From: a virus
Direction: 5' to 3' (one strand)
DNA: 64,000 nucleotides
IMG/VR virus record: IMGVR_UViG_3300030673_000004
Span: 186,001 to 250,000 of that record
A program made the translations under genes and the position numbers. Below are positions 1-64,000 of this stretch, piece by piece (position 1 is the stretch's first letter; every line of letters begins with the position of its first letter). The notes below the pieces were generated by a model that was not told where the DNA came from, did not search any database, and saw only the letters and a list, made by a program, of their open reading frames with translations.

Positions 1-1
1 A

Positions 2-145
2 TTAAATGTCACATGCTATAATGATTCATTTGATGGAATATCTGACGAATTAATGAACGACTATGAAGAATCTTTGAATGATAGGAATATCTTATTAGCT
101 AGGATTAATTCAAAAGGTTTTAAGTTACTAAACCAACAATGCTGA
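2..145 (+). CDS. C-terminal end of an unidentified gene (partial)
   Basis: An open frame enters from the left edge and gives 47 residues before TGA. It is acidic and polar, rich in Asn, Asp and Glu, and ends LLNQQC. No domain is recognisable from this tail. It lies on the same strand as the virion block that follows and is separated from it by about 145 bases that contain a promoter, so it is probably the last gene of the preceding operon. Confidence 0.5.
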   Translation, partial: LNVTCYNDSFDGISDELMNDYEESLNDRNILLARINSKGFKLLNQQC

Positions 146-255
146 AGTTTATGTTAGATGACACACTAGGTCCATCAAGGGAGTCTTGGACGGCATCTTA
201 AGATATAGGAAGTAGATTTTCAACCCACTAATCTTTGAGACTTCTTGAAAGTACC

Positions 256-284
256 TTGACAAATATACACAAGTAGTGTATATT
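256..284 (+). promoter_or_regulatory. Sigma70-like promoter for the gene at 291
   Basis: TTGACA (256-261), a 17-bp spacer and TATATT (279-284). Counting seven bases on from the -10 box puts +1 at 291, which is the A of the ATG, so the transcript should be leaderless. The 110 bases upstream of the box hold no gene I can support. Confidence 0.8.
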
Positions 285-290
285 TTAAGT

Positions 291-665
291 ATGCCTGATA
301 CTGAAATTTTTAACGCTTTGCTTAACGAACAGCTCGCACGAATCATTGATGCTACGAAGGCTCATCGTCTTAGCTGGCAGCAGTCTGCTACAAGTAACAA
401 TACCTATAGGTTGGATTTTAAGGACATCTCTTTGCGCTTAGGGGATCTCCGTGCGTTTACGACAAATCGTGTCATTCTGGCAGTTAGGTATCGTGAACAA
501 AGTTCTACAGGCAGTTTTAGTAGGACTATCATTTATAGTAGTATTGAATATCCAAAAATTATTGAGCTGCTGAATGTCATTATGGTGTATCTACCCGTGT
601 TGGCTTCAGCGCCAGCTAATGTGTTTACCAGTGTTATCGACGCTCTAAGCTCTTTGTCAGACTAA
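291..665 (+). CDS. Small protein of unknown function, paralogous family
   Basis: 124 residues. The start at 291 is chosen over an in-frame ATG five codons upstream because it coincides with the predicted transcription start. There is no signal peptide or membrane segment. The pattern of a Trp near residue 30, alternating hydrophobic strands and a C-terminal helix after EYPKIIELL resembles the C-terminal half of the protein at 3174 (EYPLIVKLF), and more loosely 669 and 1916. I take these as a family of small beta-rich phage proteins. Function unknown. Confidence 0.75.
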   Translation: MPDTEIFNALLNEQLARIIDATKAHRLSWQQSATSNNTYRLDFKDISLRLGDLRAFTTNRVILAVRYREQSSTGSFSRTIIYSSIEYPKIIELLNVIMVYLPVLASAPANVFTSVIDALSSLSD

Positions 666-668
666 CCC

Positions 669-1064
669 ATGATGCCTCAAGATATTCGTTTAGCTCTATC
701 TGATATCATTTCTGGTACGTATAAGTATGATATCAAATGGTATAAGTCAGGTAATATCTATACTGCTAACAGGGGTGCTGTTAGGCTTGTACTTACAGAC
801 GCTAGAGAAGTTTGTACTGTTTGTGGTGCCTTTCTTCCCGATTACGGTTACTGTGGCGCTACTGAATCAGATCATGTTCCTGGCTCCGTTCAACTTGTTG
901 TGAAGTATCCGACGGAAGCCACACAATGTACTGTTGTTGTACCTGCCGATGACGAGCTAAAAGAAAGAGTTGCTGCTATAGTAACTCTACGTGCTCAAGA
1001 ATCTGTTAGGCACTGGCCTCCCTGCCGTTCCTTGACAGCAGCCCTCGCTCGTTTTCAATCTTAA
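669..1064 (+). CDS. Small cysteine-containing protein, unknown function
   Basis: 131 residues beginning with two ATG codons. It follows the previous gene after 3 bases. It contains CTVCGAF and a nearby YCG, perhaps a weak metal site, inside a beta-rich pattern (IKWYKSG near residue 22, then VQLVVKYP) similar to its neighbours at 291 and 1916. No known family recognised. Confidence 0.7.
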   Translation: MMPQDIRLALSDIISGTYKYDIKWYKSGNIYTANRGAVRLVLTDAREVCTVCGAFLPDYGYCGATESDHVPGSVQLVVKYPTEATQCTVVVPADDELKERVAAIVTLRAQESVRHWPPCRSLTAALARFQS

Positions 1065-1079
1065 GCAGAAAGTGTACTA

Positions 1080-1916
1080 ATGGAAATCCATAAGAATCGT
1101 GATCGTGCTCCTTACACGTTTGCCAACATCAATCTGTTGGGTCGCTGTAATGCTAATTGTTTTTTCTGCCTTGGAAAAGACATTGCAGACCAACTGGCTG
1201 GGTTGGATCAGATGTCTGTGCCATTCTCTGAGTGGGCAAACTTTGAGACATTTCTAACCCGCTGCACTGAATTGGGTGTGCATAAGCTGTACATGACTGG
1301 GCAGACGGCTGATGGTCTGCAATACAAGTACCTTGGGGAACTTGTGGATTATCTCCAGTCTCGTGACTTCACGGTGGGCTTGCGGTCTAACGGTCTTCTT
1401 GCTCTACAGAAGATGTCTATCATCAATAAGATGCAGGATGAGATTGCTTATTCCATTCATTCTCTGCGTCCGGAGGTGAACAAACTTATTGGTGCTCCCA
1501 TTCACCTGGACTGGGAGAAGATTATTCCTGCTAGTGGCGACAATGTTCGAGTGTCTATTGTGGTTAATAGGTATAATGCTGACGAGGTACTTGATGTCAT
1601 TAAGTATATCTCTCAGTTTAAGAATGTTCGCTACGTCCAAGTTCGTCGTATCTCGACGGATCTGCGGTTTGATCTTCTTAAGGAAGATGTTGAGGTCTAT
1701 GAGGGTTTGTATAACAACATTGCTACTCAGTATCCTAAGGTTGGTGAGTTTTACTTGTCTCAGGATCATATCATTCACGGTATGCACTGTTTCTTTTGGC
1801 GCACGGTGGAGACAAACATTAACAGTTTGAACTATTTTACCGATGGTACTTGCTCTGATGAATATTTTGTCGTAGAGGGCTATCTGAAGAACCGCGTACA
1901 GAAAGAAGTCATCTGA
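1080..1916 (+). CDS. Radical SAM protein
   Basis: 278 residues. The motif CNANCFFC gives C23-x3-C27-x2-C30, the [4Fe-4S] ligands of the radical SAM superfamily, at the usual place after a beta strand (ANINLLGR). A TIM-barrel-like series follows, with MTGQTADG in place of the usual GGE-type loop and GLRSNG as strand 3. Late cysteines (MHCFF, GTCSD) could hold an auxiliary cluster. Substrate unknown. Radical SAM enzymes in phages have been tied to nucleotide or peptide modification, but nothing here decides that. The next gene begins inside the TGA (TGATG), so they are translationally coupled. Confidence 0.88.
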   Translation: MEIHKNRDRAPYTFANINLLGRCNANCFFCLGKDIADQLAGLDQMSVPFSEWANFETFLTRCTELGVHKLYMTGQTADGLQYKYLGELVDYLQSRDFTVGLRSNGLLALQKMSIINKMQDEIAYSIHSLRPEVNKLIGAPIHLDWEKIIPASGDNVRVSIVVNRYNADEVLDVIKYISQFKNVRYVQVRRISTDLRFDLLKEDVEVYEGLYNNIATQYPKVGEFYLSQDHIIHGMHCFFWRTVETNINSLNYFTDGTCSDEYFVVEGYLKNRVQKEVI

Positions 1917-2320
1917 TGCCTATTGAAGATTATATCAAGCAACTACATGACTACACATTGTTCGGTCGCTATAATTGGAAGTTTGATGAGTCTGTGTTTA
2001 CTCTTGATTTGGGCGCGGTGTGCTTTTACGTTGCTCTTGGTCCTTTGGACACCCCTTACTTGACTGTGCATTTTGTGACGACTATTTCCCAAGCAGATTC
2101 TCTGGGAAAGCAACTTGTCGGGTATACCGTGTGTAAGTATACAGCAATGGATACTGTAGGTGTTGATTCTTTGTATGCTTTGCTTTGGTCTTTGCGCCCC
2201 ATTACTGTATCTCCTGATATTGGAATCAAGGAGCCTTTTACCTGTGTTGACGCTGCCTTTGACTATGCGTTCAAACAGGCAAGTCCGGAGTCATCTAACG
2301 AAAGTACTGATCATGCCTAA
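1916..2320 (+). CDS. Small protein of unknown function
   Basis: 134 residues, starting in the overlap TGATG with the radical SAM gene. The pattern YNWKFDES...FTLDLGAV...YLTVHFVTT resembles the small beta-rich proteins at 291, 669 and 3174. The C-terminal tail is Ser/Glu-rich. Its last codons overlap the start of the lipoprotein at 2313. Function unknown. Confidence 0.7.
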   Translation: MPIEDYIKQLHDYTLFGRYNWKFDESVFTLDLGAVCFYVALGPLDTPYLTVHFVTTISQADSLGKQLVGYTVCKYTAMDTVGVDSLYALLWSLRPITVSPDIGIKEPFTCVDAAFDYAFKQASPESSNESTDHA

Positions 2321-2708
2321 GGCGCGTCTATTTGCTTTTTTCTGCTGTCTTTTTGCTCTGTGTAGCTGTAAGCCAGCTCCGATTGAGAATGATGTCCATA
2401 TGGCCAACATTACATACAGCACTGTTCAGTATGTGGCAGCATCCTCTTCAGAGCCTGCTCATGTTCGTGTTCTAAGCCAGGACAGTCCCAGTAAGAGCAC
2501 AGAATACTATGACTACGGCTCGTCTAGCTGTGATGCTCGGTGCCAGTTTGATGCTTTTTATATTAAGGCATATAATCAATCCGGTGTTGTTTCTTGGTGT
2601 AAACAAGGTGATATCCGTGTTATTGCTAGAGCTTGTGCCGCTTGCACGTCTATGCCTGATCCTCTCGACACACCTACTGATTCTACGGACTCAACAAGTC
2701 AGCCTTAA
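2313..2708 (+). CDS. Putative lipoprotein
   Basis: 131 residues. Met-Pro-Lys-Ala-Arg is followed by a hydrophobic stretch rich in Phe, Leu and Cys ending LCSC, which fits a lipoprotein signal with Cys at +1, so the mature protein should be anchored in a membrane. The body is Ser-rich with several Cys (SSCDARCQF, RACAACTS) and a low-complexity Thr/Asp/Ser tail. The start at 2313 is chosen because the signal sequence begins there and it gives an 8-base overlap with the previous stop. Possible roles are superinfection exclusion or an outer spanin, but no specific family is recognised. Confidence 0.65.
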   Translation: MPKARLFAFFCCLFALCSCKPAPIENDVHMANITYSTVQYVAASSSEPAHVRVLSQDSPSKSTEYYDYGSSSCDARCQFDAFYIKAYNQSGVVSWCKQGDIRVIARACAACTSMPDPLDTPTDSTDSTSQP

Positions 2709-2728
2709 GATTTATATACATTGAACGT

Positions 2729-2759
2729 AAGTACCTCTTTATGTAATTTGGAGGTACTT
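2729..2759 (+). promoter_or_regulatory. RBS-sequestering hairpin / weak terminator before 2764
   Basis: AAGTACCTC (2729-2737) pairs perfectly with GAGGTACTT (2751-2759) around a 13-base loop. The 3' arm contains the Shine-Dalgarno GGAGG of the gene at 2764 and is followed by TTTT. Read-through mRNA would therefore hide this ribosome site, or terminate. Confidence 0.65.
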
Positions 2760-2763
2760 TTCA

Positions 2764-3177
2764 ATGCCAAGCGTTCGTGAATATGTAGAATCTCGTGCTT
2801 CTCAGCTAGGAATGAACAAAACTAATGTTCAGTATATCCTAGGTAACTTAGCAACTGCATCTATTGCTGGTGAAGTATCTGCAAGTGACTTGTATCAGTC
2901 GATGGCTGATCGTGCTTTGCAGTCTTTAGCTAAGCGGCTCAAGCGTGATGCTGATACGGAAAAGAAGCATAAGGAAGAATTTGAAGCTAATCGTCCCGCA
3001 AAGCGTCCTTTTGGAACTAATGATTCAGCCTTGGAAGAGGCTAAGGATCCGTTCACGGGGGAGCGTTTGAAGAAGGTGTATCTCCTAGGTGATCGTGAGG
3101 CACTTATGAATGAACACTCTAAGGTTGTTTATCCTATTCCAGATCTATCCAAAGTAGAGGGGGAAGACAAGGCATGA
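2764..3177 (+). CDS. Hydrophilic helical protein, unknown function
   Basis: 137 residues with a strong GGAGG 7-8 bases before ATG. The N-terminal half is helical, the centre is very charged (RLKRDADTEKKHKEEFEANR), and the C-terminal part reads DPFTGERLKKVYLLGDREAL, which looks like a small folded unit often met in virion-associated proteins. No known family recognised. Overlaps the next gene by ATGA. Confidence 0.75.
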   Translation: MPSVREYVESRASQLGMNKTNVQYILGNLATASIAGEVSASDLYQSMADRALQSLAKRLKRDADTEKKHKEEFEANRPAKRPFGTNDSALEEAKDPFTGERLKKVYLLGDREALMNEHSKVVYPIPDLSKVEGEDKA

Positions 3178-3620
3178 GTGCTACTGACATGATATCTGCT
3201 ACATTAGCCACTACCGGAGTGCCCCATTTGGTCATTGCCGAAGACACCCGAATAGATGCCAAAGTTACTATTCGTATTAAGCGCTTGCTAGATTTGACGG
3301 AACGTGGTCAGATACGCTGGGTGGCTACAGGTAGAGGTGACATATTCACTACGTATAACAAAGATGTTCAGTGCTCTGTGGTAGCTGTTGGTTTTGGGGA
3401 AGTTCCTGATGAGTATGCTCTGACTGTTTCATTCATTGGCGGTTCCTTAGGGGATCCTGAATTTAAGTACGAGGAAGTTCACTCCCCTGAGTATCCTCTG
3501 ATTGTTAAGCTTTTTGACGCAGCTTCAAAGCACAATATCCCAGAGAGCACGAGTACCTGGCCCTATCCTAAGTACTCTAACATATCAGATGCTCTTTCTG
3601 GTTTGCTGTCTGGTATTTAG
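3174..3620 (+). CDS. Small protein with N-terminal recurrent tag
   Basis: 148 residues, start overlapping the previous stop by 4 bases. Residues 7-24 (ATLATTGVPHLVIAED) carry the short tag that recurs at 3623, 4006, 11961, 43646 and 45718. The remainder resembles the family of small beta-rich proteins (291, 669): a Trp strand near residue 49, hydrophobic strands, then EYPLIVKLF and a C-terminal helix. Possibly a virion-packaged or capsid-processed protein by analogy with other tag carriers. Function unknown. Confidence 0.75.
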   Translation: MSATDMISATLATTGVPHLVIAEDTRIDAKVTIRIKRLLDLTERGQIRWVATGRGDIFTTYNKDVQCSVVAVGFGEVPDEYALTVSFIGGSLGDPEFKYEEVHSPEYPLIVKLFDAASKHNIPESTSTWPYPKYSNISDALSGLLSGI

Positions 3621-3622
3621 TA

Positions 3623-3952
3623 ATGTATGTTGTATACGCATCACAGGTGCTAAAATCATTTAATATACCATATATTGTGGTATCCTCATTAGGTGTAGCA
3701 CTACCTAGGCATATACTGCAGTTTACTTTGAAGGATAAGCATCTTACAGGTGATGGTACCTCCTACTGGGTTTATACCGGAATTACGTCTGTCGGACATA
3801 CTATAATCTCTGTTAAGATGCAAGGTCCCATTATACACGCGGCTGTTTGGCATAGCGGCTTAGAAGTTGGCTCTGTTGAGCTGGACACTATTACCGAGCT
3901 TCCAGAATCTTTGATAAATAAAGTATCTGGTGTGCTTAATATAATATCTTGA
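3623..3952 (+). CDS. Small protein with N-terminal recurrent tag
   Basis: 109 residues starting 3 bases after the previous stop. The N-terminus contains QVLKSFNIPYIVVSS, a variant of the tag described at 3174, without a clear Ala-Glu after it. The rest is alternating hydrophobic strands. No known domain. Its stop codon overlaps the -35 box of the next promoter. Confidence 0.7.
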   Translation: MYVVYASQVLKSFNIPYIVVSSLGVALPRHILQFTLKDKHLTGDGTSYWVYTGITSVGHTIISVKMQGPIIHAAVWHSGLEVGSVELDTITELPESLINKVSGVLNIIS

Positions 3953-3985
3953 CATATATATATATATATATAATTAATGTATATT
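3949..3985 (+). promoter_or_regulatory. Promoter with a (TA)n tract in the spacer
   Basis: TTGACA (3949-3954) is followed by about nine TA units and then ATTAATG-TATATT (-10 at 3980-3985). The spacer is 25 bp instead of the 17 seen at nearly every other promoter here. The excess is the dinucleotide repeat, so repeat contraction would restore normal spacing. Confidence 0.55.
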
Positions 3986-4005
3986 TGAGCTAAGGGGTAC
4001 TGCAA

Positions 4006-4623
4006 ATGTCTAACACTAACACTAACACTAACACTAACACTAATTTTGTCTCTAGCCTATTGGGTAGCGCACATGTGGCTCATATTGCAGTTGCTTCGGA
4101 ATCACAAAAGCCACGATCCTGTGTGTTTGTTGATGGCGCTACTCCTACTTTCGATTTTTCTGGCTTCTGTGATCGCGCAAAGGTTAATGCTGAGCAGGAA
4201 GCTGTAAAAGTTTTTCATGTGCAGAAAAGCTATGCTAGGTTTAATCTGACATTTGACTACAAGGGGGCGGATCATAAGGGCTTAGCCGGTGTCGTGATTT
4301 GTAGCATGGATAATGGAGAACATTTTCAAATTAGTCTTCGTCCATCCGGAAACAGCCCTTTTGAGCATCGTGTTGTAGTTGAGCACAATGCAGATCATAA
4401 AGTGTACGATGAATCTGGCAAGGTGCTTAAATGGGTAGATGAAGAAGCTGAACGTTCTCGTCAGATGACTTCTGTTGTTTTTACTGGTATTTTTGTTTCT
4501 AGCAACAATGCCGAGGACATTGGTAGTTCCGCATTCTTTAATAAGCTGTTTACTGCTGTTGCTGAGAATGCTCCATACACAGAACAGCAAGATTCTTTGA
4601 TTAAGCGTGTAAAGCGTATCTAG
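4006..4623 (+). CDS. Tagged protein with N-terminal Asn-Thr repeat
   Basis: 205 residues. The N-terminus is MS(NT)5NF, encoded by a hexanucleotide repeat, followed by SSLLGSAHVAHIAVASE, a clear copy of the recurrent tag ending in Ala-Ser-Glu. The protein at 43646 begins MTNTNT and then the same tag, so the two N-termini are related. The rest is beta-rich and ends in a basic tail (LIKRVKRI). A 5-base purine stretch (AAGGGG) about 9 bases before ATG can act as a ribosome site. Followed by a strong terminator. Confidence 0.8.
   Translation: MSNTNTNTNTNTNFVSSLLGSAHVAHIAVASESQKPRSCVFVDGATPTFDFSGFCDRAKVNAEQEAVKVFHVQKSYARFNLTFDYKGADHKGLAGVVICSMDNGEHFQISLRPSGNSPFEHRVVVEHNADHKVYDESGKVLKWVDEEAERSRQMTSVVFTGIFVSSNNAEDIGSSAFFNKLFTAVAENAPYTEQQDSLIKRVKRI
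4017..4043 (+). repeat. Hexanucleotide microsatellite (AACACT)n in coding sequence
   Basis: About five tandem copies of AACACT just inside the gene at 4006 encode alternating Asn-Thr. As the unit is six bases, copy changes keep the frame and only alter the length of the N-terminal tail. Confidence 0.85.
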
Positions 4624-4645
4624 TTCTTACTCACACCTTTTGAAT

Positions 4646-4689
4646 AAAAACACCTGTACTTCTTAAAGAGACACAGGTGTTTTTATTTT
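4646..4689. terminator. Bidirectional intrinsic terminator
   Basis: AAAAACACCTGT (4646-4657) pairs with ACAGGTGTTTTT (4673-4684), followed by ATTTT. It separates the small-protein cluster from the portal gene. Confidence 0.9.
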
Positions 4690-4700
4690 AAGGATAGTGC

Positions 4701-6845
4701 ATGCCTTCATTTGTAAAAGTTGGAGACGCTCCTAGTCAGAATTACTTTGGCACCAATATGATGTCAACAGCCCCTATGGCTGTTGCTAAGTCTGGCAAGC
4801 GCTCTGCATCAAATCTTGGGTATACAGGCACAGCTCAAGCTGATGTCATGTTCAATACAGATAGATACGCACCAAACGTAGAGTCCTTGGAGCGTGAAAG
4901 TCTTTTAGATGATATTACACCTAAAACTGATTATGCCCAAGCACAGCTATTCAACAGAATCTATCGTGATGATTCTGTAGCGGGTCAGGGCACGGATATG
5001 ATTGCTACCCTTCCCTGGTCAGATATGACCTTGTCCGGTATTGATGATCCAGCAATCATGCGCATCTATGAAGAAACCGTAGAGCAGTTGGATCCTGTTC
5101 AGTTGATGCCTGAGATAACACGCGAGTTTCTTAAGTTTGGACGCCACTCATCTACTTTGCTATTTGATGAGGATAATGGAACATTCTTTGATATGTTCGC
5201 ACATGATCCGCAGTTCTTAGAGATCACTCCTATTCCTATTCGTGGCTGGGATCCTAAGATTGATTGGGTTTGTGCTCCTGATATGCGAAAGTTCCTTGAG
5301 TCCAAGGATGACCGTGATAAAGCCGCTAAAGGCAGCTTGCCAGATAACCTACGCAGGGCTCTTCTTACAGGTAAGGCTGCTTTAGATCCAGCAACAACCT
5401 TGTATGTACCTCGTCGTGTTAATACCTATGATCATAAAGGTACATCTATATATTTTCGTATCTTACCGTATTATGCTATTGAAAAGCATTTACAGGCAGG
5501 TACTATTACAATGGCCCGCCGTCGTATTCGTTCTATTCTGCACGCCTCTGTAGGTATTGATAACGTGTGGGAACCCACGATGGACGAGTTGGATGAAGTC
5601 CAACGTATTTTTGTTCAGACAGAAGAGGATCCCACTGGTGCTGTTGTTGTTACTCGTAATGGTATAACGGTATCCGAATACCGTAATGGTGGTGACTTTT
5701 GGAAGTTGTCGGAGGAACAAGATTCTCTGCGTGCTGCAAAGCTTGCCGCTATGGGCTTATCTGACACCTTCTTGACTGGGGAAGCTAGCTATACAACAAC
5801 GGAAGCTACACTGTCCGTGTTCATGGAGAGCATTAAAGTCATGCGCTCCTATATTGCACAGAAGGTCTGGGAGCATACGATCTTTGATAGATTAGCTCGT
5901 GCTCATCAGTTTCTGCGCCGTACACCTGCTGAACTATCACACCATGTTCGTACCACAGCATCCATGTCCTTTGAAGATGCTATGGATATTCCACGTAACA
6001 GTTTATTGCTGCCTACGATTCACTGGAACAAAAATCTATCGCCTGAGTCGGATACTTCTTACATTGATATTTTGGAGAAGATAGAGCAGCATGGGGTGCC
6101 TATTTCTCTGAAGACATGGGCATCTGCTGGTGGCTTAGACCTGTCTTCTTTGATGGAGCAGTTGCCAGAAGATGCTAAGCTTCGTGGGCAAATTGACAAG
6201 CTGCATCCTGAAGAGGGTGAGGGTGGCGAAGGCGGTGGGAGCGGAGGTGGCGACTTTGGTGGAGCATTTAGTTCTACTGTTGCTACGCCTTCTACATACT
6301 TCTGGCAGCCTGCTATTAGATCTGTAGCTTATGCCTCTGGGAATATGTCCGCTGATCAACCTGTCATGGATTTAACACCGTCTGAGTGGGCTTCTGTTGT
6401 CAGCTATGTAACCAAAGACAACCGTCGCATGGGCATCCTAAAGGATAACGCCGCATTGTCTCGGTACCTGGGTGAGCGGTTTTCTGAGGCTACAGCAAAG
6501 ATAGAAACATCAAAGTTTCTTTTGAATAGACTTGGTTTCGCTACTGTTCCTGTTGCTCGTGAGACTGTTGAACGTCTTGCGAATCTATATGAGACACAAT
6601 CAAAAGTAGCACAGGCTAGTCATAATAAGGATCTTATTAGATTGGTTCGTGCTGAGATTATCAAACTTACCGATATATACAACCGTTCTTCTCAACAGAC
6701 GAGTTTAGGGTCGTCTTCTTCGGGTCCCAGTGCTCGTATAACTGATGGTTTTGCTTCTGTGAGCAATAATATGGTTAGTGCTAGCCAGGGACCCAAGATC
6801 AAGGATGAGACCTCCAAGCTTACTATGTATTCCGGATTGGGCTAG
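4701..6845 (+). CDS. Portal protein
   Basis: 714 residues. The arrangement is that of tailed-phage portals: a long N-terminal region with DYAQAQLFNRIYRDDSVAG, mixed alpha/beta wing, the signature GEASYTTTEATLSVFMESI near residue 365, then the long helix QKVWEHTIF and a PTIHWNKNLSPESD segment ending the clip/stem region. Portals form the dodecameric ring at one capsid vertex through which DNA is packaged. A Gly-rich linker (GEGGEGGGSGGG, about residue 505-520) leads to an extra C-terminal helical domain of about 170 residues not typical of minimal portals. AAGGATAG lies upstream of ATG. Confidence 0.85.
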   Translation: MPSFVKVGDAPSQNYFGTNMMSTAPMAVAKSGKRSASNLGYTGTAQADVMFNTDRYAPNVESLERESLLDDITPKTDYAQAQLFNRIYRDDSVAGQGTDMIATLPWSDMTLSGIDDPAIMRIYEETVEQLDPVQLMPEITREFLKFGRHSSTLLFDEDNGTFFDMFAHDPQFLEITPIPIRGWDPKIDWVCAPDMRKFLESKDDRDKAAKGSLPDNLRRALLTGKAALDPATTLYVPRRVNTYDHKGTSIYFRILPYYAIEKHLQAGTITMARRRIRSILHASVGIDNVWEPTMDELDEVQRIFVQTEEDPTGAVVVTRNGITVSEYRNGGDFWKLSEEQDSLRAAKLAAMGLSDTFLTGEASYTTTEATLSVFMESIKVMRSYIAQKVWEHTIFDRLARAHQFLRRTPAELSHHVRTTASMSFEDAMDIPRNSLLLPTIHWNKNLSPESDTSYIDILEKIEQHGVPISLKTWASAGGLDLSSLMEQLPEDAKLRGQIDKLHPEEGEGGEGGGSGGGDFGGAFSSTVATPSTYFWQPAIRSVAYASGNMSADQPVMDLTPSEWASVVSYVTKDNRRMGILKDNAALSRYLGERFSEATAKIETSKFLLNRLGFATVPVARETVERLANLYETQSKVAQASHNKDLIRLVRAEIIKLTDIYNRSSQQTSLGSSSSGPSARITDGFASVSNNMVSASQGPKIKDETSKLTMYSGLG

Positions 6846-6850
6846 TTCTA

Positions 6851-7486
6851 ATGTCGCATAATGCCAATGATTATCGTGAGGCAGCAAATATCAGTCCCGT
6901 GGATCCTGATATTCGTGCTTATATGTTTCAAGATTTATCTAGGATCAAGGATGATATCGCTACTATTGATTCTAGAATAAATGAAGCTGTAAGAGAGGCG
7001 AATGACCGTACCGAGTACGCTCTTCAGCAGATTCGGACTCATTTTGAAGAAGAGATACGGCGTTTATCTAATATGTATTCAGCCGTTGCTGAGAAGTTAT
7101 CTGCCGCAGTAACTATTACTAATGCTAACGCGGAGGGTATTGCGGAGTTACGTAGCTTAGTTTCAAGTCTTAAAGATTCTATAGCTCGCTTGGAGGGTAT
7201 TGATGGTCGTGTTGATACTATCATTCAAGCAAAAGTTGCAGATACATTTAAGAATATAGAGTACTTGATAGATAATAAAATAATGAAGCAGCAGAATTTA
7301 GAGAATGCAGAGATGCCTAGAAGCGAGCTTCGTTCTGTTCCTACAAAGGTATCTGATATAGATAAACGATTAATCACATTAGAGCGTAAAATGTGGCTAA
7401 TCAATTTACTTGGTATAATAATCATGGGTATCGTTGCTTCTTTTGGCAAAGAATTAGCCCAACTGTTGTTTAAGTTCCCTCGTTGA
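6851..7486 (+). CDS. Coiled-coil protein with C-terminal membrane segment
   Basis: 211 residues. Residues about 25-125 are a long heptad-like helix (many Ala, Ile, Leu spaced by Glu/Arg), followed by a second helix, and residues about 178-200 (LINLLGIIIMGIVASFG) form one transmembrane segment. The layout resembles haemolysin/holin-accessory (XhlA-like) or tail-associated membrane proteins, but size and sequence do not settle it. It sits 5 bases after the portal gene. Confidence 0.7.
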   Translation: MSHNANDYREAANISPVDPDIRAYMFQDLSRIKDDIATIDSRINEAVREANDRTEYALQQIRTHFEEEIRRLSNMYSAVAEKLSAAVTITNANAEGIAELRSLVSSLKDSIARLEGIDGRVDTIIQAKVADTFKNIEYLIDNKIMKQQNLENAEMPRSELRSVPTKVSDIDKRLITLERKMWLINLLGIIIMGIVASFGKELAQLLFKFPR

Positions 7487-7500
7487 GTGCAGGATCTATC

Positions 7501-8232
7501 ATGGTAACACCGTTTCACGATCTTACAGTAGAAAACGTAGACAGATTGGATAACATACTGCATACGGCAGCATCGTTTTTTGTTCTGTGCGTTGGGTTCT
7601 CTAAAGAGCAAGCGTCCGCTTTTACAAAAGCATACCGACGAGAGTTTTCTGCTAACTGGTTATCGTTGCAGCATAATACCTGCCATGTAGAATCTACTGT
7701 TATTGCTTATGTTGATAAATCTTTATTTGATGCTGTTCTAGGTGAGTTACAATATATACCTGCTGTTATTATGTTGAATGAAGATGTAACATATACTAAG
7801 ATAACAAAACGATATGTTAGAAAAACTCATACTCCTCTGATACGTGTAACATCTGAGCCTAAGGCCGTTGTTGAGCTATGCCGGGATGACTATTATAATA
7901 ATGTTTGTGCTACTATAACAGCAACTGACTTAAGTAATTCTGAAGTTGTTTGTCCTACGTTAGATTATGCGCTGCTGGTTAGTTTACGCATGAATAAAGA
8001 TATAATACAGAGAGCTAAAGATGTATCCGGATCAGCTACAACGGCTATCCCTCTTGAAGCCTTAGATCTTGATGCAGAATCAGCCGTGGATGCCGTTCAG
8101 GAGAATCCACCTAAAGGGCATACTTACGGGTTATCTAAACTGAAATCTTTATGCACAAAAGGTAATGCTACAATAGCTGTTGCTCGTGCTGCTATTCTAT
8201 TGTTTTTACTTTGTGCCTCGGTGGCCCTATAA
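7501..8232 (+). CDS. Unknown protein with C-terminal hydrophobic helix
   Basis: 243 residues from ATG 7501; an in-frame TTG at 7483 that overlaps the previous stop is an alternative. The N-terminus contains NILHTAASFFVLCVGFSKE, a possible divergent copy of the recurrent tag (compare SVLHTCCVPHICVEAK at 45718). LEALDLDAESA near residue 195 shares LDLDAE with the protein at 11961. It ends in a hydrophobic segment (AILLFLLCASVAL). Overlaps the next gene by TAATG. Confidence 0.7.
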   Translation: MVTPFHDLTVENVDRLDNILHTAASFFVLCVGFSKEQASAFTKAYRREFSANWLSLQHNTCHVESTVIAYVDKSLFDAVLGELQYIPAVIMLNEDVTYTKITKRYVRKTHTPLIRVTSEPKAVVELCRDDYYNNVCATITATDLSNSEVVCPTLDYALLVSLRMNKDIIQRAKDVSGSATTAIPLEALDLDAESAVDAVQENPPKGHTYGLSKLKSLCTKGNATIAVARAAILLFLLCASVAL

Positions 8233-9203
8233 TGGGAATACGATCAGTACGACAACCTGCCCCATCGCAGCAATGGAGAGATGACGGTAATAGTGTCATG
8301 TCTCGTACTGACGGTTTAGTGGGGCCTGGTCGTGAAATAGCTGAAGGTCTGATTAAACAGGTAGTCCAGTTAAATTCTAATGCCCTGAGTATAGATACTC
8401 GGTACTTTTACTACTACAAGCGTAAGTCCTCGGGGCGTACCTGCTCGTGCCTGTTAGCTGATCAGACTTCTCCTGATGGTACTTGTAATGTATGTTTTGG
8501 TACTGGTATTCCCGGTGGTTATGACAAGTTCGGTACCTACTCTGATATTTTAGATTATACGACACCTGAGATGAATATGTCGGGTGTTGTTCCTGACCTA
8601 GGTTCTCGTCCTGTCTTACTTGTTCTGGATCCTCAGAACCTATCTGGCTGGTTTGAGGCTACCTTTGCGACTCATCGTAATAAGGGTTATGTTGATTCTA
8701 TTAGATTTATCTACTCAAGCAAGAGTGGCTATTCTACGGTTACACCCACGATACGTGTCTCTGGGTCTTCGGTTAGTACCGCGATACCATTAACAGAAGC
8801 AAATTTAACATCTATAATTAGTACATCTACTGCGTTTACTATTCGTGTGACTATGACACGCACATCCTTAGATGTGATTTCTCCGGCTTTTTCAAATATC
8901 TATTTTAGATACGGGTTGTTGAATAAGAAGGATTTGATGATTCGCGGTGACATACCAACTAATACAGAAACCGTTAATCTACAAGAATACGGTTTTGAGG
9001 AACAGTTTGGCGTTACACAGATTGTGTTTGATAATAGGATAACGGCTTATACACAGGATGATTTCTTATACTACCCTGAGCAGGACAAAGTATATAAAAT
9101 TACAGAAGTAGCTCCTAAGTATGCTATAGGTCGTTATATGGGTTTTGATGTGAACTGTCGTGTTGCACAGCAGTTTGAGATATACCGTAAGTTTCCACTG
9201 TAA
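8232..9203 (+). CDS. Virion connector-like protein with zinc motif
   Basis: 323 residues from the ATG that overlaps the previous TAA. Residues about 70-95 hold CSC...CNVCFGTGIPGGY, a CxC/CxxCxGTG zinc-binding pattern common in small head-tail connector or baseplate proteins of phages. A central jelly-roll-like beta region follows, and the C-terminal 85 residues (ETVNLQEYGFEEQFG... onward) are homologous to most of the next protein. Position after the portal supports a structural role. The exact role is inference. Confidence 0.65.
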   Translation: MGIRSVRQPAPSQQWRDDGNSVMSRTDGLVGPGREIAEGLIKQVVQLNSNALSIDTRYFYYYKRKSSGRTCSCLLADQTSPDGTCNVCFGTGIPGGYDKFGTYSDILDYTTPEMNMSGVVPDLGSRPVLLVLDPQNLSGWFEATFATHRNKGYVDSIRFIYSSKSGYSTVTPTIRVSGSSVSTAIPLTEANLTSIISTSTAFTIRVTMTRTSLDVISPAFSNIYFRYGLLNKKDLMIRGDIPTNTETVNLQEYGFEEQFGVTQIVFDNRITAYTQDDFLYYPEQDKVYKITEVAPKYAIGRYMGFDVNCRVAQQFEIYRKFPL

Positions 9204-9251
9204 CTACGTATTGATGTTTTATTTACCTTATTAACTGTTAGGAGATTACTC

Positions 9252-9698
9252 ATGACAACATCTACATATATCTACTACAAGTCTGTTCCAGAAAATGCAG
9301 AAGGTGACTCCCGTGGTTGTCTTCTATCTGGTATGATAACTAAAGATGATACTGTTGATCTATCTGAGTTCGGCTTTACCGAATCCTGTGGAAGAGTGTA
9401 TGTAAAATTTCTACATAATTCTAATTATGTATTTGTTCCTGGATCTTATTTGTATGATGTTCTCAATTCTGTCTACTACAGATGTTTGGAACTACATTCC
9501 GCAATGACTGAAGCTGAATTTGGTTTTAATATTCCTGCGTTTGCTACTATATTAATTTGTCGTGTCCTTGGTGACTTTGAAGTACCTGAGGGTATTGTTA
9601 TCGCAGCTACTTGTGATTCTGTAGAAGCTAAGCATGTGTTTGGTTCTGATTTATCGGGTGTTAGCTTAGATAATAATTCACCCGTTGTATTGATGTGA
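9252..9698 (+). CDS. Small structural-type protein paralogous to the end of the 8232 product
   Basis: 148 residues with AGGAG 8 bases before ATG. From residue 30 (DTVDLSEFGFTESCG) it lines up with the C-terminal domain of the preceding protein: same strand order, a YLYD/FLYYPE turn, a variable loop, then CRV...FEV. A stand-alone copy of a domain that also ends a larger virion protein suggests a shared binding partner in the particle. No named family recognised. Confidence 0.7.
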   Translation: MTTSTYIYYKSVPENAEGDSRGCLLSGMITKDDTVDLSEFGFTESCGRVYVKFLHNSNYVFVPGSYLYDVLNSVYYRCLELHSAMTEAEFGFNIPAFATILICRVLGDFEVPEGIVIAATCDSVEAKHVFGSDLSGVSLDNNSPVVLM

Positions 9699-9714
9699 CA
9701 AAAGCTAAACACCT

Positions 9715-10014
9715 ATGACTATCTATCTACATTTTGTTGCATTAAGCTGGTTGGTAGCTCTTTTTGTTAAGACGCCTATAGCTTTTCATCTATCAAAAGT
9801 AATAGGACGTGCTGTTGCTTGTCCTCTTTGCTTAGGTTGGTATCTTGGTTTTGCCCTAGGTATTGTTCATCTATGTACAGGTTTAGTTACTTTTGATTGG
9901 TATTTCCCAGCTATTTCTGCCATGGTAACTAGTGGTTCAGCTTTCAGTATACGTGTACTACTAGATATTGTAGATGCTCTACATACACGTGTGCTTCTAT
10001 GGGAATCTAAATAA
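9715..10014 (+). CDS. Small membrane protein with CPLCLGW motif
   Basis: 99 residues with about three hydrophobic segments and the motif ACPLCLGWYLGFALG, like the CPfCxGfW motif of DUF1360-type membrane proteins that are common in phages. Likely an inner-membrane protein. Function unknown. Stop and next start overlap as TAATG. Confidence 0.7.
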   Translation: MTIYLHFVALSWLVALFVKTPIAFHLSKVIGRAVACPLCLGWYLGFALGIVHLCTGLVTFDWYFPAISAMVTSGSAFSIRVLLDIVDALHTRVLLWESK

Positions 10015-10166
10015 TGAGTTGCTGTAGTGGGAAATTGCAGCCCTTGACTACAAAAGCTACTGTATGTCCCCACTGTGGAAGATACTCTACTACTCGATCT
10101 GGCACCCAAATATGTCCGAAATGTAAGAACATCTTTTTAGTTCGGACACAGGCAAGGACTGCATGA
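10014..10166 (+). CDS. Tiny zinc-ribbon protein
   Basis: 50 residues, start within TAATG, end overlapping the next gene by ATGA. VCPHCGRYS and ICPKCKNI form a clean two-knuckle zinc ribbon (C-x2-C, 13 residues, C-x2-C). It is probably a small nucleic-acid or protein adaptor. The tight overlaps on both sides and the intact motif support a real gene. Confidence 0.75.
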   Translation: MSCCSGKLQPLTTKATVCPHCGRYSTTRSGTQICPKCKNIFLVRTQARTA

Positions 10167-11950
10167 ATAAGATCAAAGCTACCACAGGCGTTGCTCCTGA
10201 AGATTATCACGACACCGTGTTTCAAATAATCGACGGAGAAAGGCCGAAACATAAGTATGTACAAGCAATCAAGATCTACGGGGACGACGATGTCGCAGAT
10301 ACCCCTGAGAGACGAGGCTTGGTTCAAACTCGTGTGCTTCTTGATCTTGATGATCCACAGGCAGAAGGATCTGAAGTATGTCTCTCACCAAAAGATTTGA
10401 AGCGTCCTGATATCTTTCCAACTTTGATACACGACCCAAAGATGTGGCGTGCTTCCTATGATACACCTATTCCTGAATTAGCTGTTGCTGCTTGGGATAT
10501 GGTAGAGCGTAACATATTTAATATAGCTACTGCTGGTATCGGTCAGCAGTTTAATCTAGAACGTGATGCTAATAAAGTTCTGAATGCTATTAAAGTTATG
10601 CTTAGTGGTTACTTTGGTGGATTTGTTCTTATACAATTACTTGGGTGGATTAAGAAGAAGCTGTTTGAGCGTATTCATCAACTAAATCCGCCTACTCCTG
10701 TATCTGTTGATTCTAAATTAGCCGACATTCGTATACACGGTTTGAAAGGTGTATACGATTCACGGTCATTCAATCGTTTTTATACAGGAGCTTCTTCTGA
10801 TAATCCTGACGAGTTGGCTTCTGTTAATGTATTAGATGCTTTATCCAGAACATTTCCTCATAGACCTGTAGCGTTGGTATCTATACTTCGTGACGGTAAG
10901 ATTGAGCATCAGCCTCTCTTCCGACATGACTTCGAGATGGCTAAAGACGTGTTTGTTGATTCTCAGGTAAGTATTAAGTCTGTTGTTGCTTTAGCTATAT
11001 CTATGAACATGGATAAGGCTGATGATCACGATATTAAAGTTATACTTGAGTTTTGTGCAGATAAGTCGAAGTATACTGCCTCTGTGTCTGTAGGTGGTGG
11101 CAAGATTGATGTGTCTGATGTAAAATGTGAAAAGGCAGGTACCCTGTCACCTCACCCTGTTATTGAGACTCGTGGCACTCTGCGTGATGACTTGCTATCA
11201 AATTTTATTGGTAGTATTAAATCTCATGGGTTGTTTGCTCATAAAAGTCACACTAAGTCTGCTATTCTTCCTTTCCATGTCGCTCGTAGCCTTGTAGCGC
11301 ACCTAGATACCTGTGATTTGAAGTATAAGCTGCAGACAAATTCAGCTAGTGATACGGGGATTGAGATTATGGTGCTGGACCCTGCGGGCGAGCATCCACG
11401 TCTCATCGGGTACATAACAGATAAATCTATGGGTACTCCTGAGACTTTGGATAACTTCGCACCCTCTGATAAATTCAAGTCACTGGATGTTGATTCCATA
11501 TTACAAGGTGAGTCACCTGTGATTGTCTTGGGAACTAATCCGTTGACCTCCTTCGCCGCTGCAACAAAGCGGGACGAGTATCTGAGTCAGTTTATAAAAG
11601 ATAGTTTAGAACATAACCGTAGAGTTAAATATACATCTACCATATTTGGTGTTAAGGATATATTTATTACTACGGATGTATCAACATTAAGTGAACCTTT
11701 GTCTGATCGTAAAGTTGTTGTTGATTTCCCTATAGATCTACCTAAAGGGTATGACTTTGAGAACTTCAAAACAACTGCTGTTGGTACGTTTACATCAAGA
11801 ACTCCTTCTTCTATTCAAATGGCTCTTGTCGATGGCAAGAATGTTGGCGGAACACCAACAGTAAACATTGTGTATTCCTTTAAGGGTTCCGATGTTGACT
11901 TAGCTATTGAACTTCTTTATACAGTGCTTCAGCTTTCAATCCATCAATGA
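10163..11950 (+). CDS. Large protein of unknown function, probably virion-associated
   Basis: 595 residues. The N-terminal 100 residues are polar with DDDVADTPERR. A helix around residues 145-170 (MLSGYFGGFVLIQLLGWIKKK) is hydrophobic. The rest is long alpha/beta sequence with no motif I recognise. Part of the run of overlapping virion-type genes. Function unknown. Confidence 0.7.
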   Translation: MNKIKATTGVAPEDYHDTVFQIIDGERPKHKYVQAIKIYGDDDVADTPERRGLVQTRVLLDLDDPQAEGSEVCLSPKDLKRPDIFPTLIHDPKMWRASYDTPIPELAVAAWDMVERNIFNIATAGIGQQFNLERDANKVLNAIKVMLSGYFGGFVLIQLLGWIKKKLFERIHQLNPPTPVSVDSKLADIRIHGLKGVYDSRSFNRFYTGASSDNPDELASVNVLDALSRTFPHRPVALVSILRDGKIEHQPLFRHDFEMAKDVFVDSQVSIKSVVALAISMNMDKADDHDIKVILEFCADKSKYTASVSVGGGKIDVSDVKCEKAGTLSPHPVIETRGTLRDDLLSNFIGSIKSHGLFAHKSHTKSAILPFHVARSLVAHLDTCDLKYKLQTNSASDTGIEIMVLDPAGEHPRLIGYITDKSMGTPETLDNFAPSDKFKSLDVDSILQGESPVIVLGTNPLTSFAAATKRDEYLSQFIKDSLEHNRRVKYTSTIFGVKDIFITTDVSTLSEPLSDRKVVVDFPIDLPKGYDFENFKTTAVGTFTSRTPSSIQMALVDGKNVGGTPTVNIVYSFKGSDVDLAIELLYTVLQLSIHQ

Positions 11951-11960
11951 GGTAATTACG

Positions 11961-13931
11961 ATGTCCGGTGAACTTGATAACCTTGCTATTGCCCTAGCTT
12001 CTGCTGGTGTACAGCACACTTATGTAAAGTCGAAACCTGAAACTATGGCAGAGCTCTCACAGGCTCTAGCTTCTGCCGGCTTGAAGCATATGCTTGTTGG
12101 TGCTCCTAATGAAGCTATCGCGGCAGGTCCGGGAAAGCGCATCTCGATCACTTACGAGACCTGGGATGATGAGTCCTTGGGTGCTGGTGAGACAGATGAT
12201 AAGGGGTGGGAGAACGAAGAAGGTATAGAGTTCAGTGACGACGGTGATGAAACCGCTGTTGATCAAGCTGTTGACTTCCTGAAAAAGGAAAGCGCTACTG
12301 AATTCTCTGCTTCTTCTTTTACTCATGGTGGTTGGTATTCAACAAGTAGCAACGATAGTGATCGTGATCTACAGACAGGTGAATTGACTACTTACTCCTA
12401 TCATCTGAATGACGGATGGACTGATGAAGAGAAACAGGCTATCTATGATGGTGTTACAGGGGTAGGCTCTTCTAATGAAGCTGAAGCTTCCATTTCGGGT
12501 ATTAAATGGCGATCTGAGACAGTATACCCTAATGATGATGAGGGTGCTTTCCTTCGTGGTACTAGTCCGGCAGGGGAAGAAGTTGAAGCTTTACTTGGTA
12601 CTGACGCAGATAATGCTGCGATTCGTGCTAACAAGCAGAGAATCTTAAGTACAGGTGATACTACCGGATGTCCTATTCGTCTTGTTCATCCGCATTCTAA
12701 TGAAGCTGAAGCTGCTGCTTCTACAGTAATAACGGCTGCGGGCTATACGAACCTAGATGCCTCTACCGTAGCGAAGATTGGGCGTGATCTCCCCTTCAAA
12801 ATTAACAAGGGAAGCGTAAGCGGCTCACCTACCTTTAGCGGTTCGGGTTGGGCTCGTGAAGAAGCTACTAATGTAATTGAGAAGCTCAAGAGCGCTGGGG
12901 CGGATTACTGGATTTATAGTTATCAGACCCCTATTCTTGCTAGGCTGGACAATCAGTGGTATGATATTCCTGGTAAATACTCTCCAACAACAACTCGTCA
13001 TCAGGGTGGTCTCTCTCGCCAATTCGATGCTAAGGCATTTGATGCGTCTGTTACGGACTCAAATGTCCGTCGTCCCGTAGCTCCTGGTGGGCTGGATCTA
13101 GATGCAGAAGCGTCCTTCAACCTAGGTGCTCTATCTCATGCTCTGGCTACTGCTGGTGTTAAGCATACTATTGTAACTGCGTTTGAACCTTCAGCGCCTA
13201 TTGATGTTGTGATTACTTCGGGTACTGTAAAGAAGCAATTGACAATTAGACCTAATCGGTTTGCAGCAGATTATAATGTGAGTCAGTTGGTGGGTGCTAT
13301 TGAGGCGTGGTCTACTAAATACATGGGACCATCTGAAGCAACAGCAGCTACTGAAGATGCTACTGAGCCTTTCTTTATCACTATCAAGCATGGTGCTAAA
13401 GAAGTTACTGTTAAGTATGTTCAGTCTCCTTATGATCCTGAAGCTAAGACTATTCGTAGTTTTGTACAAGCACTACATACAGTAGGTGGTCGGTACAAGG
13501 GAACGCAGTTTGTTGAAGTTCCCCATAATGAAGCAACAGCAGCTACTGAAGTACTTGCTTTTGGTGCAACACATCTCCCTGAAGCCGCTAGGACGAAGAT
13601 TGAGCGCGGTCTTCCATTCAAAATTAATAAGGGCAGCGTTAGTGGCTCGCCAACTTTCCAAGGTGCTGGGTGGGCTGAAAATAACCAGGAAAGCATGCGT
13701 GTCATAGATAAGCTGCAGACTTTGGGTGCCGACTACTGGCTATATAGCTATGCAACTCCTATTGGAGCTCGTGTTAACGATCAGTGGTATATAATTCCTG
13801 GCAAGTACTCTCCAACAACAACTCGTCATCAGTATATCCTTTCTGATTTGAATGCACAAACGTTGGATGCCGGTACACCCTCTGCTAATGTCCGTCGTCC
13901 CGTAGCTCCTGGTGGATTGGATCTCGATTAA
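11961..13931 (+). CDS. Multidomain tagged protein with tandem repeated domain
   Basis: 656 residues from ATG 11961 (GAGGT upstream); an earlier in-frame ATG lacks a ribosome site. Three copies of the recurrent tag occur: ALASAGVQHTYV, ALASAGLKHMLV and, centrally, ALATAGVKHTIV. Four segments of the type (P/S)-NE-A-x-AA separate regions, possible processing sites. An acidic unit starts ISITYETWDDESLG. Two copies of a roughly 110-residue domain (residues about 268-380 and 540-656) share LPFKINKGSVSGSP, YWxYSYxTPIxAR and PGKYSPTTTRHQ and end VRRPVAPGGLDLD. It looks like a precursor made of modules, perhaps packaged in the head. Confidence 0.75.
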   Translation: MSGELDNLAIALASAGVQHTYVKSKPETMAELSQALASAGLKHMLVGAPNEAIAAGPGKRISITYETWDDESLGAGETDDKGWENEEGIEFSDDGDETAVDQAVDFLKKESATEFSASSFTHGGWYSTSSNDSDRDLQTGELTTYSYHLNDGWTDEEKQAIYDGVTGVGSSNEAEASISGIKWRSETVYPNDDEGAFLRGTSPAGEEVEALLGTDADNAAIRANKQRILSTGDTTGCPIRLVHPHSNEAEAAASTVITAAGYTNLDASTVAKIGRDLPFKINKGSVSGSPTFSGSGWAREEATNVIEKLKSAGADYWIYSYQTPILARLDNQWYDIPGKYSPTTTRHQGGLSRQFDAKAFDASVTDSNVRRPVAPGGLDLDAEASFNLGALSHALATAGVKHTIVTAFEPSAPIDVVITSGTVKKQLTIRPNRFAADYNVSQLVGAIEAWSTKYMGPSEATAATEDATEPFFITIKHGAKEVTVKYVQSPYDPEAKTIRSFVQALHTVGGRYKGTQFVEVPHNEATAATEVLAFGATHLPEAARTKIERGLPFKINKGSVSGSPTFQGAGWAENNQESMRVIDKLQTLGADYWLYSYATPIGARVNDQWYIIPGKYSPTTTRHQYILSDLNAQTLDAGTPSANVRRPVAPGGLDLD

Positions 13932-14566
13932 TGCCCTCTTCCTATTACACCCCAGACAAGCATAACCCGTTTCTTCGCACTAGGAAGAAACGGTTATCTC
14001 ACTTGTCTACTCTGCGTGATGCTGAATCTCGTCAGACGAGTTGGATGGATCGTCCTACTCCTGGGAGATTTCTTGCGCAGAATTTGAAGGATGTTGGTGA
14101 TTTGCTTACGCATATCCAGATGCTTCAAGAAGAGGGATCTCTGGCTAATTCACCTAATTTGTTTAAGAATTACTTGGCTCGTGCGTCTAAAGAGCTTGTT
14201 GATCTGTGCAAGTTGATTACAGAGCGCATGAGAGGAGCACAGGATATGGAGATCTTAGAGGCTACAGCTTCTTTGATTAATGAGTTGGCACTATCTGAAA
14301 CAGATGATGCCAAGTTAGAGGCGCTAGCTGCTTCCTTGGATGAGATTCAGCCTACAGGGACAGCAATATCGGCAGCCCTGTCTACCGCCAATGAGATGAC
14401 TGTCACTGAAGATCGCTCTTCGTTAGACTTAGATCGGGGCAAGTTAGTTGTACACGCTGATTTTGATATATCTGTAGCTTTTGCTGGTAAACAGCCTATT
14501 GATTTTACAGTTAAAGCTGATCAGAAGATCGACTTTGATGACATCCAGCTTAAATCTGATTCGTGA
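13931..14566 (+). CDS. Unknown helical protein
   Basis: 211 residues, start in TAATG overlap. The N-terminus is basic (HNPFLRTRKKRLSHL), the middle is helical (DLLTHIQMLQEEG, ELVDLCKLITERM), and the C-terminal 60 residues are beta-rich with several Asp. No known domain. Confidence 0.7.
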   Translation: MPSSYYTPDKHNPFLRTRKKRLSHLSTLRDAESRQTSWMDRPTPGRFLAQNLKDVGDLLTHIQMLQEEGSLANSPNLFKNYLARASKELVDLCKLITERMRGAQDMEILEATASLINELALSETDDAKLEALAASLDEIQPTGTAISAALSTANEMTVTEDRSSLDLDRGKLVVHADFDISVAFAGKQPIDFTVKADQKIDFDDIQLKSDS

Positions 14567-14577
14567 TTGGAAAGACA

Positions 14578-17211
14578 ATGCTTCACTACGTAACTGCATC
14601 TCAAGTAACTAACCTAGGTAAATTCCGTGTCGTATCAAAGACACCTGCTGAGTGTTCTGCTGAAGAGATCAAGCAGTTTGCTACTTTGCTTGCTGAGGGT
14701 GGCCAAGTAGCATCTACGGGTATGGAGACGCGGATCAAGTTGGCTAAAGTTCTAGGTTTTGCTTATTCAGTAGACTCTAATGAACTTGTGGGTGTTTCAG
14801 CTCTAAAAGTACCGTTGGATTCATATCGCAAGTATGTTGAGAGGGGCGCGGGTGTTTCTCTACCTACTGAGGAATTTCCTTATGAGGTTGGCTGGTTGTA
14901 CGTAAAGCCAGAATACCGTGGTGCTCGTGCAGGTCAGATGCTTAGGTATCTGCTTGTTCAGCCTGTATTAGGTATTAGAGCCGGGGCTTTTGCTACTATT
15001 AGACATGATAACTTTATGCCCCAGAGAATCATATCTAAGTATGGTTTTGATCATGCTGGGCATGTTTGGACTTCTGAGCAGACAGGCAATGCTATTGACT
15101 TGTTTACTCGTTCTGCTGATAAGGGTATTCTTCAATCTGTTGCTTCTGCTCAGATTGAGTATGAAGCTATCTATATGTCATCTGCTCTATCTCGTGTTTT
15201 GAGTGATTCTCATATAGAGGCTGTATGCAAGCGTGTTCCTGCTCTGGCCAGTGTTGCCGTTAAGGCTTTGGCTCTGGGATATACTCAAGCAGGCTCGGAT
15301 CTGGCTGTCGCTATTGCAACAGAAGATGCAGACTTAGCAGCACATGCTCTGAATCTACTGAATACTGATGCTGAAGTAGATATGCACAAAGCTGATCCTG
15401 ATTTTAAGATTTTAGGCGATATTGAATCAGCCCCATTTTCTCATGAACCGCATCCGGAGTTTGTTCATGACGAAGCTGAACATAGTGATGGCTGTGCGTG
15501 TCCTGAATGCACAGGAGTACCCAGTGCCGAAGATGTTTCCTCTGAGATAGGCTTGATCTTTCAAGCAGCAATTTCAGAACCTAAGGAAGATATCCACCCG
15601 GTCAAGCAATTAATTGATTTGGTGTCTGGGCTTAAAGCTGCTCGTACTGATCTTCCTCAGGTTGAGCTCGGAGCCAATCCTTCCTATAATCAAGTATGTT
15701 TAGAGCACTTAGGTAAATTGGGCTGCCCGGAACTCGGTGCTGTTGAATCTATTGTGAAGACACCTGATGTTTCTTTGGATATGAATGAAGCTCACGAGAC
15801 ATTCTTACGTTTAGATAAGACAATCCGTGAGAAGCTGTCAGAGGCTGATGGGCCTGAGGCTGATCGACTGCAGCGTGTGCTGATTAACCTAGAGACGCTG
15901 ATGTCTGATATCTTTCAGTCTAATGTTGCGTTGGCTTCTGAGTATGTTCCGTTTGGTGGCGTGCTTCATCGGACAGGGGCCATCCGTGTTGTTGGTATAC
16001 GTCCATTAGCTAATCGTACTGGAGTGTGGGAAATTCTTACTCACTTCCAAGATGGGACGATCTTAAAGAGTGTCGCTTCTAATAAGAGAAGCTTGGGTCT
16101 ATGCATCAATATGCTTAAGCTAGATACCAAAGTTAATTTTAGGGGTACGTTAGGTCGTACTGTTAAAGACGGTATCCTTTTGCAAGATGGTCGTGAGTTA
16201 AAGCTTTTAGACAAGTCTTTTGTTAATGATAAAACTGCTGAAGTTGCTCATGAAGCTAAAGAGGGTTCACCTGTAAGCAGTGTAGCTTCTGTAGCTGTAG
16301 CAAGCACAGCAACAGACAGGCTGTACTCTAAGATTGAAGAGCGTCTAAAGTCCAGTAAGCCTGCTCTCAGATCCGCCTCTGTTACTATCTCTGAGCTAGC
16401 TGGGTCTGTTCTTGTTGTAATCCAGGATGTTGTTCTAAAGCCTGATGGTTTATCTAAGATTGTTGGGCGTGCTGTGACAGATAAGACTAAGAGCTTTACT
16501 CGTGCTTCTGGTACTGAGTTTGAGCTTGAGAAGTCTCCTGGTAAGTTTGGGCGTGTCGGGGATGTATCTATAAAGATCAACACAGGTAATGCTCGGCAGA
16601 CACAGGATGCTCTCGGACTGATACGTCGTTTATTTAGTAACGCTTTGAGCTACGGTGGGAATACAGTTGTCGAGGCTACTGCTTCTGTTAATGATGATTT
16701 GAAGTCACAAGCTATTCGCGAGATAGCATCTTCATTGACTCGCCTTGCTGATAGGTCTAGGAATACATATTCTGCCATTCAGATACTGGCTAAGCAGGAA
16801 TCTACCGGGAACGGTCTTGTAGACATCCCTGCCCAGGTTGAACAGGCTATAGCTAAGTGCTTTGAGTCGTTGTTCCATGTTGAGCAACTGGTCTTTCGTC
16901 AGTTGGCTCAGGATAAAGCTGTTATTGAACCTAGCTATAAGAGTCTAACTCCTGAAGAGAGCAAGGCTGTAGCATCCCTTTTCATACCTATCTACAGGAA
17001 CAAAAATGTATCGGCTTACCGTACTGCTTTGTTCACAGTTGCTGATGCTTTCGGCAATTCAAAGCCACGTGTTCCTGGTGATTTGATCAAGTTAGCTCAG
17101 ACACTGCCACCTGCTTGTGACTTCATTGAAGCTGCTGTGTCTGTGTGGGTACGTCTAATCACAAGATCTGTGCGACTTAGATCACCTTCAGTTTCCGAAC
17201 CCCATGCATAA
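14578..17211 (+). CDS. Large protein with N-terminal GNAT acetyltransferase domain
   Basis: 877 residues from ATG 14578 (GGAAAG upstream); a GTG at 14563 overlapping the previous stop is possible. Residues about 10-185 are a GNAT fold: VGWLYVKPEYRGARAGQMLRYLL gives the acetyl-CoA loop (R-G-x-x-A/G pattern) and FxxxRIISKYGFDHAG the closing strand. A small CACPEC motif follows near residue 310, then about 550 residues of alpha/beta sequence without recognised domains. A GNAT fused to a long virion-type protein suggests modification of a particle or host protein. The last 115 bases overlap the convergent gene at 17097. Confidence 0.75.
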   Translation: MLHYVTASQVTNLGKFRVVSKTPAECSAEEIKQFATLLAEGGQVASTGMETRIKLAKVLGFAYSVDSNELVGVSALKVPLDSYRKYVERGAGVSLPTEEFPYEVGWLYVKPEYRGARAGQMLRYLLVQPVLGIRAGAFATIRHDNFMPQRIISKYGFDHAGHVWTSEQTGNAIDLFTRSADKGILQSVASAQIEYEAIYMSSALSRVLSDSHIEAVCKRVPALASVAVKALALGYTQAGSDLAVAIATEDADLAAHALNLLNTDAEVDMHKADPDFKILGDIESAPFSHEPHPEFVHDEAEHSDGCACPECTGVPSAEDVSSEIGLIFQAAISEPKEDIHPVKQLIDLVSGLKAARTDLPQVELGANPSYNQVCLEHLGKLGCPELGAVESIVKTPDVSLDMNEAHETFLRLDKTIREKLSEADGPEADRLQRVLINLETLMSDIFQSNVALASEYVPFGGVLHRTGAIRVVGIRPLANRTGVWEILTHFQDGTILKSVASNKRSLGLCINMLKLDTKVNFRGTLGRTVKDGILLQDGRELKLLDKSFVNDKTAEVAHEAKEGSPVSSVASVAVASTATDRLYSKIEERLKSSKPALRSASVTISELAGSVLVVIQDVVLKPDGLSKIVGRAVTDKTKSFTRASGTEFELEKSPGKFGRVGDVSIKINTGNARQTQDALGLIRRLFSNALSYGGNTVVEATASVNDDLKSQAIREIASSLTRLADRSRNTYSAIQILAKQESTGNGLVDIPAQVEQAIAKCFESLFHVEQLVFRQLAQDKAVIEPSYKSLTPEESKAVASLFIPIYRNKNVSAYRTALFTVADAFGNSKPRVPGDLIKLAQTLPPACDFIEAAVSVWVRLITRSVRLRSPSVSEPHA

Positions 17212-17543
17212 AATTTAAGAGTATAGTTCGCTTTTGACGCGGCAAGCAAACGATGCTGACCAGAAACTAAGGAGCCATAGCGATCATGTCCTTCAATAGC
17301 ATTGTAAACAATTGGTTCGCTTGTAAGTGGTTCCCACGTGCCTTCGCGCATGCGGCGTACAAATTCATTAACAACATTCACGTGTACCCGGCGATTTTTA
17401 TTTACACCTGTACTATCTTCTAGGTGTAGCTGGCTAATGAGTTCTGGAGATGCGCTGTAGACATTCAAGATACTCCCATCGGTCATCTCTTGTGGATTAA
17501 CGTCACATAGCCGCAGAAAGTCTTGCATGGTTGCGATTGGCAT
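17097..17543 (-). CDS. ParB/DUF-type phage protein (NRR...GQHRL motif)
   Basis: 148 residues. KNRRVHVNVVNEFVRRMREG, then PIVYN and LVSGQHRLLAA match the ParB/Srx-like proteins frequent in actinophages and other large phages (N-R-x-h-x3-V-x2-h, then G-Q-H-R). These often bind nucleotides or DNA. AAAGGAT lies 6 bases before ATG. The C-terminal 38 residues are encoded opposite the end of the GNAT-fusion gene. Confidence 0.65.
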   Translation of the reverse strand: MPIATMQDFLRLCDVNPQEMTDGSILNVYSASPELISQLHLEDSTGVNKNRRVHVNVVNEFVRRMREGTWEPLTSEPIVYNAIEGHDRYGSLVSGQHRLLAASKANYTLKFYAWGSETEGDLSRTDLVIRRTHTDTAASMKSQAGGSV

Positions 17544-17623
17544 AGTATTATCCTTTTACTTGCTGTTGTGTGTATGGATTCCCGCCTATAAACTACTAAC
17601 ATTTTTTTGAATGTCAAGAGCTA

Positions 17624-18205
17624 TCAACTAATTTGTTTTGACATCCAAACATAGCCAGGCGTTTCATCCTGCTTAAGATCTGTGTAACCGCAGCGTTCAT
17701 ACCACTTGTGCATCCACGCTCTCTCTAGTACCTTTACGCATACCGTTGTAGCACCGTTTTCCCCGGCGTATGCTTCACCTAGCTTCAGGAGTTCTCTGCC
17801 GAGGCCCTGATGCCGAAGTCGGTCATGTACAAGTAGACTGGCAAGATATGCTGTACTTTCATCATCTGCGTATGTATAGACAATGATGCTTGCTTTGTCT
17901 ACTATGTTCTTTTTTGTGATTTTAAGCTGCTTACGATTATCTACTTCGCTTGCTTGTAGTGACAGAGTCAAAGGTAGTGTTTTGATATTACCTACGATTT
18001 CAAACTCAGTTACACCTTCTACCGGACAAGCCGCGAGTAGTTCTTCTTTGTTGTATTCGTACTTGTATCCTGGGTGTTCTGCATATTCAATATCTAACGG
18101 ATCTACGGTTACAGCAAGGAATAAGCTGCTACCGTTAACCGTCTGGTGGATATCAAAGATGTCTCCATCTTTCAGTTCAATATCATTTTTATCAAAATGC
18201 TTCAT
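17624..18205 (-). CDS. GNAT acetyltransferase-like protein
   Basis: 193 residues from ATG 18205; an upstream GTG is an alternative start. The N-terminal 90 residues are beta-rich and unassigned. Residues about 105-190 are GNAT: ASLLVHDRLRHQGLGRELLKL supplies the acetyl-CoA loop R-x2-G-L-G, and WMHKWYERCGYTDL the terminal strand. Substrate unknown. First gene after a possible promoter in a chain of small - strand genes. Confidence 0.75.
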   Translation of the reverse strand: MKHFDKNDIELKDGDIFDIHQTVNGSSLFLAVTVDPLDIEYAEHPGYKYEYNKEELLAACPVEGVTEFEIVGNIKTLPLTLSLQASEVDNRKQLKITKKNIVDKASIIVYTYADDESTAYLASLLVHDRLRHQGLGRELLKLGEAYAGENGATTVCVKVLERAWMHKWYERCGYTDLKQDETPGYVWMSKQIS

Positions 18206-18210
18206 TGCGA

Positions 18211-18540
18211 TTACATCCACAACAAATCAAAAGCAGTATGATTTCGCGTTTGGTAGTTCATGTTATTCACGCACTCATAGTTTTCAACAATTAAGTCATA
18301 CTGCCTAGCTACACTAGCCAATTCACCTTTGTCCATGTCGGCAACGTCATGCTCGCAGGCCGTGCAGTTATCTGAATCTACGTGGATGTTAATATAGAGT
18401 CCGTTGTTTCCTAACAACGCGGCATCTTGCATAGCATTTATATAGATTTTCAGGAAAGCGTCAAAGCTAGCCAGCTTTTCCTGCATGTCCCTATGCTGTA
18501 ATGCCAGCTCTTTGAGACTAGTCCCTACGTCCCGAGTCAT
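18211..18540 (-). CDS. Small unknown protein
   Basis: 109 residues with AAAGGA 8 bases before ATG. Helical N-terminus (SLKELALQHRDMQEKL), CTACEHD in the middle, helical C-terminal half. No family recognised. Followed at once by the GNAT gene. Confidence 0.65.
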   Translation of the reverse strand: MTRDVGTSLKELALQHRDMQEKLASFDAFLKIYINAMQDAALLGNNGLYINIHVDSDNCTACEHDVADMDKGELASVARQYDLIVENYECVNNMNYQTRNHTAFDLLWM

Positions 18541-18606
18541 GATTTTGTCCTTTCTAAATTACAGTCCGTGTAGCTCAAGGGAGATATTCTGTCTCTCTTT
18601 ATTGCG

Positions 18607-18870
18607 TTATGAGTCTGTCCTATCAGCTCCGGGCCAGTAAAGGTTCGCAGTAGTTTTATGTGGCCTAGCCTCAAGATCTTTTACTCGCAGCTCAAAGGCA
18701 TTTTGAAAAAAGAGGCGCTTCTTGAAAAGATCGTGAACGGCTGCGGAGGCTTTGTCATCACATGCCAGAGTGCGCCAGTACCGATCACGGCAAGCCTTCA
18801 CTTCAACGTAGGCAAACGTAGAGATGTCAATTGCCGCCAAAATGTTCTTAAGTAGCTGCTGCTTGTCCAC
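18607..18870 (-). CDS. Small unknown protein, GTG start
   Basis: 87 residues beginning GTG with GGAGG 6 bases upstream, which decides the start. Helical, charged, Trp/Arg-rich centre. A 17-codon open frame with its own AAAGGA begins at 18901 and overlaps this start, so a leader peptide or coupled translation is possible. Function unknown. Confidence 0.6.
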   Translation of the reverse strand: MDKQQLLKNILAAIDISTFAYVEVKACRDRYWRTLACDDKASAAVHDLFKKRLFFQNAFELRVKDLEARPHKTTANLYWPGADRTDS

Positions 18871-18921
18871 GTTGCGCCTCCGTTAGCGAAGATTGAATCA
18901 TGGTTTTGTTCCTTTGTTTGA

Positions 18922-19203
18922 TTATAGCCAGTGCAGAGTAAAGCTAAGGCTGCCCCAGCCCGAATAGAAGTCTGTGAGGAATAGCCCGTGACGAGCTACA
19001 GCACGAGTCAGGATACCTTCGTTATAGTCGAGAATGTCCAAGCCTATGTCAAAGTCCATCTCTGTGGAACCATGTGCCGCTTTGGCAAGCATCTCTTTCT
19101 TATGGAACGCCAGGAAAGCTGCAACATCGTCCAGTACCGTGGTCCCCATAGCACTGCGAAGTTCGTCCCCAATGTTCAGAGGGGTCTGTTCTGCGTTTTG
19201 CAT
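18922..19203 (-). CDS. Small unknown protein
   Basis: 93 residues from the ATG at 19203. An in-frame ATG four codons upstream is part of ATGGGAGACAACATG, where GGGAG is the ribosome site of the second ATG, so I choose the latter. Predicted soluble, helical (DDVAAFLAFHKKEMLAKA). A 6-bp inverted repeat, AGCAGA/TCTGCT, lies in the leader. Confidence 0.65.
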   Translation of the reverse strand: MQNAEQTPLNIGDELRSAMGTTVLDDVAAFLAFHKKEMLAKAAHGSTEMDFDIGLDILDYNEGILTRAVARHGLFLTDFYSGWGSLSFTLHWL

Positions 19204-19247
19204 GTTGTCTCCCATAAAAGAAAAGCAGACCTTGATTGATCTGCTTA

Positions 19248-19276
19248 AATATACATTAATTTTGTATGTATGTCAA
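19248..19276 (-). promoter_or_regulatory. Sigma70-like promoter for the gene at 19203
   Basis: On the - strand: TTGACA (19276-19271), 17 bp, TATATT (19253-19248), with AAAATTAATG before the -10 box as in several other promoters of this window. The leader is about 38 bases. Confidence 0.8.
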
Positions 19277-19486
19277 CTAGAAATTACAAGTCAGGACTCT
19301 TTTTACGTTTTTATATAAACCGTAAACAGGGAGGAGATCAAGAGCTACTTGTTTATAGCTTTGGTAGCCGCCGATGACACCTGTAGCAATAACGCTAGCA
19401 GCATGTAGTGCTGCCCCTGTGAAAAGAACAAGTTGGAGAGCAGTGATTAGCCTAGGTGATCTTTCATATTTTACATTTTCATACAG
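19277..19486 (-). CDS. Possible small membrane protein with no standard start codon
   Basis: A 69-residue open frame following 19471-19662 in another frame. It reads YENVKYERSPRLITALQLV then a hydrophobic stretch (LFTGAALHAASVIATGVIGG) and a basic tail. The only initiator-like codon after the upstream stop is CTG at 19486; alternatively it is reached by a -1 slip near the end of the upstream gene. It occupies an otherwise empty 190 bases and stops exactly before the next promoter's -35 box, which argues it is coding. Confidence 0.4.
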   Translation of the reverse strand: MYENVKYERSPRLITALQLVLFTGAALHAASVIATGVIGGYQSYKQVALDLLPVYGLYKNVKRVLTCNF

Positions 19487-19662
19487 TCATAGTGCAGAGA
19501 TGTGGAGCCCAAAGATGGAACTCTATCCTGGGTTATTTGCATCCAACGCTTACCAAAATCGACACATGATTGTGCCGTGGGGAATCCCTGAATAGCTGTT
19601 TGTGTCGTTGTCTTAGAGGCGTATGCGCCTGTTGATATGATTGTTGCAATGAGTACCCACAT
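19471..19662 (-). CDS. Small exported protein
   Basis: 63 residues. Residues 1-15 (MWVLIATIISTGAYA) are a short signal peptide with an A-Y-A cleavage site. The mature part has FPTAQSCVDFGKRW and a C-terminal HYDC, giving two Cys that could form a disulfide, a layout seen in small periplasmic phage proteins. Starts directly after the stop of the 19664 gene. Confidence 0.6.
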   Translation of the reverse strand: MWVLIATIISTGAYASKTTTQTAIQGFPTAQSCVDFGKRWMQITQDRVPSLGSTSLHYDCMKM

Positions 19663-19663
19663 G

Positions 19664-20098
19664 TTATTTGCCTTCCTTAAAAGCTTTTTTTAGTTGTTCC
19701 TGCTGCCATTGGATCTTGTGTACTTTCTGCTGGTACAGATTATACAACCAGTGGCACCGGAACAGTCTATCTAGGCTCATTCTATCTGAGCAGTATTCCA
19801 CTTCAGAGTAGAACCAGTTGAGAACAAGTTCTGGTGATGCTTTCTCTTCAGCTTCATCCGGGTGTAGCTTTTTCCAGTTGTGCCCACTCTCGCCCCAGTT
19901 AAACATCACAGAGGCACCCGATAGTCCGAAACCCCACTGCTGTAGCTGGATTAGGTATAAAGGTTTCCAGTATTTGAGATCGGACTTATGTTTGGCAACG
20001 TGGATGTATGCGCTTACAGTATCAAATTTGCGGATTCGCTCAATGCTATATTTCTTCATTAACTGCCGTGACACATAGCGTTGTAGCTTATAGGGCAT
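19664..20098 (-). CDS. Unknown Trp/Tyr-rich protein
   Basis: 144 residues from ATG 20098; a GTG six codons upstream is possible. Basic, rich in Trp, Tyr, Lys and Gln, helical at both ends. No signal, membrane segment or known domain. It is the first gene after the promoter at 20188-20216. Confidence 0.65.
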   Translation of the reverse strand: MPYKLQRYVSRQLMKKYSIERIRKFDTVSAYIHVAKHKSDLKYWKPLYLIQLQQWGFGLSGASVMFNWGESGHNWKKLHPDEAEEKASPELVLNWFYSEVEYCSDRMSLDRLFRCHWLYNLYQQKVHKIQWQQEQLKKAFKEGK

Positions 20099-20187
20099 TT
20101 GTTTCTCGTTTCTCACGTTTATCTAACAAAATTCCACCAACATTGTTTCACACACTAGTGATCACCGTTGGTTCCGATCACAAGAAC

Positions 20188-20216
20188 AATATACATTAAT
20201 TTTGTATTATTGTCAA
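20188..20216 (-). promoter_or_regulatory. Sigma70-like promoter for 20098
   Basis: On the - strand: TTGACA (20216-20211), 17 bp including AAAATTAATG, TATATT (20193-20188). The leader is about 85 bases and contains two GTGATC copies. Confidence 0.8.
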
Positions 20217-20267
20217 GCATTAACAGCTACTTTTGACGCATCACACAGTTCCTGATGTACTCAAGTA

Positions 20268-20323
20268 TATCAAAGTATACCTAAAATGAGCTATACTTAG
20301 CTATACTTAGCTATACTTTGATA
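20268..20323. repeat. 12-bp inverted repeat enclosing tandem TATACTTAGC copies
   Basis: TATCAAAGTATA (20268-20279) and TATACTTTGATA (20312-20323) are perfect inverted copies. Between them CTATACTTAG occurs twice, and the right arm forms a third partial copy. There is no gene here. It looks like a protein-binding cluster rather than a terminator, as no U-tract follows on either strand. Confidence 0.75.
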
Positions 20324-20539
20324 CTATTTAAGTTTGATACCAAAATTTGTGGATACAAAGGCATCCATGCGTTCTTTGTTGCCATGTGCATTTCGCCAGT
20401 TATCCATGTGATCTGCTATTGTTTGCTTACCGTGCTGGCGATAGACAACAAAAGCCACGAGGAGCAAACCGATGGAAATTCCAAGGCTAGTGGGAGCATT
20501 AAGTTCAAGCATGCCTAATTTGTAAATCCGGGTGAGCAT
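20324..20539 (-). CDS. Small membrane protein
   Basis: 71 residues from the ATG that overlaps the upstream stop as TAATG; a start 17 codons earlier would overlap the neighbour by 52 bases. One transmembrane segment (LGISIGLLLVAFVVY), then a basic cytoplasmic-type tail. Function unknown. Confidence 0.65.
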   Translation of the reverse strand: MLTRIYKLGMLELNAPTSLGISIGLLLVAFVVYRQHGKQTIADHMDNWRNAHGNKERMDAFVSTNFGIKLK

Positions 20540-20781
20540 TATTTGAATTGTCCTGCGCGTGTGATCTTCAAGCTGTGCGGGTGTAGCCATTTAGCAATAT
20601 CTCTAGGACGCACGCAGAACTGACGGTGCCATCGTGCCTTCTCAATGCTATCCCAATCCATATCTGCCACTTCTGTCAGCGCGGCTATGACTTTTGTACT
20701 TTCGTGCCACGCTACACAAGAAGCACGACCTACTTCATATGTCCACAGAACCGTATCAACAATGATGTGTCGTTTAGTCAT
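20539..20781 (-). CDS. Small unknown protein
   Basis: 80 residues, Trp-rich, basic C-terminus (ITRAGQFK). Start overlaps the previous stop by ATGA. No recognised motif. Confidence 0.6.
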   Translation of the reverse strand: MTKRHIIVDTVLWTYEVGRASCVAWHESTKVIAALTEVADMDWDSIEKARWHRQFCVRPRDIAKWLHPHSLKITRAGQFK

Positions 20782-20969
20782 AGGTGCTGCTGCTTGATGC
20801 GCTTTTCAAGTTGCTCTCGAAATTTGTTCACAATGTCATCTACGGACAGTTGCTGTGTTTTAACTAATTCTTCAATACGGCCAACAGGTAGCAAGTCATC
20901 TTCTTTTCTGTCGTAGTACAAGAAATCGGAAACAAGATCCTTAATTGTATTAAATACTTGATCACGCAT
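20778..20969 (-). CDS. Small helical protein
   Basis: 63 residues with AAAGGAAG before ATG. Highly charged helices (IEELVKTQQLSVDDIVNKF). No known family. Confidence 0.6.
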   Translation of the reverse strand: MRDQVFNTIKDLVSDFLYYDRKEDDLLPVGRIEELVKTQQLSVDDIVNKFREQLEKRIKQQHL

Positions 20970-20983
20970 GTTGTATGCTTCCT

Positions 20984-21118
20984 TTAGTTTTTAACGTATT
21001 TATAGTTATGCCTGATGTACCTAGCGGCATTTTGTTTTCTTTGTTGGTCGTTTTCTAAAGCTATATGGGCTGTCAAATCCTTTTGATGCTGCGATAACTT
21101 TGTCTCTAAGTCATGCAC
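20984..21118 (-). CDS. Tiny helical protein, GTG start, near-leaderless
   Basis: 44 residues, very polar and helical (HDLETKLSQHQKDLTAHIAL then basic/aromatic). GTG lies one base after the predicted +1 of the promoter at 21126-21154, so translation must start on a nearly leaderless mRNA. Followed by a good ribosome site for the next gene. Confidence 0.55.
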   Translation of the reverse strand: MHDLETKLSQHQKDLTAHIALENDQQRKQNAARYIRHNYKYVKN

Positions 21119-21125
21119 GCTATTC

Positions 21126-21154
21126 CGTATAGATTATTTTTGTCTACATGTCAA
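21126..21154 (-). promoter_or_regulatory. Sigma70-like promoter for 21118
   Basis: On the - strand: TTGACA (21154-21149), 17 bp, TATACG (21131-21126). Predicted +1 is 21119, one base before the GTG. The -35 overlaps the end of the S1-domain gene. Confidence 0.65.
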
Positions 21155-21696
21155 GCTGAAATAGACATACGTGCCGAGTCCGTGCGGTATTCTTCGGCTA
21201 CGGGTAAACAGGAGACTATGATTTTGCGGGTTTCTCGTTCTTTGCTAATAATTCGTCCAGTAAGTAGCTGGCCAACGCGGAATGCATCTGCTGGTACTCG
21301 AATGTTACGTACAGGCAACTTAGATAGGGGAACAAAACATTCTAGGCCATCTGTTGTTTGGACGATTACACCACGATCTAAGAGACGCATGATGGGTACT
21401 GCTATTGTTTTTCCAATTGGGTAGTTTGCACCGATCACATCCCAGGGATCCTGTTGCATTGCTTTGAGCGATACTTGAATGCGACAGTTTTGGATATCAA
21501 TAACTGTTACTTTGCACCTAATTCTATCTCCTACCTGTAGGACAGTTGCTGGGTGCTTTACATTTCTAGACCAACTGATATCATGTAGATGTAGTAGGCA
21601 AATCACTTCTTCATCTGTTTCAACAAAAGCACCGAAAGTTGTAATTCCTGTAACAGTGCAGTCTACGATATCACCTACTTGCATTTTATTAGACAT
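21151..21696 (-). CDS. Two-domain S1 RNA-binding protein
   Basis: 181 residues from ATG 21696. Residues about 3-80 (VGDIVDCTVTGITTFGAFVE...ICLLHLHDISW...VGDRIRCKVTVID...IQVSLKA) are a textbook S1 OB-fold. Residues about 95-165 (TIAVPIMRLLDRGVIVQTTDGLECFVPLSKL...VGQLLTGRIISKE) are a second, divergent S1 domain. S1 domains bind single-stranded RNA, and bacterial bS1 recruits mRNAs to the ribosome. A phage copy could favour phage mRNAs, many of which appear leaderless here. GGAGGA lies rather far (12 bases) upstream. Confidence 0.85.
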   Translation of the reverse strand: MSNKMQVGDIVDCTVTGITTFGAFVETDEEVICLLHLHDISWSRNVKHPATVLQVGDRIRCKVTVIDIQNCRIQVSLKAMQQDPWDVIGANYPIGKTIAVPIMRLLDRGVIVQTTDGLECFVPLSKLPVRNIRVPADAFRVGQLLTGRIISKERETRKIIVSCLPVAEEYRTDSARMSISA

Positions 21697-21764
21697 AATT
21701 AACGAAATTCCTCCAAGTGTTCCCATCAGTTGTTTTCCATAGGTCGCTCTGTTTGTGCCCTGGA

Positions 21765-22010
21765 TCATTGCCCTGGTTTATTCCTAGCAGGGCGACAAAC
21801 ATGTATATTATCATGTTCATCACATAGCCGCCATCGTTTTTCAGGCGTCCACGTACCATCCCAACCATTAACATTTTCCCAATGCAGTTTGTCTGCACCA
21901 CAATGATCGCACACCTTACCAAATACTTCTAGTACAGCATCTGCATCATCCCAGCCGGGGTCATCTTGGTCGGGCATGCAGTCGTGGCCCATGTCATGAG
22001 CGTAACTCAT
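21765..22010 (-). CDS. Small acidic putative zinc protein
   Basis: 81 residues. CDHCGADKLHW and CDEHDNIHVC supply Cys/His pairs for a zinc site; the N-terminus is Asp-rich. Begins shortly after the membrane-protein gene at 22014. Function unknown. Confidence 0.65.
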   Translation of the reverse strand: MSYAHDMGHDCMPDQDDPGWDDADAVLEVFGKVCDHCGADKLHWENVNGWDGTWTPEKRWRLCDEHDNIHVCRPARNKPGQ

Positions 22011-22013
22011 CAG

Positions 22014-23069
22014 TTATATGTTTACTTTCCAAAGATCTTTGTGGTCCAGGAGATAGGAAAGTATTTGATCAAAGCCAATATCCCTCGTGAATAGAAAGAC
22101 TTGCATATTATCAGTAGGCACATGTTCTTTTGTTAAGCACTTTATTCTATAGTGGGTTGTTTCGTTTACTTCAGTCGGAATGTGTGCTATAGTTGTACGT
22201 TTATAGTCATCCTGCGTATCAATTTCAATATGGTACTTGTTGTTTTCTGCGTCTAAGAATTCAATAAGCGCTTTTGGTGTGTTCTGTTCTTCACAATCCC
22301 ATGAATTCAAATCTGTTCTGCTTAAGCTAAAGACGGCGAGCGTGGTGCTCCAGCTTTCTGGTAGTATATGCTTCAGATAGTTACATAGTGCCTCTTGCGT
22401 GTGATCAAAGAGTTGTGGGGTACCACGTAGATTAGCATAGATGTTGTCGTATGCCATTTTAGGGTACGCTAGAGGGTGGTGATAAATATATTGAAAGACA
22501 TAGTTATCAAATAAAGCTGCTGTTTTGTGTCTAAAGGCTGCTAGACATTTAGTACCAATAGCTATATACACATAGAAAAACAGACCACCGATTAGAAGGG
22601 CAGGCCAACCAGCAAAGGCTCGTGTTTTAACGCATATGATATGTGTTGTAGGCGCACTAAAATAAAATGCGCACACCGTAAAAATAGTTAGACTGACGAT
22701 AATTCCCATAGATAGAAGCAAGTCTTGTGCGTCACGTGACTTATATACGTAAAGCCTTTCAATCTTGTGGTAGAGTTTGTTATGCGTAGTGTTCTTCAAA
22801 TTTGGTTTGTATACATCATGTTTCTTAAGCTTATATGGTAGTATTCCAATTATAGCACCTATTGCTATACCTGGTGTGCTCATGAATAGAACTTGAGCTA
22901 GTAGCCAACTTACGGCACAGAGTCCGGCTGCTAATGTATTTGCTGTACCACAGGCGTCAAACCAGGTATGCCATGCATCTGCTGATACAATGTTTAGAGA
23001 GAAGCCTATAATTACGGAAATACTTCCGAAAAGGGCTGCTCCAACCTTCATAGCGGTTGACTGCTTCAT
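22014..23069 (-). CDS. Multi-pass membrane protein
   Basis: 351 residues from ATG 23069. Four hydrophobic segments are visible (about residues 10-30, 45-75, 120-145 and 155-180), followed by a soluble C-terminal domain of about 170 residues rich in His and aromatic residues. Topology suggests a phage-encoded inner-membrane protein with a cytoplasmic or periplasmic head. No named family recognised. Confidence 0.65.
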   Translation of the reverse strand: MKQSTAMKVGAALFGSISVIIGFSLNIVSADAWHTWFDACGTANTLAAGLCAVSWLLAQVLFMSTPGIAIGAIIGILPYKLKKHDVYKPNLKNTTHNKLYHKIERLYVYKSRDAQDLLLSMGIIVSLTIFTVCAFYFSAPTTHIICVKTRAFAGWPALLIGGLFFYVYIAIGTKCLAAFRHKTAALFDNYVFQYIYHHPLAYPKMAYDNIYANLRGTPQLFDHTQEALCNYLKHILPESWSTTLAVFSLSRTDLNSWDCEEQNTPKALIEFLDAENNKYHIEIDTQDDYKRTTIAHIPTEVNETTHYRIKCLTKEHVPTDNMQVFLFTRDIGFDQILSYLLDHKDLWKVNI

Positions 23070-23080
23070 GTTAATCACTT

Positions 23081-23404
23081 TTAGTCCTCAGTATGTATTG
23101 TTTGAGTAACAATCCGAAGCAATTCAGGTTCCCACGGAGTACAGAATGAGTGGTATCCTGAGCGTTCTACCCGAATACAATATCCTGGTTTACCTGGTTT
23201 CTTGTGAAGAATAGCATAAGACTCATCTTTAGCAAAGATTTGGCTCTGCGCATTAGCTTCTCTAAATATGAGTGTCTTTTTATGCTCCATAGCATCTTGC
23301 ACCAGACGCTGGATATTTCCAGCATCCTGGAAAATGCCGATGAAGTCTTCGCAACCTGCGGCTATGCTGTGTGATACTTCATACCTATAGTTGAGCAATA
23401 TCAT
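23081..23404 (-). CDS. Small unknown protein
   Basis: 107 residues, start overlapping the lipoprotein gene by ATGA. Mixed alpha/beta with HKKPGKPGYCIRVERSG and PWEPELLRIV. No known domain. Confidence 0.6.
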   Translation of the reverse strand: MILLNYRYEVSHSIAAGCEDFIGIFQDAGNIQRLVQDAMEHKKTLIFREANAQSQIFAKDESYAILHKKPGKPGYCIRVERSGYHSFCTPWEPELLRIVTQTIHTED

Positions 23405-23688
23405 TTATGCTCACTGCTGTCTATGGGTGAGAATAAGGTATCCGTGCGCGTTGTATCTGTCGTTTCGCTGTCTCTTGTCTCTACGTACAAGATATAGTTG
23501 TCAGATGTTTGGACAATAAACCGATATTTTTGATCGGGAATCGGAGTTACACGTCCTGTAGGGTAGTCTTTCTGGACAGACAATAGGCATTGTGTGTTGT
23601 CAAGTGGATCTACTTTGCTGCTTCTATGCTTGTTGCTGCATGCAGCAAGTGCAAGAACACTCAAGAGTACAAAAATCCTGTTTTTCAT
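23401..23688 (-). CDS. Small lipoprotein
   Basis: 95 residues. MKNR, then IFVLLSVLALAAC: a classic lipoprotein signal (L-A-A-C lipobox, lipidated Cys 17). The mature part is short, with a Thr/Ser/Asp-rich tail. An envelope-located phage lipoprotein may act in superinfection exclusion or lysis. It begins immediately after the NYN gene's TAA. Confidence 0.75.
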   Translation of the reverse strand: MKNRIFVLLSVLALAACSNKHRSSKVDPLDNTQCLLSVQKDYPTGRVTPIPDQKYRFIVQTSDNYILYVETRDSETTDTTRTDTLFSPIDSSEHK

Positions 23689-24231
23689 TTATGCCGCCCT
23701 CAACTCAGGTGCATAGGCAAAATCACGAAGCACTCGCTTCATAATGCGTTCATCAAACAAATCAATGAAGTCATCACAATGAAGCAGTAGTTCATTGGAA
23801 GTGCATGTAGAGGTGCCTACAAGCACTACCTGCTTCCCTAAGTCATCACGGATGTATTGAACAGCATCTACTAGATCACCATCACCGTTTGCCAGAATCA
23901 GCCGATCATAGGAATTGTTGTGGGCAAACTTGATAGCATCAGTAGCAATACCAACATCAATACCGCGCTCAACTGTGATATCACCGTTGCAGTGTCCACA
24001 AGTTTTGATTTTGGTGCTATAGGTAAATACCTGTGTGCGAATTTCTGTCGTAAGCCAAGTATGGAAGGCTGCTTGCTTTGGTTCATTGTGACAAGTAAAC
24101 CAATGAGATCGGTCAATCTTTCCGAATTTGGCCTCAAGCATAACACGGATCTTTTTCAAATCAATGCTGGGGGATGACATTTTAGCGAGGGCAATCATAA
24201 AGCCCCCATCCATGATAAGCATATTCTTCAT
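23689..24231 (-). CDS. NYN-domain (PIN-like) putative ribonuclease
   Basis: 180 residues. MLIMDGGFM at the N-terminus, ERGIDVGIATDAI in the middle and LANGDGDLVDAV, followed by GKQVVLVG, give the conserved Asp residues and strand order of NYN/LabA (DUF88) domains, which belong to the PIN nuclease fold and usually act on RNA. A CGHCNG motif lies just before the second acidic motif. Host RNA degradation or tRNA/RNA processing is plausible, not shown. Confidence 0.8.
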   Translation of the reverse strand: MKNMLIMDGGFMIALAKMSSPSIDLKKIRVMLEAKFGKIDRSHWFTCHNEPKQAAFHTWLTTEIRTQVFTYSTKIKTCGHCNGDITVERGIDVGIATDAIKFAHNNSYDRLILANGDGDLVDAVQYIRDDLGKQVVLVGTSTCTSNELLLHCDDFIDLFDERIMKRVLRDFAYAPELRAA

Positions 24232-24272
24232 GGTATTAATCTTTCTTTATTACTATTATTGCATTTTATAGA

Positions 24273-24304
24273 AAGCAGGTACACTTATTTATGTATACCT
24301 GCTT
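24273..24304. terminator. Hairpin between - strand operons
   Basis: AAGCAGGTA (24273-24281) pairs with TACCTGCTT (24296-24304), 14-base loop. In the - direction it is followed by TCTATAAAA, a poor U-tract, so it may be a weak terminator or an RNA end stabiliser. Confidence 0.55.
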
Positions 24305-24318
24305 AGTCATCGCTTAGG

Positions 24319-24741
24319 TTAGCGAGATACCTGATGATGCGTTCCACGACGGACACGCTCGGGATCAGCACGGAACTGTGGCTTGATCTTGCGCGTGCAA
24401 CTGTTCCTGTACGCATCCCACACACTGGTGCGCAGAGTAGATGACTCCACATCCATATTCCATGCAGCCTGAAGCAGGCTTACAAGGAGTCCGTCAGTGA
24501 GGCTACGCAAGGCAGCTTCCCGACCATGTACGCGATCAAAGCGCTCCGTGCTGTCGTTGATTGCACTGCCCACAATCTTAGCCTTGTGTGCCGTGCCGTT
24601 CTGATACAACTCCAGAACAGCCTCAGTCGTGCGACGACGGAAGCGAGATCCTTTAACTTCCTGCTTTCGCTCGGCAGGAATCTTCGTATAGTTGAAGAAC
24701 AGCTTCAACGTGGTGGCATCCGTCAGTTTGATCGTCAGCAT
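24319..24741 (-). CDS. Small basic protein, unknown function
   Basis: 140 residues, Arg-rich (KGSRFRRRTTEAVLEL, RADPERVRRGTHHQ). Mixed alpha/beta. Lies 16 bases after the upstream gene in the same operon, with a purine-rich stretch (AAAAGGAAAC) before ATG. Perhaps nucleic-acid binding, from charge only. Confidence 0.65.
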   Translation of the reverse strand: MLTIKLTDATTLKLFFNYTKIPAERKQEVKGSRFRRRTTEAVLELYQNGTAHKAKIVGSAINDSTERFDRVHGREAALRSLTDGLLVSLLQAAWNMDVESSTLRTSVWDAYRNSCTRKIKPQFRADPERVRRGTHHQVSR

Positions 24742-24757
24742 TTATGTTTCCTTTTGG

Positions 24758-25654
24758 TTAGATGTTCTCTGTTCCACTAGTAGCCCCTGCGATATCAACA
24801 GGTGGCTTTCCTTCAATTTCAACTTGCACATGTACCTCAACACCTTCAGGTGTTTTAACCACAGGTGCTGCTGTCTGTGGTGCTTCTACCATAGACGGGA
24901 GAATGAATCCAGGGATATCATTCTCCTTAAGCTTACTCGTATCCACTTGGACAACGATCAGAGAAATACCTGTGGGGATAGTCTGTGCTCGAAGTCCAAG
25001 ATGTCGCGAGTGCAGATCATATGTGCGTTCCAACTCATTGATCCGTGTGTTGATTTTCCGGAGACTCATGTGCTCTGTAGCAAGTGTTTTCAATCCAGCA
25101 TTTAGCTCTGGGGATCGCTTAGTGTCCTCTTTGGAATCCATTTTGTAAACATTTGCACGAAGCACACCCATACGAGTTGTGGAAAGATCTCGATACATCA
25201 GGTACATCCCGAGATCCGTTTGGATGCGGTTTAGCAGTTCATTATTGCCCATTTCCACTTCGGCACTGATGCGATGTCGTCCAAGAGCACCAAGCACCAG
25301 ATTGATGAGTTTCTTGTTCTGCGCTGCTGTGCTAGCTTCCCATACACCAACCACGGATGCGTCCGTTACGATCTCCTCATTGAAGAATGTTTCGGTTTTG
25401 TCCGGAAGTTGCGTGCGAGACAGAGTGACTGTGCTGCGATCAACATCAGGCCCAATGAGTGGCACCATATCTGTGTCCACAAAGGCAAATGCTGTCAGGT
25501 AGAACCGCTTCGGTGCTGACTCATGTCCCCAATCAGATGACGACTGGGTGACAGCGAATTTGATACCGATAAGAGCATCTGCTAGGGAGTGCTCTGAGAG
25601 TTGGCCAGCAAGCCCCAGGTTGATTCGGCATTCAGATGGGCGGAAGCGACGCAT
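24758..25654 (-). CDS. Unknown protein
   Basis: 298 residues. ATG 25654 is chosen because GGAG lies 5 bases before it; a TTG eight codons upstream is weaker. Mixed alpha/beta, a helical stretch RKINTRINELERTYDLHSRH, and a Pro/Val/Glu-rich C-terminal tail. No recognised domain. First gene of its operon. Confidence 0.7.
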   Translation of the reverse strand: MRRFRPSECRINLGLAGQLSEHSLADALIGIKFAVTQSSSDWGHESAPKRFYLTAFAFVDTDMVPLIGPDVDRSTVTLSRTQLPDKTETFFNEEIVTDASVVGVWEASTAAQNKKLINLVLGALGRHRISAEVEMGNNELLNRIQTDLGMYLMYRDLSTTRMGVLRANVYKMDSKEDTKRSPELNAGLKTLATEHMSLRKINTRINELERTYDLHSRHLGLRAQTIPTGISLIVVQVDTSKLKENDIPGFILPSMVEAPQTAAPVVKTPEGVEVHVQVEIEGKPPVDIAGATSGTENI

Positions 25655-25692
25655 GCGTTCTCCATGACAAGGTTTCAAGTTAGGTAGAGTTA

Positions 25693-25721
25693 AATATACT
25701 TTTAATACGTACCGTTGTCAA
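25693..25721 (-). promoter_or_regulatory. Sigma70-like promoter for 25654
   Basis: On the - strand: TTGACA (25721-25716), 17 bp, TATATT (25698-25693), +1 near 25686, leader about 32 bases with a ribosome site. Confidence 0.8.
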
Positions 25722-25751
25722 GGTGACAAGTGGTTAAACTTCTTATTAGCC

Positions 25752-27236
25752 ATGCCTACTACCCAAGAACAACAGTCTGATACTCAAGAGCGGCCTATCT
25801 GGGAGCGATATGGGCACTATCGCCCGTATGTAAGAAACTCCACAGAGTCAGCTCAAGATAAAGCTTTAACTAATTTTTTCTTTGCTGTGTCTGAGATAGA
25901 CAAGTATCTTGGTGGTGATGCTGCCGAGCTTGTCACACGAGAGCATACTTGGAGCGGTATAAAGCCATCCCCTGATGGTGAGATTCCTGTTTTTGTGTAT
26001 TATAACATAGATCGACGTAGACTACTTCAAACAGTAAAACAGTACTTTGAAGTAAAACTTCGTCTTCCTCTGTCTAGGATGGCTTCTAGCGTAGCTAATC
26101 GAATTAGATATGCGCGTGAGATAGAAAATCTAAAAGCTAAGAGTCTTGAGATTAATAAAGTTCTTACTCTGTTAAACGACAGGTATGTTTTTGCAGCTTT
26201 AGGTCAGCATATTCTAACAGTACCGGATCACACAGATAATAGGCTTGTACATGTATGGGAGTTCACTGAGTTGGGTTATGTCCGAGCTGCTGTGTACGCA
26301 CTAGCGACTGCTGGGCTGCCATTCAACGGCCCCTTAAATGCCCAGCAGGCACAAGAATCTAATGTTGCTACTTCGCCTATAGATACTCATGAGATCAGCC
26401 ATGCTCTGCAATTATTTTTCTCAGAAGCTACTAAGCAGAGAATTACTCTTCCAGCCATGCCTGAGGCTGAAGATTTTAATCGGGCTAATGATATATTTGC
26501 TTATGAGTTGTCTAATGCTACTACACCAACAGCATCAGATTATTTTAAGACGGTTTCAGAGATGTCGGGTGTTCCTTCTAAGTTTTTAGAGTCGGCTCAG
26601 TATTTGAGTGAGCATTTGGCTACTTCTTATAATCTTAAGCTGTATTTGATAGCAGTTGTACATGAGCAAGGATCGGCTGACTGGTCCTACTTCACAGATA
26701 AGCAAGCAGCTCAAATATACTTGGCGTATCGTGCCATTATATCTAATCCTATTGTTCGTTCACGTATAGATAAAGTTTTTGGTGAGAGTGAGTCGTTCAA
26801 GAGTTATAGTCAGTCTGACGATGTAGCTGACTTTGTATTCAATTTCCTCTTACATCCGGAAAAAGCTCATGTTAATATATTAACAGCTTTTTCTTTTGAC
26901 GAGAAAACACGATACAGATCAACAGCAGACATTAAATCAATAGTCGGTTTATATTTAGCACGTGAGCAAAACACTGTTGTATTTTCTGAATTTGACGCTA
27001 AAGCTGTGCTAGAAGAGCTTCTTAATAACCGAGATCACATGGATGCTCACGGTGATGAACTTATGGAAGCCTTAACAACTACAGGTAAGTGGGCTAACAT
27101 AATTGATTTAGCTTATTCTATATTTGGTGAGCAGAAGATGCTTCAGATAGGCAAAGCTCGTACTCTGGAGCTAGATGAAGATCCTGAAAAACGCATTATA
27201 AAATTTACCACCTTACTCAATATGTTGTTTACATGA
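25752..27236 (+). CDS. Unknown virion-block protein
   Basis: 494 residues, mostly helical, acidic N-terminus, no membrane segment. It opens the second + strand virion-type block. TTAAACTTCT, related to the motif before the genes at 35417, 40714 and 45336, lies upstream. Overlaps the next gene by ATGA. Function unknown. Confidence 0.7.
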   Translation: MPTTQEQQSDTQERPIWERYGHYRPYVRNSTESAQDKALTNFFFAVSEIDKYLGGDAAELVTREHTWSGIKPSPDGEIPVFVYYNIDRRRLLQTVKQYFEVKLRLPLSRMASSVANRIRYAREIENLKAKSLEINKVLTLLNDRYVFAALGQHILTVPDHTDNRLVHVWEFTELGYVRAAVYALATAGLPFNGPLNAQQAQESNVATSPIDTHEISHALQLFFSEATKQRITLPAMPEAEDFNRANDIFAYELSNATTPTASDYFKTVSEMSGVPSKFLESAQYLSEHLATSYNLKLYLIAVVHEQGSADWSYFTDKQAAQIYLAYRAIISNPIVRSRIDKVFGESESFKSYSQSDDVADFVFNFLLHPEKAHVNILTAFSFDEKTRYRSTADIKSIVGLYLAREQNTVVFSEFDAKAVLEELLNNRDHMDAHGDELMEALTTTGKWANIIDLAYSIFGEQKMLQIGKARTLELDEDPEKRIIKFTTLLNMLFT

Positions 27237-27946
27237 CACAAGATGAAACGTTCAATAAAGTTTATGATTTAGCTGCCGAGGGGCGCTCTGATGTTTTGAT
27301 TGCACGTGAGCTAAATATGACATTAGCTCAAGTTATGCGGATACGATCTAGTTTTACTCCCGGTGGAGCACAGGCACATGAAGTACGACAAGTTCAACAG
27401 ACAACTCAGTCTGTAAGCACTCCTCAAGGCAGTTTAACAGTAAGAGCAACTGCTATTTCTAACCAACAGCCTGCACCTGCTCAGAAAATTAAGCCTAAGG
27501 AGATGCTGGAGCGTCTCGCTATTGAGATAGATGAGTGTCTTGTCGTAGCCTTATCTGAGTATAAAGCAGATCCTACGTCGGAGACAGGTTATAATGCTTT
27601 ATCCAGCTTAGCGACTACTTTTAAGGAATTGATTAAATCACGTGAATCTCTAGATGATCCACAAGAGATTGCTGAGTCTGTTGTGCTGCAGATTTTACGT
27701 CCTATGATATATGCGGTATTGAAAAGCTTGATTACATCTTTTGATCATGTAAACAAAGAATTATCTCTAACATTTAATTCAGATAATCAGAGGCATAAGT
27801 TCAAAGAGGCAATTCAAGATATGTTGAAGTCTCTGACATCTGATATAAAAGTAGATTATAATAGAGGTGTTCATACATTAGAAGATGTTTATGGTGTAGA
27901 TTTATCCCATCTATTTTTGAAAAAGGCAGATTCTACTGATGTTTGA
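27233..27946 (+). CDS. HTH-containing protein, candidate small terminase
   Basis: 237 residues. Residues about 8-40 (KVYDLAAEGRSDVLIARELNMTLAQVMRI) form a helix-turn-helix of the resolvase/terminase-small-subunit type. A Gln/Ser-rich linker and a long helical C-terminal part follow. Small terminase subunits have this architecture (DNA-binding N-terminus, oligomerising helices), but without a neighbouring large subunit this stays a guess. Confidence 0.6.
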   Translation: MTQDETFNKVYDLAAEGRSDVLIARELNMTLAQVMRIRSSFTPGGAQAHEVRQVQQTTQSVSTPQGSLTVRATAISNQQPAPAQKIKPKEMLERLAIEIDECLVVALSEYKADPTSETGYNALSSLATTFKELIKSRESLDDPQEIAESVVLQILRPMIYAVLKSLITSFDHVNKELSLTFNSDNQRHKFKEAIQDMLKSLTSDIKVDYNRGVHTLEDVYGVDLSHLFLKKADSTDV

Positions 27947-30296
27947 AGTTGCTTTAGCTGCGGATCCTACCAAAGTTAAGTTTGTTGGTCAGGGTGACTT
28001 GTCATCTGTTACAGTTGGCTTTGAGTTTGAGTTTATTTGCAAGACTCGTATATGGCCTGAACTAGGTAAGCGGGTAAGAGAGCAGTTAGGTCCTGTTGGT
28101 GCCGTTACTAATTTATATGGTAAGCACCACGGCAGGGAAGATACTTTAACTGCTTGGCATATTACGGGTGACACATCTATTAAAGATTATAATCTGGGTG
28201 ATTCTGATGATGAGCCTCCTCGTGAGGCCGGTGAAACAGACGCTGCATATAATGCACGTATTGATAAAGCTCTGGGTGAGACAGGTGTAGAATTGGTATC
28301 TCCTGTGCTAAAAGCAACAGACGCGGTTGCCACGTTGAATAAAGCTCTAACGCTGCTTAAGAGTATCGACGCACGGACTAACAGCTCTTGCAGTATGCAC
28401 GTTACGTTAGGTCATCCTAAGATAAAGGACTACTTAGACCCAATTAAATTTGCCATATTTTTGGGTGATGATAAAATTCTACAGCGTTTTGAGCGAACAA
28501 GTAATGAGTATGCTCATAGTATATTAGATGCTGTCCGGGAGTCCTTGGCAGATGCTAGTTCTTTTCACGAGAAAGTTCAAGATGCTGATACAGAGCAGGA
28601 ATCTGATGATTCTTGGGATCCGGATCAGTTAGAACAGGAGATTGAACAGACACCTTTTGAAGTAATGAAGACCGAGTTGCTGTCGAAATCAGCTAAGGGC
28701 GCGGGCTTCATCCATGATGGTCGTAGGAAGCTACTGACATACTTGACCAAGTTTAATTCGGGTATCTATGATGATAGGTACCACTCGGTAAATTTGCAAA
28801 AAGTAAATTCAAATGTAGTGGAATATAGAGCTATTGGGTCTAATTATCTAGGCGAAAATCCGGCTGCTCTATCAGGCATGGTTCGTAGGATCATGTATGC
28901 GCTGCTCGTAGCTGTTGGCGACGTGTCTAGTCCTAAGCTAGATCAAGCCTATGCGGCTCTTCTAACTCGTAGATTTGGTTTGTCAGACCCCTCACGGGAG
29001 GACAAGTTGATAAAATCTGCGGGTGGGTCAGCAGGTTCTGTAACACCTTATGTGTTTACTAGAGCAATACCTATCGGTTCTGATTTGCACTTAGATGTGA
29101 CAATGCAGGTTATACCAGACTATGCATTAAATTGCATACGTTTTTCTGTTGTATTTGCTGTTATTCGTGATAATGCAAGTGTTTTAGGTCATTCTCATGA
29201 TTTGGTATCTCTTAAATATATAGGTAAAGTATCTTTTAACAGAGACGTTAAAACAGGAAAACTTACCTTCGGTGGTGCTAACCATACAGATGTTTCAATA
29301 GACCATCATACAAAAAGCGGATCTGCTGCCTATCTTACAAGGCAAGAGGTCGCTAAAATTTATGCAGAGATCAAAGCAATAATAGCAACGCCTACTAATC
29401 CTTATCTAAATAATGGCTGGAAAGCTCTTGCGATTACGTCACGTTCTTACGGTTTATCGCCTGCTGATGCCATTAATATTATCCGGGTTGGTCGTAGTTC
29501 CTTATTTTCTAAGGATAACAACGAAAGGCTTAAGGATTTAATGGCCTATTTAGTTGTCCAGCATATGAATCCTACTGATGTTCAATCAAAGTATGCTGAG
29601 AATAAAAATGAGCATGTTGATAGGGCTAGGACATTCCTAAAAGGAAATGCATTTGGTCAAGTAGTTAGTATGTATCATATGGATGTGGATGATCTAGTGG
29701 ATAACTTGGGTATTGTTTTATATAAGAAAGCTAAGCAGCGTATAGTAGATCCGTTTAATCTAGATCTTTCTGGATTTGTACCAAATATGACATTGTATAA
29801 TGTAGCTGGTAATTCGTTAGCTTTAGCTGGTATGGGTTACTTTACTAGTTATGCTGAGGTCGGTGATTTTATTGTTAATCACTTTGTAGCAAGTAACTCC
29901 GTAGTAGCTACGTTAGCAACACTCAGTTCTTATCTACTTAGTGCTGCGCTGAGGCTACGGGAGTATCTTCATGGCTTGACAGCTTACAATCTGTCACAGA
30001 TGGCTACTGATTATGCTCGTTATGCTGGTATCTTAACACAAGAGTATTCTGATAAGATTTCCGCGCAGTTTAGGCTTGGGTCAAATTTCTCTACAATGCT
30101 CTTTAATGCCTCCCGTGATACTATTTGTGTTCAAATTGTGTTGTACGTGTATAAGTACAAATTCAATAATGCACTGTTGGGTAGTTCTGAAAATCTAGAG
30201 GAAGCTCTAGGTTTTCTTTACTCTACAGACCCTCGTCTGGTACATTTCTGGCAGCGTACTGTAGTTCCTGCTTTGTTGCACCAATCACAGCAATAA
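27939..30296 (+). CDS. Amidoligase-like protein, copy 1
   Basis: 785 residues. VGFEFEF (residues 26-32), WHITGDTSI, GVELVSPVL and TNSSCSMHVTLGHP, in order, are the conserved blocks of the Amidoligase_2 family (glutamine-synthetase/GCS-like COOH-NH2 ligases). Members are inferred to join carboxyl and amino groups with ATP; the first Glu pair should bind metal. VEYRAIGSNYLGE completes the domain near residue 295. About 450 further residues, largely helical at the end, are unassigned. Overlaps the previous gene by 8 bases. One of six paralogues. Confidence 0.82.
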   Translation: MFEVALAADPTKVKFVGQGDLSSVTVGFEFEFICKTRIWPELGKRVREQLGPVGAVTNLYGKHHGREDTLTAWHITGDTSIKDYNLGDSDDEPPREAGETDAAYNARIDKALGETGVELVSPVLKATDAVATLNKALTLLKSIDARTNSSCSMHVTLGHPKIKDYLDPIKFAIFLGDDKILQRFERTSNEYAHSILDAVRESLADASSFHEKVQDADTEQESDDSWDPDQLEQEIEQTPFEVMKTELLSKSAKGAGFIHDGRRKLLTYLTKFNSGIYDDRYHSVNLQKVNSNVVEYRAIGSNYLGENPAALSGMVRRIMYALLVAVGDVSSPKLDQAYAALLTRRFGLSDPSREDKLIKSAGGSAGSVTPYVFTRAIPIGSDLHLDVTMQVIPDYALNCIRFSVVFAVIRDNASVLGHSHDLVSLKYIGKVSFNRDVKTGKLTFGGANHTDVSIDHHTKSGSAAYLTRQEVAKIYAEIKAIIATPTNPYLNNGWKALAITSRSYGLSPADAINIIRVGRSSLFSKDNNERLKDLMAYLVVQHMNPTDVQSKYAENKNEHVDRARTFLKGNAFGQVVSMYHMDVDDLVDNLGIVLYKKAKQRIVDPFNLDLSGFVPNMTLYNVAGNSLALAGMGYFTSYAEVGDFIVNHFVASNSVVATLATLSSYLLSAALRLREYLHGLTAYNLSQMATDYARYAGILTQEYSDKISAQFRLGSNFSTMLFNASRDTICVQIVLYVYKYKFNNALLGSSENLEEALGFLYSTDPRLVHFWQRTVVPALLHQSQQ

Positions 30297-30388
30297 AAAA
30301 CCGCTGATGGGCGCTCCATCAACGGTTAGAGCAGGTACCAAAGTCATCCGATACAAACACTTCGTTCGCACCGTTTTCTTCTGCTCAT
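30297..30388 (-). ncRNA. Probable small regulatory RNA
   Basis: Transcribed leftward from the promoter at 30395-30423. GAGCAG at the 5' end can pair with CTGCTC about 55 bases later, and the 3' end is a 12-bp hairpin, AACCGTTGATGG/CCATCAGCGGTT with one mismatch, followed by TTTTTT, an intrinsic terminator. Total about 90 nt. An ATG lies exactly at +1 but its frame closes after 14 codons. Confidence 0.65.
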
Positions 30389-30394
30389 AAAGAA

Positions 30395-30423
30395 AAGATA
30401 CAATTAATATGTGTCCCTGTCAA
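30395..30423 (-). promoter_or_regulatory. Promoter of the small RNA
   Basis: On the - strand: TTGACA (30423-30418), 17 bp, TATCTT (30400-30395), +1 at 30388. The -35 box overlaps the stop codon of the Lar-like gene. Confidence 0.75.
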
Positions 30424-30704
30424 CCTAATTTAGGTGGTTCCGGACACCAGTTGCTGATTAATGTATCCATCTCACCGTCTAAGAGCTTTCTGGGTAAGAG
30501 AGCCATAGGTCGTGTGTTCCAAGCACTTATTGCATCTTCTGTAGAGTATTTAGCTGGTCCCACACAGTAACAGTCGCAGCATCGTAGGTAAAACAGGTTG
30601 TTCTGCACGGCAAGTAGCCGTGCATGTAAAGATCCGCAGAACGGACATTCTGCAGGTATAACAGATCCTAGAGGCAACTCAGTGATCTCAGGCAACTCTG
30701 GCAT
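30420..30704 (-). CDS. Lar-like (restriction alleviation) zinc protein
   Basis: 94 residues from ATG 30704. ECPFCGS, later RCCDCYCVGPA, then YSTEDAISAWNTRP match the Lar family signature (CPFCG, C..C, then A-I-x-A-W-N-x-R). Lar of the Rac prophage eases type I restriction, but most family members are untested. A solo gene between the two + strand amidoligase genes. Confidence 0.75.
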   Translation of the reverse strand: MPELPEITELPLGSVIPAECPFCGSLHARLLAVQNNLFYLRCCDCYCVGPAKYSTEDAISAWNTRPMALLPRKLLDGEMDTLISNWCPEPPKLG

Positions 30705-30718
30705 CAGAACTTCTTTCT

Positions 30719-30901
30719 GTGGGCACCGTAACAAAAAAATTTCAACGTTTAGCACGCAACCAAGAGCTTGAAAAAAGTTCTCAACTTTTTGGTGCTCTTC
30801 TTGATTGCTTGCCTGCTATAAGTTCCGGTGAGATGAGGCTGGATCCTCTCAAAGAAGTTTTCATATCCAATGACTTAAAAGATGGTGATTGCCATGAGTG
30901 A
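30719..30901 (+). CDS. Possible small protein
   Basis: 60 residues, GTG start, helical, ending inside the start of the next gene (8-base overlap), 14 bases from the divergent Lar-like start. No motif. The overlap typical of this genome is the main support. Confidence 0.35.
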   Translation: MGTVTKKFQRLARNQELEKSSQLFGALLDCLPAISSGEMRLDPLKEVFISNDLKDGDCHE

Positions 30902-32360
30902 CGCAGAAGATCTTGTCGTTCGGCTGCCTAAGGAGAGTACCTTTAAGCTATCTCCTACAGTTGTCAACATGTTAAGTGATGACAGCGAATACGGGTTGAT
31001 CTGTTTATTATCTGATCGTCAGTTATTCTTGAGCCGTCTGGATGAAGATGGCATAGATTTGCTGATTCACAGCATTGTTAAAAAGTTAGATCCTTTGCAT
31101 AATTGGAGAGTTATTGATCGCATATTTGATATGCCACCTATCTACCGAACACTACAAGATTCTACTAAGAACTCTGTTCTTCATTATCTAGCACAGCGCG
31201 GTGTGGATATCTTTAGGCATGGTAACGTAGATGATTTTGTCTATAGAAATATCTATGGTAATACACCCATACATTGGTTGGCTAAATACCCAGAGTTCCA
31301 TGAGCGCATAGCTGTGCTTCCCTATAGAGTAACGTCAGTCCCTAATGGCATGGGGTTAACAGCCCTGGATGTTATTGAAAAAATACGAGCAGATGCGGAA
31401 GCAGAGCAGATGCGCTTGTCTGTTGTAGCTAGAACAGAAGCTATTGCAAGCTTGCCTTTGAATTATAAATTATCTATAGATGATGGCTCCTTAACTGATT
31501 TTAGGGTTGGTTTTGAGTTTGAATTTGTGTCTGGGTTGAAGCATACACATATTGCTGAGTTGCTTCATTTATCTGGGCGTAAGGTTGGTGTTGTGCGAGA
31601 TGATTACGGTATTCCTAGAGATGTAGGTTATGATTCTTGGCATGTAACAGGAGACCCATCTATTGCTGCACATGACGGAGATGATGGCATAGAGTTGATA
31701 TCACCACCAATGATGTTTGGTGATATTCGTAAGACGCTTCAGTTTGTTTGGAAAATGCTTTCTGATATTAATGCCTATACAAATGAGTCTTGCGGATTAC
31801 ATATGACTATTAGTCATACGGGTAATGGCTTCAATACTCCTGGATTCAATCCTATTAAATTGGCGTTGTTTCTTGGTGATGATGATATATTAAAAACTAT
31901 GGATAGGGAAGATAACTATAATTGTAGGTCTTTTTTAGCTTATGTTCGTGGTATTATTCACGCAGATCTAAAAACAGGATTTAAGCATATTATCGGTCAG
32001 CGAAGTAACCCGGATAAGCCCGCACACCTGCGTGATCATGAGACGCTAGAGAAGATACCAACTACGTATGACGCGGTATCTGTTGTAGATAAGATTGCTT
32101 TAGATCCTCGAATGAAACTTAGGTTAGTTAATTCGTTTGATAGAAATCTAAGTATAAATTTGGTTAAGTTGCAGCCGGGATTCGGGTCAACACCCCTGCT
32201 GGAGTATCGTGCGCCAGGTAACGGATGGTCCTACAAGAAACCAGAGATGTTTGAAAACATTGCTCGTAGGCTGGCAGCGTCGGCACAGGTAGCTCTACAC
32301 CCGGAAGAAGCCTTAGACACGTACAAGGCTTTGATCGTCAGAGATATAATACACGGTTAG
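30894..32360 (+). CDS. Ankyrin-amidoligase fusion, copy 2
   Basis: 488 residues from ATG 30894; an ATG four codons upstream is possible. Residues about 85-180 have ankyrin-like repeats (NSVLHYLAQRGVDIF, GNTPIHWLAKYPEF, GLTALDVI). From about residue 205 comes the amidoligase domain: VGFEFEF, WHVTGDPSI, IELISPPM, TNESCGLHMTISH and LEYRAPGNGW. An ankyrin front end suggests that the ligase is directed to a protein partner. Shorter than copy 1, without the long C-terminal extension. Confidence 0.8.
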   Translation: MSDAEDLVVRLPKESTFKLSPTVVNMLSDDSEYGLICLLSDRQLFLSRLDEDGIDLLIHSIVKKLDPLHNWRVIDRIFDMPPIYRTLQDSTKNSVLHYLAQRGVDIFRHGNVDDFVYRNIYGNTPIHWLAKYPEFHERIAVLPYRVTSVPNGMGLTALDVIEKIRADAEAEQMRLSVVARTEAIASLPLNYKLSIDDGSLTDFRVGFEFEFVSGLKHTHIAELLHLSGRKVGVVRDDYGIPRDVGYDSWHVTGDPSIAAHDGDDGIELISPPMMFGDIRKTLQFVWKMLSDINAYTNESCGLHMTISHTGNGFNTPGFNPIKLALFLGDDDILKTMDREDNYNCRSFLAYVRGIIHADLKTGFKHIIGQRSNPDKPAHLRDHETLEKIPTTYDAVSVVDKIALDPRMKLRLVNSFDRNLSINLVKLQPGFGSTPLLEYRAPGNGWSYKKPEMFENIARRLAASAQVALHPEEALDTYKALIVRDIIHG

Positions 32361-32371
32361 TAGAAAACCGC

Positions 32372-32400
32372 CTTGACAGGCATACGACTTTTAGTTATTA
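32372..32400 (+). promoter_or_regulatory. Sigma70-like promoter for 32409
   Basis: TTGACA (32372-32377), 17 bp, TATTAT (32395-32400). Predicted +1 at 32407, two bases before ATG. Confidence 0.75.
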
Positions 32401-32408
32401 TTGTCTGT

Positions 32409-34787
32409 ATGCCTCAAGCAACATCCTACCATGATTTAACTCTTGACGAACTCTCTAACCACCCTGTCAAACTCGGCTTTGAATTTGAATTTGCTAGCGC
32501 ACAGTCTCATCGACGTGTTGGTGAGGCTGTACGTGAGCTTTTCGGTGACGGCTCTGTTGGTGTTGTAGAAGATTGTTACAACGCACATCGCCATGGTGGC
32601 TACACGAAGTGGAACGTTACTGCCGATAGTTCCATCAACCCAACCCATGCTGCTGGTTATCGTGTGGAGTTGGTATCACCAATTCTCACGCCATCCGTGC
32701 TACATGACACATTGACGAAAGTTTTTGCGTATCTACGTGACGCACACGCTGTAACTAATTCGTCTACAGGTATGCATGTGACAGTATCACATCCTAATGT
32801 GAATGAAGAGTACAGCAGTTTTGATCCAATTAAGATGGGCATCTTTATGGATGACATCGGGATGACACTGAAGTATCGGGGTAATCTGAATACTCATTAT
32901 GCTCAGAGCACAATGGCTTTGTTTGCACAAGGACATCGTGAAGGTTTCAACAACCATCGCATTCAGGCACGGGACTTGAATGTTCCCTGGTCTGGTGATC
33001 CTGAGATTTTATTTTTGTTGGCAACTAAGGAGCCACGAATTCGTCGTGTCTTGATTGAGGCAGAGAAATATCGCTCTATCAACCTCAGCAAGATCTGTAA
33101 TCACTGTGTGGAGGTTCGTTCTCCTGGTGGTGACTACTTGGGTGCTGGTGCAGATGAAGCTATCGAAACGGCACGTAAGATCCTTTCGTCTCTTGTTTAC
33201 GCATGCATCCCTGATGCTGGTTTTGATGAGTATCATACTCGTTTCATGTCGTTTTTTGAGTCGCGCATCAAGCCTCGTCCTTGTCCTCAACTTGTTAATA
33301 GCGTTGACCACGTGACCTTTACGGTTCCTGGTTATGCTAATATGCATGTCTGTGTTACCTTTCGTCGCAAGGCTTTGAACCATGAGGTTGACGGGTGGAA
33401 CTTGATGCACAATCGTGCTGTCTTTATTCACAATATCAAAGTTAGTGCCATGTTGCCTGAATCCGAGGCCACTCGTAATGGTATCTTCAGCCCAGCTTCA
33501 TCAACAGCTTCTCGTCAATTTGATATTAACGTGCAGTTTAATTCTCTCTGTGCGGAAGACTCTCTGCTCGATGAGAACTACGAGGAGTTCCTTCGTAGGC
33601 ATGGCGATGTACTTCCTGTTACTCCTCAGAGTGTTAGCTTCTCAAGTACCCTGGTTGATGTAAACCAACACACGGCGGCTCTTGAGCTTGTATCCGCTAT
33701 TCGGACTATGCTCGGTTCGCCTGCATTTAAGCAGGCGTTGACTTCTAATGTAACCGCTGCTCTGCAGCGTTCTATTCTTGATACAGGAATTCAGCGTATC
33801 TTGTCGTTTGTTCAGGTTGGCGCGGATGCTCCTTCTATTTTGAACAATGACTTGTGGACACGTCCGTTGAGCGCTCTGAATGAATCGTTGCAAGCAACTC
33901 GCCGTGCGGCAGAGCGTGCTTCTCAGATTGTGAACCAGGATCAGTTCAGTACAAAGCTGGCTGCTCGCTTGGCTGCTCTTCGGACTGCTGCTACGTCTAG
34001 CTCTTGGACAGGTTCTGCACCTATTTCTGCCGTTACTTCGGAGTCGTCCGCTAATCACGAGGATATTTCGGCAGATGGAAATATCTGGAGTATGGTTCGC
34101 CCAATGTTTAGAAATACGCATTTTGGGAAGCGCCTATGTGACATTGCTCGTGGGATTGATGGCCCGGTAGAGGGAGATCCACTAGCATCACCTGCTACAG
34201 TTTTGCATGATACAGCAGTGGCACTAAAGATCCTGCTTGATGCACCACCTGTTATGGATCTTCTGCGTTGTCTGCAATCGTCTATGCATGTATCTCATCG
34301 TGTAGCTCAGGCGCTTACTCGTCTTGTGGCTAATTATGTTCAGCCCCTAAGCTCTGAGTATATGCAAGGTTTGCCTGTGGCTGCTCGTAGTGGTGTAATT
34401 GCTGATTGCTTTAGCATTGCTGTTACGGTCTCTCGTTTGAGTGACTATGTTACTCATCCCGCCCTTGGAACAGAGGCAGAGCGACAAGCCTTTACTTCTT
34501 GGTTGACTGCCATTAAGACTCGTGTAGCTTGTACGCTGACTCGATTGGATGATATACATGGTGTGGCAGCCTTGGTACATAGCCCTATTCGTTTGGCTCA
34601 TGCGATTGTCAATGTTGCTTCTGAGCATAGAATGACACCGATGTTGACGTTGCTCGCCCTTGAGACCGCTCATGTTGCTGATACGATTCTGCGTCCTACT
34701 CACGTTGGTCGTATCCGTACTGAGATTGCTCGTCTGACTTATGTAGCTGGGCCGGATGCTGATGATGGTGGTGACGAGGACGCATAA
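32409..34787 (+). CDS. Amidoligase-like protein with long helical C-terminus, copy 3
   Basis: 792 residues from ATG 32409, picked because the promoter places +1 two bases before it. LGFEFEF, WNVTADSSI, VELVSPIL, TNSSTGMHVTVSHP and VEVRSPGGDYL are the amidoligase blocks; the usual Cys of the TNxSCGxH block is Thr here. Residues about 430-790 are long Ala/Leu/Arg-rich helices. It has its own early-type promoter and is followed by two terminators, so it is expressed alone, unlike its paralogues. Confidence 0.82.
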   Translation: MPQATSYHDLTLDELSNHPVKLGFEFEFASAQSHRRVGEAVRELFGDGSVGVVEDCYNAHRHGGYTKWNVTADSSINPTHAAGYRVELVSPILTPSVLHDTLTKVFAYLRDAHAVTNSSTGMHVTVSHPNVNEEYSSFDPIKMGIFMDDIGMTLKYRGNLNTHYAQSTMALFAQGHREGFNNHRIQARDLNVPWSGDPEILFLLATKEPRIRRVLIEAEKYRSINLSKICNHCVEVRSPGGDYLGAGADEAIETARKILSSLVYACIPDAGFDEYHTRFMSFFESRIKPRPCPQLVNSVDHVTFTVPGYANMHVCVTFRRKALNHEVDGWNLMHNRAVFIHNIKVSAMLPESEATRNGIFSPASSTASRQFDINVQFNSLCAEDSLLDENYEEFLRRHGDVLPVTPQSVSFSSTLVDVNQHTAALELVSAIRTMLGSPAFKQALTSNVTAALQRSILDTGIQRILSFVQVGADAPSILNNDLWTRPLSALNESLQATRRAAERASQIVNQDQFSTKLAARLAALRTAATSSSWTGSAPISAVTSESSANHEDISADGNIWSMVRPMFRNTHFGKRLCDIARGIDGPVEGDPLASPATVLHDTAVALKILLDAPPVMDLLRCLQSSMHVSHRVAQALTRLVANYVQPLSSEYMQGLPVAARSGVIADCFSIAVTVSRLSDYVTHPALGTEAERQAFTSWLTAIKTRVACTLTRLDDIHGVAALVHSPIRLAHAIVNVASEHRMTPMLTLLALETAHVADTILRPTHVGRIRTEIARLTYVAGPDADDGGDEDA

Positions 34788-34840
34788 ACCTCATAGGCTA
34801 CTTTTGTAGTGTTTGAGGCATTCATGGGAGTAGCCTTGGG

Positions 34841-34870
34841 AGCCTTGTCTTGAAAGAGACAGGGCTTTTT
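34841..34870 (+). terminator. Intrinsic terminator after 34787
   Basis: AGCCTTGTCT (34841-34850) pairs with AGACAGGGCT (34857-34866, one G-U), followed by TTTT. Confidence 0.8.
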
Positions 34871-34890
34871 CGTGCTCTGCTCTATGAAAC

Positions 34891-34920
34891 AAAAAGCCGC
34901 TTGTCATAAAGCGGCTTTTT
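34891..34920. terminator. Bidirectional terminator
   Basis: AAAAAGCCGCTT (34891-34902) and AAGCGGCTTTTT (34909-34920), 6-base loop. Serves both the + gene ending at 34787 and the - gene ending at 34942. Confidence 0.92.
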
Positions 34921-34941
34921 GTATTTGGATGCTCTTGCGGC

Positions 34942-35358
34942 TTACTTTATAACTTTGAGTCCCCATGGGCACTTGCACTGCATTCTAACGTTACGGGCCG
35001 CTATCCCAATAAGAGAAAATGGCAGTCTTGGGTGGCTGCATGGGTCTACAGAGCCACCCTTATGCACATAGCAGGGACAGTGGGTACATGTCGCAGGTTG
35101 TGGCCCGATATTGATGCGAGCTTCTCTAGCACGCTCTAACTCATCTAAATCTTGGTGCTTTATGTTCTCTTCAAACCTATCTCGACTGATAGCTTTTTTC
35201 TCTGCTACTGTTTGGCGACGATGCACCGTGTTTGATGGCCTCATGATACGAGAACATTTATCAGAGCAATACTTTTGCTTAGGTGAGTTGGGTACAAAAG
35301 TTTTGCAGCATACGGGGCAAGCTATAGCTTTTTTAGTTTTCCAAAGGGCTGTTGTCAT
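34942..35358 (-). CDS. Zinc-finger protein
   Basis: 138 residues. CPVCCKTFVPNSPKQKYCSDKC is a treble-clef type finger; CTHCPCYVHKGG and MQCKCPWG add more Cys. The middle is a charged helix. Such fingers are common in phage proteins that bind DNA or accompany homing nucleases. No HNH motif is present. The predicted mRNA starts about two bases before ATG. Confidence 0.7.
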   Translation of the reverse strand: MTTALWKTKKAIACPVCCKTFVPNSPKQKYCSDKCSRIMRPSNTVHRRQTVAEKKAISRDRFEENIKHQDLDELERAREARINIGPQPATCTHCPCYVHKGGSVDPCSHPRLPFSLIGIAARNVRMQCKCPWGLKVIK

Positions 35359-35366
35359 ACATACTG

Positions 35367-35395
35367 AATATAGGGAAGAGTGCTCGTTTAGTCAA
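35367..35395 (-). promoter_or_regulatory. Sigma70-like promoter for 35358
   Basis: On the - strand: TTGACT (35395-35390), 17 bp, TATATT (35372-35367), +1 at 35360. Confidence 0.7.
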
Positions 35396-35416
35396 TCAAA
35401 AAGATAACTTCTGAGT

Positions 35417-36886
35417 ATGGATACTGTAATATCTGCTGTTGTGCCCGGCGCAAAGTTAAATAATTTAGCTGTTGACCTCTCTAAGATAACGGTCGGCTTT
35501 GAATTTGAATTTATATCCCCAATTAGTCATCAGAGTTTTGCCGATGTTATGCGTGACACAGACCTAGATTATAAGATTGGTGCCGTAACAAAGGAATACG
35601 CTGGTCACAAAACTAAGTATCCCGGCAAAAATTTATATAGTTTCTGGCACATAACAGGTGATGATTCTATTGATACGGCTGCTGTGTCTGACGATACTAA
35701 GTCCCTTTACGGGATTGAAGTTATCTCACCTGTGTTACCGTTAGCTAAGGCTAAGAAGGCTCTTCTTGATATCGTAGCTATAATTAAACGTGCTGGTGGC
35801 ACTACGAATGAATCTTGTGGTTTGCATATTACTTTTGGACATCCTTTACTGACTACCGATCTGATAAACTTTGATCCTCTAAAGTTCGCTGTATTTATGC
35901 AGGAAGATAAGGTACTGGAACGGTTTGATAGAGAACGAAATGAGTATGCTCAAAATTTCTCATCTAGGATATTAAAGGCTATGTACGAAGAAATGCACGA
36001 GCTAAAGAATCGTGTGTTCCAGAGAGAGCAGCCGAATTTTGAAGAGACGGACGAGGCTAATTACCCTGAAAATTATTATACTATTTTACCTAATGAGGTT
36101 ACCGGGCCTGCTCTTACAGAGGAGAACTTACAAGAGTTCTTGACATCTCTACGAGTACGTCAGCGTTTTGCCCTGTACTCGCACTATCTGAGTATTAATT
36201 TGATAAAACTTCGTAACCACTGTGTGGAGGTTCGTTCTCCTGGTGGTGACTACTTGTCTCAAGATGCTCAAGGGCTTGCTCAGATGGTTCTACATATGGC
36301 TCGGTGCCTTGCAGTAGCTTTGGATCCAACCTTGCTTGAAACGCAATATGTATTAGCTGTTCGTAGAATGCTAAAACAGTATAATGCACCTAAGCAGGCT
36401 ACAGATGCCAAACGTGCCCAGCAAGAATTAAACGTTAATGAGGTGAGTAAAGCATCAGGCCAGACCTCAATCAGCGGTAAGGTTAAGATAGCTGGTCAGT
36501 CTGTACTTGTTACCATAACACATGGTGCTCCAGATAATCCTAGAGCTGATGCTAGTGTTGCTTGGGCTGTTATGGTAGAAGAGAAACATCGTATTGCTCT
36601 ACGCTTATATGTAGATAATTTTGGAATAACTGAAGTTGTGCTGCCCAGTAAGTATACTCTGCAGACATACCCTGTAGTAGCTGATGTCGCTCAAGAGGTA
36701 TCTAACCAGATTATCCGAGCAGCATCTAAAATGGGTCCTGTTCCGGGCTTGGTGAAGATATCACCTAGCATATCTGCTTATAAGAAACTTTTAGCACGTT
36801 TCCCTAAGCTAGCTGCTATAAAAATGAATGTATCTACGTTCCAGTCTCGTATGCGTGAAAGCGGCTTGACGCCTGTGGATGCTTGA
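35417..36886 (+). CDS. Amidoligase-like protein, copy 4
   Basis: 489 residues. VGFEFEF (about residue 27), WHITGDDSI, IEVISPVL, TNESCGLHITFGHP and VEVRSPGGDYL. The amidoligase domain spans roughly residues 25-320; the last 150 residues are a separate alpha/beta part. GATAACTTCTGAGT stands directly before ATG, a motif shared with 40714 and 45336. An identical 30-bp stretch encoding HCVEVRSPGGDY also occurs in copy 3, pointing to recent exchange. Confidence 0.82.
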   Translation: MDTVISAVVPGAKLNNLAVDLSKITVGFEFEFISPISHQSFADVMRDTDLDYKIGAVTKEYAGHKTKYPGKNLYSFWHITGDDSIDTAAVSDDTKSLYGIEVISPVLPLAKAKKALLDIVAIIKRAGGTTNESCGLHITFGHPLLTTDLINFDPLKFAVFMQEDKVLERFDRERNEYAQNFSSRILKAMYEEMHELKNRVFQREQPNFEETDEANYPENYYTILPNEVTGPALTEENLQEFLTSLRVRQRFALYSHYLSINLIKLRNHCVEVRSPGGDYLSQDAQGLAQMVLHMARCLAVALDPTLLETQYVLAVRRMLKQYNAPKQATDAKRAQQELNVNEVSKASGQTSISGKVKIAGQSVLVTITHGAPDNPRADASVAWAVMVEEKHRIALRLYVDNFGITEVVLPSKYTLQTYPVVADVAQEVSNQIIRAASKMGPVPGLVKISPSISAYKKLLARFPKLAAIKMNVSTFQSRMRESGLTPVDA

Positions 36887-36931
36887 TTCTGGACATTACC
36901 AATATTATCAACATAGTAATTGGAGTTTTCA

Positions 36932-37693
36932 ATGAATCATGTATACGGTTGGAAAAAGGATACTAAGGATCCTCGGGATAAGATTTTTAGAGCTACTCCA
37001 CCAACTCAGGGATTACCTGCCTCGGTAGATTTGCGACCCACCTGTCCGCCTGTTTTGGACCAGGGTCAGTTGGGTGCCTGTACGAGTCATGCTTTAGCTA
37101 ATGCGCATTTGTTTGCTCAGATAAAAGAAACTGGTGGGCATGATGCCCTACCATCTAGGCTTTTTATTTATTACAAAGAACGTGAGCTAGAAAATACTAT
37201 TGCAGAAGATTCTGGTGCCCAGATACGCGATGGTGCTAAAGTTCTTGCTTCTTTTGGTGCTCCTCCAGAATCGGACTGGCCCTATGATGTAACTAAGTTT
37301 GCTGTTGCTCCACCTCAGGTGGCTGTAGCGGACGCCACATCGCATAAAGCGCTTCAGTATCATAGCGTGATTCAAACTGAAAATGATATCAAGACAGCTC
37401 TCGCTAGTGGTTTTCCTATTGTTTTCGGTATAATGTTATTTCAGTCGTTTGAATCAGATGTAGTAGCTAAGACAGGTTTGGTTCCTCTGCCAAATCAAGC
37501 AGTTGAACCGTGCCTTGGTGGCCATGCAATTTTGATGGTTGGTTATGATGATACGAAGCGTTTGTTCACTATAATGAACTCTTGGGGTCCTGCTTGGGGT
37601 GATAAGGGATTCTTTTATCTTCCTTATGACTATGTCCTTCGTGCTGACTTAGCTCAAGACTTTTGGGTTATTTCTGTAGTTCAAGAATCTTGA
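36932..37693 (+). CDS. Papain-family (C1) cysteine peptidase
   Basis: 253 residues from ATG 36932 with GGAG 7 bases upstream. SVDLRP, then DQGQLGACTSHA gives oxyanion Gln44 and nucleophile Cys50; GGHAILMVGYDD gives His198; IMNSWGPAWGDKGFFYLPYDYV gives Asn216. The full triad is present, so it should be active. There is no propeptide or signal peptide. It sits between amidoligase copies 4 and 5; a ligase beside a peptidase suggests making and breaking of the same kind of amide bond. Confidence 0.92.
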   Translation: MNHVYGWKKDTKDPRDKIFRATPPTQGLPASVDLRPTCPPVLDQGQLGACTSHALANAHLFAQIKETGGHDALPSRLFIYYKERELENTIAEDSGAQIRDGAKVLASFGAPPESDWPYDVTKFAVAPPQVAVADATSHKALQYHSVIQTENDIKTALASGFPIVFGIMLFQSFESDVVAKTGLVPLPNQAVEPCLGGHAILMVGYDDTKRLFTIMNSWGPAWGDKGFFYLPYDYVLRADLAQDFWVISVVQES

Positions 37694-37719
37694 TCTGCCT
37701 TTAAGCTGCTCTGCGTGTG

Positions 37720-37747
37720 AACCTCTGGATGTAGTCCGGAGGTTTTT
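37720..37747 (+). promoter_or_regulatory. Terminator-like hairpin covering the RBS of 37748
   Basis: AACCTCTGGA (37720-37729) pairs with TCCGGAGGTT (37735-37744, one G-U), followed by TTT. The GGAGG ribosome site of the next gene is inside the 3' arm, so the element can end transcription or block translation. Confidence 0.65.
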
Positions 37748-38200
37748 ATGTTTCTTCTTACGCATGACTATGATTTTGGGGAGCGTGTAAAGCTCTGTCA
37801 TGATGTAGAAGACTATCAAATTTGGATGGTTGTAGCTATTCAAACATCCCTAGACGGTCATCAAGACTACACTTTGGCATCTGGTGACACTGAATACATA
37901 GCTGCTTGCGATGAGTTGGCTCCTATATCCTCGGCACATAAGCCACCCTATTCAACACTTGTTGAGTCTAACTATGAGCTTGGTGCCGCTGTCTATATTG
38001 TTCATGATGAAGAAGCTCATTTATGTACAATTATGCGTATTAACGTTTGTTGGGATAACAGTATCCTTTATCAGGTATTGTGTGGTGCTGATTTTATGTA
38101 TTGGGCAGTGAGTAATGAGCTGTCCGTAGATATGCCATCTGATCCTAGTATACTTGACGATGATAGTGCTTTTGATGACAGTCAAACAACCTCTGAATAA
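37748..38200 (+). CDS. Unknown acidic protein
   Basis: 150 residues. Beta-rich, with VKLCHDVEDYQIWMVVAIQ and a strongly acidic C-terminal tail (DDDSAFDDSQTTSE). Its ribosome site is buried in the hairpin before it. No known family. Confidence 0.7.
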   Translation: MFLLTHDYDFGERVKLCHDVEDYQIWMVVAIQTSLDGHQDYTLASGDTEYIAACDELAPISSAHKPPYSTLVESNYELGAAVYIVHDEEAHLCTIMRINVCWDNSILYQVLCGADFMYWAVSNELSVDMPSDPSILDDDSAFDDSQTTSE

Positions 38201-38227
38201 GGTACGTTTTATCTGATGGGGTGCTAG

Positions 38228-39244
38228 ATGTTCATTCCTAATCATACTGCACAGGATAGTGCAGTCGCTGCTGTTGTCCCAAAGTTGGACCTTTCTCAGG
38301 TTGACTTGTCTAAGTTGACTGTTGGTTTTGAGTTTGAATTTGTATCTCGGTTATCACATAAATCATTTGCTAAGTCTCTTCAGCTTGCTCAACCTACCTG
38401 GAAGATTGGCACTGTTCAAGATAAGCACGGACTTCCTAAGAATGTGAAGGACGTTGAGAAATACTCTGTTTGGAATGTAACTAGTGATGAGACTGTTCAG
38501 GAAGATGCTGAAGACCTTCTATCCTTGACACCTCATTATAGTATTGAGTTGATCTCTCCTGTACTTCAGTTGAATCAAGTTGGTGATATTCTTACACGTG
38601 TTTTTTCCTTGATTAAATCTACTGGTGGTAAAACTAACGAGAGTTGCGGTTTGCACGTTACATTCGGCCACCCCGACATTAATTCTGCGTTAACAAAGTT
38701 TGATCCGTTGAAACTTGGTATTTTTCTCAGAGAGGATAATTTGTTATCTAGATTCGGTAGAACGGATAATGCATTTGCTGATAATTTATCTAAGCGTATT
38801 GTTCAAGCGATCAATACTGAGATAGGATCGTCTGGGGATCAAGTTACTACACTAAAAGGATTGAATGTCTTTGATCATACACCAACATCCATACCCACGA
38901 CTGATAAAACAGGTCCGAAATTAACTGATGCTAATTTAGCTCAGATACTAGTAAGTCCGGCTTTCCGTAAGCGCATGGCTATGGTGGATCATTATACTAA
39001 TATCAGCTTACAATACTTGTCTAAGCATCGTGTAGAGATTCGGGGCATGGGCGGCGATTATTTGAATGTTTCAGTCAAAGAGCTTACAGGACGAGTACTT
39101 CACATGGCCCGCTGCGTGGCTATCGCTCTGATGCCTACGGCTTATGTTCCGCAGTATGTTGCAGCCGTCCGTAGAATGATGCCTGTGTACAAAGCACCTA
39201 AGAAGCCTATGTGGACACCTGCTAAGTCCGACGGGGATGAGTGA
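38228..39244 (+). CDS. Amidoligase-like protein, copy 5 (minimal)
   Basis: 338 residues, the shortest copy and essentially the bare domain. VGFEFEF (about residue 35), WNVTSDETV, IELISPVL, TNESCGLHVTFGHP and VEIRGMGGDYL. The third block has D-E-T-V where the others read D-x-S-I. The N-terminus AAVVPKLDLSQVDLSKL is shared with copies 4 and 6, so these three form a subgroup. Overlaps copy 6 by ATGA-type junction. Confidence 0.82.
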   Translation: MFIPNHTAQDSAVAAVVPKLDLSQVDLSKLTVGFEFEFVSRLSHKSFAKSLQLAQPTWKIGTVQDKHGLPKNVKDVEKYSVWNVTSDETVQEDAEDLLSLTPHYSIELISPVLQLNQVGDILTRVFSLIKSTGGKTNESCGLHVTFGHPDINSALTKFDPLKLGIFLREDNLLSRFGRTDNAFADNLSKRIVQAINTEIGSSGDQVTTLKGLNVFDHTPTSIPTTDKTGPKLTDANLAQILVSPAFRKRMAMVDHYTNISLQYLSKHRVEIRGMGGDYLNVSVKELTGRVLHMARCVAIALMPTAYVPQYVAAVRRMMPVYKAPKKPMWTPAKSDGDE

Positions 39245-40704
39245 TGTTTATTCCTTTTGAAACTACCGCCGCAGTAGTTCCTGGTCTAGATTTTAGTGAT
39301 GTTAACATATCTAGACTTACTGTTGGTTTTGAATTTGAATTCATATCTCCTATTAGTCACAAAAAGTTTGCACAAGCTTTAAGTAAAAAGTACCCAAGTT
39401 GGAAAATTGGTGTGATTTCCAGTATTTACAATGCTCATGAGCAACTTGGTGCTGCTATGTATAATTCTTGGAATATAACAGGGGACGGTTCTATTGACGC
39501 TTCTCCTAATGAATTTGGGATAGAGCTTATTTCTCCTGTATTGAAATTATCCCAAGTATCAAAAATACTTGAATCTGTATTTTCTTTACTCAAGGCGCTT
39601 AAGTGTGAAACAAATGATAGTTGTGGCTTGCATGTTACCTTTGGTCATCCGAAGATTACAGCAAATTTAACATATTTTAATCCTCTTAAGTTCGGTGTAT
39701 TCTTGCAGGAGGATAAGTTATTAGCTCGTTTTGGTAGAACGGATAACGGTTTTTCCTTAAATACGTCAAAAGAGATATTGTATGAGTTACACGAAGAGAT
39801 GTTCCGAGATGACGTTACTAGAGTTGGTACGTCTATTATCTCACCCTGGTCACGAACACAATATGATAAAGAAACTAGCCGGACAGGTCCTAAGGCGACT
39901 GATGCGAACTTAGCTAAAGTTTTATTAGATCCTAGGCTGCGTCGTAGGTTAATCCCAATAGATCATTACCAAAACATAAGTTTATCTAAAATTAAAAATA
40001 ATCTAGTTGAAGTTCGTGGTATGGGTGGTAACTATTTAGCACAGAGTACTACAACACTTGTAAATATTGTTAAACACCTTGCTCGTTGTCTTGTGATCTC
40101 TTTATCGCCAACTGCATATCAGGCTCAATACATACTAGCTGTTAAACGGATGCTTAACGAGTACAACCCGAAAGACTCTGAGGTGGTTAAGCCGCAGGAT
40201 TTAATACCTGACGATATAGACGCAGAATATCCTACGTTGGATCTCTGGTCATCTGATGGTGGTCGTTTAATTCTATTTGGAACTAAGGAGACTCCCAGTA
40301 GAGGAGACTTCAAATTAAGTACAAATAACAACAGTAGTATTCATTTACATAATACTACTTTATATATAAAACTAAGCATAGATAGCATTAAAGACGGGGT
40401 ATCTTCTGATTTTGATTTTGAGCGTGTAGTTACTCAGGAGTTAGATTGGATCATAAGTATCTGTGTTAAGCTGAAAGCATCAATTAACAAACATACATCT
40501 ATTCCAAGTTTGACTAAATTTGCTATTACCACAGACAATATTAAGAAAATAGAACACTACTTTCCTTGGGCAGTGCATCTTGAATTGCCCCCAGATATCT
40601 TACAGATAGCTTATATAGGTTTTATACAGTCTTCTGATTTTCGTACCTGCTCCATTAAAAATCGACAATATTTTATGCGTGAGTGGAAAGCCAAAGTCCG
40701 GTAA
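39241..40704 (+). CDS. Amidoligase-like protein, copy 6
   Basis: 487 residues. N-terminus TTAAVVPGLDFSDVNIS, then VGFEFEF, WNITGDGSI, IELISPVL, TNDSCGLHVTFGHP and VEVRGMGGNYL. The last 150 residues are an added alpha/beta region (LDLWSSDGGRLILFG onward). Start codon overlaps the stop of copy 5. Closest to copy 5 in sequence. Confidence 0.82.
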   Translation: MMFIPFETTAAVVPGLDFSDVNISRLTVGFEFEFISPISHKKFAQALSKKYPSWKIGVISSIYNAHEQLGAAMYNSWNITGDGSIDASPNEFGIELISPVLKLSQVSKILESVFSLLKALKCETNDSCGLHVTFGHPKITANLTYFNPLKFGVFLQEDKLLARFGRTDNGFSLNTSKEILYELHEEMFRDDVTRVGTSIISPWSRTQYDKETSRTGPKATDANLAKVLLDPRLRRRLIPIDHYQNISLSKIKNNLVEVRGMGGNYLAQSTTTLVNIVKHLARCLVISLSPTAYQAQYILAVKRMLNEYNPKDSEVVKPQDLIPDDIDAEYPTLDLWSSDGGRLILFGTKETPSRGDFKLSTNNNSSIHLHNTTLYIKLSIDSIKDGVSSDFDFERVVTQELDWIISICVKLKASINKHTSIPSLTKFAITTDNIKKIEHYFPWAVHLELPPDILQIAYIGFIQSSDFRTCSIKNRQYFMREWKAKVR

Positions 40705-40713
40705 CTTCTTTGT

Positions 40714-43641
40714 ATGACTGACGCTAATTCATCTAGAGTTCGCCAAACATGGCAACGTGGGGAGCAGGCCGAGTTCCGTTTCTCTTTTGTTAACTCTTCC
40801 GGTGATGCTTTAGTTCCTTTGGATGCTAATAAATATCCGAATTATGCTTTTGTATCCCCATCGGGTCTTCAGATACAGACAGGGACAGCTCAAGCTTATG
40901 GCACTCCTGGGCAATATCGTGTTTTATGGACAATTCCTCAAGATAGTGAGTTATCTAATGATGAGATGTCCTGGCAGTTACAAGTAAACTTTGTTACGGC
41001 GCGCCGTTCTCAATTAACACATACCTTTGATTTCTTTGTTGTAGACAAGCAGGTAACAGCTACAGGTCGTAAAGATGTTGTAAACTTAGCTATTCAAGGA
41101 TCACCTCATCGTTTGTTTTGGCGTGGTGATTTTGATCCGGCGGAGATTACATTGGAGTGTTATGCCTCTCCCTACGCAGATAACTCTGATCTAGCCCCAA
41201 TTCCACATGCTGCTGCTCTAAATAAATCAGCTCTGACTAAAGTGATAGATGGTGATAGTATAGTTTACTATTATGAGATCCCCTCATCTGCGTTTACTTT
41301 ATGGGATCCTTTGAACAATCTGTATACTGGTCTGTGGTCTGTTCGTGAGACATCTGTATCTGAACTCCAAGTGGAGTATGATCAGTTTCGTGTCATCAAG
41401 AAGCAGATGGTTCAGTACATACAGTCTATTCGTTTCATGGTGGATAGATTCCAGCATAGGTTAGGTACCCCTCAGCATATTAGTGATGGAGATCTCTGCG
41501 AGGCTCTTACGGAGGGCTTGGGCCTGTTTAACGGTTGGTTCCCTGTATCTAACTACAACTGGACTGACTTTCCTATGCAGTGCTCTACATACTGGATTAT
41601 GCTTTCTACTTGGTGGATGCTGAATTCTCAACATATGCTCCAATCACAGCTCGCATTTTCTTTCTGTGTCACTGAGGATACTTATGTGTCTACAAATCGG
41701 GGTCTTGTGCAAGCTAAGTATTTGCGGCCAGGTGCCCTGGAGCATGATGTTCTAAAACTAGTAGCATCTATTGCTTTTCACCCAGATAGAGAAGCTGTTC
41801 TTACTGGTATTATAGCTAATTCTTCTGACATAAAAGACCAGAAATTAGGGTTATCTGAATTAGTTGCTTCTACAGCACCGGAAGTAGCAAGTAATTCAAT
41901 TTTGAGCATGTTTTCCAACTATGAGTTATCTCAGTTTGCCACTCATGATGAGTGGCGTCGTATCTTAATTGATTGTTCAGATGCTTTGTTTACATTTATT
42001 AATGAAACTCTTCTTGCAAATACCATAATCAGCACAAATGCTAAGTTTGACACAAAATTTAAGCTGCTTACACCTTATGGTAGAGATGTTCCTACTTGTG
42101 TTTGGGACCTTGGTGCAAAGCCTGTCTATAGATTAGAAACAGCGCACGGGTACTCTTTGAAAGCAACAGGAAATCACCCGGTATTAGTTTTAGATAAAGA
42201 ACTTAATGTACAAAACAAGAACTTAGCCGATATCTCTGTGGGTGATGTTGTCGCTATATCTAAGCGTCATGACAGTGCTGACGAGGATTGGGATATTGAT
42301 TTATCGTTTTTGGTGGATGCTGTTAATAGATACACAATTAAAGGTGCTAAAAATTACGAACTTCCCAGAAAAATGACTCCTGCCTTAGCTCGGGTACTCG
42401 GCTACATTACGAGTGAGGGCTATATAAATACTGAGGGGATTATATCTTTCTGTAATATAAATCAAATTTTATTAGATGACTACGTTAAAAACTTCACGGA
42501 ATGCTTTGGTGTTGCTCCGAAGTATAAAGGATTTCAGATAAGTAGTGCTGGAAATAAAGTACACTACTACGAAGAATCAAATCGTAAAATAGCCATGTTT
42601 TTGATTGGGTGCGGAGAGCAATTTAAGCAGGCACCTGACAAAGAAATTCCGTGGTCTATCATGGCAGCACCTCGTAGGTTAGCTCGTGAATTTATTCAAG
42701 CCTTTTTTGAGGGAGATGGGTCTTATACATCATATGATACGTCTAAGCAAAAAGGTAAAACTTTTATGAGCTTTGCATCCTCTAGTACAAAGATGCTAGA
42801 TCAATTTCAAAGCCTGCTGCTTAGATTTGGGATTATTACATCTAAGCATAGATATGCGTCAGCACAAGTTCCGCAAATACATGTACCAAGTTCTGCTATT
42901 GATATCTATGCAGATACCATAGGTTTTTGGTATAAGGGTAGAGATCATAAGCCGCGTGTTCGTTACTATGAGCAAGTAGAAGCATACCCTGAGTTTGTTG
43001 GTACTTATATTAAGTCTCTTTTTTCCGGAGCTAATAAGGGTTGGCATACAGATTCAGAAACAGGTAAAAAGTTTAGAGTGTATTCTGGTTTGACTTTGAA
43101 CGCAACTCAAGCTATTTTTGATAGCCGGTGTCCTACACAGAAAAATCTATTATTCTATTTAGAACAGCGTACAGAGTTGTTAGCTAAGTTAAAGCCTGAC
43201 GTTCTAAAGAAACTTAAGTATTTAGCTGATCTTGACTTTCAGTGGGAATCTGTACACAGTATAGATACACTGGAAACAGAAGAATGCGTTATAGACCCTA
43301 CTCTTCCAGATCGTGATACGGACTTAGCACACCACTTCTATGCTAATGGATTTGTTACCCATAACTCTGGCCAAGCCGTCACGCTAGATTATGATCAGAC
43401 AGGTGCAATTGACTCTGCTATTCAGCGTTTGAGCGAGTGGTTGAATGCACATATTACTCCACAAAAGATTATGATTAGCCGTCAGCGTTCTGGTGTGGGT
43501 AGTTTGGGCATTCGTACTCAGCGTGCTTTTGGTGCATACAACCGTGTTCTCCGGTATGACTCGGCTCGTGGTATTGATTCCAACGTTGGGTTTGAAGGTG
43601 TTCTTAATGCAGCCGCGACTTACGGTATCTTCCTGCCTTAA
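40714..43641 (+). CDS. Virion protein interrupted by an intein
   Basis: 975 residues before splicing, 408 after. The N-extein (1-317) has beta domains (QTWQRGEQAEFRFSFVN) then a Trp/Met-rich helical part (YWIMLSTWWMLNSQ); the C-extein (885-975) continues with SGQAVTLDYDQTGAIDSA. The spliced junction AFSF-SGQAVTLDYD reads smoothly and looks highly conserved, the usual site for inteins. The host protein is probably structural (neck, baseplate or tail), but the family is not recognised. GTAACTTCTTTGT precedes ATG. Confidence 0.75.
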   Translation: MTDANSSRVRQTWQRGEQAEFRFSFVNSSGDALVPLDANKYPNYAFVSPSGLQIQTGTAQAYGTPGQYRVLWTIPQDSELSNDEMSWQLQVNFVTARRSQLTHTFDFFVVDKQVTATGRKDVVNLAIQGSPHRLFWRGDFDPAEITLECYASPYADNSDLAPIPHAAALNKSALTKVIDGDSIVYYYEIPSSAFTLWDPLNNLYTGLWSVRETSVSELQVEYDQFRVIKKQMVQYIQSIRFMVDRFQHRLGTPQHISDGDLCEALTEGLGLFNGWFPVSNYNWTDFPMQCSTYWIMLSTWWMLNSQHMLQSQLAFSFCVTEDTYVSTNRGLVQAKYLRPGALEHDVLKLVASIAFHPDREAVLTGIIANSSDIKDQKLGLSELVASTAPEVASNSILSMFSNYELSQFATHDEWRRILIDCSDALFTFINETLLANTIISTNAKFDTKFKLLTPYGRDVPTCVWDLGAKPVYRLETAHGYSLKATGNHPVLVLDKELNVQNKNLADISVGDVVAISKRHDSADEDWDIDLSFLVDAVNRYTIKGAKNYELPRKMTPALARVLGYITSEGYINTEGIISFCNINQILLDDYVKNFTECFGVAPKYKGFQISSAGNKVHYYEESNRKIAMFLIGCGEQFKQAPDKEIPWSIMAAPRRLAREFIQAFFEGDGSYTSYDTSKQKGKTFMSFASSSTKMLDQFQSLLLRFGIITSKHRYASAQVPQIHVPSSAIDIYADTIGFWYKGRDHKPRVRYYEQVEAYPEFVGTYIKSLFSGANKGWHTDSETGKKFRVYSGLTLNATQAIFDSRCPTQKNLLFYLEQRTELLAKLKPDVLKKLKYLADLDFQWESVHSIDTLETEECVIDPTLPDRDTDLAHHFYANGFVTHNSGQAVTLDYDQTGAIDSAIQRLSEWLNAHITPQKIMISRQRSGVGSLGIRTQRAFGAYNRVLRYDSARGIDSNVGFEGVLNAAATYGIFLP
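41665..43365 (+). other. Intein with LAGLIDADG homing endonuclease
   Basis: 567 residues. Starts CVTEDTYVSTNRG (Cys1, block A), block B is near ATGNHPVLV, two dodecapeptide motifs follow (LGYITSEGYI and IQAFFEGDGSY), and the end is HHFYANGFVTHN followed by Ser as +1 residue. All splicing residues (Cys1, block B His, terminal His-Asn, Ser+1) are present, so both splicing and homing could be active. Confidence 0.93.
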
Positions 43642-43645
43642 TACT

Positions 43646-44095
43646 ATGACAAATACAAATACCATATCTTCTGTTTTATCTTTGTTCGCTGTAGATCATG
43701 TTGTAATTGCTGCTGAACAAAAGCCTATAACAGAAGAGATATATGCACATTATTATAAGCTATCAGGACCGCAGAGAGATATTTTTGGCTGTAGACGACA
43801 GTTCTGGAATATAAAATTTCGGTTACCTAGCATAGGTGTATGCACAGTATCCGGTAGTTCATCGCCTATTAAATTTGAGGCTACACTAGCCTGTGATGGC
43901 GCACAGGATCGTCATTTTATACTTACAAATAAACAAATAATTAGACCATTTACAACAGATGTTCTTATTGTAAATGATGATGTAATAGCAAAGATCAAAG
44001 CTGTTATTGCTCACCCAAGTGAGCTTGCAAACGATATTCTAATAACACCTGGTGCTGAAGCACACTTTATACACGACTTAATAGAAAAGTTCTGA
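43646..44095 (+). CDS. Tagged protein, related N-terminus to 4006
   Basis: 149 residues from ATG 43646. MTNTNT is followed by SSVLSLFAVDHVVIAAE, the recurrent tag ending in Ala-Ala-Glu; compare the Asn-Thr repeat and SSLLGSAHVAHIAVASE at 4006. The remainder is beta-rich with FWNIKFRLP. Lies 4 bases after the intein gene, in the virion block. Possibly a packaged protein. Confidence 0.75.
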   Translation: MTNTNTISSVLSLFAVDHVVIAAEQKPITEEIYAHYYKLSGPQRDIFGCRRQFWNIKFRLPSIGVCTVSGSSSPIKFEATLACDGAQDRHFILTNKQIIRPFTTDVLIVNDDVIAKIKAVIAHPSELANDILITPGAEAHFIHDLIEKF

Positions 44096-44105
44096 GGAGT
44101 TACCT

Positions 44106-44540
44106 ATGATTCGCGTTCCAACTGATCTTCCATACCACAGTATCGCCATAGCCGATGCTAATGACCCTATGGCACCTGCTAAATCTGGTGAGCCGACACA
44201 GAGTGGTACAATGGCTGCTCCTGTTAAGGATGCTGCTCCTCCTGTTGATGAAAACGGCCCTGAGCCGCAGAGCGCACCTTTACCAAATGCTGATGCTCCT
44301 AGGGCGCAGGGGTTCGGTGTTCCTGATAGCCAAACGGCAGATACCGCTCCGGGACTTACTGATATTGAGTTTGCAGAACTCAAATCTATCTTTGAGAATC
44401 TACAGAAAACTTCGGTTACCCGAGGTAAAGACGCGAAACAAGTCTACAAAGAAGTCGCTAAAGCTATCTGGCAGAAGTATGCTAAAAAGATATCGGCATC
44501 ACAGCGTTCTGAGTTTAATAAACTGCCACCGATACGCTAG
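44106..44540 (+). CDS. Protein with disordered Pro/Ala N-terminus
   Basis: 144 residues with GAGGAG 6 bases before ATG. Residues 15-85 are Pro/Ala/Asp-rich and probably disordered; the C-terminal 60 residues are helical and basic (FENLQKTSVTRGKDAKQVYKEVAKAIWQKYAKK). Function unknown; perhaps a scaffold-like or head-associated protein. Confidence 0.65.
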   Translation: MIRVPTDLPYHSIAIADANDPMAPAKSGEPTQSGTMAAPVKDAAPPVDENGPEPQSAPLPNADAPRAQGFGVPDSQTADTAPGLTDIEFAELKSIFENLQKTSVTRGKDAKQVYKEVAKAIWQKYAKKISASQRSEFNKLPPIR

Positions 44541-44677
44541 CTAATATTTCTTTCAAGCATTCTTGAGCCTACCTGAACGTATGCAGTATTCTGTGTACGT
44601 TTTTCTTTTGGTTCCTGCTCATCCTCGGCTTGTTGTTCTTCGCGTTGTTCTGCTTTTTTAATTTTGATCAGTCGCAT
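44537..44677 (-). CDS. Tiny charged protein
   Basis: 46 residues (IKIKKAEQREEQQAEDEQEP, then KEKRTQN), start 7 bases after the upstream - strand stop, end overlapping the convergent gene by 4 bases. Highly charged helix. No motif. Confidence 0.5.
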   Translation of the reverse strand: MRLIKIKKAEQREEQQAEDEQEPKEKRTQNTAYVQVGSRMLERNIS

Positions 44678-44684
44678 TTAATCT

Positions 44685-45287
44685 TTAGTTGATTAGATCA
44701 CATAACATGTTTTCATAATTTTCGTCTGTCTCATCCTGCGAAATGGCTCTATCATACTCCCTCAGTAACACATCAATGCCATTCAGGGCAAAGTTTACTT
44801 CTCTGGCCTTGCCATAGCGCAGGCAATCTAGTAGGCTTAACCATATATACAAATCAGGACTGCGCGTAGCTACGATTGGCACAGTTTTGAACAGAGGCTC
44901 AACGCTTATGCCTGTTATTCTTGCAGGTACTTCTGTTTCTACTGCATATTCCCACACAATAGGTGTGCCTGATACTATATGTGATAGATCTGCTATGGTG
45001 CTCTGTGACCATGCTGTAGGTAGGCCAAGAACTGAGTTCTCAGTGACCGCGCCAGGATAGACATAGGGAACAGCTCTTAGTACGTCTTTCGTGTTGCTTG
45101 AGAATACTCGTCCTGTTACTTTAGATACCAAGTGACCCGTAAGTAACCGTTCCAGGCTTTCAAGTAATTCTATTTCTGTTGTGGCACAGTAGTAGATAGC
45201 TTCTGCTTTATCGCCATGGCTTGTAGGCTCTGTTCCTCCTGACGTAATAAGGTAGCCCAAAAGCCCGAGGTCTTGAGGTTGCAGCAT
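44685..45287 (-). CDS. Unknown protein, leaderless
   Basis: 200 residues from ATG 45287, which coincides exactly with the predicted +1; an upstream in-frame ATG would lie before the promoter. Mixed alpha/beta, LLGYLITSGGTEP near the N-terminus, acidic C-terminus. No known domain. Confidence 0.7.
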   Translation of the reverse strand: MLQPQDLGLLGYLITSGGTEPTSHGDKAEAIYYCATTEIELLESLERLLTGHLVSKVTGRVFSSNTKDVLRAVPYVYPGAVTENSVLGLPTAWSQSTIADLSHIVSGTPIVWEYAVETEVPARITGISVEPLFKTVPIVATRSPDLYIWLSLLDCLRYGKAREVNFALNGIDVLLREYDRAISQDETDENYENMLCDLIN

Positions 45288-45293
45288 ACTTTG

Positions 45294-45322
45294 AATATAC
45301 AGTAAACAGAGCCTTTTGTCAA
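45294..45322 (-). promoter_or_regulatory. Sigma70-like promoter for 45287
   Basis: On the - strand: TTGACA (45322-45317), 17 bp, TATATT (45299-45294), +1 at 45287, the A of ATG. Confidence 0.8.
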
Positions 45323-45335
45323 TTAACTTCTTAGT

Positions 45336-45725
45336 ATGAAAGATGCAACACAGCTTACGCTTCGTATCACGAGCCGACTTCGTGTTAATCTTATGTTTTG
45401 GTGGGCTGGTCAATGTGTTATTACACCAACTATCATAGCTTTTTTAATAACACATACATTTATGCTTGCCTGGTTACGTTTTAGCGTATCTGTCACCTAT
45501 GATCCTGCTCGGGATAGTGTCCCAGCAGCTAAGAAAACATATGAAAAGCTTTTCATTCTAGGTAACAGACTTCGTGTTTTATTAGAACATCGCGGTGATT
45601 CAACCTATAGAACCGTGATACCCGCTTTGTTTTACATTCCTTTGGATACATATGCGCAAGATTGGACATTTAGCTGGTTGACATCCGGAATAACTCTACG
45701 AATTAGGTGTAAGTACCATGAGTAG
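45336..45725 (+). CDS. Unknown protein with hydrophobic N-terminal half
   Basis: 129 residues. Residues about 18-45 (LMFWWAGQCVITPTIIAFLITHTFMLAW) are hydrophobic; the rest is mixed alpha/beta. TTAACTTCTTAGT directly precedes ATG, the motif seen at 35417 and 40714. Overlaps the next gene by 8 bases. Confidence 0.6.
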   Translation: MKDATQLTLRITSRLRVNLMFWWAGQCVITPTIIAFLITHTFMLAWLRFSVSVTYDPARDSVPAAKKTYEKLFILGNRLRVLLEHRGDSTYRTVIPALFYIPLDTYAQDWTFSWLTSGITLRIRCKYHE

Positions 45726-47340
45726 TACTGCTGCTGTGTCTAGTATTTTATCTAAGCATAATGTACCTTATATTGTTGCTTATGCCACTGAAATGTCTAA
45801 GATACGTGACATTTCGGTTGCTGGCCCTTCCGAGTATGCCTCCAATACAACATCCCTTATCTCTGTGCTGCATACTTGCTGTGTTCCTCATATTTGTGTT
45901 GAGGCTAAGTATAGTAGGGAGAATGATTTCCTTCGTGGTGCTTTGGCAGAGAGAGACCTAAAGCATGATGTATATCTTATTCATGAGTGGGGTCCTGCTG
46001 CTCTTTATTTTAAGTACTGTCAAGATAACAATAAAGCTGAGTATCAAAAACTTGTAGATGCTTCTGGTACTGCATCTCCAGATAGAAATGATCTGTTTGA
46101 TGCAATTTTAGAAGATAAGTATGTGCCTTCCCCTGGTGCTGTTGAGGAGTTTCTTAAGAATACATCGGAAGATCGCTTGCGGCAAGCGATCCGGGAAGAT
46201 GACGAAAGTGATTCATCTGTAAATTTTAGTTTGAATAATCACGGTAAGCTTCTCCCTAGAAACACATGGGTAGGTCACTTCTGCTCAGATGCTCGTTCTA
46301 TTGCATCTCATGGTTTTATGCATGGTGAACCTGACGCTTACTCCTTAGGATTAACAAGACTCAAGTCAGATGAGGCTCGATATGGACATACTGGGTATAA
46401 TTTTGGCTTTGATGTTAAGACTATGCGCAAGAATTGGCAGCGAGGTGTTGCAAAATATGGCAAGGAGCTTGTATTATTTCAAACTTCAGGTGTGTCTGCT
46501 TATCACTCTGGTGATGAGGAGGACCAAATCATATTCTGGGGTCCTCATATAGAGTGGGTTGTGCCTATTGTTCCAGCTCCTGTAGAGAATTACGAGTATC
46601 AGTCTGATGACGATTATGCCGTACTCGCAACTGATGGTTCGTATGCTTTTCGCACGTCATCCGAAGTGCCTAATTCTGCTACTTATGGATTTAATGCTGA
46701 AAAGAATTGCCGTGCTTGTGTCGAGTGGGTTGTTAAAAATATCAATGCTTATCGCAAGTCACTTATTTGGTACCTACCGAAGAATACTGCGAATACTGCG
46801 ACTGACTCAGGTTCTGCCCTGGCTTCTAACGATATGCTACATAATTCTATTGGGATTACTGCGGCTAATCACAGGATCCCCTCTTTAGAGGATCTAGACG
46901 AGGCAGAGCTGGCAGAGTTTGAACGGTGGTCGCTTGCTGGGTTGATTAGAGATGAAGTAGGAAAGCCGCTTTTACTGTTTCACGGTGGGGACGAAGAACT
47001 GCGCGACGATGATTGGTGGACACCGGATCTTAGAAATACTCGTGAGTTCGGACACATTACGCACTGTGCCTACTTGCGCATGAATAATCCCGCACATGAA
47101 GAAGACTTAGTTGCTATATACAATGAGTTGTTTGCTACAGAGTATGACTGGGACGATTTATTAGATGTGATGGATACAACGCCTGCCGATTTTCTAGAGC
47201 AGAATCAGTTATACTTTGAGGCTGTCCGCAAAAATCATGATGGCTTTATCATTTTTGATAATTCCCTAGAGCACCCAGGACTGGCATACCGTGTGTTTGA
47301 TGTAGACACAGATGCTTGGGTCTTGGGTACAGTTTCTTAG
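45718..47340 (+). CDS. Tagged protein with two ADP-ribosyltransferase-like regions
   Basis: 540 residues. The recurrent tag occurs twice: SSILSKHNVPYIVAYATE (residues 7-24) and SVLHTCCVPHICVEAK (about 48-63). Residues about 180-290 (TWVGHFCSDARSIASHGFM, GYNFGFDV, YHSGDEEDQIIFWGP) resemble ART-type domains with His187. Residues about 412-535 (VGKPLLLFHGG with His422, HCAYLRMNNP, NHDGFIIFDN) match ADP-ribosyltransferases of phage polyvalent proteins. ARTs move ADP-ribose from NAD to proteins or nucleic acids. With packaging tags, this could be an injected effector such as T4 Alt. Confidence 0.68.
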   Translation: MSSTAAVSSILSKHNVPYIVAYATEMSKIRDISVAGPSEYASNTTSLISVLHTCCVPHICVEAKYSRENDFLRGALAERDLKHDVYLIHEWGPAALYFKYCQDNNKAEYQKLVDASGTASPDRNDLFDAILEDKYVPSPGAVEEFLKNTSEDRLRQAIREDDESDSSVNFSLNNHGKLLPRNTWVGHFCSDARSIASHGFMHGEPDAYSLGLTRLKSDEARYGHTGYNFGFDVKTMRKNWQRGVAKYGKELVLFQTSGVSAYHSGDEEDQIIFWGPHIEWVVPIVPAPVENYEYQSDDDYAVLATDGSYAFRTSSEVPNSATYGFNAEKNCRACVEWVVKNINAYRKSLIWYLPKNTANTATDSGSALASNDMLHNSIGITAANHRIPSLEDLDEAELAEFERWSLAGLIRDEVGKPLLLFHGGDEELRDDDWWTPDLRNTREFGHITHCAYLRMNNPAHEEDLVAIYNELFATEYDWDDLLDVMDTTPADFLEQNQLYFEAVRKNHDGFIIFDNSLEHPGLAYRVFDVDTDAWVLGTVS

Positions 47341-47819
47341 CTAAGCAGTTCAGAGAGCAGCTTGTTGACAAACTTCATGTCGGCCTTGCCCTTGAGTTGC
47401 GGACCAAGTTCCTCCATGACAGCGCCCTTGAGTTGCGGACCAAGTTCCTTCATGACAGCACCCATCAGTTTCTTGTTCTTCTCCATTCCTGCGAACAGAT
47501 TGTCCACAGTAGCAACAACCAAAGCACGAACAGCTTCTTCAGACATCTGCTGAGGAAGAAATTCCTTGAGTACGCTGATCTGGTAAGCTTCCTGTTCTGC
47601 CAAATCAGTACGACCTGCAGCGGTGTACTGACTAAGAGAATCTTCGCGCTGCTTGACGCCCTTAATCAGGGCATTCATTACATCATCCCTGTTGACATCC
47701 TTGCGGCATATTCCCTTGATCTCGCTGATGAGTGTACGCAGAATAAGGACACGGGCTGTATCCTTATTCTTAGCCGCGTTGATCATTTCTTCATAGATAG
47801 TATTAAACAACGTCTTCAC
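47337..47819 (-). CDS. GatB/YqeY-domain protein
   Basis: 160 residues. IYEEMINAAKNKDTARVLILRTLISEIK, then KQREDSLSQYTAAGRTDLAEQEAYQISVLKEFLP and GKADMKFVNKLL follow the YqeY family from end to end. The family is linked to tRNA-dependent amidation (GatB tail) but YqeY's own role is unclear. A 12-residue unit, GAVM(K/E)ELGPQLK, is duplicated in tandem near the C-terminus. Ends opposite the stop of the ART-like gene. Confidence 0.88.
   Translation of the reverse strand: MKTLFNTIYEEMINAAKNKDTARVLILRTLISEIKGICRKDVNRDDVMNALIKGVKQREDSLSQYTAAGRTDLAEQEAYQISVLKEFLPQQMSEEAVRALVVATVDNLFAGMEKNKKLMGAVMKELGPQLKGAVMEELGPQLKGKADMKFVNKLLSELLS
47404..47466. repeat. 36-bp tandem duplication inside the YqeY-like gene
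   Basis: CCTTGAGTTGCGGACCAAG and its continuation up to CATGACAGC recur 36 bases apart with one or two differences, giving the in-frame duplication of 12 residues. Confidence 0.8.
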
Positions 47820-47871
47820 TTACTTTCTCCTTTGGCTCTGACTTGGTTTATTGATACAACTTGGCTAAACG

Positions 47872-48078
47872 TTAAATTCCGAAGGCGCTGATACATGCCT
47901 CGTCCCGTGTCGGGCTGATGTCACTACTCCGCACGTAAAGCTCACCGAAGTAACTGCACGAGCAGTTACCATAATCGTCAATGTGCATATGTGGGCACCC
48001 CATGCTACACTTGATGGGCTCTGTTTCGTGAACAAAGATGGTGACACTTAGCGTTCCTGTGATTTTGTGAGATGCCAT
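47872..48078 (-). CDS. Small Cys/His-rich protein
   Basis: 68 residues with GAGGAAG before ATG. CSMGCPHMHIDDYGNCSC gives several metal-ligand candidates. It overlaps the end of the upstream gene by 74 bases in another frame. Confidence 0.6.
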   Translation of the reverse strand: MASHKITGTLSVTIFVHETEPIKCSMGCPHMHIDDYGNCSCSYFGELYVRSSDISPTRDEACISAFGI

Positions 48079-48514
48079 AGGTACTTCCTCTTCTATATAG
48101 GTGTTCTGCTTTTACAGATTGTTCCACTGCTTTTTGATCCTTTTCGTAGTTTTTCATGTATTCTTGAATACTCGGGTACTGTTTTACTACATCTTGAATA
48201 AAAGATAAGCTTCCATGGAGGTATAGATCATCTTCACTACAGTGAACATCACTCCTACCCACAATAGCATTGTAATAAGGCGTAGGTACCGGTGCCCAAT
48301 CAGTTCCTGGTAGAGTAATACCAAACAAAGTTTTTCGGCACTCATACTCAAGATGACAGTCAAAGTTAGGTCCAACTGTTCTGTACTTAGTTGGGCCTAG
48401 GATGATCTTGTCCTGCCCAAATAAGAGCAGTAACAGGATGAACAGAGCTGTTAAGCTGCCCAACGTCACACAGGCCGCAAGTACACCCAGGAAGACAAGT
48501 AGTACATTATGCAT
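48005..48514 (-). CDS. Membrane-anchored protein
   Basis: 169 residues. Residues 3-32 are one long hydrophobic segment (VLLVFLGVLAACVTLGSL, then LFILLLLLF), an N-terminal membrane anchor; then a soluble part with CHLEYECRKTLFG and CSEDD. The C-terminal 24 residues run into the following gene in another frame, an unusually long overlap. Function unknown. Confidence 0.6.
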   Translation of the reverse strand: MHNVLLVFLGVLAACVTLGSLTALFILLLLLFGQDKIILGPTKYRTVGPNFDCHLEYECRKTLFGITLPGTDWAPVPTPYYNAIVGRSDVHCSEDDLYLHGSLSFIQDVVKQYPSIQEYMKNYEKDQKAVEQSVKAEHLYRRGSTYGISQNHRNAKCHHLCSRNRAHQV

Positions 48515-48536
48515 TATATTTCCTTTACTCTTACTT

Positions 48537-48746
48537 TTAGTCTAGCTTAGCTCCGCAAATTGGACAGAACTTGAACGGCATATAGATAGTGCTTGTCCAT
48601 CCATCACTTAAGGAAAGTTCTACCTTACCCGAGGAAGAATCTCGTCCAAAGCTGGCGGCTCCCGAAATTTCACCTTGCCCGATAGTGCCAAAGAATCTTT
48701 CTCTGACGCTATCCTCAAAAGTACAACCAAGTGTGTGCTGCATCAT
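48537..48746 (-). CDS. Small protein with C-terminal zinc knuckle
   Basis: 69 residues. Beta-rich with ISGAASFGRD, ending FKFCPICGAKLD, a single CxxCG knuckle. First gene after the leftward promoter at 48790-48818. Function unknown. Confidence 0.65.
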   Translation of the reverse strand: MMQHTLGCTFEDSVRERFFGTIGQGEISGAASFGRDSSSGKVELSLSDGWTSTIYMPFKFCPICGAKLD

Positions 48747-48789
48747 ATTACTTCTCTCTGTTGCTATCTCTGTATGAAGACTTCTTGTA

Positions 48790-48818
48790 AATATACGTTA
48801 ACTTTGTAGTCTTGTCAA
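48790..48818 (-). promoter_or_regulatory. Leftward promoter for the 48746-47872 genes
   Basis: On the - strand: TTGACA (48818-48813), 17 bp, TATATT (48795-48790). Its -35 box overlaps the rightward -35 box by five bases. Confidence 0.8.
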
Positions 48819-48840
48819 CTTAAACCACGCAGTGTAAATT
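48812..48840 (+). promoter_or_regulatory. Rightward promoter for 48847
   Basis: TTGTCA (48812-48817), 17 bp, TAAATT (48835-48840), +1 at 48847, the A of the second of two close ATGs. Confidence 0.7.
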
Positions 48841-48846
48841 ATGCAT

Positions 48847-49308
48847 ATGCCAAAATATCTGACCATCTATATAGACATGGATGATACTCTGTTTGACTTT
48901 ACAGGGGCCTACCGTCAAGCTCTAGAGGATAATCCGGCACAACCCTTTCCTCAGTCACAGATAGGATTCTTTCTGGGACTTCGACCGATCACTGGAGCGC
49001 TACAGGCTTATGACACTCTTAGAGAGCAAGGCCACCGTGTCTTGTTCTTAACTGCTCCATCTGTGCGTAATCCCATGTGCTACACAGAAAAGCGGATGAG
49101 CATAGAGCGTCACTTCGGCTTTGATGCTTGTACAGACCTAATAATTGCTCACGACAAAAGCTTGTTACGCGGGGACATTCTTGTGGATGATAAATGCGAC
49201 TCTAATAAGCAGACCGAGTTCCATGGGTATCTCCTAAACTTCGGTTCGTTGCAGTACCCAGACTGGACTAGTGTACTGCGGGGGATCTCGGGGATCGCTA
49301 ACCTGTAG
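48847..49308 (+). CDS. 5'(3')-deoxyribonucleotidase-like HAD phosphatase
   Basis: 153 residues. IYIDMDDTLFDF gives the HAD nucleophile Asp10 and Asp12, FLTAPS is motif II, HDKSLLRGDILVDDK contains the motif III Lys and motif IV Asp-Asp. This matches the NT5C group, which removes phosphate from (deoxy)nucleoside monophosphates and would tune phage dNTP pools. The start at 48847 is chosen from the predicted +1; ATG 48841 lies upstream of it. Confidence 0.85.
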   Translation: MPKYLTIYIDMDDTLFDFTGAYRQALEDNPAQPFPQSQIGFFLGLRPITGALQAYDTLREQGHRVLFLTAPSVRNPMCYTEKRMSIERHFGFDACTDLIIAHDKSLLRGDILVDDKCDSNKQTEFHGYLLNFGSLQYPDWTSVLRGISGIANL

Positions 49309-49337
49309 TTCCACGTCAATGCCGGTAGGTTAGCGAT
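49294..49337 (+). terminator. Hairpin after 48847 gene
   Basis: ATCGCTAACCT (49294-49304) pairs perfectly with AGGTTAGCGAT (49327-49337), 22-base loop, followed by GACTATTTTT. It overlaps the stop region of the nucleotidase gene and insulates the CRISPR leader. Confidence 0.65.
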
Positions 49338-49366
49338 GACTATTTTTGGAAATTTTTGAGTTTATC

Positions 49367-49394
49367 TTGACATTTTTGGCTTTGCTTGTATATT
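49367..49394 (+). promoter_or_regulatory. Promoter in the CRISPR leader
   Basis: TTGACA (49367-49372), 16-bp spacer, TATATT (49389-49394). It directs transcription rightward into the array, starting about 70 bases before the first repeat. Confidence 0.75.
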
Positions 49395-49468
49395 TCGTAA
49401 TACGAAGCAGTTGGTTAGCGAATTACCTCCTGTTCGCTCTTTGACAGTGTGTGTTTGTACCTAGTGCG

Positions 49469-50013
49469 GTAGCACTTTGTACCCATGTGTGAATTGAAAC
49501 AAGTATGACCATGCATGCCGACAGCTTGAGGCGGGTAGCACTTTGTACCCATGTGTGAATTGAAACCGAGTATACCCTCGATCCCACCCAAGCTCCTTCG
49601 TAGCACTTTGTACCCATGTGTGAATTGAAACGAGGTATTGTCTTAATAAGGCATTAGCTAATGGGTAGCACTTTGTACCCATGTGTGAATTGAAACTCGC
49701 TGACAGGCTTAACGACGTTGGATCGCCCGTAGCATTTTGTACCCATGTGTGAATTGAAACTTCTCGACAGCCGCTCCGACAATTCCTGACAAGTAGCACT
49801 TTGCATCCCTGTGTGACTTGAAACAACGCTAGGTCGTGCGAGAGGCTTTGGCCAGAGTAGCATTTTGTACCCATGTGTGAATTGAAACATGGCGGCAGAT
49901 TAGTTGGCGGAGAAATTTGGGTAGTACTTTGTACCCCTGTGTGGATTGAAACTCTTACAGTTCGCATATCTGGATTGACATCCAGGAGCTTGTACCCATG
50001 TGTGAATTGAAAC
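49469..50013 (+). CRISPR. CRISPR array, 9 repeats and 8 spacers
   Basis: 32-bp repeats start GTAGCACTTTG and end TGTGTGAATTGAAAC, at 49469, 49535, 49600, 49665, 49729, 49793, 49857, 49921 and 49982. Spacers are 34, 33, 33, 32, 32, 32, 32 and 29 bp. The first four repeats are identical; repeats 5 and 7 differ by one base, 6 by four, 8 by three, and the last is degenerate over its first eight bases. Decay at the right end and the GAAAC 3' end both point to a leader on the left and rightward transcription. No cas1 or cas2 is in the window. Open frames through the array are artefacts. Confidence 0.98.
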
Positions 50014-50064
50014 CTTGTACCATTGGGCAGTCGCCGTGATTTTGTATTTGACTAAAATTTAAGC

Positions 50065-50092
50065 TTGACAAACAAATTTTTTGAACTATATT
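50065..50092 (+). promoter_or_regulatory. Promoter of the tracrRNA-like RNA
   Basis: TTGACA (50065-50070), 16-bp AT-rich spacer, TATATT (50087-50092); +1 near 50099. Confidence 0.8.
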
Positions 50093-50098
50093 TTGTTC

Positions 50099-50282
50099 TA
50101 CAAGTCGAGCACAGCGACTCTAAATCAATGCCGGGGGGTATTTCAGGTCCTCGTTAACAGTCCGAAGAAGAACTCACTGGAGGGCTTCGCTGCTAGGGTA
50201 ACCTAGCGAAACGGCTGCCAAATTCACACACAAGTCCCTGCCTAGGTGCGAAATAAAACCTAGGCAGGGATCTTTTTGTTTT
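50099..50282 (+). ncRNA. tracrRNA-like RNA with anti-repeat
   Basis: About 180 nt from the promoter at 50065-50092 to a strong terminator. AATTCACACA (50221-50230) is an exact complement of TGTGTGAATT in the CRISPR repeat, and CAAGT (50231-50235) can pair with ACTTTG of the repeat with one bulge. Upstream are AGTCG/CGACT (50103/50115) and GCTAGG-GTAA-CCTAGC (50192-50207) hairpins. The 3' end is TCCCTGCCTAGG/CCTAGGCAGGGA then TCTTTTT. An anti-repeat close to the 3' end after a structured 5' body recalls the tracrRNAs of compact type V systems such as Cas12f. Confidence 0.8.
50235..50282 (+). terminator. Intrinsic terminator of the tracrRNA-like RNA
   Basis: Perfect 12-bp stem TCCCTGCCTAGG (50235-50246) and CCTAGGCAGGGA (50259-50270), then TCTTTTTGTTTT. 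It may also be part of the guide scaffold. Confidence 0.92.
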
Positions 50283-50308
50283 ACCCTATTTGAACTTGGA
50301 GATGAACG

Positions 50309-52225
50309 TTGGCTATTCGCAAAAAGACTCCAATCTTGGGCGCTGCTCCGGGTGATGTGCGAACGACTAAGTCCTATAAGTTTGAGCTGTATCCAACAAA
50401 AGATCAGAGAGACAAGTTGTTTACTTTTCTTTGGGCAACTCGGTGCATGTACAATGATGCGCTTGAATGGTTGTTTACGGATAAGATGCTGTTTGATATG
50501 GGTGACATTGACGTGTGGCTAGAGCATCGCGTACTGGCTCTTCTTAGTGATACTGAGAAGAAACAAGCTATTCTTACTTTGGAGTTGGAAGAGCTGCAAA
50601 AACGGCCAGGCACACAATGTAAACAAAATAAGATTCTGGATAGCCTAGAGAAGATGCGTGGCAAACATGATACGTTTGTTTTAGGTTTAGCAAAAATGCG
50701 CACAGAATATGAGAAAAAGATCTGGCCACGTCTCTCTAGAGAGGACATGACTGTTCTTGCTGGTGCTATTCGGCGCTTGAATAAGTCACACCCTGCTTAT
50801 GACGCAAGTTTGGGAATTCCAGCGACTACATTTAATTCGACAGTAGCCAAACGCCTTAGCCAAGCACAGAAAAGCATTTACACGTCAGATCGTCTTTCTA
50901 AGAAAGACGGCAACTTTCTTGTTTCTCGTAGACGTGAATCTACTAAAACACACATTGTTACGTACACAGATCCGGAATCTGTTCAAAAGGTAGAGAACTT
51001 CCCGAATTTCAGATCTCGTACCTCTAGCTTTATTTTAGAGGCGCAGAAACCTTCCGCATTTATCAATGGTAAACTAGGTAATCTTAAGATTACCCCTGCA
51101 CTTACTGTTCAATTTTGTGCTTATGTTGACATTCTCACGGGATCAGCCAAAGAAATTACACAGGCTATCTCAGCTAGGCGTGTTATTGGGATGTCCGTAG
51201 GTCAACAGATTACTGTAGCAGTTGATGGTACTGGGCGTTGGTGGACTAGTATTACTATTGATACCAACCATAGTCCTGTGTTGTATCCTGTTGACATTAA
51301 TAAAACTATGGCACTTGATTTTCGTCCAGCCGCTATTACAACTAGTACCGGATTCCGGATGATGCGGAGTCTTGATGCTCTTCGTTCTGTAACTAGCTAT
51401 CCTAATTGTGCCGCTCTGGCTAAGAAGTATGAAAAGAATCAAAACGCTATTGTCATGAAGCAGCGTGAGGTTTCTCGTAAGTATGAGCTGCATAAGCGAG
51501 CTAGCCAGACGTTCAAGACTACACACGTTTGTCCTATTTGTGGCGCAGTTGCCTCAGACGAAGCTGTTGCTGATCTTAACACTTTTAAGTGTTCTTGTGG
51601 GTTCTCCGTGAGGATGAAATCTAAGAATCATCGTAAAGCCAAGTTTGAGCTATCTATGTTGCATGCTCGTAGTGCTGGTATACTGACAAACTTAAGACGG
51701 CACATTGTGCATTCCTGGGTAGCATCAGAAGCAACTACATTTGTCATTCAAGATATTCCTTTGAACGAAGGTTTCAAGGCAAAGGCAAAGACAAAGAAAG
51801 ATGGGGAGAAGGACAAAGATAAGAAGCCTCGCAGATGGCGTGGCTGCGCTATCCGACGGCGCAATATCAACAGGTTCACACATCAGCTAGCTGCTGGAAC
51901 ATTGCGTAGCATGCTTGTTGCGTCTGCTGCTACTATGCAGAAGAACGTGATCGTGGTCTCTTCTGACTATGATCCTCTGCACACCTGTAGCTGCGGTCAT
52001 GTTATTTCTACTGGTGCTACAATGTGTGATGATGTTGTTGCTAATGCACCTACCCGTCTACTGTATATTCCGTTTGATCACCCAAAACTTGTTCTTGGAG
52101 CTAAGTCAGGAACGGATGCTTTACGCAGATTTGGTGAAGCATTAACTCAGAAAGAAGCCCGTAAGCAAGCTAAGTTACTGCGAAAGGCTGCGTTGACTTC
52201 TGGCCAGGGGATTGCTGTTGATTAA
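50309..52225 (+). CDS. Compact type V (TnpB/Cas12-like) effector with altered RuvC site
   Basis: 638 residues. TTG start with GGAG 7 bases upstream. The N-terminus (KSYKFELYPTKDQRDKLFTF, then RCMYNDALEWL) is the OrfB/TnpB N-terminal helix pattern. RuvC-I Asp is D337 (MALDFRPAAITTSTG). RuvC-II reads FVIQDIPL, with Q481 where Glu is expected (VIEDL). RuvC-III Asp is D575 (MCDDVVANA). A zinc ribbon (C408, C411, C428, C430) lies between RuvC-I and -II, not the usual place, and the normal target-binding ribbon is reduced to C560, C562 and C573. Probably guide-RNA-dependent DNA binding with weak or no cleavage. Array, tracr-like RNA and effector are contiguous. Confidence 0.88.
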   Translation: MAIRKKTPILGAAPGDVRTTKSYKFELYPTKDQRDKLFTFLWATRCMYNDALEWLFTDKMLFDMGDIDVWLEHRVLALLSDTEKKQAILTLELEELQKRPGTQCKQNKILDSLEKMRGKHDTFVLGLAKMRTEYEKKIWPRLSREDMTVLAGAIRRLNKSHPAYDASLGIPATTFNSTVAKRLSQAQKSIYTSDRLSKKDGNFLVSRRRESTKTHIVTYTDPESVQKVENFPNFRSRTSSFILEAQKPSAFINGKLGNLKITPALTVQFCAYVDILTGSAKEITQAISARRVIGMSVGQQITVAVDGTGRWWTSITIDTNHSPVLYPVDINKTMALDFRPAAITTSTGFRMMRSLDALRSVTSYPNCAALAKKYEKNQNAIVMKQREVSRKYELHKRASQTFKTTHVCPICGAVASDEAVADLNTFKCSCGFSVRMKSKNHRKAKFELSMLHARSAGILTNLRRHIVHSWVASEATTFVIQDIPLNEGFKAKAKTKKDGEKDKDKKPRRWRGCAIRRRNINRFTHQLAAGTLRSMLVASAATMQKNVIVVSSDYDPLHTCSCGHVISTGATMCDDVVANAPTRLLYIPFDHPKLVLGAKSGTDALRRFGEALTQKEARKQAKLLRKAALTSGQGIAVD

Positions 52226-52226
52226 A

Positions 52227-52706
52227 GTGAAAAAGCTTCGCAAGTATCAGGAAGAGACACTTACGTGGGCTTTCCATGTACTGGCTAATCCGCAGCGTCC
52301 ACATTTGTTGATTGGGCAGCCACCGGGTGCAGGAAAGTCTATGCAGGCCCATTTGATTAGTCGGTTTGCTCTGGAATGTCCTAGTCTAGGGATCAAGAAA
52401 ATTCTGGTACTGACACCATTGATAGCAATCCGTTTTGGGTTTGCACGTGATCGGGACTACGGCGTAACGTATACGTCTGACTCGTTTAGCTGGCTTCAGA
52501 ACGGTGGCGTTCGGCCACTAGACTTTCAGACAACAGATGGTGCTCTTCTAGCTATGCTGCAGACAGATCGTGTGGGTGCCTATATTGCATGTCACGCATC
52601 TTTGGCTAACGCAAAAGCTGAAGATGCTCATGCTTTTGAGCAGTTGGACGACTGCTCAGATTTACTTATTGTAGTTGATGAAGCACATCACCTTAATGCT
52701 GAATAA
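52227..52706 (+). CDS. SF2 helicase, N-terminal part (ends at DEAH)
   Basis: 159 residues from GTG 52227, two bases after the effector stop; TTG codons slightly upstream that overlap it are alternatives. KKLRKYQEETLTW is a Q-motif-like start, LIGQPPGAGKS the Walker A, ILVLTPLIAI motif Ia, and LLIVVDEAHHLNAE the DEAH Walker B, where a TAA stops the frame. The rest of the helicase continues at once in the +1 frame. Operon position directly after the CRISPR effector suggests joint work. Confidence 0.8.
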   Translation: MKKLRKYQEETLTWAFHVLANPQRPHLLIGQPPGAGKSMQAHLISRFALECPSLGIKKILVLTPLIAIRFGFARDRDYGVTYTSDSFSWLQNGGVRPLDFQTTDGALLAMLQTDRVGAYIACHASLANAKAEDAHAFEQLDDCSDLLIVVDEAHHLNAE

Positions 52707-54399
52707 CCTGACGAGTGTCGTACAGTGTGCTGTAGATAAAGGTGCTCGAATGCTGCTACTGACAGCAACGCCGTTTGTATCTACCGGTTCGTGGGAGTTC
52801 ATCTTAAAGAATAAGACAAAGTCTCGTATACGTCCGCTTAGTCAGCATATTGAAGAAGGCTTTGCACCTCGCCTGGAAAATGAGATCATCTATAGCGATA
52901 TCTGGCCTATGGAGAACGGACTCCCTTCGCCTGAGTTTGTGGCACGTAAAACGATTGAGACGTTTTTAGCAAATGATCGAGTCAAGAGTCTTGTTGTTGT
53001 ACCTGCTACACCGTCATGCCGGGCTTGCGGTACAACGGAGGAATACGTCGATAAGATCATAGACGAGTGCTACAAACTTGTGCCACGTACAGATATTTCT
53101 TTGTTGAATACTCTGGGCGATTCTAAGACAGATATTATCACCAAAGAGTGCCGTGGTGATACCTATCACGATATTCAATTCACGCCAACCACAGGCAAAT
53201 ACCGTGAGGGTGTGGATGATCCCAGGCTAGCCTGTATTCAATACTTTGTTCGTCCGAAGTCCTCTATTCTTAGCGTTCAGATTCCGGGTAGGACTCTTCG
53301 CGAGAAACCTGAAGGATATCTGCCTGTGCAGTTTAGATTTAAGTCTAAACAGATATTCCATACTTCTTCGGCTGCTGGCGCCCTGATAGAATTTTCCTGT
53401 GATGTTCTAAAGTACATTCTCCGAACAGAGAATCCTTTAGCTGCTGCTACTCTGCCACCAATCAAAGCTATGATCGGCGAACTGCGTATGCGCAGGCGGC
53501 AAGCAGACAATTCAGGTGATATTAAATTAGCACAAAGTTATGCTGAATTTGCGGATGCCTTGGAAGATGACGCTGAAACAACTATGTGTGAGGCTCTTGC
53601 CGACTTAGATGCTCAAGTTACGCTGGCCTATGAGACTCAGCAAGGAGTAACTCTTCCTAAGCTAATTCAGCAGTATGGAATGGACTCAAACGTTGTTAAA
53701 TTGGCTATGTATCAACAGCTTAAGAATCATCCTGATAAGTTATTGGAGCACATGGAGTCTATCATTGAACGGCGTACACGAAATCACAAAGGCGGAAAGC
53801 ATAAGCCGGGAAGTACGCCGTCATTTGAGATTGCCGACTTTTACCTTCATATGCTTGCAGAGCAGTATGCTGATGAAGAAATAGATCAGTTTGTGACAAC
53901 TATTGATAGTCGCGTTTTGACCGAGTGGTCTGATCGCTGGGAGAAACTTAGAGACAGGACAGATCTGGAAAAAGCTGACGGTCTAGTTCAGGCTTTCAGC
54001 ACGGGTAGCCTTCGTCGTGACGATCATATCAACTACCCATCGTTTGAAGAGTTTCGGCTGCGTAATCTGCTCAGTACGGTGCTGCCCGCAGTTAAACGTC
54101 CCAGTTTAGAGGCTCGTGCGCTGTTAGATGCTGCTGGGTTGTCTAGTCGCATTTTTGCTGATAACTGGAATGATCCTCTTGTTTGTAACAATGGTACCTT
54201 GCTAACTCTTCAGCGTTTTGTACCTTTGGCATCTTGGGTGAAGGCGCATGGAAGGCTACCCCAGATTTCTTCTGATCTAGAAGAGAGGTCCGCCTATAAA
54301 TTCTACAGAATCTATAAGGACAAAATGACTGTAGTTGCTTCTCAGCACACTGCTAGTATCATACAGGAACTACATATAGGAGAAGTCTTGGATGCCTAA
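52696..54399 (+). CDS. SF2 helicase, C-terminal part
   Basis: 567 residues from ATG 52696 (ATG 52678 and TTG 52675 are alternatives). The start overlaps the upstream stop by 11 bases. LLLTATPF is motif III of the same helicase; SLVVVPATP, then YREGVDDPRLACIQYFVRP and QIPGRTLREK are motifs IV-VI with the arginine finger. About 330 further residues are helical. CRACG gives a minor Cys pair. Either the two parts are separate subunits, or a +1 shift (GAA-T-AAC) joins them. Confidence 0.8.
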   Translation: MLNNLTSVVQCAVDKGARMLLLTATPFVSTGSWEFILKNKTKSRIRPLSQHIEEGFAPRLENEIIYSDIWPMENGLPSPEFVARKTIETFLANDRVKSLVVVPATPSCRACGTTEEYVDKIIDECYKLVPRTDISLLNTLGDSKTDIITKECRGDTYHDIQFTPTTGKYREGVDDPRLACIQYFVRPKSSILSVQIPGRTLREKPEGYLPVQFRFKSKQIFHTSSAAGALIEFSCDVLKYILRTENPLAAATLPPIKAMIGELRMRRRQADNSGDIKLAQSYAEFADALEDDAETTMCEALADLDAQVTLAYETQQGVTLPKLIQQYGMDSNVVKLAMYQQLKNHPDKLLEHMESIIERRTRNHKGGKHKPGSTPSFEIADFYLHMLAEQYADEEIDQFVTTIDSRVLTEWSDRWEKLRDRTDLEKADGLVQAFSTGSLRRDDHINYPSFEEFRLRNLLSTVLPAVKRPSLEARALLDAAGLSSRIFADNWNDPLVCNNGTLLTLQRFVPLASWVKAHGRLPQISSDLEERSAYKFYRIYKDKMTVVASQHTASIIQELHIGEVLDA

Positions 54400-55039
54400 G
54401 ACTAAGACAACGTCACCTGAGTTTGTTTATGCTTCTCATGGCAAGCAGGAATACCGCAAGTATGTTCAGGGCCAATTCGATATTCATTCTCTTGGTGATT
54501 TCCATGGTAAGTGGCTTGAGCCCATTGGGGCAGGTGCTTTAACATTTGATTCATTACTAGCAACCGGGCGTATAGATGAAGCTAGCCTGATTGGGTTAGA
54601 CAAGAACCCTAGGGATATTGCAGGATCACGTCAGAACATCGAGCAGTGCCGCACTAAATTCCCAAAAGCTCAGTTCTTCTGTCAAGATTGGCGTGAGTTC
54701 TGTCTACAGTATCGCGATCCAATTAGGTACATCGTTTACGATTTGTATACATCTACTTTTGGGCCGGAGCTTCTAAGCAATTTGCAGGCTATTTTTAGTT
54801 TAGTGCAGCAGAGCTTGAAGTACCATGGTCAAGTTCTTCTCGCTGTAACGGCAGATTTGCAGGCAACTATGCGACATAAGAAAGACGTACAAGACTTTGA
54901 GCATCTGTTGAAACGTGTATTTGAATCACCTACTATTCGGCATAGCCGAATATCCTGTAAAGACATGTTTCTATATACCAGCAATCGCGATCAGATGGGT
55001 GTTTTGATCATTGAATTCTTTAACAATACTGTTCCTTAG
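54392..55039 (+). CDS. Methyltransferase-fold protein
   Basis: 215 residues. KWLEPIGAGALTFDSLL resembles SAM motif I (E-x-x-G-x-G), SLIGLDKN places an Asp after strand 2, FFCQDWREF marks strand 3, and YIVYDLYTS stands where catalytic D-P-P-Y would be in DNA adenine methylases. So the fold is likely, the catalytic type not. Start overlaps the helicase end by 8 bases, making it the fourth gene of the effector operon. Confidence 0.6.
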   Translation: MPKTKTTSPEFVYASHGKQEYRKYVQGQFDIHSLGDFHGKWLEPIGAGALTFDSLLATGRIDEASLIGLDKNPRDIAGSRQNIEQCRTKFPKAQFFCQDWREFCLQYRDPIRYIVYDLYTSTFGPELLSNLQAIFSLVQQSLKYHGQVLLAVTADLQATMRHKKDVQDFEHLLKRVFESPTIRHSRISCKDMFLYTSNRDQMGVLIIEFFNNTVP

Positions 55040-55054
55040 TTAAGGAGACACAAC

Positions 55055-55411
55055 ATGCATTCTCTGCTGACCGCGCTAACAACCTGGGATACGGCCGTAC
55101 TTGATAATTATACTTTAGCTCAGGAGGCACAGCAGCACTATATTAAATTGTTCCAGCAAGAAGGCATACAACGTCAGCTAAATCAATTCTCCGAAGAAGT
55201 TGCTGAATTAACCATTGAGCTGATGAAGCGTATGCGGGGACGAGTTACTGTAAATGCTGGCATTGCCGAAGAATTAGCTGATTGTCTAATTCTGTTTGAT
55301 CAAATGATGCGCTTTTATGGAATTTCTAAGTCTGATTTGGATATCGCATTGCATGAAAAGCTGTGTAAATTTAACGAGACTATGACTAAGATCCTAAAGG
55401 AGAACCCATGA
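55055..55411 (+). CDS. MazG-like nucleotide pyrophosphohydrolase
   Basis: 118 residues. QLNQFSEEVAELTIELMKR (E-E-x-x-E) and AGIAEELADCLILFDQMM (E-x-x-D) are the metal-binding motifs of all-alpha NTP pyrophosphatases, and HEKLCKFNETM is a typical end. They hydrolyse NTPs or (p)ppGpp-related nucleotides, and phage MazG homologues adjust nucleotide pools. AAGGAG precedes ATG. Confidence 0.85.
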   Translation: MHSLLTALTTWDTAVLDNYTLAQEAQQHYIKLFQQEGIQRQLNQFSEEVAELTIELMKRMRGRVTVNAGIAEELADCLILFDQMMRFYGISKSDLDIALHEKLCKFNETMTKILKENP

Positions 55412-55683
55412 GCTTAAGTTACGGTCAGTTGGTGGATTATGGAATTTCACGTGGTCTGTCTCGTGACAACGCTTGCAAGTTTGCAGATGATGTTACAAAG
55501 AAAGGCACTGTTTGTCCAGATACAAGTGCTGCTGAGCTTCTTTTAGTTCCTTTTGCAGTTACTGCTGGTATTGTGCTTGCTGTCGATGATGCTCTTGGTG
55601 GCATACCTAGTACGCTGGTTGCTGGCGCTGCTGGAATTGCTCTGGGGGGTCTCGGTCTTCTGTTTGACGTGTTTGACTTCTAA
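55408..55683 (+). CDS. Small membrane protein
   Basis: 91 residues. Soluble helical N-terminus, then two Gly/Ala/Leu-rich membrane segments (LLVPFAVTAGIVLAV; TLVAGAAGIALGGLGLLF). ATGA overlap with the MazG gene. Function unknown. Confidence 0.65.
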   Translation: MSLSYGQLVDYGISRGLSRDNACKFADDVTKKGTVCPDTSAAELLLVPFAVTAGIVLAVDDALGGIPSTLVAGAAGIALGGLGLLFDVFDF

Positions 55684-55693
55684 AGGACAGGCT

Positions 55694-55993
55694 ATGTACC
55701 GTACTATTTTTGGCAGTGTAATCTTTGCGTTTGCTCTGGTACACGCCGCAGATAATAAGCCATGGGATTCACAAAATATAGATCCGGTTGCTGTCCAAGC
55801 ATCTGCGAGTTCTTCTTGCTCTGACAGCGCTAAACGAGCATTCAGTCAAGCAATTCAATCTTCCCTGACGAAGAATAACAAGTTCAGTGTTCATCTATTG
55901 ATTCAAAATGGTAAGAAGTACGGTGTGCTTCGTGAAGTTCTGGACTATGTCCAATACTGGAAGCGACAAGATATTGGGATGTTGGAGCAATAA
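55694..55993 (+). CDS. Small exported protein
   Basis: 99 residues from ATG 55694 with AAAGGACAGG before it. Signal peptide MYRTIFGSVIFAFALVHAADN, cleavage probably after VHA. The mature part is polar with one Cys and a basic helix. Function unknown. Confidence 0.65.
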   Translation: MYRTIFGSVIFAFALVHAADNKPWDSQNIDPVAVQASASSSCSDSAKRAFSQAIQSSLTKNNKFSVHLLIQNGKKYGVLREVLDYVQYWKRQDIGMLEQ

Positions 55994-56532
55994 TGTTTCA
56001 AGTCAAAAAGACAATACAGGCATTGTCTTATTTTTGTAGAGAATCTAATAGTTCTGTCAAGATATCTACGGCTTTAGCTTGGTTGTTTCTTGCCGATGTG
56101 TCACATTTGCGAGAATACGGAAGAACCATATCGGAAGATACTTATATCCGAACAGCTACTGGATTTGAGCCGGTGAGTACTCGTGACCTACTTACTAGGC
56201 ACATCAAGGCATATGTAACTACGCCGGATGTGGTTTACTGTCGTCTGTGTTTGGATGTAACGCCTAATGATGTGGATATACGCAAGGGAGCTATTTGGGA
56301 TACCGATGAGATGTCTGATTCCGATACTCAAGTTCTAGCAACTACTTATTCCGCATATCATAGATTTAGTCGTAGTCAGCTTAGAGCCATTGTTAGGACA
56401 TTTCCAGAATGGCAAGCAGCGCACTTAAAATCTGTAGTATCTGCTGAATTGTTCCTAACAGGTGCTACTGACATAGCAAAAATTCATTTCTATCTAAGTC
56501 TTAGATTTCCTTCTCGACTGGAAATTGTATGA
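55993..56532 (+). CDS. Panacea (DUF4065/SocA-like) domain protein
   Basis: 179 residues, TAATG overlap with the previous gene. ALSYFCRESNSSVKISTALAWLFLADV and LREYGRTISEDTYIRTATGFEPVS reproduce the Panacea signature (L-x2-L-L-Y-F-A-D, Y-G-R-x-I-T-x-D-x-Y, G-P-V-S). Panacea proteins are hyperpromiscuous antitoxin domains, also present in phages. A role in neutralising a toxin or defence factor is possible. No toxin partner is seen beside it. Confidence 0.7.
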   Translation: MFQVKKTIQALSYFCRESNSSVKISTALAWLFLADVSHLREYGRTISEDTYIRTATGFEPVSTRDLLTRHIKAYVTTPDVVYCRLCLDVTPNDVDIRKGAIWDTDEMSDSDTQVLATTYSAYHRFSRSQLRAIVRTFPEWQAAHLKSVVSAELFLTGATDIAKIHFYLSLRFPSRLEIV

Positions 56533-56813
56533 CAGAGTTTGCTGATTTTACACCGGAAATACGAACCGCAGAAAATTTGCATAAGATTGCAAAGGGGATG
56601 GATGTATCTTTAGGAACTTTCATTGATTATGTTTTGTCCTGCTGTAATACTGCTGCTAAATCAGGTCTGTACTCTGTAAAAATCCTATGTACTTGCCACG
56701 ATCCTGCTCGATCAGATATAAACGCTGCTTTAGAAAAATTAGGTTACCGTGTAGGATATACTCAAGGTGGCTCCGGTAGTTGGGCTCTTGGCGTTTATTG
56801 GGATCTGACATGA
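56529..56813 (+). CDS. Small unknown protein
   Basis: 94 residues, ATGA overlaps on both sides. Helical first half, then KILCTCHDPARSDINAALEKLGYRVGY, a small alpha/beta unit. No family recognised. Confidence 0.65.
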   Translation: MTEFADFTPEIRTAENLHKIAKGMDVSLGTFIDYVLSCCNTAAKSGLYSVKILCTCHDPARSDINAALEKLGYRVGYTQGGSGSWALGVYWDLT

Positions 56814-57109
56814 GATATCCTGCAAGTTTTTTGCGTACTGTGACGAACAATGATAATGCTACTGAGTTGCTAGCTACCTACATGGATACTATTCATGGTA
56901 TGATGTACGAGCGTGCAGAAGCACGAGAAGATCATATTAGCCTGCCATGTAATGCGCAAACACCTCCTATTTCTGATGTACCGGCCTCACTTCATGCCGA
57001 TGGCTATAGTGCTGATGTATCACGCAGCGGTATTCACGGGCAATTATGGCTAAACATTGGATGGGGATCCGGCTATGTTATTGGCGGTGATCGGCCTCTA
57101 TTGAATTAG
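56810..57109 (+). CDS. Small unknown protein
   Basis: 99 residues from the ATG in the ATGA overlap. Polar, Gly-rich end (WLNIGWGSGYVIGGDR). Followed by a promoter, so it is the last gene of the operon that begins at the effector. Function unknown. Confidence 0.6.
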   Translation: MRYPASFLRTVTNNDNATELLATYMDTIHGMMYERAEAREDHISLPCNAQTPPISDVPASLHADGYSADVSRSGIHGQLWLNIGWGSGYVIGGDRPLLN

Positions 57110-57127
57110 ACTTTCATTTGATTGTGC

Positions 57128-57156
57128 TTGACAAAAGTGCAAAAATAATGTATATT
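57128..57156 (+). promoter_or_regulatory. Sigma70-like promoter for 57164
   Basis: TTGACA (57128-57133), 17 bp with AATAATG, TATATT (57151-57156); +1 at 57163, one base before ATG. Confidence 0.8.
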
Positions 57157-57163
57157 TTGATTT

Positions 57164-57562
57164 ATGAAGAACAACATTGAGTACTATGGACTTGTTCTTG
57201 AACCTTCTACCCATGAACGTCTTGTGCGGATCTACGCCAACTACATCCCCACAGGTTGGCGTTTGTTTTGCCATCACATGACAATCGTACATGCCGCAGA
57301 CAGGCGTAAAGATCTGCAGGCGGATGCTTTCTTCATGCTGGGTGAAAATCACTCTATGATCATTCATGCAATCGGTATTTCAGATCGAGCTGTTGCTCTT
57401 CGTGTTGTTACCGATGTGCATAGTGCTAAAGAGATCAAGCACATTACTCTGGCTGTGGCTCCTGGTGCAAAACCTGTGGAATCAAATCAGATCACTCATT
57501 GGGAACGTATTCCCTATGAAACTGTGTTTGGTGTGGTAACGGCTGTTCCGTTTAATGCTTAA
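57164..57562 (+). CDS. 2H phosphoesterase-like protein
   Basis: 132 residues. Two H-x-T motifs, H38-M-T40 (CHHMTIVHA) and H93-I-T95 (IKHITLAVAPGAKPVESNQ), are spaced as in 2H phosphoesterases; the second block looks very like the phosphodiesterase domain of fungal-type tRNA ligases. Such enzymes open 2',3'-cyclic phosphates, and phage members include anti-CBASS Acb1, which cuts cyclic nucleotides. RNA end repair or signal destruction are both possible. Near-leaderless mRNA. Confidence 0.75.
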   Translation: MKNNIEYYGLVLEPSTHERLVRIYANYIPTGWRLFCHHMTIVHAADRRKDLQADAFFMLGENHSMIIHAIGISDRAVALRVVTDVHSAKEIKHITLAVAPGAKPVESNQITHWERIPYETVFGVVTAVPFNA

Positions 57563-57600
57563 AGCTTAAAGCTTAAAATTTAATCCAAGGGAGGTGTTCT

Positions 57601-57834
57601 ATGTTTTTGAGTTTTACTGCGACTGCTTATCGTATGTTTAAGGCGGTAAGCGAGATTGCTTTTGTCGCCTGTATGCTCCTGATTGCTCTCAGTCCTTTGA
57701 ACTGGCTTCTTGGCTTGCACGAACCGCACATTTTTTATTATCTGTTGCTTACTGCTAAAATCTGCGGCGCGGGTTGTGCTTGTGCGTTTCTGACTTTTCT
57801 GGTAAATCGCTTTGTTGCTATGATTAAATATTGA
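57601..57834 (+). CDS. Small membrane protein
   Basis: 77 residues, two transmembrane segments with a short loop, strong GGGAGGT 7 bases before ATG. Three copies of GCTTAAA stand just upstream. Function unknown. Confidence 0.65.
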   Translation: MFLSFTATAYRMFKAVSEIAFVACMLLIALSPLNWLLGLHEPHIFYYLLLTAKICGAGCACAFLTFLVNRFVAMIKY

Positions 57835-57843
57835 AATTTAGCC

Positions 57844-57872
57844 TTGACAAGTTAACAGAACTGATGTAGATA
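57844..57872 (+). promoter_or_regulatory. Sigma70-like promoter for 57879
   Basis: TTGACA (57844-57849), 17 bp, TAGATA (57867-57872); +1 at 57879, the A of ATG. Confidence 0.7.
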
Positions 57873-57878
57873 ATGCTT

Positions 57879-58019
57879 ATGCTGGAGCTTGTTCTGAAAA
57901 TCAAATCTTTGGACTATGTTGAGTGGCTTTTACTCGGAGCTATTGGTACCATTTTGGGTATTACTCTTGTACTAGTTGCTGGCGTAGCCATTTGCTTTTC
58001 TATAGCGATGATCGTCTGA
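57879..58019 (+). CDS. Tiny single-pass membrane protein, leaderless
   Basis: 46 residues. A short amphipathic start (LELVLKIKSLDYVEW), then one long hydrophobic segment (LGAIGTILGITLVLVAGVAI). The ATG is exactly at the predicted +1, and the next gene starts one base after the stop. The arrangement strongly supports a real gene in spite of its size. Confidence 0.6.
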   Translation: MLELVLKIKSLDYVEWLLLGAIGTILGITLVLVAGVAICFSIAMIV

Positions 58020-58020
58020 T

Positions 58021-58323
58021 ATGTTGGGTACTGATCCTACGCTGCGTTATTTAGTCTACTCTTTGGAGTCTGATTTTCCACCATGGGATCCATATTCCCG
58101 CTCAGATAATCACGACGAGGCTATTGCTGTTGCTCGTGCTTTCAGTTTGAAGGCGCAGACAACTGTATATGTTGTTGATGCTCAGCAGAGTCATTCGTTG
58201 TTCGGGGGTGAGATCTATGTTCATTTAGGTCCATTCTACAAAGACTACCTAACAGCTATGCGAAAGAAACGAGCTCACCTTTTAGAAGATTTTGTGCCTG
58301 TCATTCCGCAAACAATCAATTGA
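58021..58323 (+). CDS. Small unknown protein
   Basis: 100 residues. Alpha/beta with YLVYSLESDFPPWDP and VYVVDAQQSHSLFGG. No known domain. Confidence 0.65.
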   Translation: MLGTDPTLRYLVYSLESDFPPWDPYSRSDNHDEAIAVARAFSLKAQTTVYVVDAQQSHSLFGGEIYVHLGPFYKDYLTAMRKKRAHLLEDFVPVIPQTIN

Positions 58324-58336
58324 GAGGAATTGATTA

Positions 58337-58561
58337 ATGGCTATTCACATACTGGCATTTGACTGTACCGCTAAAGCAGAGCGTAGCATTCTAGGTATTA
58401 TGGCACGATACAATTGTGACCATGCCGCAGCTATGCGCTTTGCTCTTGACACGGGTCTTCAAATTCTGGAACAGGTGAATGACGTTACTGGAGTAGGCTT
58501 CATTTCTAAAGCTTCCGGTGAAGTTCTTCATCCTATCTCCTTGGTTAATGCTCCGTCGTAG
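58337..58561 (+). CDS. Small unknown protein
   Basis: 74 residues with GAGGAATTGATT before ATG. Helical, ARYNCDHAAAMRFALDTGLQIL may be a small ribbon-helix-helix-like or dimerising unit; uncertain. A duplicated CCGCACATCT sequence follows in the 90 bases downstream. Confidence 0.6.
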   Translation: MAIHILAFDCTAKAERSILGIMARYNCDHAAAMRFALDTGLQILEQVNDVTGVGFISKASGEVLHPISLVNAPS

Positions 58562-58659
58562 CCCTATTCGCCGCACATCTTGCGGTGATTAGAGCTGCTA
58601 TTCACCGCACATCTCGTACAGTCTAAGTTTTAAGGAATAATTATTACTTGGCTTGTATG

Positions 58660-58688
58660 TTGACAAAATTACATATGTGAAGTATATT
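58660..58688 (+). promoter_or_regulatory. Sigma70-like promoter for 58695
   Basis: TTGACA (58660-58665), 17 bp, TATATT (58683-58688); +1 at 58695, the A of ATG. Confidence 0.82.
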
Positions 58689-58694
58689 TGTACT

Positions 58695-59660
58695 ATGAAA
58701 CTTGAAGACATTGGCTTTTACACTCTATCTGATGATCGTTGCGCTGCAGCGTCGGCTACATCTCGTATGATGCGGGGTGAGTTGATTTTGACCAGTGCTT
58801 ATAATTTCAAGTGTCCTTATTGTCGGGGGCAGCGTAAGGATCTCAAAAAGCATCTTACCTATGAAGAGGCTGCTCGCGTAGTTGATTTGTGGGCGGCGGA
58901 TAATTTGAAAAGTATTCGTTTCTCTGGTGGAGAACCAACTGTGTGGAAAGACCTCACAGCATTGGTCGCACATGCTAAAGAAGTTGGAATTGAGAATATT
59001 GCCATCTCTACAAATGGATCATCTTCTTACGAAACTTACGTTGAATTGATCGCTGCTGGAGTTAATGACTTTAGTATCTCCCTAGATGCTTGCTGTGCTG
59101 CTTATGGTGACAAGATGGCCGGTGGCATTGAAGGTGCTTGGGAACATGTCATTGAAAACATTAAAGCTTTAGCCAAGCTCACTTACGTTACTGTTGGAGT
59201 TGTAGTAACAGAAGAAACAGTAACTGAACTTAAGTCCACTGTTGAATTTGCTGACTCTCTAGGGGTGGCAGATATTCGAATCATTTCTGCAGCACAATAT
59301 AACGAGTTGTTGGAGGTATCAAAAACAGTACCTGTTGAAATTCGTGATCGTCATAAAATTCTCAAATATCGTATTGAAAATGCGATTAACGGAATCAATG
59401 TCCGGGGTATTGGTGAACACGATTCACATAAATGCTGGATTGCCTTGGATGACATGGTTGTCATGGGTAATCATCATTTCCCTTGTGTGATTCACATGCG
59501 AGAACTGGGTGATCCTATTGGGGAAGTAGGACCACATATGCGCAAAGAGCGTGAGGAGTGGGTTGCTCGGCATGATACGCACAAAGATCCTATCTGCCAA
59601 AAGAATTGCTTGGACTGTATTGTGATGTACAATAACAAGTATGAGCAGACGCACAGATAA
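58695..59660 (+). CDS. Radical SAM protein with Tyr in place of the first cluster Cys
   Basis: 321 residues from ATG 58695, at the predicted +1. SAYNFKCPYCRG gives Y36-x3-C40-x2-C43 where Cys-x3-Cys-x2-Cys is expected. IRFSGGEPTVWKDL (GGE motif), ISTNGSS and DFSISLDA follow as in genuine members. The C-terminal part has CWIALDD, HFPCVIHMRELGDPIGEV and CQKNCLDC, the layout of a SPASM or twitch auxiliary-cluster domain. It may be an enzyme with an unusual ligand or a degenerate one. Substrate unknown. Confidence 0.85.
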   Translation: MKLEDIGFYTLSDDRCAAASATSRMMRGELILTSAYNFKCPYCRGQRKDLKKHLTYEEAARVVDLWAADNLKSIRFSGGEPTVWKDLTALVAHAKEVGIENIAISTNGSSSYETYVELIAAGVNDFSISLDACCAAYGDKMAGGIEGAWEHVIENIKALAKLTYVTVGVVVTEETVTELKSTVEFADSLGVADIRIISAAQYNELLEVSKTVPVEIRDRHKILKYRIENAINGINVRGIGEHDSHKCWIALDDMVVMGNHHFPCVIHMRELGDPIGEVGPHMRKEREEWVARHDTHKDPICQKNCLDCIVMYNNKYEQTHR

Positions 59661-59704
59661 ACTGCTCACGTTTAACATTTGTTTAACAGACAGGTTTGTT
59701 TAAC

Positions 59705-59875
59705 ATGGAAGCTTTGACTACCATTTGGTACTTCAATGACACTATCAGCAAATGGCTGCGTGTTAAAGACACAGTTATTTCCACGTCTGATACTAAGTTG
59801 GCAGAACTGCAGGCTGCTGATCCGAGTAAGTTCTATCAGATCTCAAATAAGCATCCCACGAAAAAGCCCGTATGA
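59705..59875 (+). CDS. Small unknown protein
   Basis: 56 residues, Trp-rich start (ALTTIWYFNDTISKWLRV), then polar. Ends in an ATGA overlap with the next gene. Fills a gap between two clear genes. Confidence 0.6.
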   Translation: MEALTTIWYFNDTISKWLRVKDTVISTSDTKLAELQAADPSKFYQISNKHPTKKPV

Positions 59876-60381
59876 CGAAGATCAAATCCCAAGATACTAA
59901 GGATCGAGCTCTGTTCCTGGATATTGATGGTGTCCTAAATAGTCACGACTGGACTGTGCTTGAATACAAGAAACGTCTCCTTCAGGGCATCAAAAAGCCT
60001 ATCTATGCTGAGTGCGATCCTTTGGCTGTTGCTTTGCTGAGTGACTTAGTCGTGTTGTCGCACGCAACGATAATCATATCTAGCGCTTGGCGGCAGTTTA
60101 TGTCCATTCATAAAATTAGTGAGTATCTGGAGACACTGGGTTTTAATCATGCTGCATGTATTGTTGATGCAACGCCCGTAATCACCGGCTGCATACGTGG
60201 TGCTGAGATTGATCAATATCTACAAGAGCATCCCGAGATTAAGCACTATTGCATATTAGATGATGACTCAGATATGTTAGCTAAACAGAGAGCTCACTTT
60301 GTTCGTGTTTCTGGCTCTGTTGGTTTAACTCAGGCAAACGTTCTTCAGTGCCTGACTGTTCTTGACCGGGATATACTATGA
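59872..60381 (+). CDS. HAD phosphatase of the RNA-repair type
   Basis: 169 residues. ALFLDIDGVLNS (D17, D19), IIISSAWRQF (motif II Ser) and YCILDDDSDML (motif IV acids) are HAD motifs. The spacing and IISSAWR resemble HAD domains of Swiss-army-knife RNA-repair proteins and other small phage HADs. It probably removes phosphate from nucleic-acid ends or nucleotides. Overlaps the ligase gene by ATGA, suggesting end-healing before joining. Confidence 0.8.
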   Translation: MTKIKSQDTKDRALFLDIDGVLNSHDWTVLEYKKRLLQGIKKPIYAECDPLAVALLSDLVVLSHATIIISSAWRQFMSIHKISEYLETLGFNHAACIVDATPVITGCIRGAEIDQYLQEHPEIKHYCILDDDSDMLAKQRAHFVRVSGSVGLTQANVLQCLTVLDRDIL

Positions 60382-61361
60382 GAGTTATGCTGGCTGATCA
60401 AGTAGCCGATCTAAACTACTCTCAGGGCAAGGAGGCTGGCCTACAGCACTATTGGGAACAGATTCAAACTGTTCTTGACCGAGTTGGTCCTATGTACATC
60501 TCTACAAAGCTAGACGGTGTGCGTGGCGCTATAGACACTCATGTGATGTCTCGTACATGGAAAGAAATCAGAAGTGCTAAGATTCAAGAAGTCTTTGCTC
60601 ATACATTTCTAAGTGGGCTGGACGGCGAGTTTATTGCAGGTGAGTCTACTGACCCTAATGCTATGCAGGCTGCCAATTCAGCCACATCTAAAGCTGATAG
60701 TCAAGTCATCCCACACTACTACGCTTTTGATGCTTACTCTCAAGGCAGTGAGCCCTTTAGTCAACGCTATGAATACTTGAAATCCTTTGAAAGCGCGCTT
60801 GCTGGTCTGCCTGATACAGAGCTTAGTCTTCTGTGGAAGTCGCATGTGCATGTAGTAGAACAGACGCTGATTCGCACAAGCAAGGAGGTGCAGGAGCATG
60901 TAGGTCGCTTCCTTGCTCTGGGATATGAGGGAGGCATGCTGCGACTTCCTACTAGTCCGTATAAGCAAGGACGATCCACCCGGAATGAAGCATTTCTTCT
61001 TAAAGTGAAGATCTGGGAAGATGCTGAAGCTGAAATCATATCTGCGTATGAGGCTATGCACAATACAAATGCAAGGGATGTTGATGATCGTGGCTACGCT
61101 AAGCGCAGTAGTGCTAAGGCTGGATTAGTGCCTGCTGGGTATCTCGGGGGACTTCATGTTAGGGATATCAAGAGCGGCGTTGAGTTTGATATAGGTATCG
61201 CAGTACGTGGTGTTTGGACATTGCAGGATAGAAAAGCCCTATGGTCCGCAAGTGCTACTCTGCCAGGAAAGATACTAACATATCGTCATTTCCCCAGCGG
61301 TATTGTAGAGAAGCCAAGGTTTCCTAAGTTTGTTTCATGGCGCAGTTTGGAGGATATATGA
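60378..61361 (+). CDS. ATP-dependent DNA ligase
   Basis: 327 residues. STKLDGVRG is motif I with adenylated K44; LDGEFIAG is motif III, YYAFDAY IIIa, YEGGMLR IV and AFLLKVK V. The C-terminal 90 residues form the OB domain (GGLHVRDIKSGVEFDIG). It seals nicks in phage DNA during replication or repair; action on RNA cannot be excluded. The next gene starts in its stop codon. Confidence 0.92.
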   Translation: MRVMLADQVADLNYSQGKEAGLQHYWEQIQTVLDRVGPMYISTKLDGVRGAIDTHVMSRTWKEIRSAKIQEVFAHTFLSGLDGEFIAGESTDPNAMQAANSATSKADSQVIPHYYAFDAYSQGSEPFSQRYEYLKSFESALAGLPDTELSLLWKSHVHVVEQTLIRTSKEVQEHVGRFLALGYEGGMLRLPTSPYKQGRSTRNEAFLLKVKIWEDAEAEIISAYEAMHNTNARDVDDRGYAKRSSAKAGLVPAGYLGGLHVRDIKSGVEFDIGIAVRGVWTLQDRKALWSASATLPGKILTYRHFPSGIVEKPRFPKFVSWRSLEDI

Positions 61362-61651
61362 ACATCATTGCAGTTTCAACTGCTCTATTTCCTCTTGGTA
61401 CTCTAGAGGCAATTATACAGATGTGCGCTTGCGCTCATTTCGGAATGGTTGCCCTTCTGTTATTTCCCGTACTGATATACTGTGGAACCGGATTGCTCTT
61501 CTACATAGGTTTAGCCTGGGAGTCTGATTCTGATATGTCCTTGTTAGGACTGCCAATTCTCGTATTTCTTTGGGGATACTTAATAGCAGTTGGTTCTGAG
61601 AAACTTGTGCTGCTATGCCATAAGAAGGATACTCTCAATGTCTCAAAGTAA
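61358..61651 (+). CDS. Multi-pass small membrane protein
   Basis: 97 residues from ATG 61358, in the ATGA overlap with the ligase. Three hydrophobic segments. Function unknown. Its last codons lie in a duplicated segment, see 61638. Confidence 0.65.
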   Translation: MNIIAVSTALFPLGTLEAIIQMCACAHFGMVALLLFPVLIYCGTGLLFYIGLAWESDSDMSLLGLPILVFLWGYLIAVGSEKLVLLCHKKDTLNVSK

Positions 61652-61700
61652 GCAAGAACTCTCATTGACGCGCAAATATGATGAAAATAATGAGAATTAG
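61638..61700 (+). pseudogene. Truncated duplicate of the N-terminus of the 61771 gene
   Basis: CTCAATGTCTCAAAGTAAGC and what follows are repeated nearly base for base at 61766-61805. The first copy codes MSQSKQELSLT and then runs into a stop after 20 codons, and it overlaps the membrane-protein gene. It is most simply a remnant of a local duplication. Confidence 0.55.
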
Positions 61701-61711
61701 TTGATGTCAGC

Positions 61712-61740
61712 CTGACAAACATACAAAATTAATGTATATT
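61712..61740 (+). promoter_or_regulatory. Promoter for 61771
   Basis: CTGACA (61712-61717), 17 bp with AAAATTAATG, TATATT (61735-61740), +1 near 61747. Nearly identical over 60 bp to the block at 62722-62781. Confidence 0.8.
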
Positions 61741-61770
61741 TGTTCTTGTCACCTCAACAAGGAGTTCTCA

Positions 61771-61971
61771 ATGTCTCAAAGTAAGCAAGAAACTCTCATT
61801 AACGCATATATGTCGGTGGTGTTGCCGGCTTTGCAGGATCTGTACATTGAGTGCGAAAAGCAGCGTGGTCTTCCTGGGTCAAAACGTAACTGGAACCAGG
61901 CTATTGTACTTACCGACATTTGCGAGCGGAAGAAGATAGAATTTCACCAACTATCCGATGTTATTGGATAA
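61771..61971 (+). CDS. Small unknown protein
   Basis: 66 residues with AAGGAG 8 bases before ATG, which decides the start. Helical (NAYMSVVLPALQDLYIECEKQR), polar. Function unknown. Confidence 0.7.
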   Translation: MSQSKQETLINAYMSVVLPALQDLYIECEKQRGLPGSKRNWNQAIVLTDICERKKIEFHQLSDVIG

Positions 61972-62030
61972 GTCTGCGTGTAAATAGTTCCCATATGAAG
62001 CATGTGCCTCATAGTAAAAAGGAACTAGCT

Positions 62031-62669
62031 ATGTTTGAATGGCCTGAACTTATTGCTAACATCTATGATTTGTTAAATTCTAAACCGTCTGAGTTTATTG
62101 AGCGAGCACCCGGTGAATCTGCTTACATAGCATTTTCAGATGCTGTGCTGATGTACTCTCCAGAGTACGAAGATCTTAACCAGCAAATTTTGACAGTTCT
62201 CTATGGTGTTTTCGGTAATCTACCGGCAGCAACATGTGATGTTTGGAAGTTTGAACTTACTAACATACGCCGTGGGTGCCTAATAAAAACAGATTTAGGC
62301 AAAACATCCCCACCTGTGACAGACAATGATTCTGTGTGCGTGGCTGTTTGCCTTGTTAATAGGTACAAGCGTGAAATTGATGCTATCCTTAGGTCTGTAC
62401 CTAAACCAAGTCTAACAGATCTTGTGTTTTCTTTGACTGATTCCTGTCCTCGGCCCTATTGTAATCTAGCGGATGCTTCGGTCACACTTAATTTTCGTCC
62501 TATACCAGCTAGATCTCTGGCAGATATATACCAGGAGCTTCCATCTGCGTGGCGTAAGGTACTGCTTCAACAACTTAGGCGCATAAGTAAAGAATATAGT
62601 CTGTCTGTGTATCCGACGGATCATCCTCAGGAGTTACGGTTAGTCTGTAACAGTACACCTGAAGAATAG
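62031..62669 (+). CDS. Unknown protein
   Basis: 212 residues from ATG 62031 with AAAGGA 7 bases upstream; ATG 61995 lacks a site. Two halves: helical residues 1-100 and a beta-rich second half (SVTLNFRPIPARSLADIYQELP) which recalls the small proteins at 291 and 3174. No named domain. Confidence 0.65.
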   Translation: MFEWPELIANIYDLLNSKPSEFIERAPGESAYIAFSDAVLMYSPEYEDLNQQILTVLYGVFGNLPAATCDVWKFELTNIRRGCLIKTDLGKTSPPVTDNDSVCVAVCLVNRYKREIDAILRSVPKPSLTDLVFSLTDSCPRPYCNLADASVTLNFRPIPARSLADIYQELPSAWRKVLLQQLRRISKEYSLSVYPTDHPQELRLVCNSTPEE

Positions 62670-62681
62670 AGCGCATGGAAG

Positions 62682-62709
62682 GCACACTTGTTACTAGGTG
62701 TGCTTTTTT
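62682..62709 (+). terminator. Intrinsic terminator
   Basis: GCACAC (62682-62687) pairs with GTGTGC (62698-62703), followed by TTTTTTG. Confidence 0.75.
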
Positions 62710-62721
62710 GTATGCTATCTA

Positions 62722-62750
62722 TTGACAAAGATACAAAATTAATGTATATT
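62722..62750 (+). promoter_or_regulatory. Promoter for 62782
   Basis: TTGACA (62722-62727), 17 bp with AAAATTAATG, TATATT (62745-62750), +1 near 62757, AAGGAG leader before ATG. Confidence 0.85.
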
Positions 62751-62781
62751 TGTTCTTGTCACCCCAACAAGGAGTTCTCAA

Positions 62782-63342
62782 ATGGCTACGACGATCAAGT
62801 TTATGAAGTTCTTTGTCACCGATGGAACCAACCGCGTGAAGGTGTACTACTCCTTGGACAATCGTGGTGACAAGCGCCCCTGTGTTACTCTGTACGAGAA
62901 GGACTACGGGCAGGATTTGGGTAAGTTATTCCCGGATAACTACAAGAATGATACCGACATCATGACGGACTATTTTGATACTGGCCGTGTGACCCTGTTT
63001 GCTGATCATCCGTTGTATACGGCTGCTCGTGCTCGTGCTGAGCAGAATGTTGTAGAGCAGTCCGCGCCTAAGAAGGCGTCTGTGCTGGCTGATTCCGTAA
63101 AGCAGATCTCCGAGAATATCTGGGAAGTTGAGTCTCGTGGGATGCATTTTCAGCTTCAGTATAGGTTCAAGCCTGGGTATAAGTCTTGGTTGGTTACGGC
63201 TACGAGTCACATGTCTCGCGTTCCCAAGATCAAGTGGTTCTCTACTCTGGAAGACGTGGAACGCAGCTATGTTAGCCTTCGCGGCGTTGGCGTGCAGGTT
63301 GCTCCTCCAGAAAACTGCGTTAAGTTTCCTGCTCAGGCGTAA
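62782..63342 (+). CDS. Unknown basic protein
   Basis: 186 residues. Two beta-rich units (IKFMKFFVTDGTNRVKVYYSL; MHFQLQYRFKPGYKSWLVTATS) joined by an Ala/Arg/Glu helix and linker. Strong promoter, ribosome site and terminator frame it as a single-gene unit, so it is probably highly expressed early. GC-richer in third positions than its neighbours. Function unknown. Confidence 0.75.
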   Translation: MATTIKFMKFFVTDGTNRVKVYYSLDNRGDKRPCVTLYEKDYGQDLGKLFPDNYKNDTDIMTDYFDTGRVTLFADHPLYTAARARAEQNVVEQSAPKKASVLADSVKQISENIWEVESRGMHFQLQYRFKPGYKSWLVTATSHMSRVPKIKWFSTLEDVERSYVSLRGVGVQVAPPENCVKFPAQA

Positions 63343-63356
63343 GATTGATTAATAAC

Positions 63357-63391
63357 AAAACGCCGAGATCTATAAAAGGTCTCGGCGTTTT
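63357..63391. terminator. Bidirectional intrinsic terminator
   Basis: AAAACGCCGAGA (63357-63368) and TCTCGGCGTTTT (63380-63391). Stands between convergent genes. Confidence 0.93.
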
Positions 63392-63439
63392 CTAGTTTAG
63401 TAAGTAATCGTTATGGGAGCCTACGGTTTGAATCGTAGT

Positions 63440-63967
63440 TTAATCATCTACCGTGAGATCTTGGTGTAATTGGACTAGTTCATCCTTGACTATGCGTGCG
63501 GCGGTTTTCCAGTTATCCAATGTTACTGGCCGATGTGCGCCTGCAACAGGCTCAATGAAATCATCAACATTTACTTTGAACGGTGATGTTTCTGCAATAG
63601 CATCTTGTTCTTCTAACTTGACTTCTTCTGGCTTAGTTGGTTCCGGGTATTTGTCTGCTCGGATACGGATGTTAAGCAGTTTCTCTAGATGTGCTGTTAT
63701 GCGTGAGTACGTAAGCGCATAGGTTCGCACAAAAACAGCTTGAAGGAATTTTTGGTCAATTGGATCAAGTCCCGAAAGTAGGCTAAAGGAACCGGATATA
63801 AATAAGTTGATTGAGCCCTCACGATCATCAACTACGTTACTTGGTACTTTTAGCAGCAAGCTTTTGGTTATGGTATTACGGCTAAAGAGTGCGTGCTTTG
63901 TTACCTCAGGGATGAGACTTTTACTGAATTGCTCATCTTGTAATACTCTAGACTTATAGCTTGTCAT
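63440..63967 (-). CDS. Unknown protein
   Basis: 175 residues. N-terminal half mixed (KSLLLKVPSNVVDDREGSINLFISGSF), centre helical, then a Pro/Glu-rich linker (EPTKPEEVKLEEQD) and a helical end. It starts the next - strand unit. No recognised domain. Confidence 0.65.
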   Translation of the reverse strand: MTSYKSRVLQDEQFSKSLIPEVTKHALFSRNTITKSLLLKVPSNVVDDREGSINLFISGSFSLLSGLDPIDQKFLQAVFVRTYALTYSRITAHLEKLLNIRIRADKYPEPTKPEEVKLEEQDAIAETSPFKVNVDDFIEPVAGAHRPVTLDNWKTAARIVKDELVQLHQDLTVDD

Positions 63968-64000
63968 ATTATGCTCAAAAGCATATAGAAAAGCGGCTAA

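What the first reader, a model, noticed from the sequence alone, without database searches (positions are those of the whole stretch)
50065..50282. Separately promoted tracrRNA with a split anti-repeat next to the array
Between array and effector lies a complete small transcription unit: promoter (50065-50092), structured body, anti-repeat and terminator (50235-50282). AATTCACACA is exactly complementary to TGTGTGAATT in the repeat, and the adjoining CAAGT can pair with ACTTTG, leaving about six repeat bases looped out. Most phage-encoded compact type V systems reported so far (Cas12j/CasPhi, for example) lack a tracrRNA, so a tracr-dependent phage system is notable.
Basis: seen in the sequence. 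Interest (0 to 1): 0.85.

Follow-up and report, generated by a model that had tools for sequence, protein, structure and literature searches.

The report
Phage Cas12-like system with tracrRNA-like RNA
A giant bacterial virus carries its own small CRISPR system, and next to the CRISPR array sits a convincing gene for the helper RNA (tracrRNA) that such systems can need; the partner protein is a lone, TnpB-like Cas12 whose DNA-cutting site looks altered, so it may block DNA rather than cut it.

Summary
The sequence unit is real. In a 375.5-kb jumbo-phage record, between a 9-repeat CRISPR array and a 638-aa TnpB/Cas12-like gene, lies a perfect copy of the phage's own promoter, a structured ~178-nt body, a 10-nt exact anti-repeat and the strongest intrinsic terminator on the + strand of the window. 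The anti-repeat is unlikely by chance (p about 0.005-0.017 for this gap). I found a better second element: UUUCA in a hairpin loop (50141-50145) pairs with the repeat's 3' UGAAA (p about 0.02, post hoc). That is the long-plus-short anti-repeat (pseudoknot) layout published for V-B, V-F and V-G guides. The tracrRNA reading is therefore likely (about 0.8), but no relative was found, so covariation could not be tested. The novelty premise is overstated: phage-borne V-F and V-U systems were reported in 2020. What is unusual is the effector: no sequence relatives found, RuvC-II Glu replaced by Gln, an extra zinc ribbon before RuvC-II, and no promoter of its own after the tracr terminator. Best guess: a V-F-like, tracr-guided effector, possibly acting by binding rather than cutting.

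The parts
49367..49394 (+). array promoter, TTGACA-N16-TATATT, upstream of the first repeat
49469..50013 (+). CRISPR array: 9 repeats of 32 nt (GTAGCACTTTGTACCCATGTGTGAATTGAAAC), 8 spacers of 29-34 nt, repeats decaying towards the right (leader-distal) end
   Evidence: no second array in the 375-kb record
50065..50092 (+). promoter of the tracrRNA candidate, TTGACA-N16-TATATT (phage-wide motif); nearest recognisable promoter upstream of the effector
50100..50277 (+). tracrRNA candidate, about 178 nt (start inferred from the promoter, end from the terminator)
   Evidence: fold -65 kcal/mol for 50099-50279, z -4.4, much of it from the terminator; body alone z -1.05, 3-way junction z -3.1
50132..50153 (+). 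hairpin whose hexaloop AUUUCA (50140-50145) presents the short anti-repeat UUUCA (50141-50145), complementary to UGAAA at the 3' end of the repeat
   Evidence: only complement of 5 nt or more to the repeat tail in the body; chance 1.6-2.3% for hairpin loops
50158..50217 (+). three-way junction directly before the long anti-repeat
   Evidence: 50155-50220: -25.1 kcal/mol, z -3.1, 0 of 200 shuffles as stable
50221..50230 (+). long anti-repeat AATTCACACA, exact complement of repeat positions 18-27
50235..50279 (+). intrinsic terminator: perfect 13-bp stem (50235-50270) and T-rich tail
   Evidence: (z -7.7)
50309..52225 (+). TnpB/Cas12f-like effector, 638 aa, TTG start with GGAG at 50298-50301; RuvC-I Asp337, RuvC-II Gln481 in place of Glu, extra zinc ribbon at residues about 405-431
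52212..54399 (+). helicase-like gene overlapping the effector's end (ResIII motor part 52212-52706, second part 52675-54399, apparently one gene split by a frame change)
54392..55039 (+). weakly methyltransferase-like gene, overlapping the preceding one

Best explanation
50065-50282 is the gene of a tracrRNA of about 178 nt. It pairs with the array's pre-crRNA through a 10-bp long anti-repeat (50221-50230) and probably through a 4-5-bp short anti-repeat in a hairpin loop (50141-50145) that binds the repeat end next to the spacer. The resulting dual guide would load the TnpB/Cas12f-like effector encoded directly downstream. Shown: sequence complementarities, promoter, terminator, gene order, effector homology. 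Inferred: transcription, duplex formation, loading. Further inference, weaker (about 0.45): because RuvC-II Glu is Gln and a second zinc ribbon is inserted, the complex binds DNA and blocks transcription or replication of rival elements rather than cutting them. Also inferred: effector mRNA is made by read-through of the tracr terminator, which keeps tracrRNA in excess over protein.
For: Perfect phage-type promoter and the strongest + strand terminator in the window bracket the unit. 10-nt exact anti-repeat, chance 0.5-1.7% in this gap. Co-folding gives the 10-bp helix at its expected place while keeping the body fold and the terminator. Independent short anti-repeat in a hairpin loop, chance about 2%, matching the long plus short anti-repeat pseudoknot reported for V-B, V-F and V-G guides (PMC11246509). 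No open reading frame of note in the gap. Length and position as in V-F loci (PMC8548392). Effector: OrfB HTH over cut-off, TNB ribbon, PADLOC Cas12f 3.4e-7. Glu-to-Gln seen in a profile alignment built from 12 TnpBs.
Against: No relative in any collection searched, so no covariation or conservation. Duplex energy alone is unremarkable. The body without the terminator is only slightly more stable than shuffles (z -1.05). The short anti-repeat shares U27 with the long one and was found post hoc. Gln481 is one base change from Glu in a single metagenomic sequence, and the RuvC-III Asp assignment is uncertain.
Confidence: 0.66

Rival explanations
1. A genuine tracrRNA-guided system in which the effector still cuts: a neighbouring acid or a shifted motif supplies the second RuvC metal ligand and Gln481 is tolerated.
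For: RuvC-I Asp337 is kept and an Asp (482) follows Gln481; Cas12 active sites can be very divergent (PMC12607003).
Against: Gln replaces the RuvC-II Glu in the profile alignment, and the same phage's second TnpB (IS607-like) keeps a canonical D-E-D set.
Confidence: 0.3
2. The unit is a 5' leader with an attenuator for the effector-helicase operon; complementarity to the repeat is incidental or serves autoregulation.
For: No promoter-like site was reported between the terminator and the effector start, so effector transcription probably runs through it.
Against: A long and a short anti-repeat at the expected ends of the RNA are unlikely together by chance. The leader and tracrRNA roles are not exclusive.
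Confidence: 0.12
3. A decaying, non-functional CRISPR locus.
For: No cas1 in the 375-kb record; spacers match nothing found; distal repeats are mutated; catalytic Glu lost.
Against: Promoters, terminator, anti-repeats and an intact 638-codon frame are preserved; lack of acquisition genes is normal in phage systems (PMC7162821); repeat decay at the distal end is ordinary.
Confidence: 0.12
4. An unrelated phage small RNA whose 10-nt match to the repeat is chance.
For: 10-nt complements to the repeat occur at three other places on the + strand of the 64 kb and duplex energy is ordinary.
Against: Gap-restricted chance is 0.5-1.7%, with an independent second anti-repeat and the right position and size.
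Confidence: 0.06

Closest known systems
Type V-F (Cas12f1) loci, e.g. SpCas12f1 and AsCas12f1
   Same: Compact TnpB-like effector; tracrRNA of comparable length (153 and 169 nt there, about 178 nt here) between array and effector; long plus short anti-repeat scheme (PMC8548392, PMC11246509).
   Different: Only weak profile similarity, below curated cut-offs; RuvC-II Glu is Gln; extra zinc ribbon before RuvC-II; on a jumbo phage; order array-tracr-effector with the terminator just upstream of the effector.
Type V-M (Cas12m)
   Same: Compact (about 600 aa), altered RuvC site, acts by DNA binding; carried by mobile elements (PMC11013384, PMC11656645).
   Different: Cas12m uses a crRNA alone, tracrRNA ruled out (PMC11013384); a tracrRNA candidate is present here.
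Phage type V systems: Cas12j/CasPhi and the phage V-F and V-U variants
   Same: Encoded by huge phages without acquisition genes (PMC7162821).
   Different: CasPhi needs no tracrRNA (own knowledge); PADLOC hits here are Cas12f and Cas12u models only.
TldR (TnpB-like nuclease-dead repressors of prophages)
   Same: TnpB family, RuvC inactivated, phage-encoded (PMC13418256).
   Different: TldR uses a guide RNA beside its gene, not a CRISPR array with a tracrRNA.

Membership tests
tracrRNA of a class 2 CRISPR system | RNA gene near the array with an anti-repeat complementary to the repeat | tested here: met
   10-nt exact anti-repeat at 50221-50230, chance 0.5-1.7%
tracrRNA of a class 2 CRISPR system | own promoter and terminator | tested here: met
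tracrRNA of a class 2 CRISPR system | transcribed, pairs with crRNA, needed for effector function | not testable with these tools
   needs RNA and protein experiments
tracrRNA of a class 2 CRISPR system | anti-repeat covaries with the repeat in relatives | tested here: inconclusive
   no relatives found
Type V-F | tracrRNA with long and short repeat/anti-repeat duplexes (pseudoknot) | tested here: inconclusive
   long 10 bp met; short 4-5 bp in a loop, chance about 2%, post hoc; criterion from PMC11246509
Type V-F | tracrRNA between cas12f and the array, about 150-170 nt | tested here: met
   about 178 nt by promoter and terminator; criterion from PMC8548392
Type V-F | effector belongs to the Cas12f clade | tested here: inconclusive
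   PADLOC Cas12f 3.4e-7, Cas12u2 1.5e-5; Pfam Cas12f1-like_TNB 22.7 bits, below its 26.3 cut-off; NCBIfam TnpB 26 bits against a cut-off of 100. No tree was built
Type V-F | intact RuvC D-E-D nuclease site | tested here: not met
   Glu replaced by Gln481; single sequence
Type V-M | no tracrRNA | tested here: not met
   tracrRNA candidate present
Type V-J (CasPhi) | Cas12j effector, no tracrRNA | tested here: not met
   no Cas12j model among the PADLOC hits; tracrRNA candidate present
Type V-K (CAST) | adjacent Tn7-like transposition genes | tested here: not met
   the immediate neighbours scanned are NT5C-like, helicase-like and methyltransferase-like
TldR | guide RNA without a CRISPR array | tested here: not met
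   9-repeat array present

The most novel reading that the evidence does not exclude
An orphan branch of TnpB-derived Cas12 in a jumbo phage that combines a tracrRNA with a naturally nuclease-dead effector. It would act as a phage-borne RNA-guided repressor of competitors, with effector synthesis set by read-through of the tracrRNA terminator.
Probability: 0.3. Interest if true: 0.75.

Novelty: new variant of a known kind. Interest (0 to 1): 0.52.

Why it matters
If right, it adds a tracr-using effector with no detected sequence relatives to the phage type V repertoire, and a test case for CRISPR interference by binding rather than cutting in a phage. The dual use of one promoter for tracrRNA and effector would be a simple way to keep guide RNA in excess. 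The system is small enough (array, 178-nt RNA, one protein) to test directly in laboratory E. coli.

Tried and rejected
Split anti-repeat CAAGT/ACTTTG as a stable helix: rejected on energy. Relatives of the effector: single-protein scans of viral and species-genome contigs, tblastn of phage and plasmid records, 50 portal-related viral records, and degenerate-motif scans all gave none. The motif scans used alignments padded with synthetic conservative variants that I made only to force degenerate patterns; they are not real sequences. Repeat scan of viral contigs: none. Adjacent helicase part: no relatives in viral contigs or phages. Portal in viral contigs, single protein: none; with an alignment 147. 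Spacer targets: none convincing in phages, plasmids or the own record (a 23-nt match of spacer 8 to Fusobacterium phages at E 0.09 was dismissed). AlphaFold from the single sequence failed (mean pLDDT 36.9), so no fold search was run. Rfam: nothing meaningful.

Full report
Setting. The window is bases 186,001-250,000 of a 375,537-base linear virus record. A portal gene at 4701-6845 shows it is a tailed jumbo phage, about 33-35% identical in the portal to PaBG, BcepSauron and related phages of Gram-negative hosts. No tRNAs or Rfam families were found in the window.

Observation. The array (49469-50013) has nine 32-nt repeats, spacers of 29-34 nt and mutated repeats at its right end. It has its own promoter TTGACA-N16-TATATT at 49367. 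The candidate unit has the same promoter at 50065. Eleven 12-of-12 copies of this motif (spacing 16-17) occur in the window, several directly before open reading frames, against 0-3 sites of 11/12 or better in shuffles of one strand. It is therefore the phage's own promoter type, not a stray match. The terminator 50235-50279 has a 13-bp perfect stem and is the only one of that quality on the + strand. No open reading frame of note lies in the gap.

Anti-repeat. AATTCACACA (50221-50230) pairs exactly with repeat positions 18-27. Window-wide, a 10-nt complement is not rare (five hits on the + strand, two of them parts of one 11-nt match), and its energy is ordinary (rank about 150 of 25,348). 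Restricted to the 295-nt gap where a tracrRNA would be expected, chance is 0.5% (shuffled gap), 1.7% (shuffled repeat) or 0.7% (17 of 2502 other windows). Co-folding places the 10-bp helix and leaves the body and terminator intact. It could at most be a bulged extension held by protein.

A better second element. Published V-B, V-F and V-G guides have a long repeat/anti-repeat stem and a short 5-7-bp one, in a pseudoknot; in BhCas12b the short one lies between the long stem and the guide (PMC11246509). Looking for this, I found one complement of 5 nt or more to the repeat tail UUGAAAC in the whole body: UUUCA at 50141-50145, inside the hexaloop of hairpin 50132-50153. Chance is 1.6-2.3% for hairpin loops and 4.6% for any unpaired stretch. 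The hairpin has a probability of about 0.65 in the ensemble. The element shares base U27 with the long stem, so the strict length is 4 bp plus one contested pair. It was found after the fact, but in answer to a published criterion.

Effector. The 638-aa protein (TTG start, GGAG ribosome site) has the OrfB helix-turn-helix over its cut-off and a TNB zinc ribbon just below it; its best defence-library hit is Cas12f, 3.4e-7. A profile from 12 TnpB proteins aligns RuvC-I Asp337 and puts Gln481 (TFVIQDIPL) at the RuvC-II glutamate (viviEdLnv). The ribbon that resembles the TNB of a solved TnpB (8iaz) lies at 405-431, inside the helical part before RuvC-II, where the TnpB profile has a gap; a reduced ribbon (CSCGH...MC) sits at the usual place. 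The RuvC-III Asp is likely 573 or 574 but not firmly aligned. A nuclease-impaired enzyme is thus plausible but rests on one residue in one sequence. No structure could be predicted.

Operon logic. No promoter-like site on the + strand was reported between 50095 and the effector start, and only about 30 nt separate the terminator from the start codon. The effector and the overlapping helicase-like and methyltransferase-like genes probably depend on read-through from 50065 or from the array promoter. This is inference; a promoter of another type would not be seen.

Relatives. These searches are limited to exact or degenerate peptide seeds or tblastn, and metagenome contigs were closed, so the effector is an orphan only at that sensitivity. 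There is no cas1 and no second array in the record, and no spacer target was found.

Comparison and novelty. Size and place of the RNA match V-F (153- and 169-nt tracrRNAs between cas12f1 and array, PMC8548392). V-M shares the altered RuvC but has no tracrRNA (PMC11013384). Phage V-F and V-U systems are known (PMC7162821), and landfill viruses carry many more V-U, V-F and Cas14-like effectors, some without clear RuvC motifs (PMC12607003). A tracr-using phage type V system is therefore not new in kind. The new points are the orphan effector, the combination of tracrRNA with a substituted RuvC-II, the displaced zinc ribbon, and the read-through arrangement.

Verdict. tracrRNA: about 0.8. V-F-like two-part pairing: about 0.6. 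Binding without cutting: about 0.45.

Noticed in passing
L118:829-2690 (G000:C1:4328-6189, outside the window): The same phage carries an IS607-like pair: a serine-recombinase-like gene overlapping a 425-aa TnpB with a canonical D-E-D set, not closely related to the CRISPR effector.
   Followed up: partly
window 52212-54399: The helicase-like gene downstream of the effector is split into two overlapping frames at 52675-52706, right after the DEAHH motif; either a sequencing error, a mutation or a programmed frameshift.
   Followed up: no
window 27939-40704: Five paralogous genes with Amidoligase_2 domains (27939, 32373, 35417, 38228, 39241) interleaved with a papain-like peptidase gene (36920).
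   Followed up: partly
window 1080-1916 and 58653-59660: Two radical-SAM genes in the phage.
   Followed up: no
window, many sites (e.g. 256, 20216, 57128, 62722): A phage-wide promoter motif TTGACA-N17-TATATT, often followed at once by a start codon; some upstream regions share TACAAAATTAATG in the spacer.
   Followed up: partly
window 47388-47459: 36-nt tandem duplication (97% identical) inside a gene read on the - strand (47337-47819).
   Followed up: no
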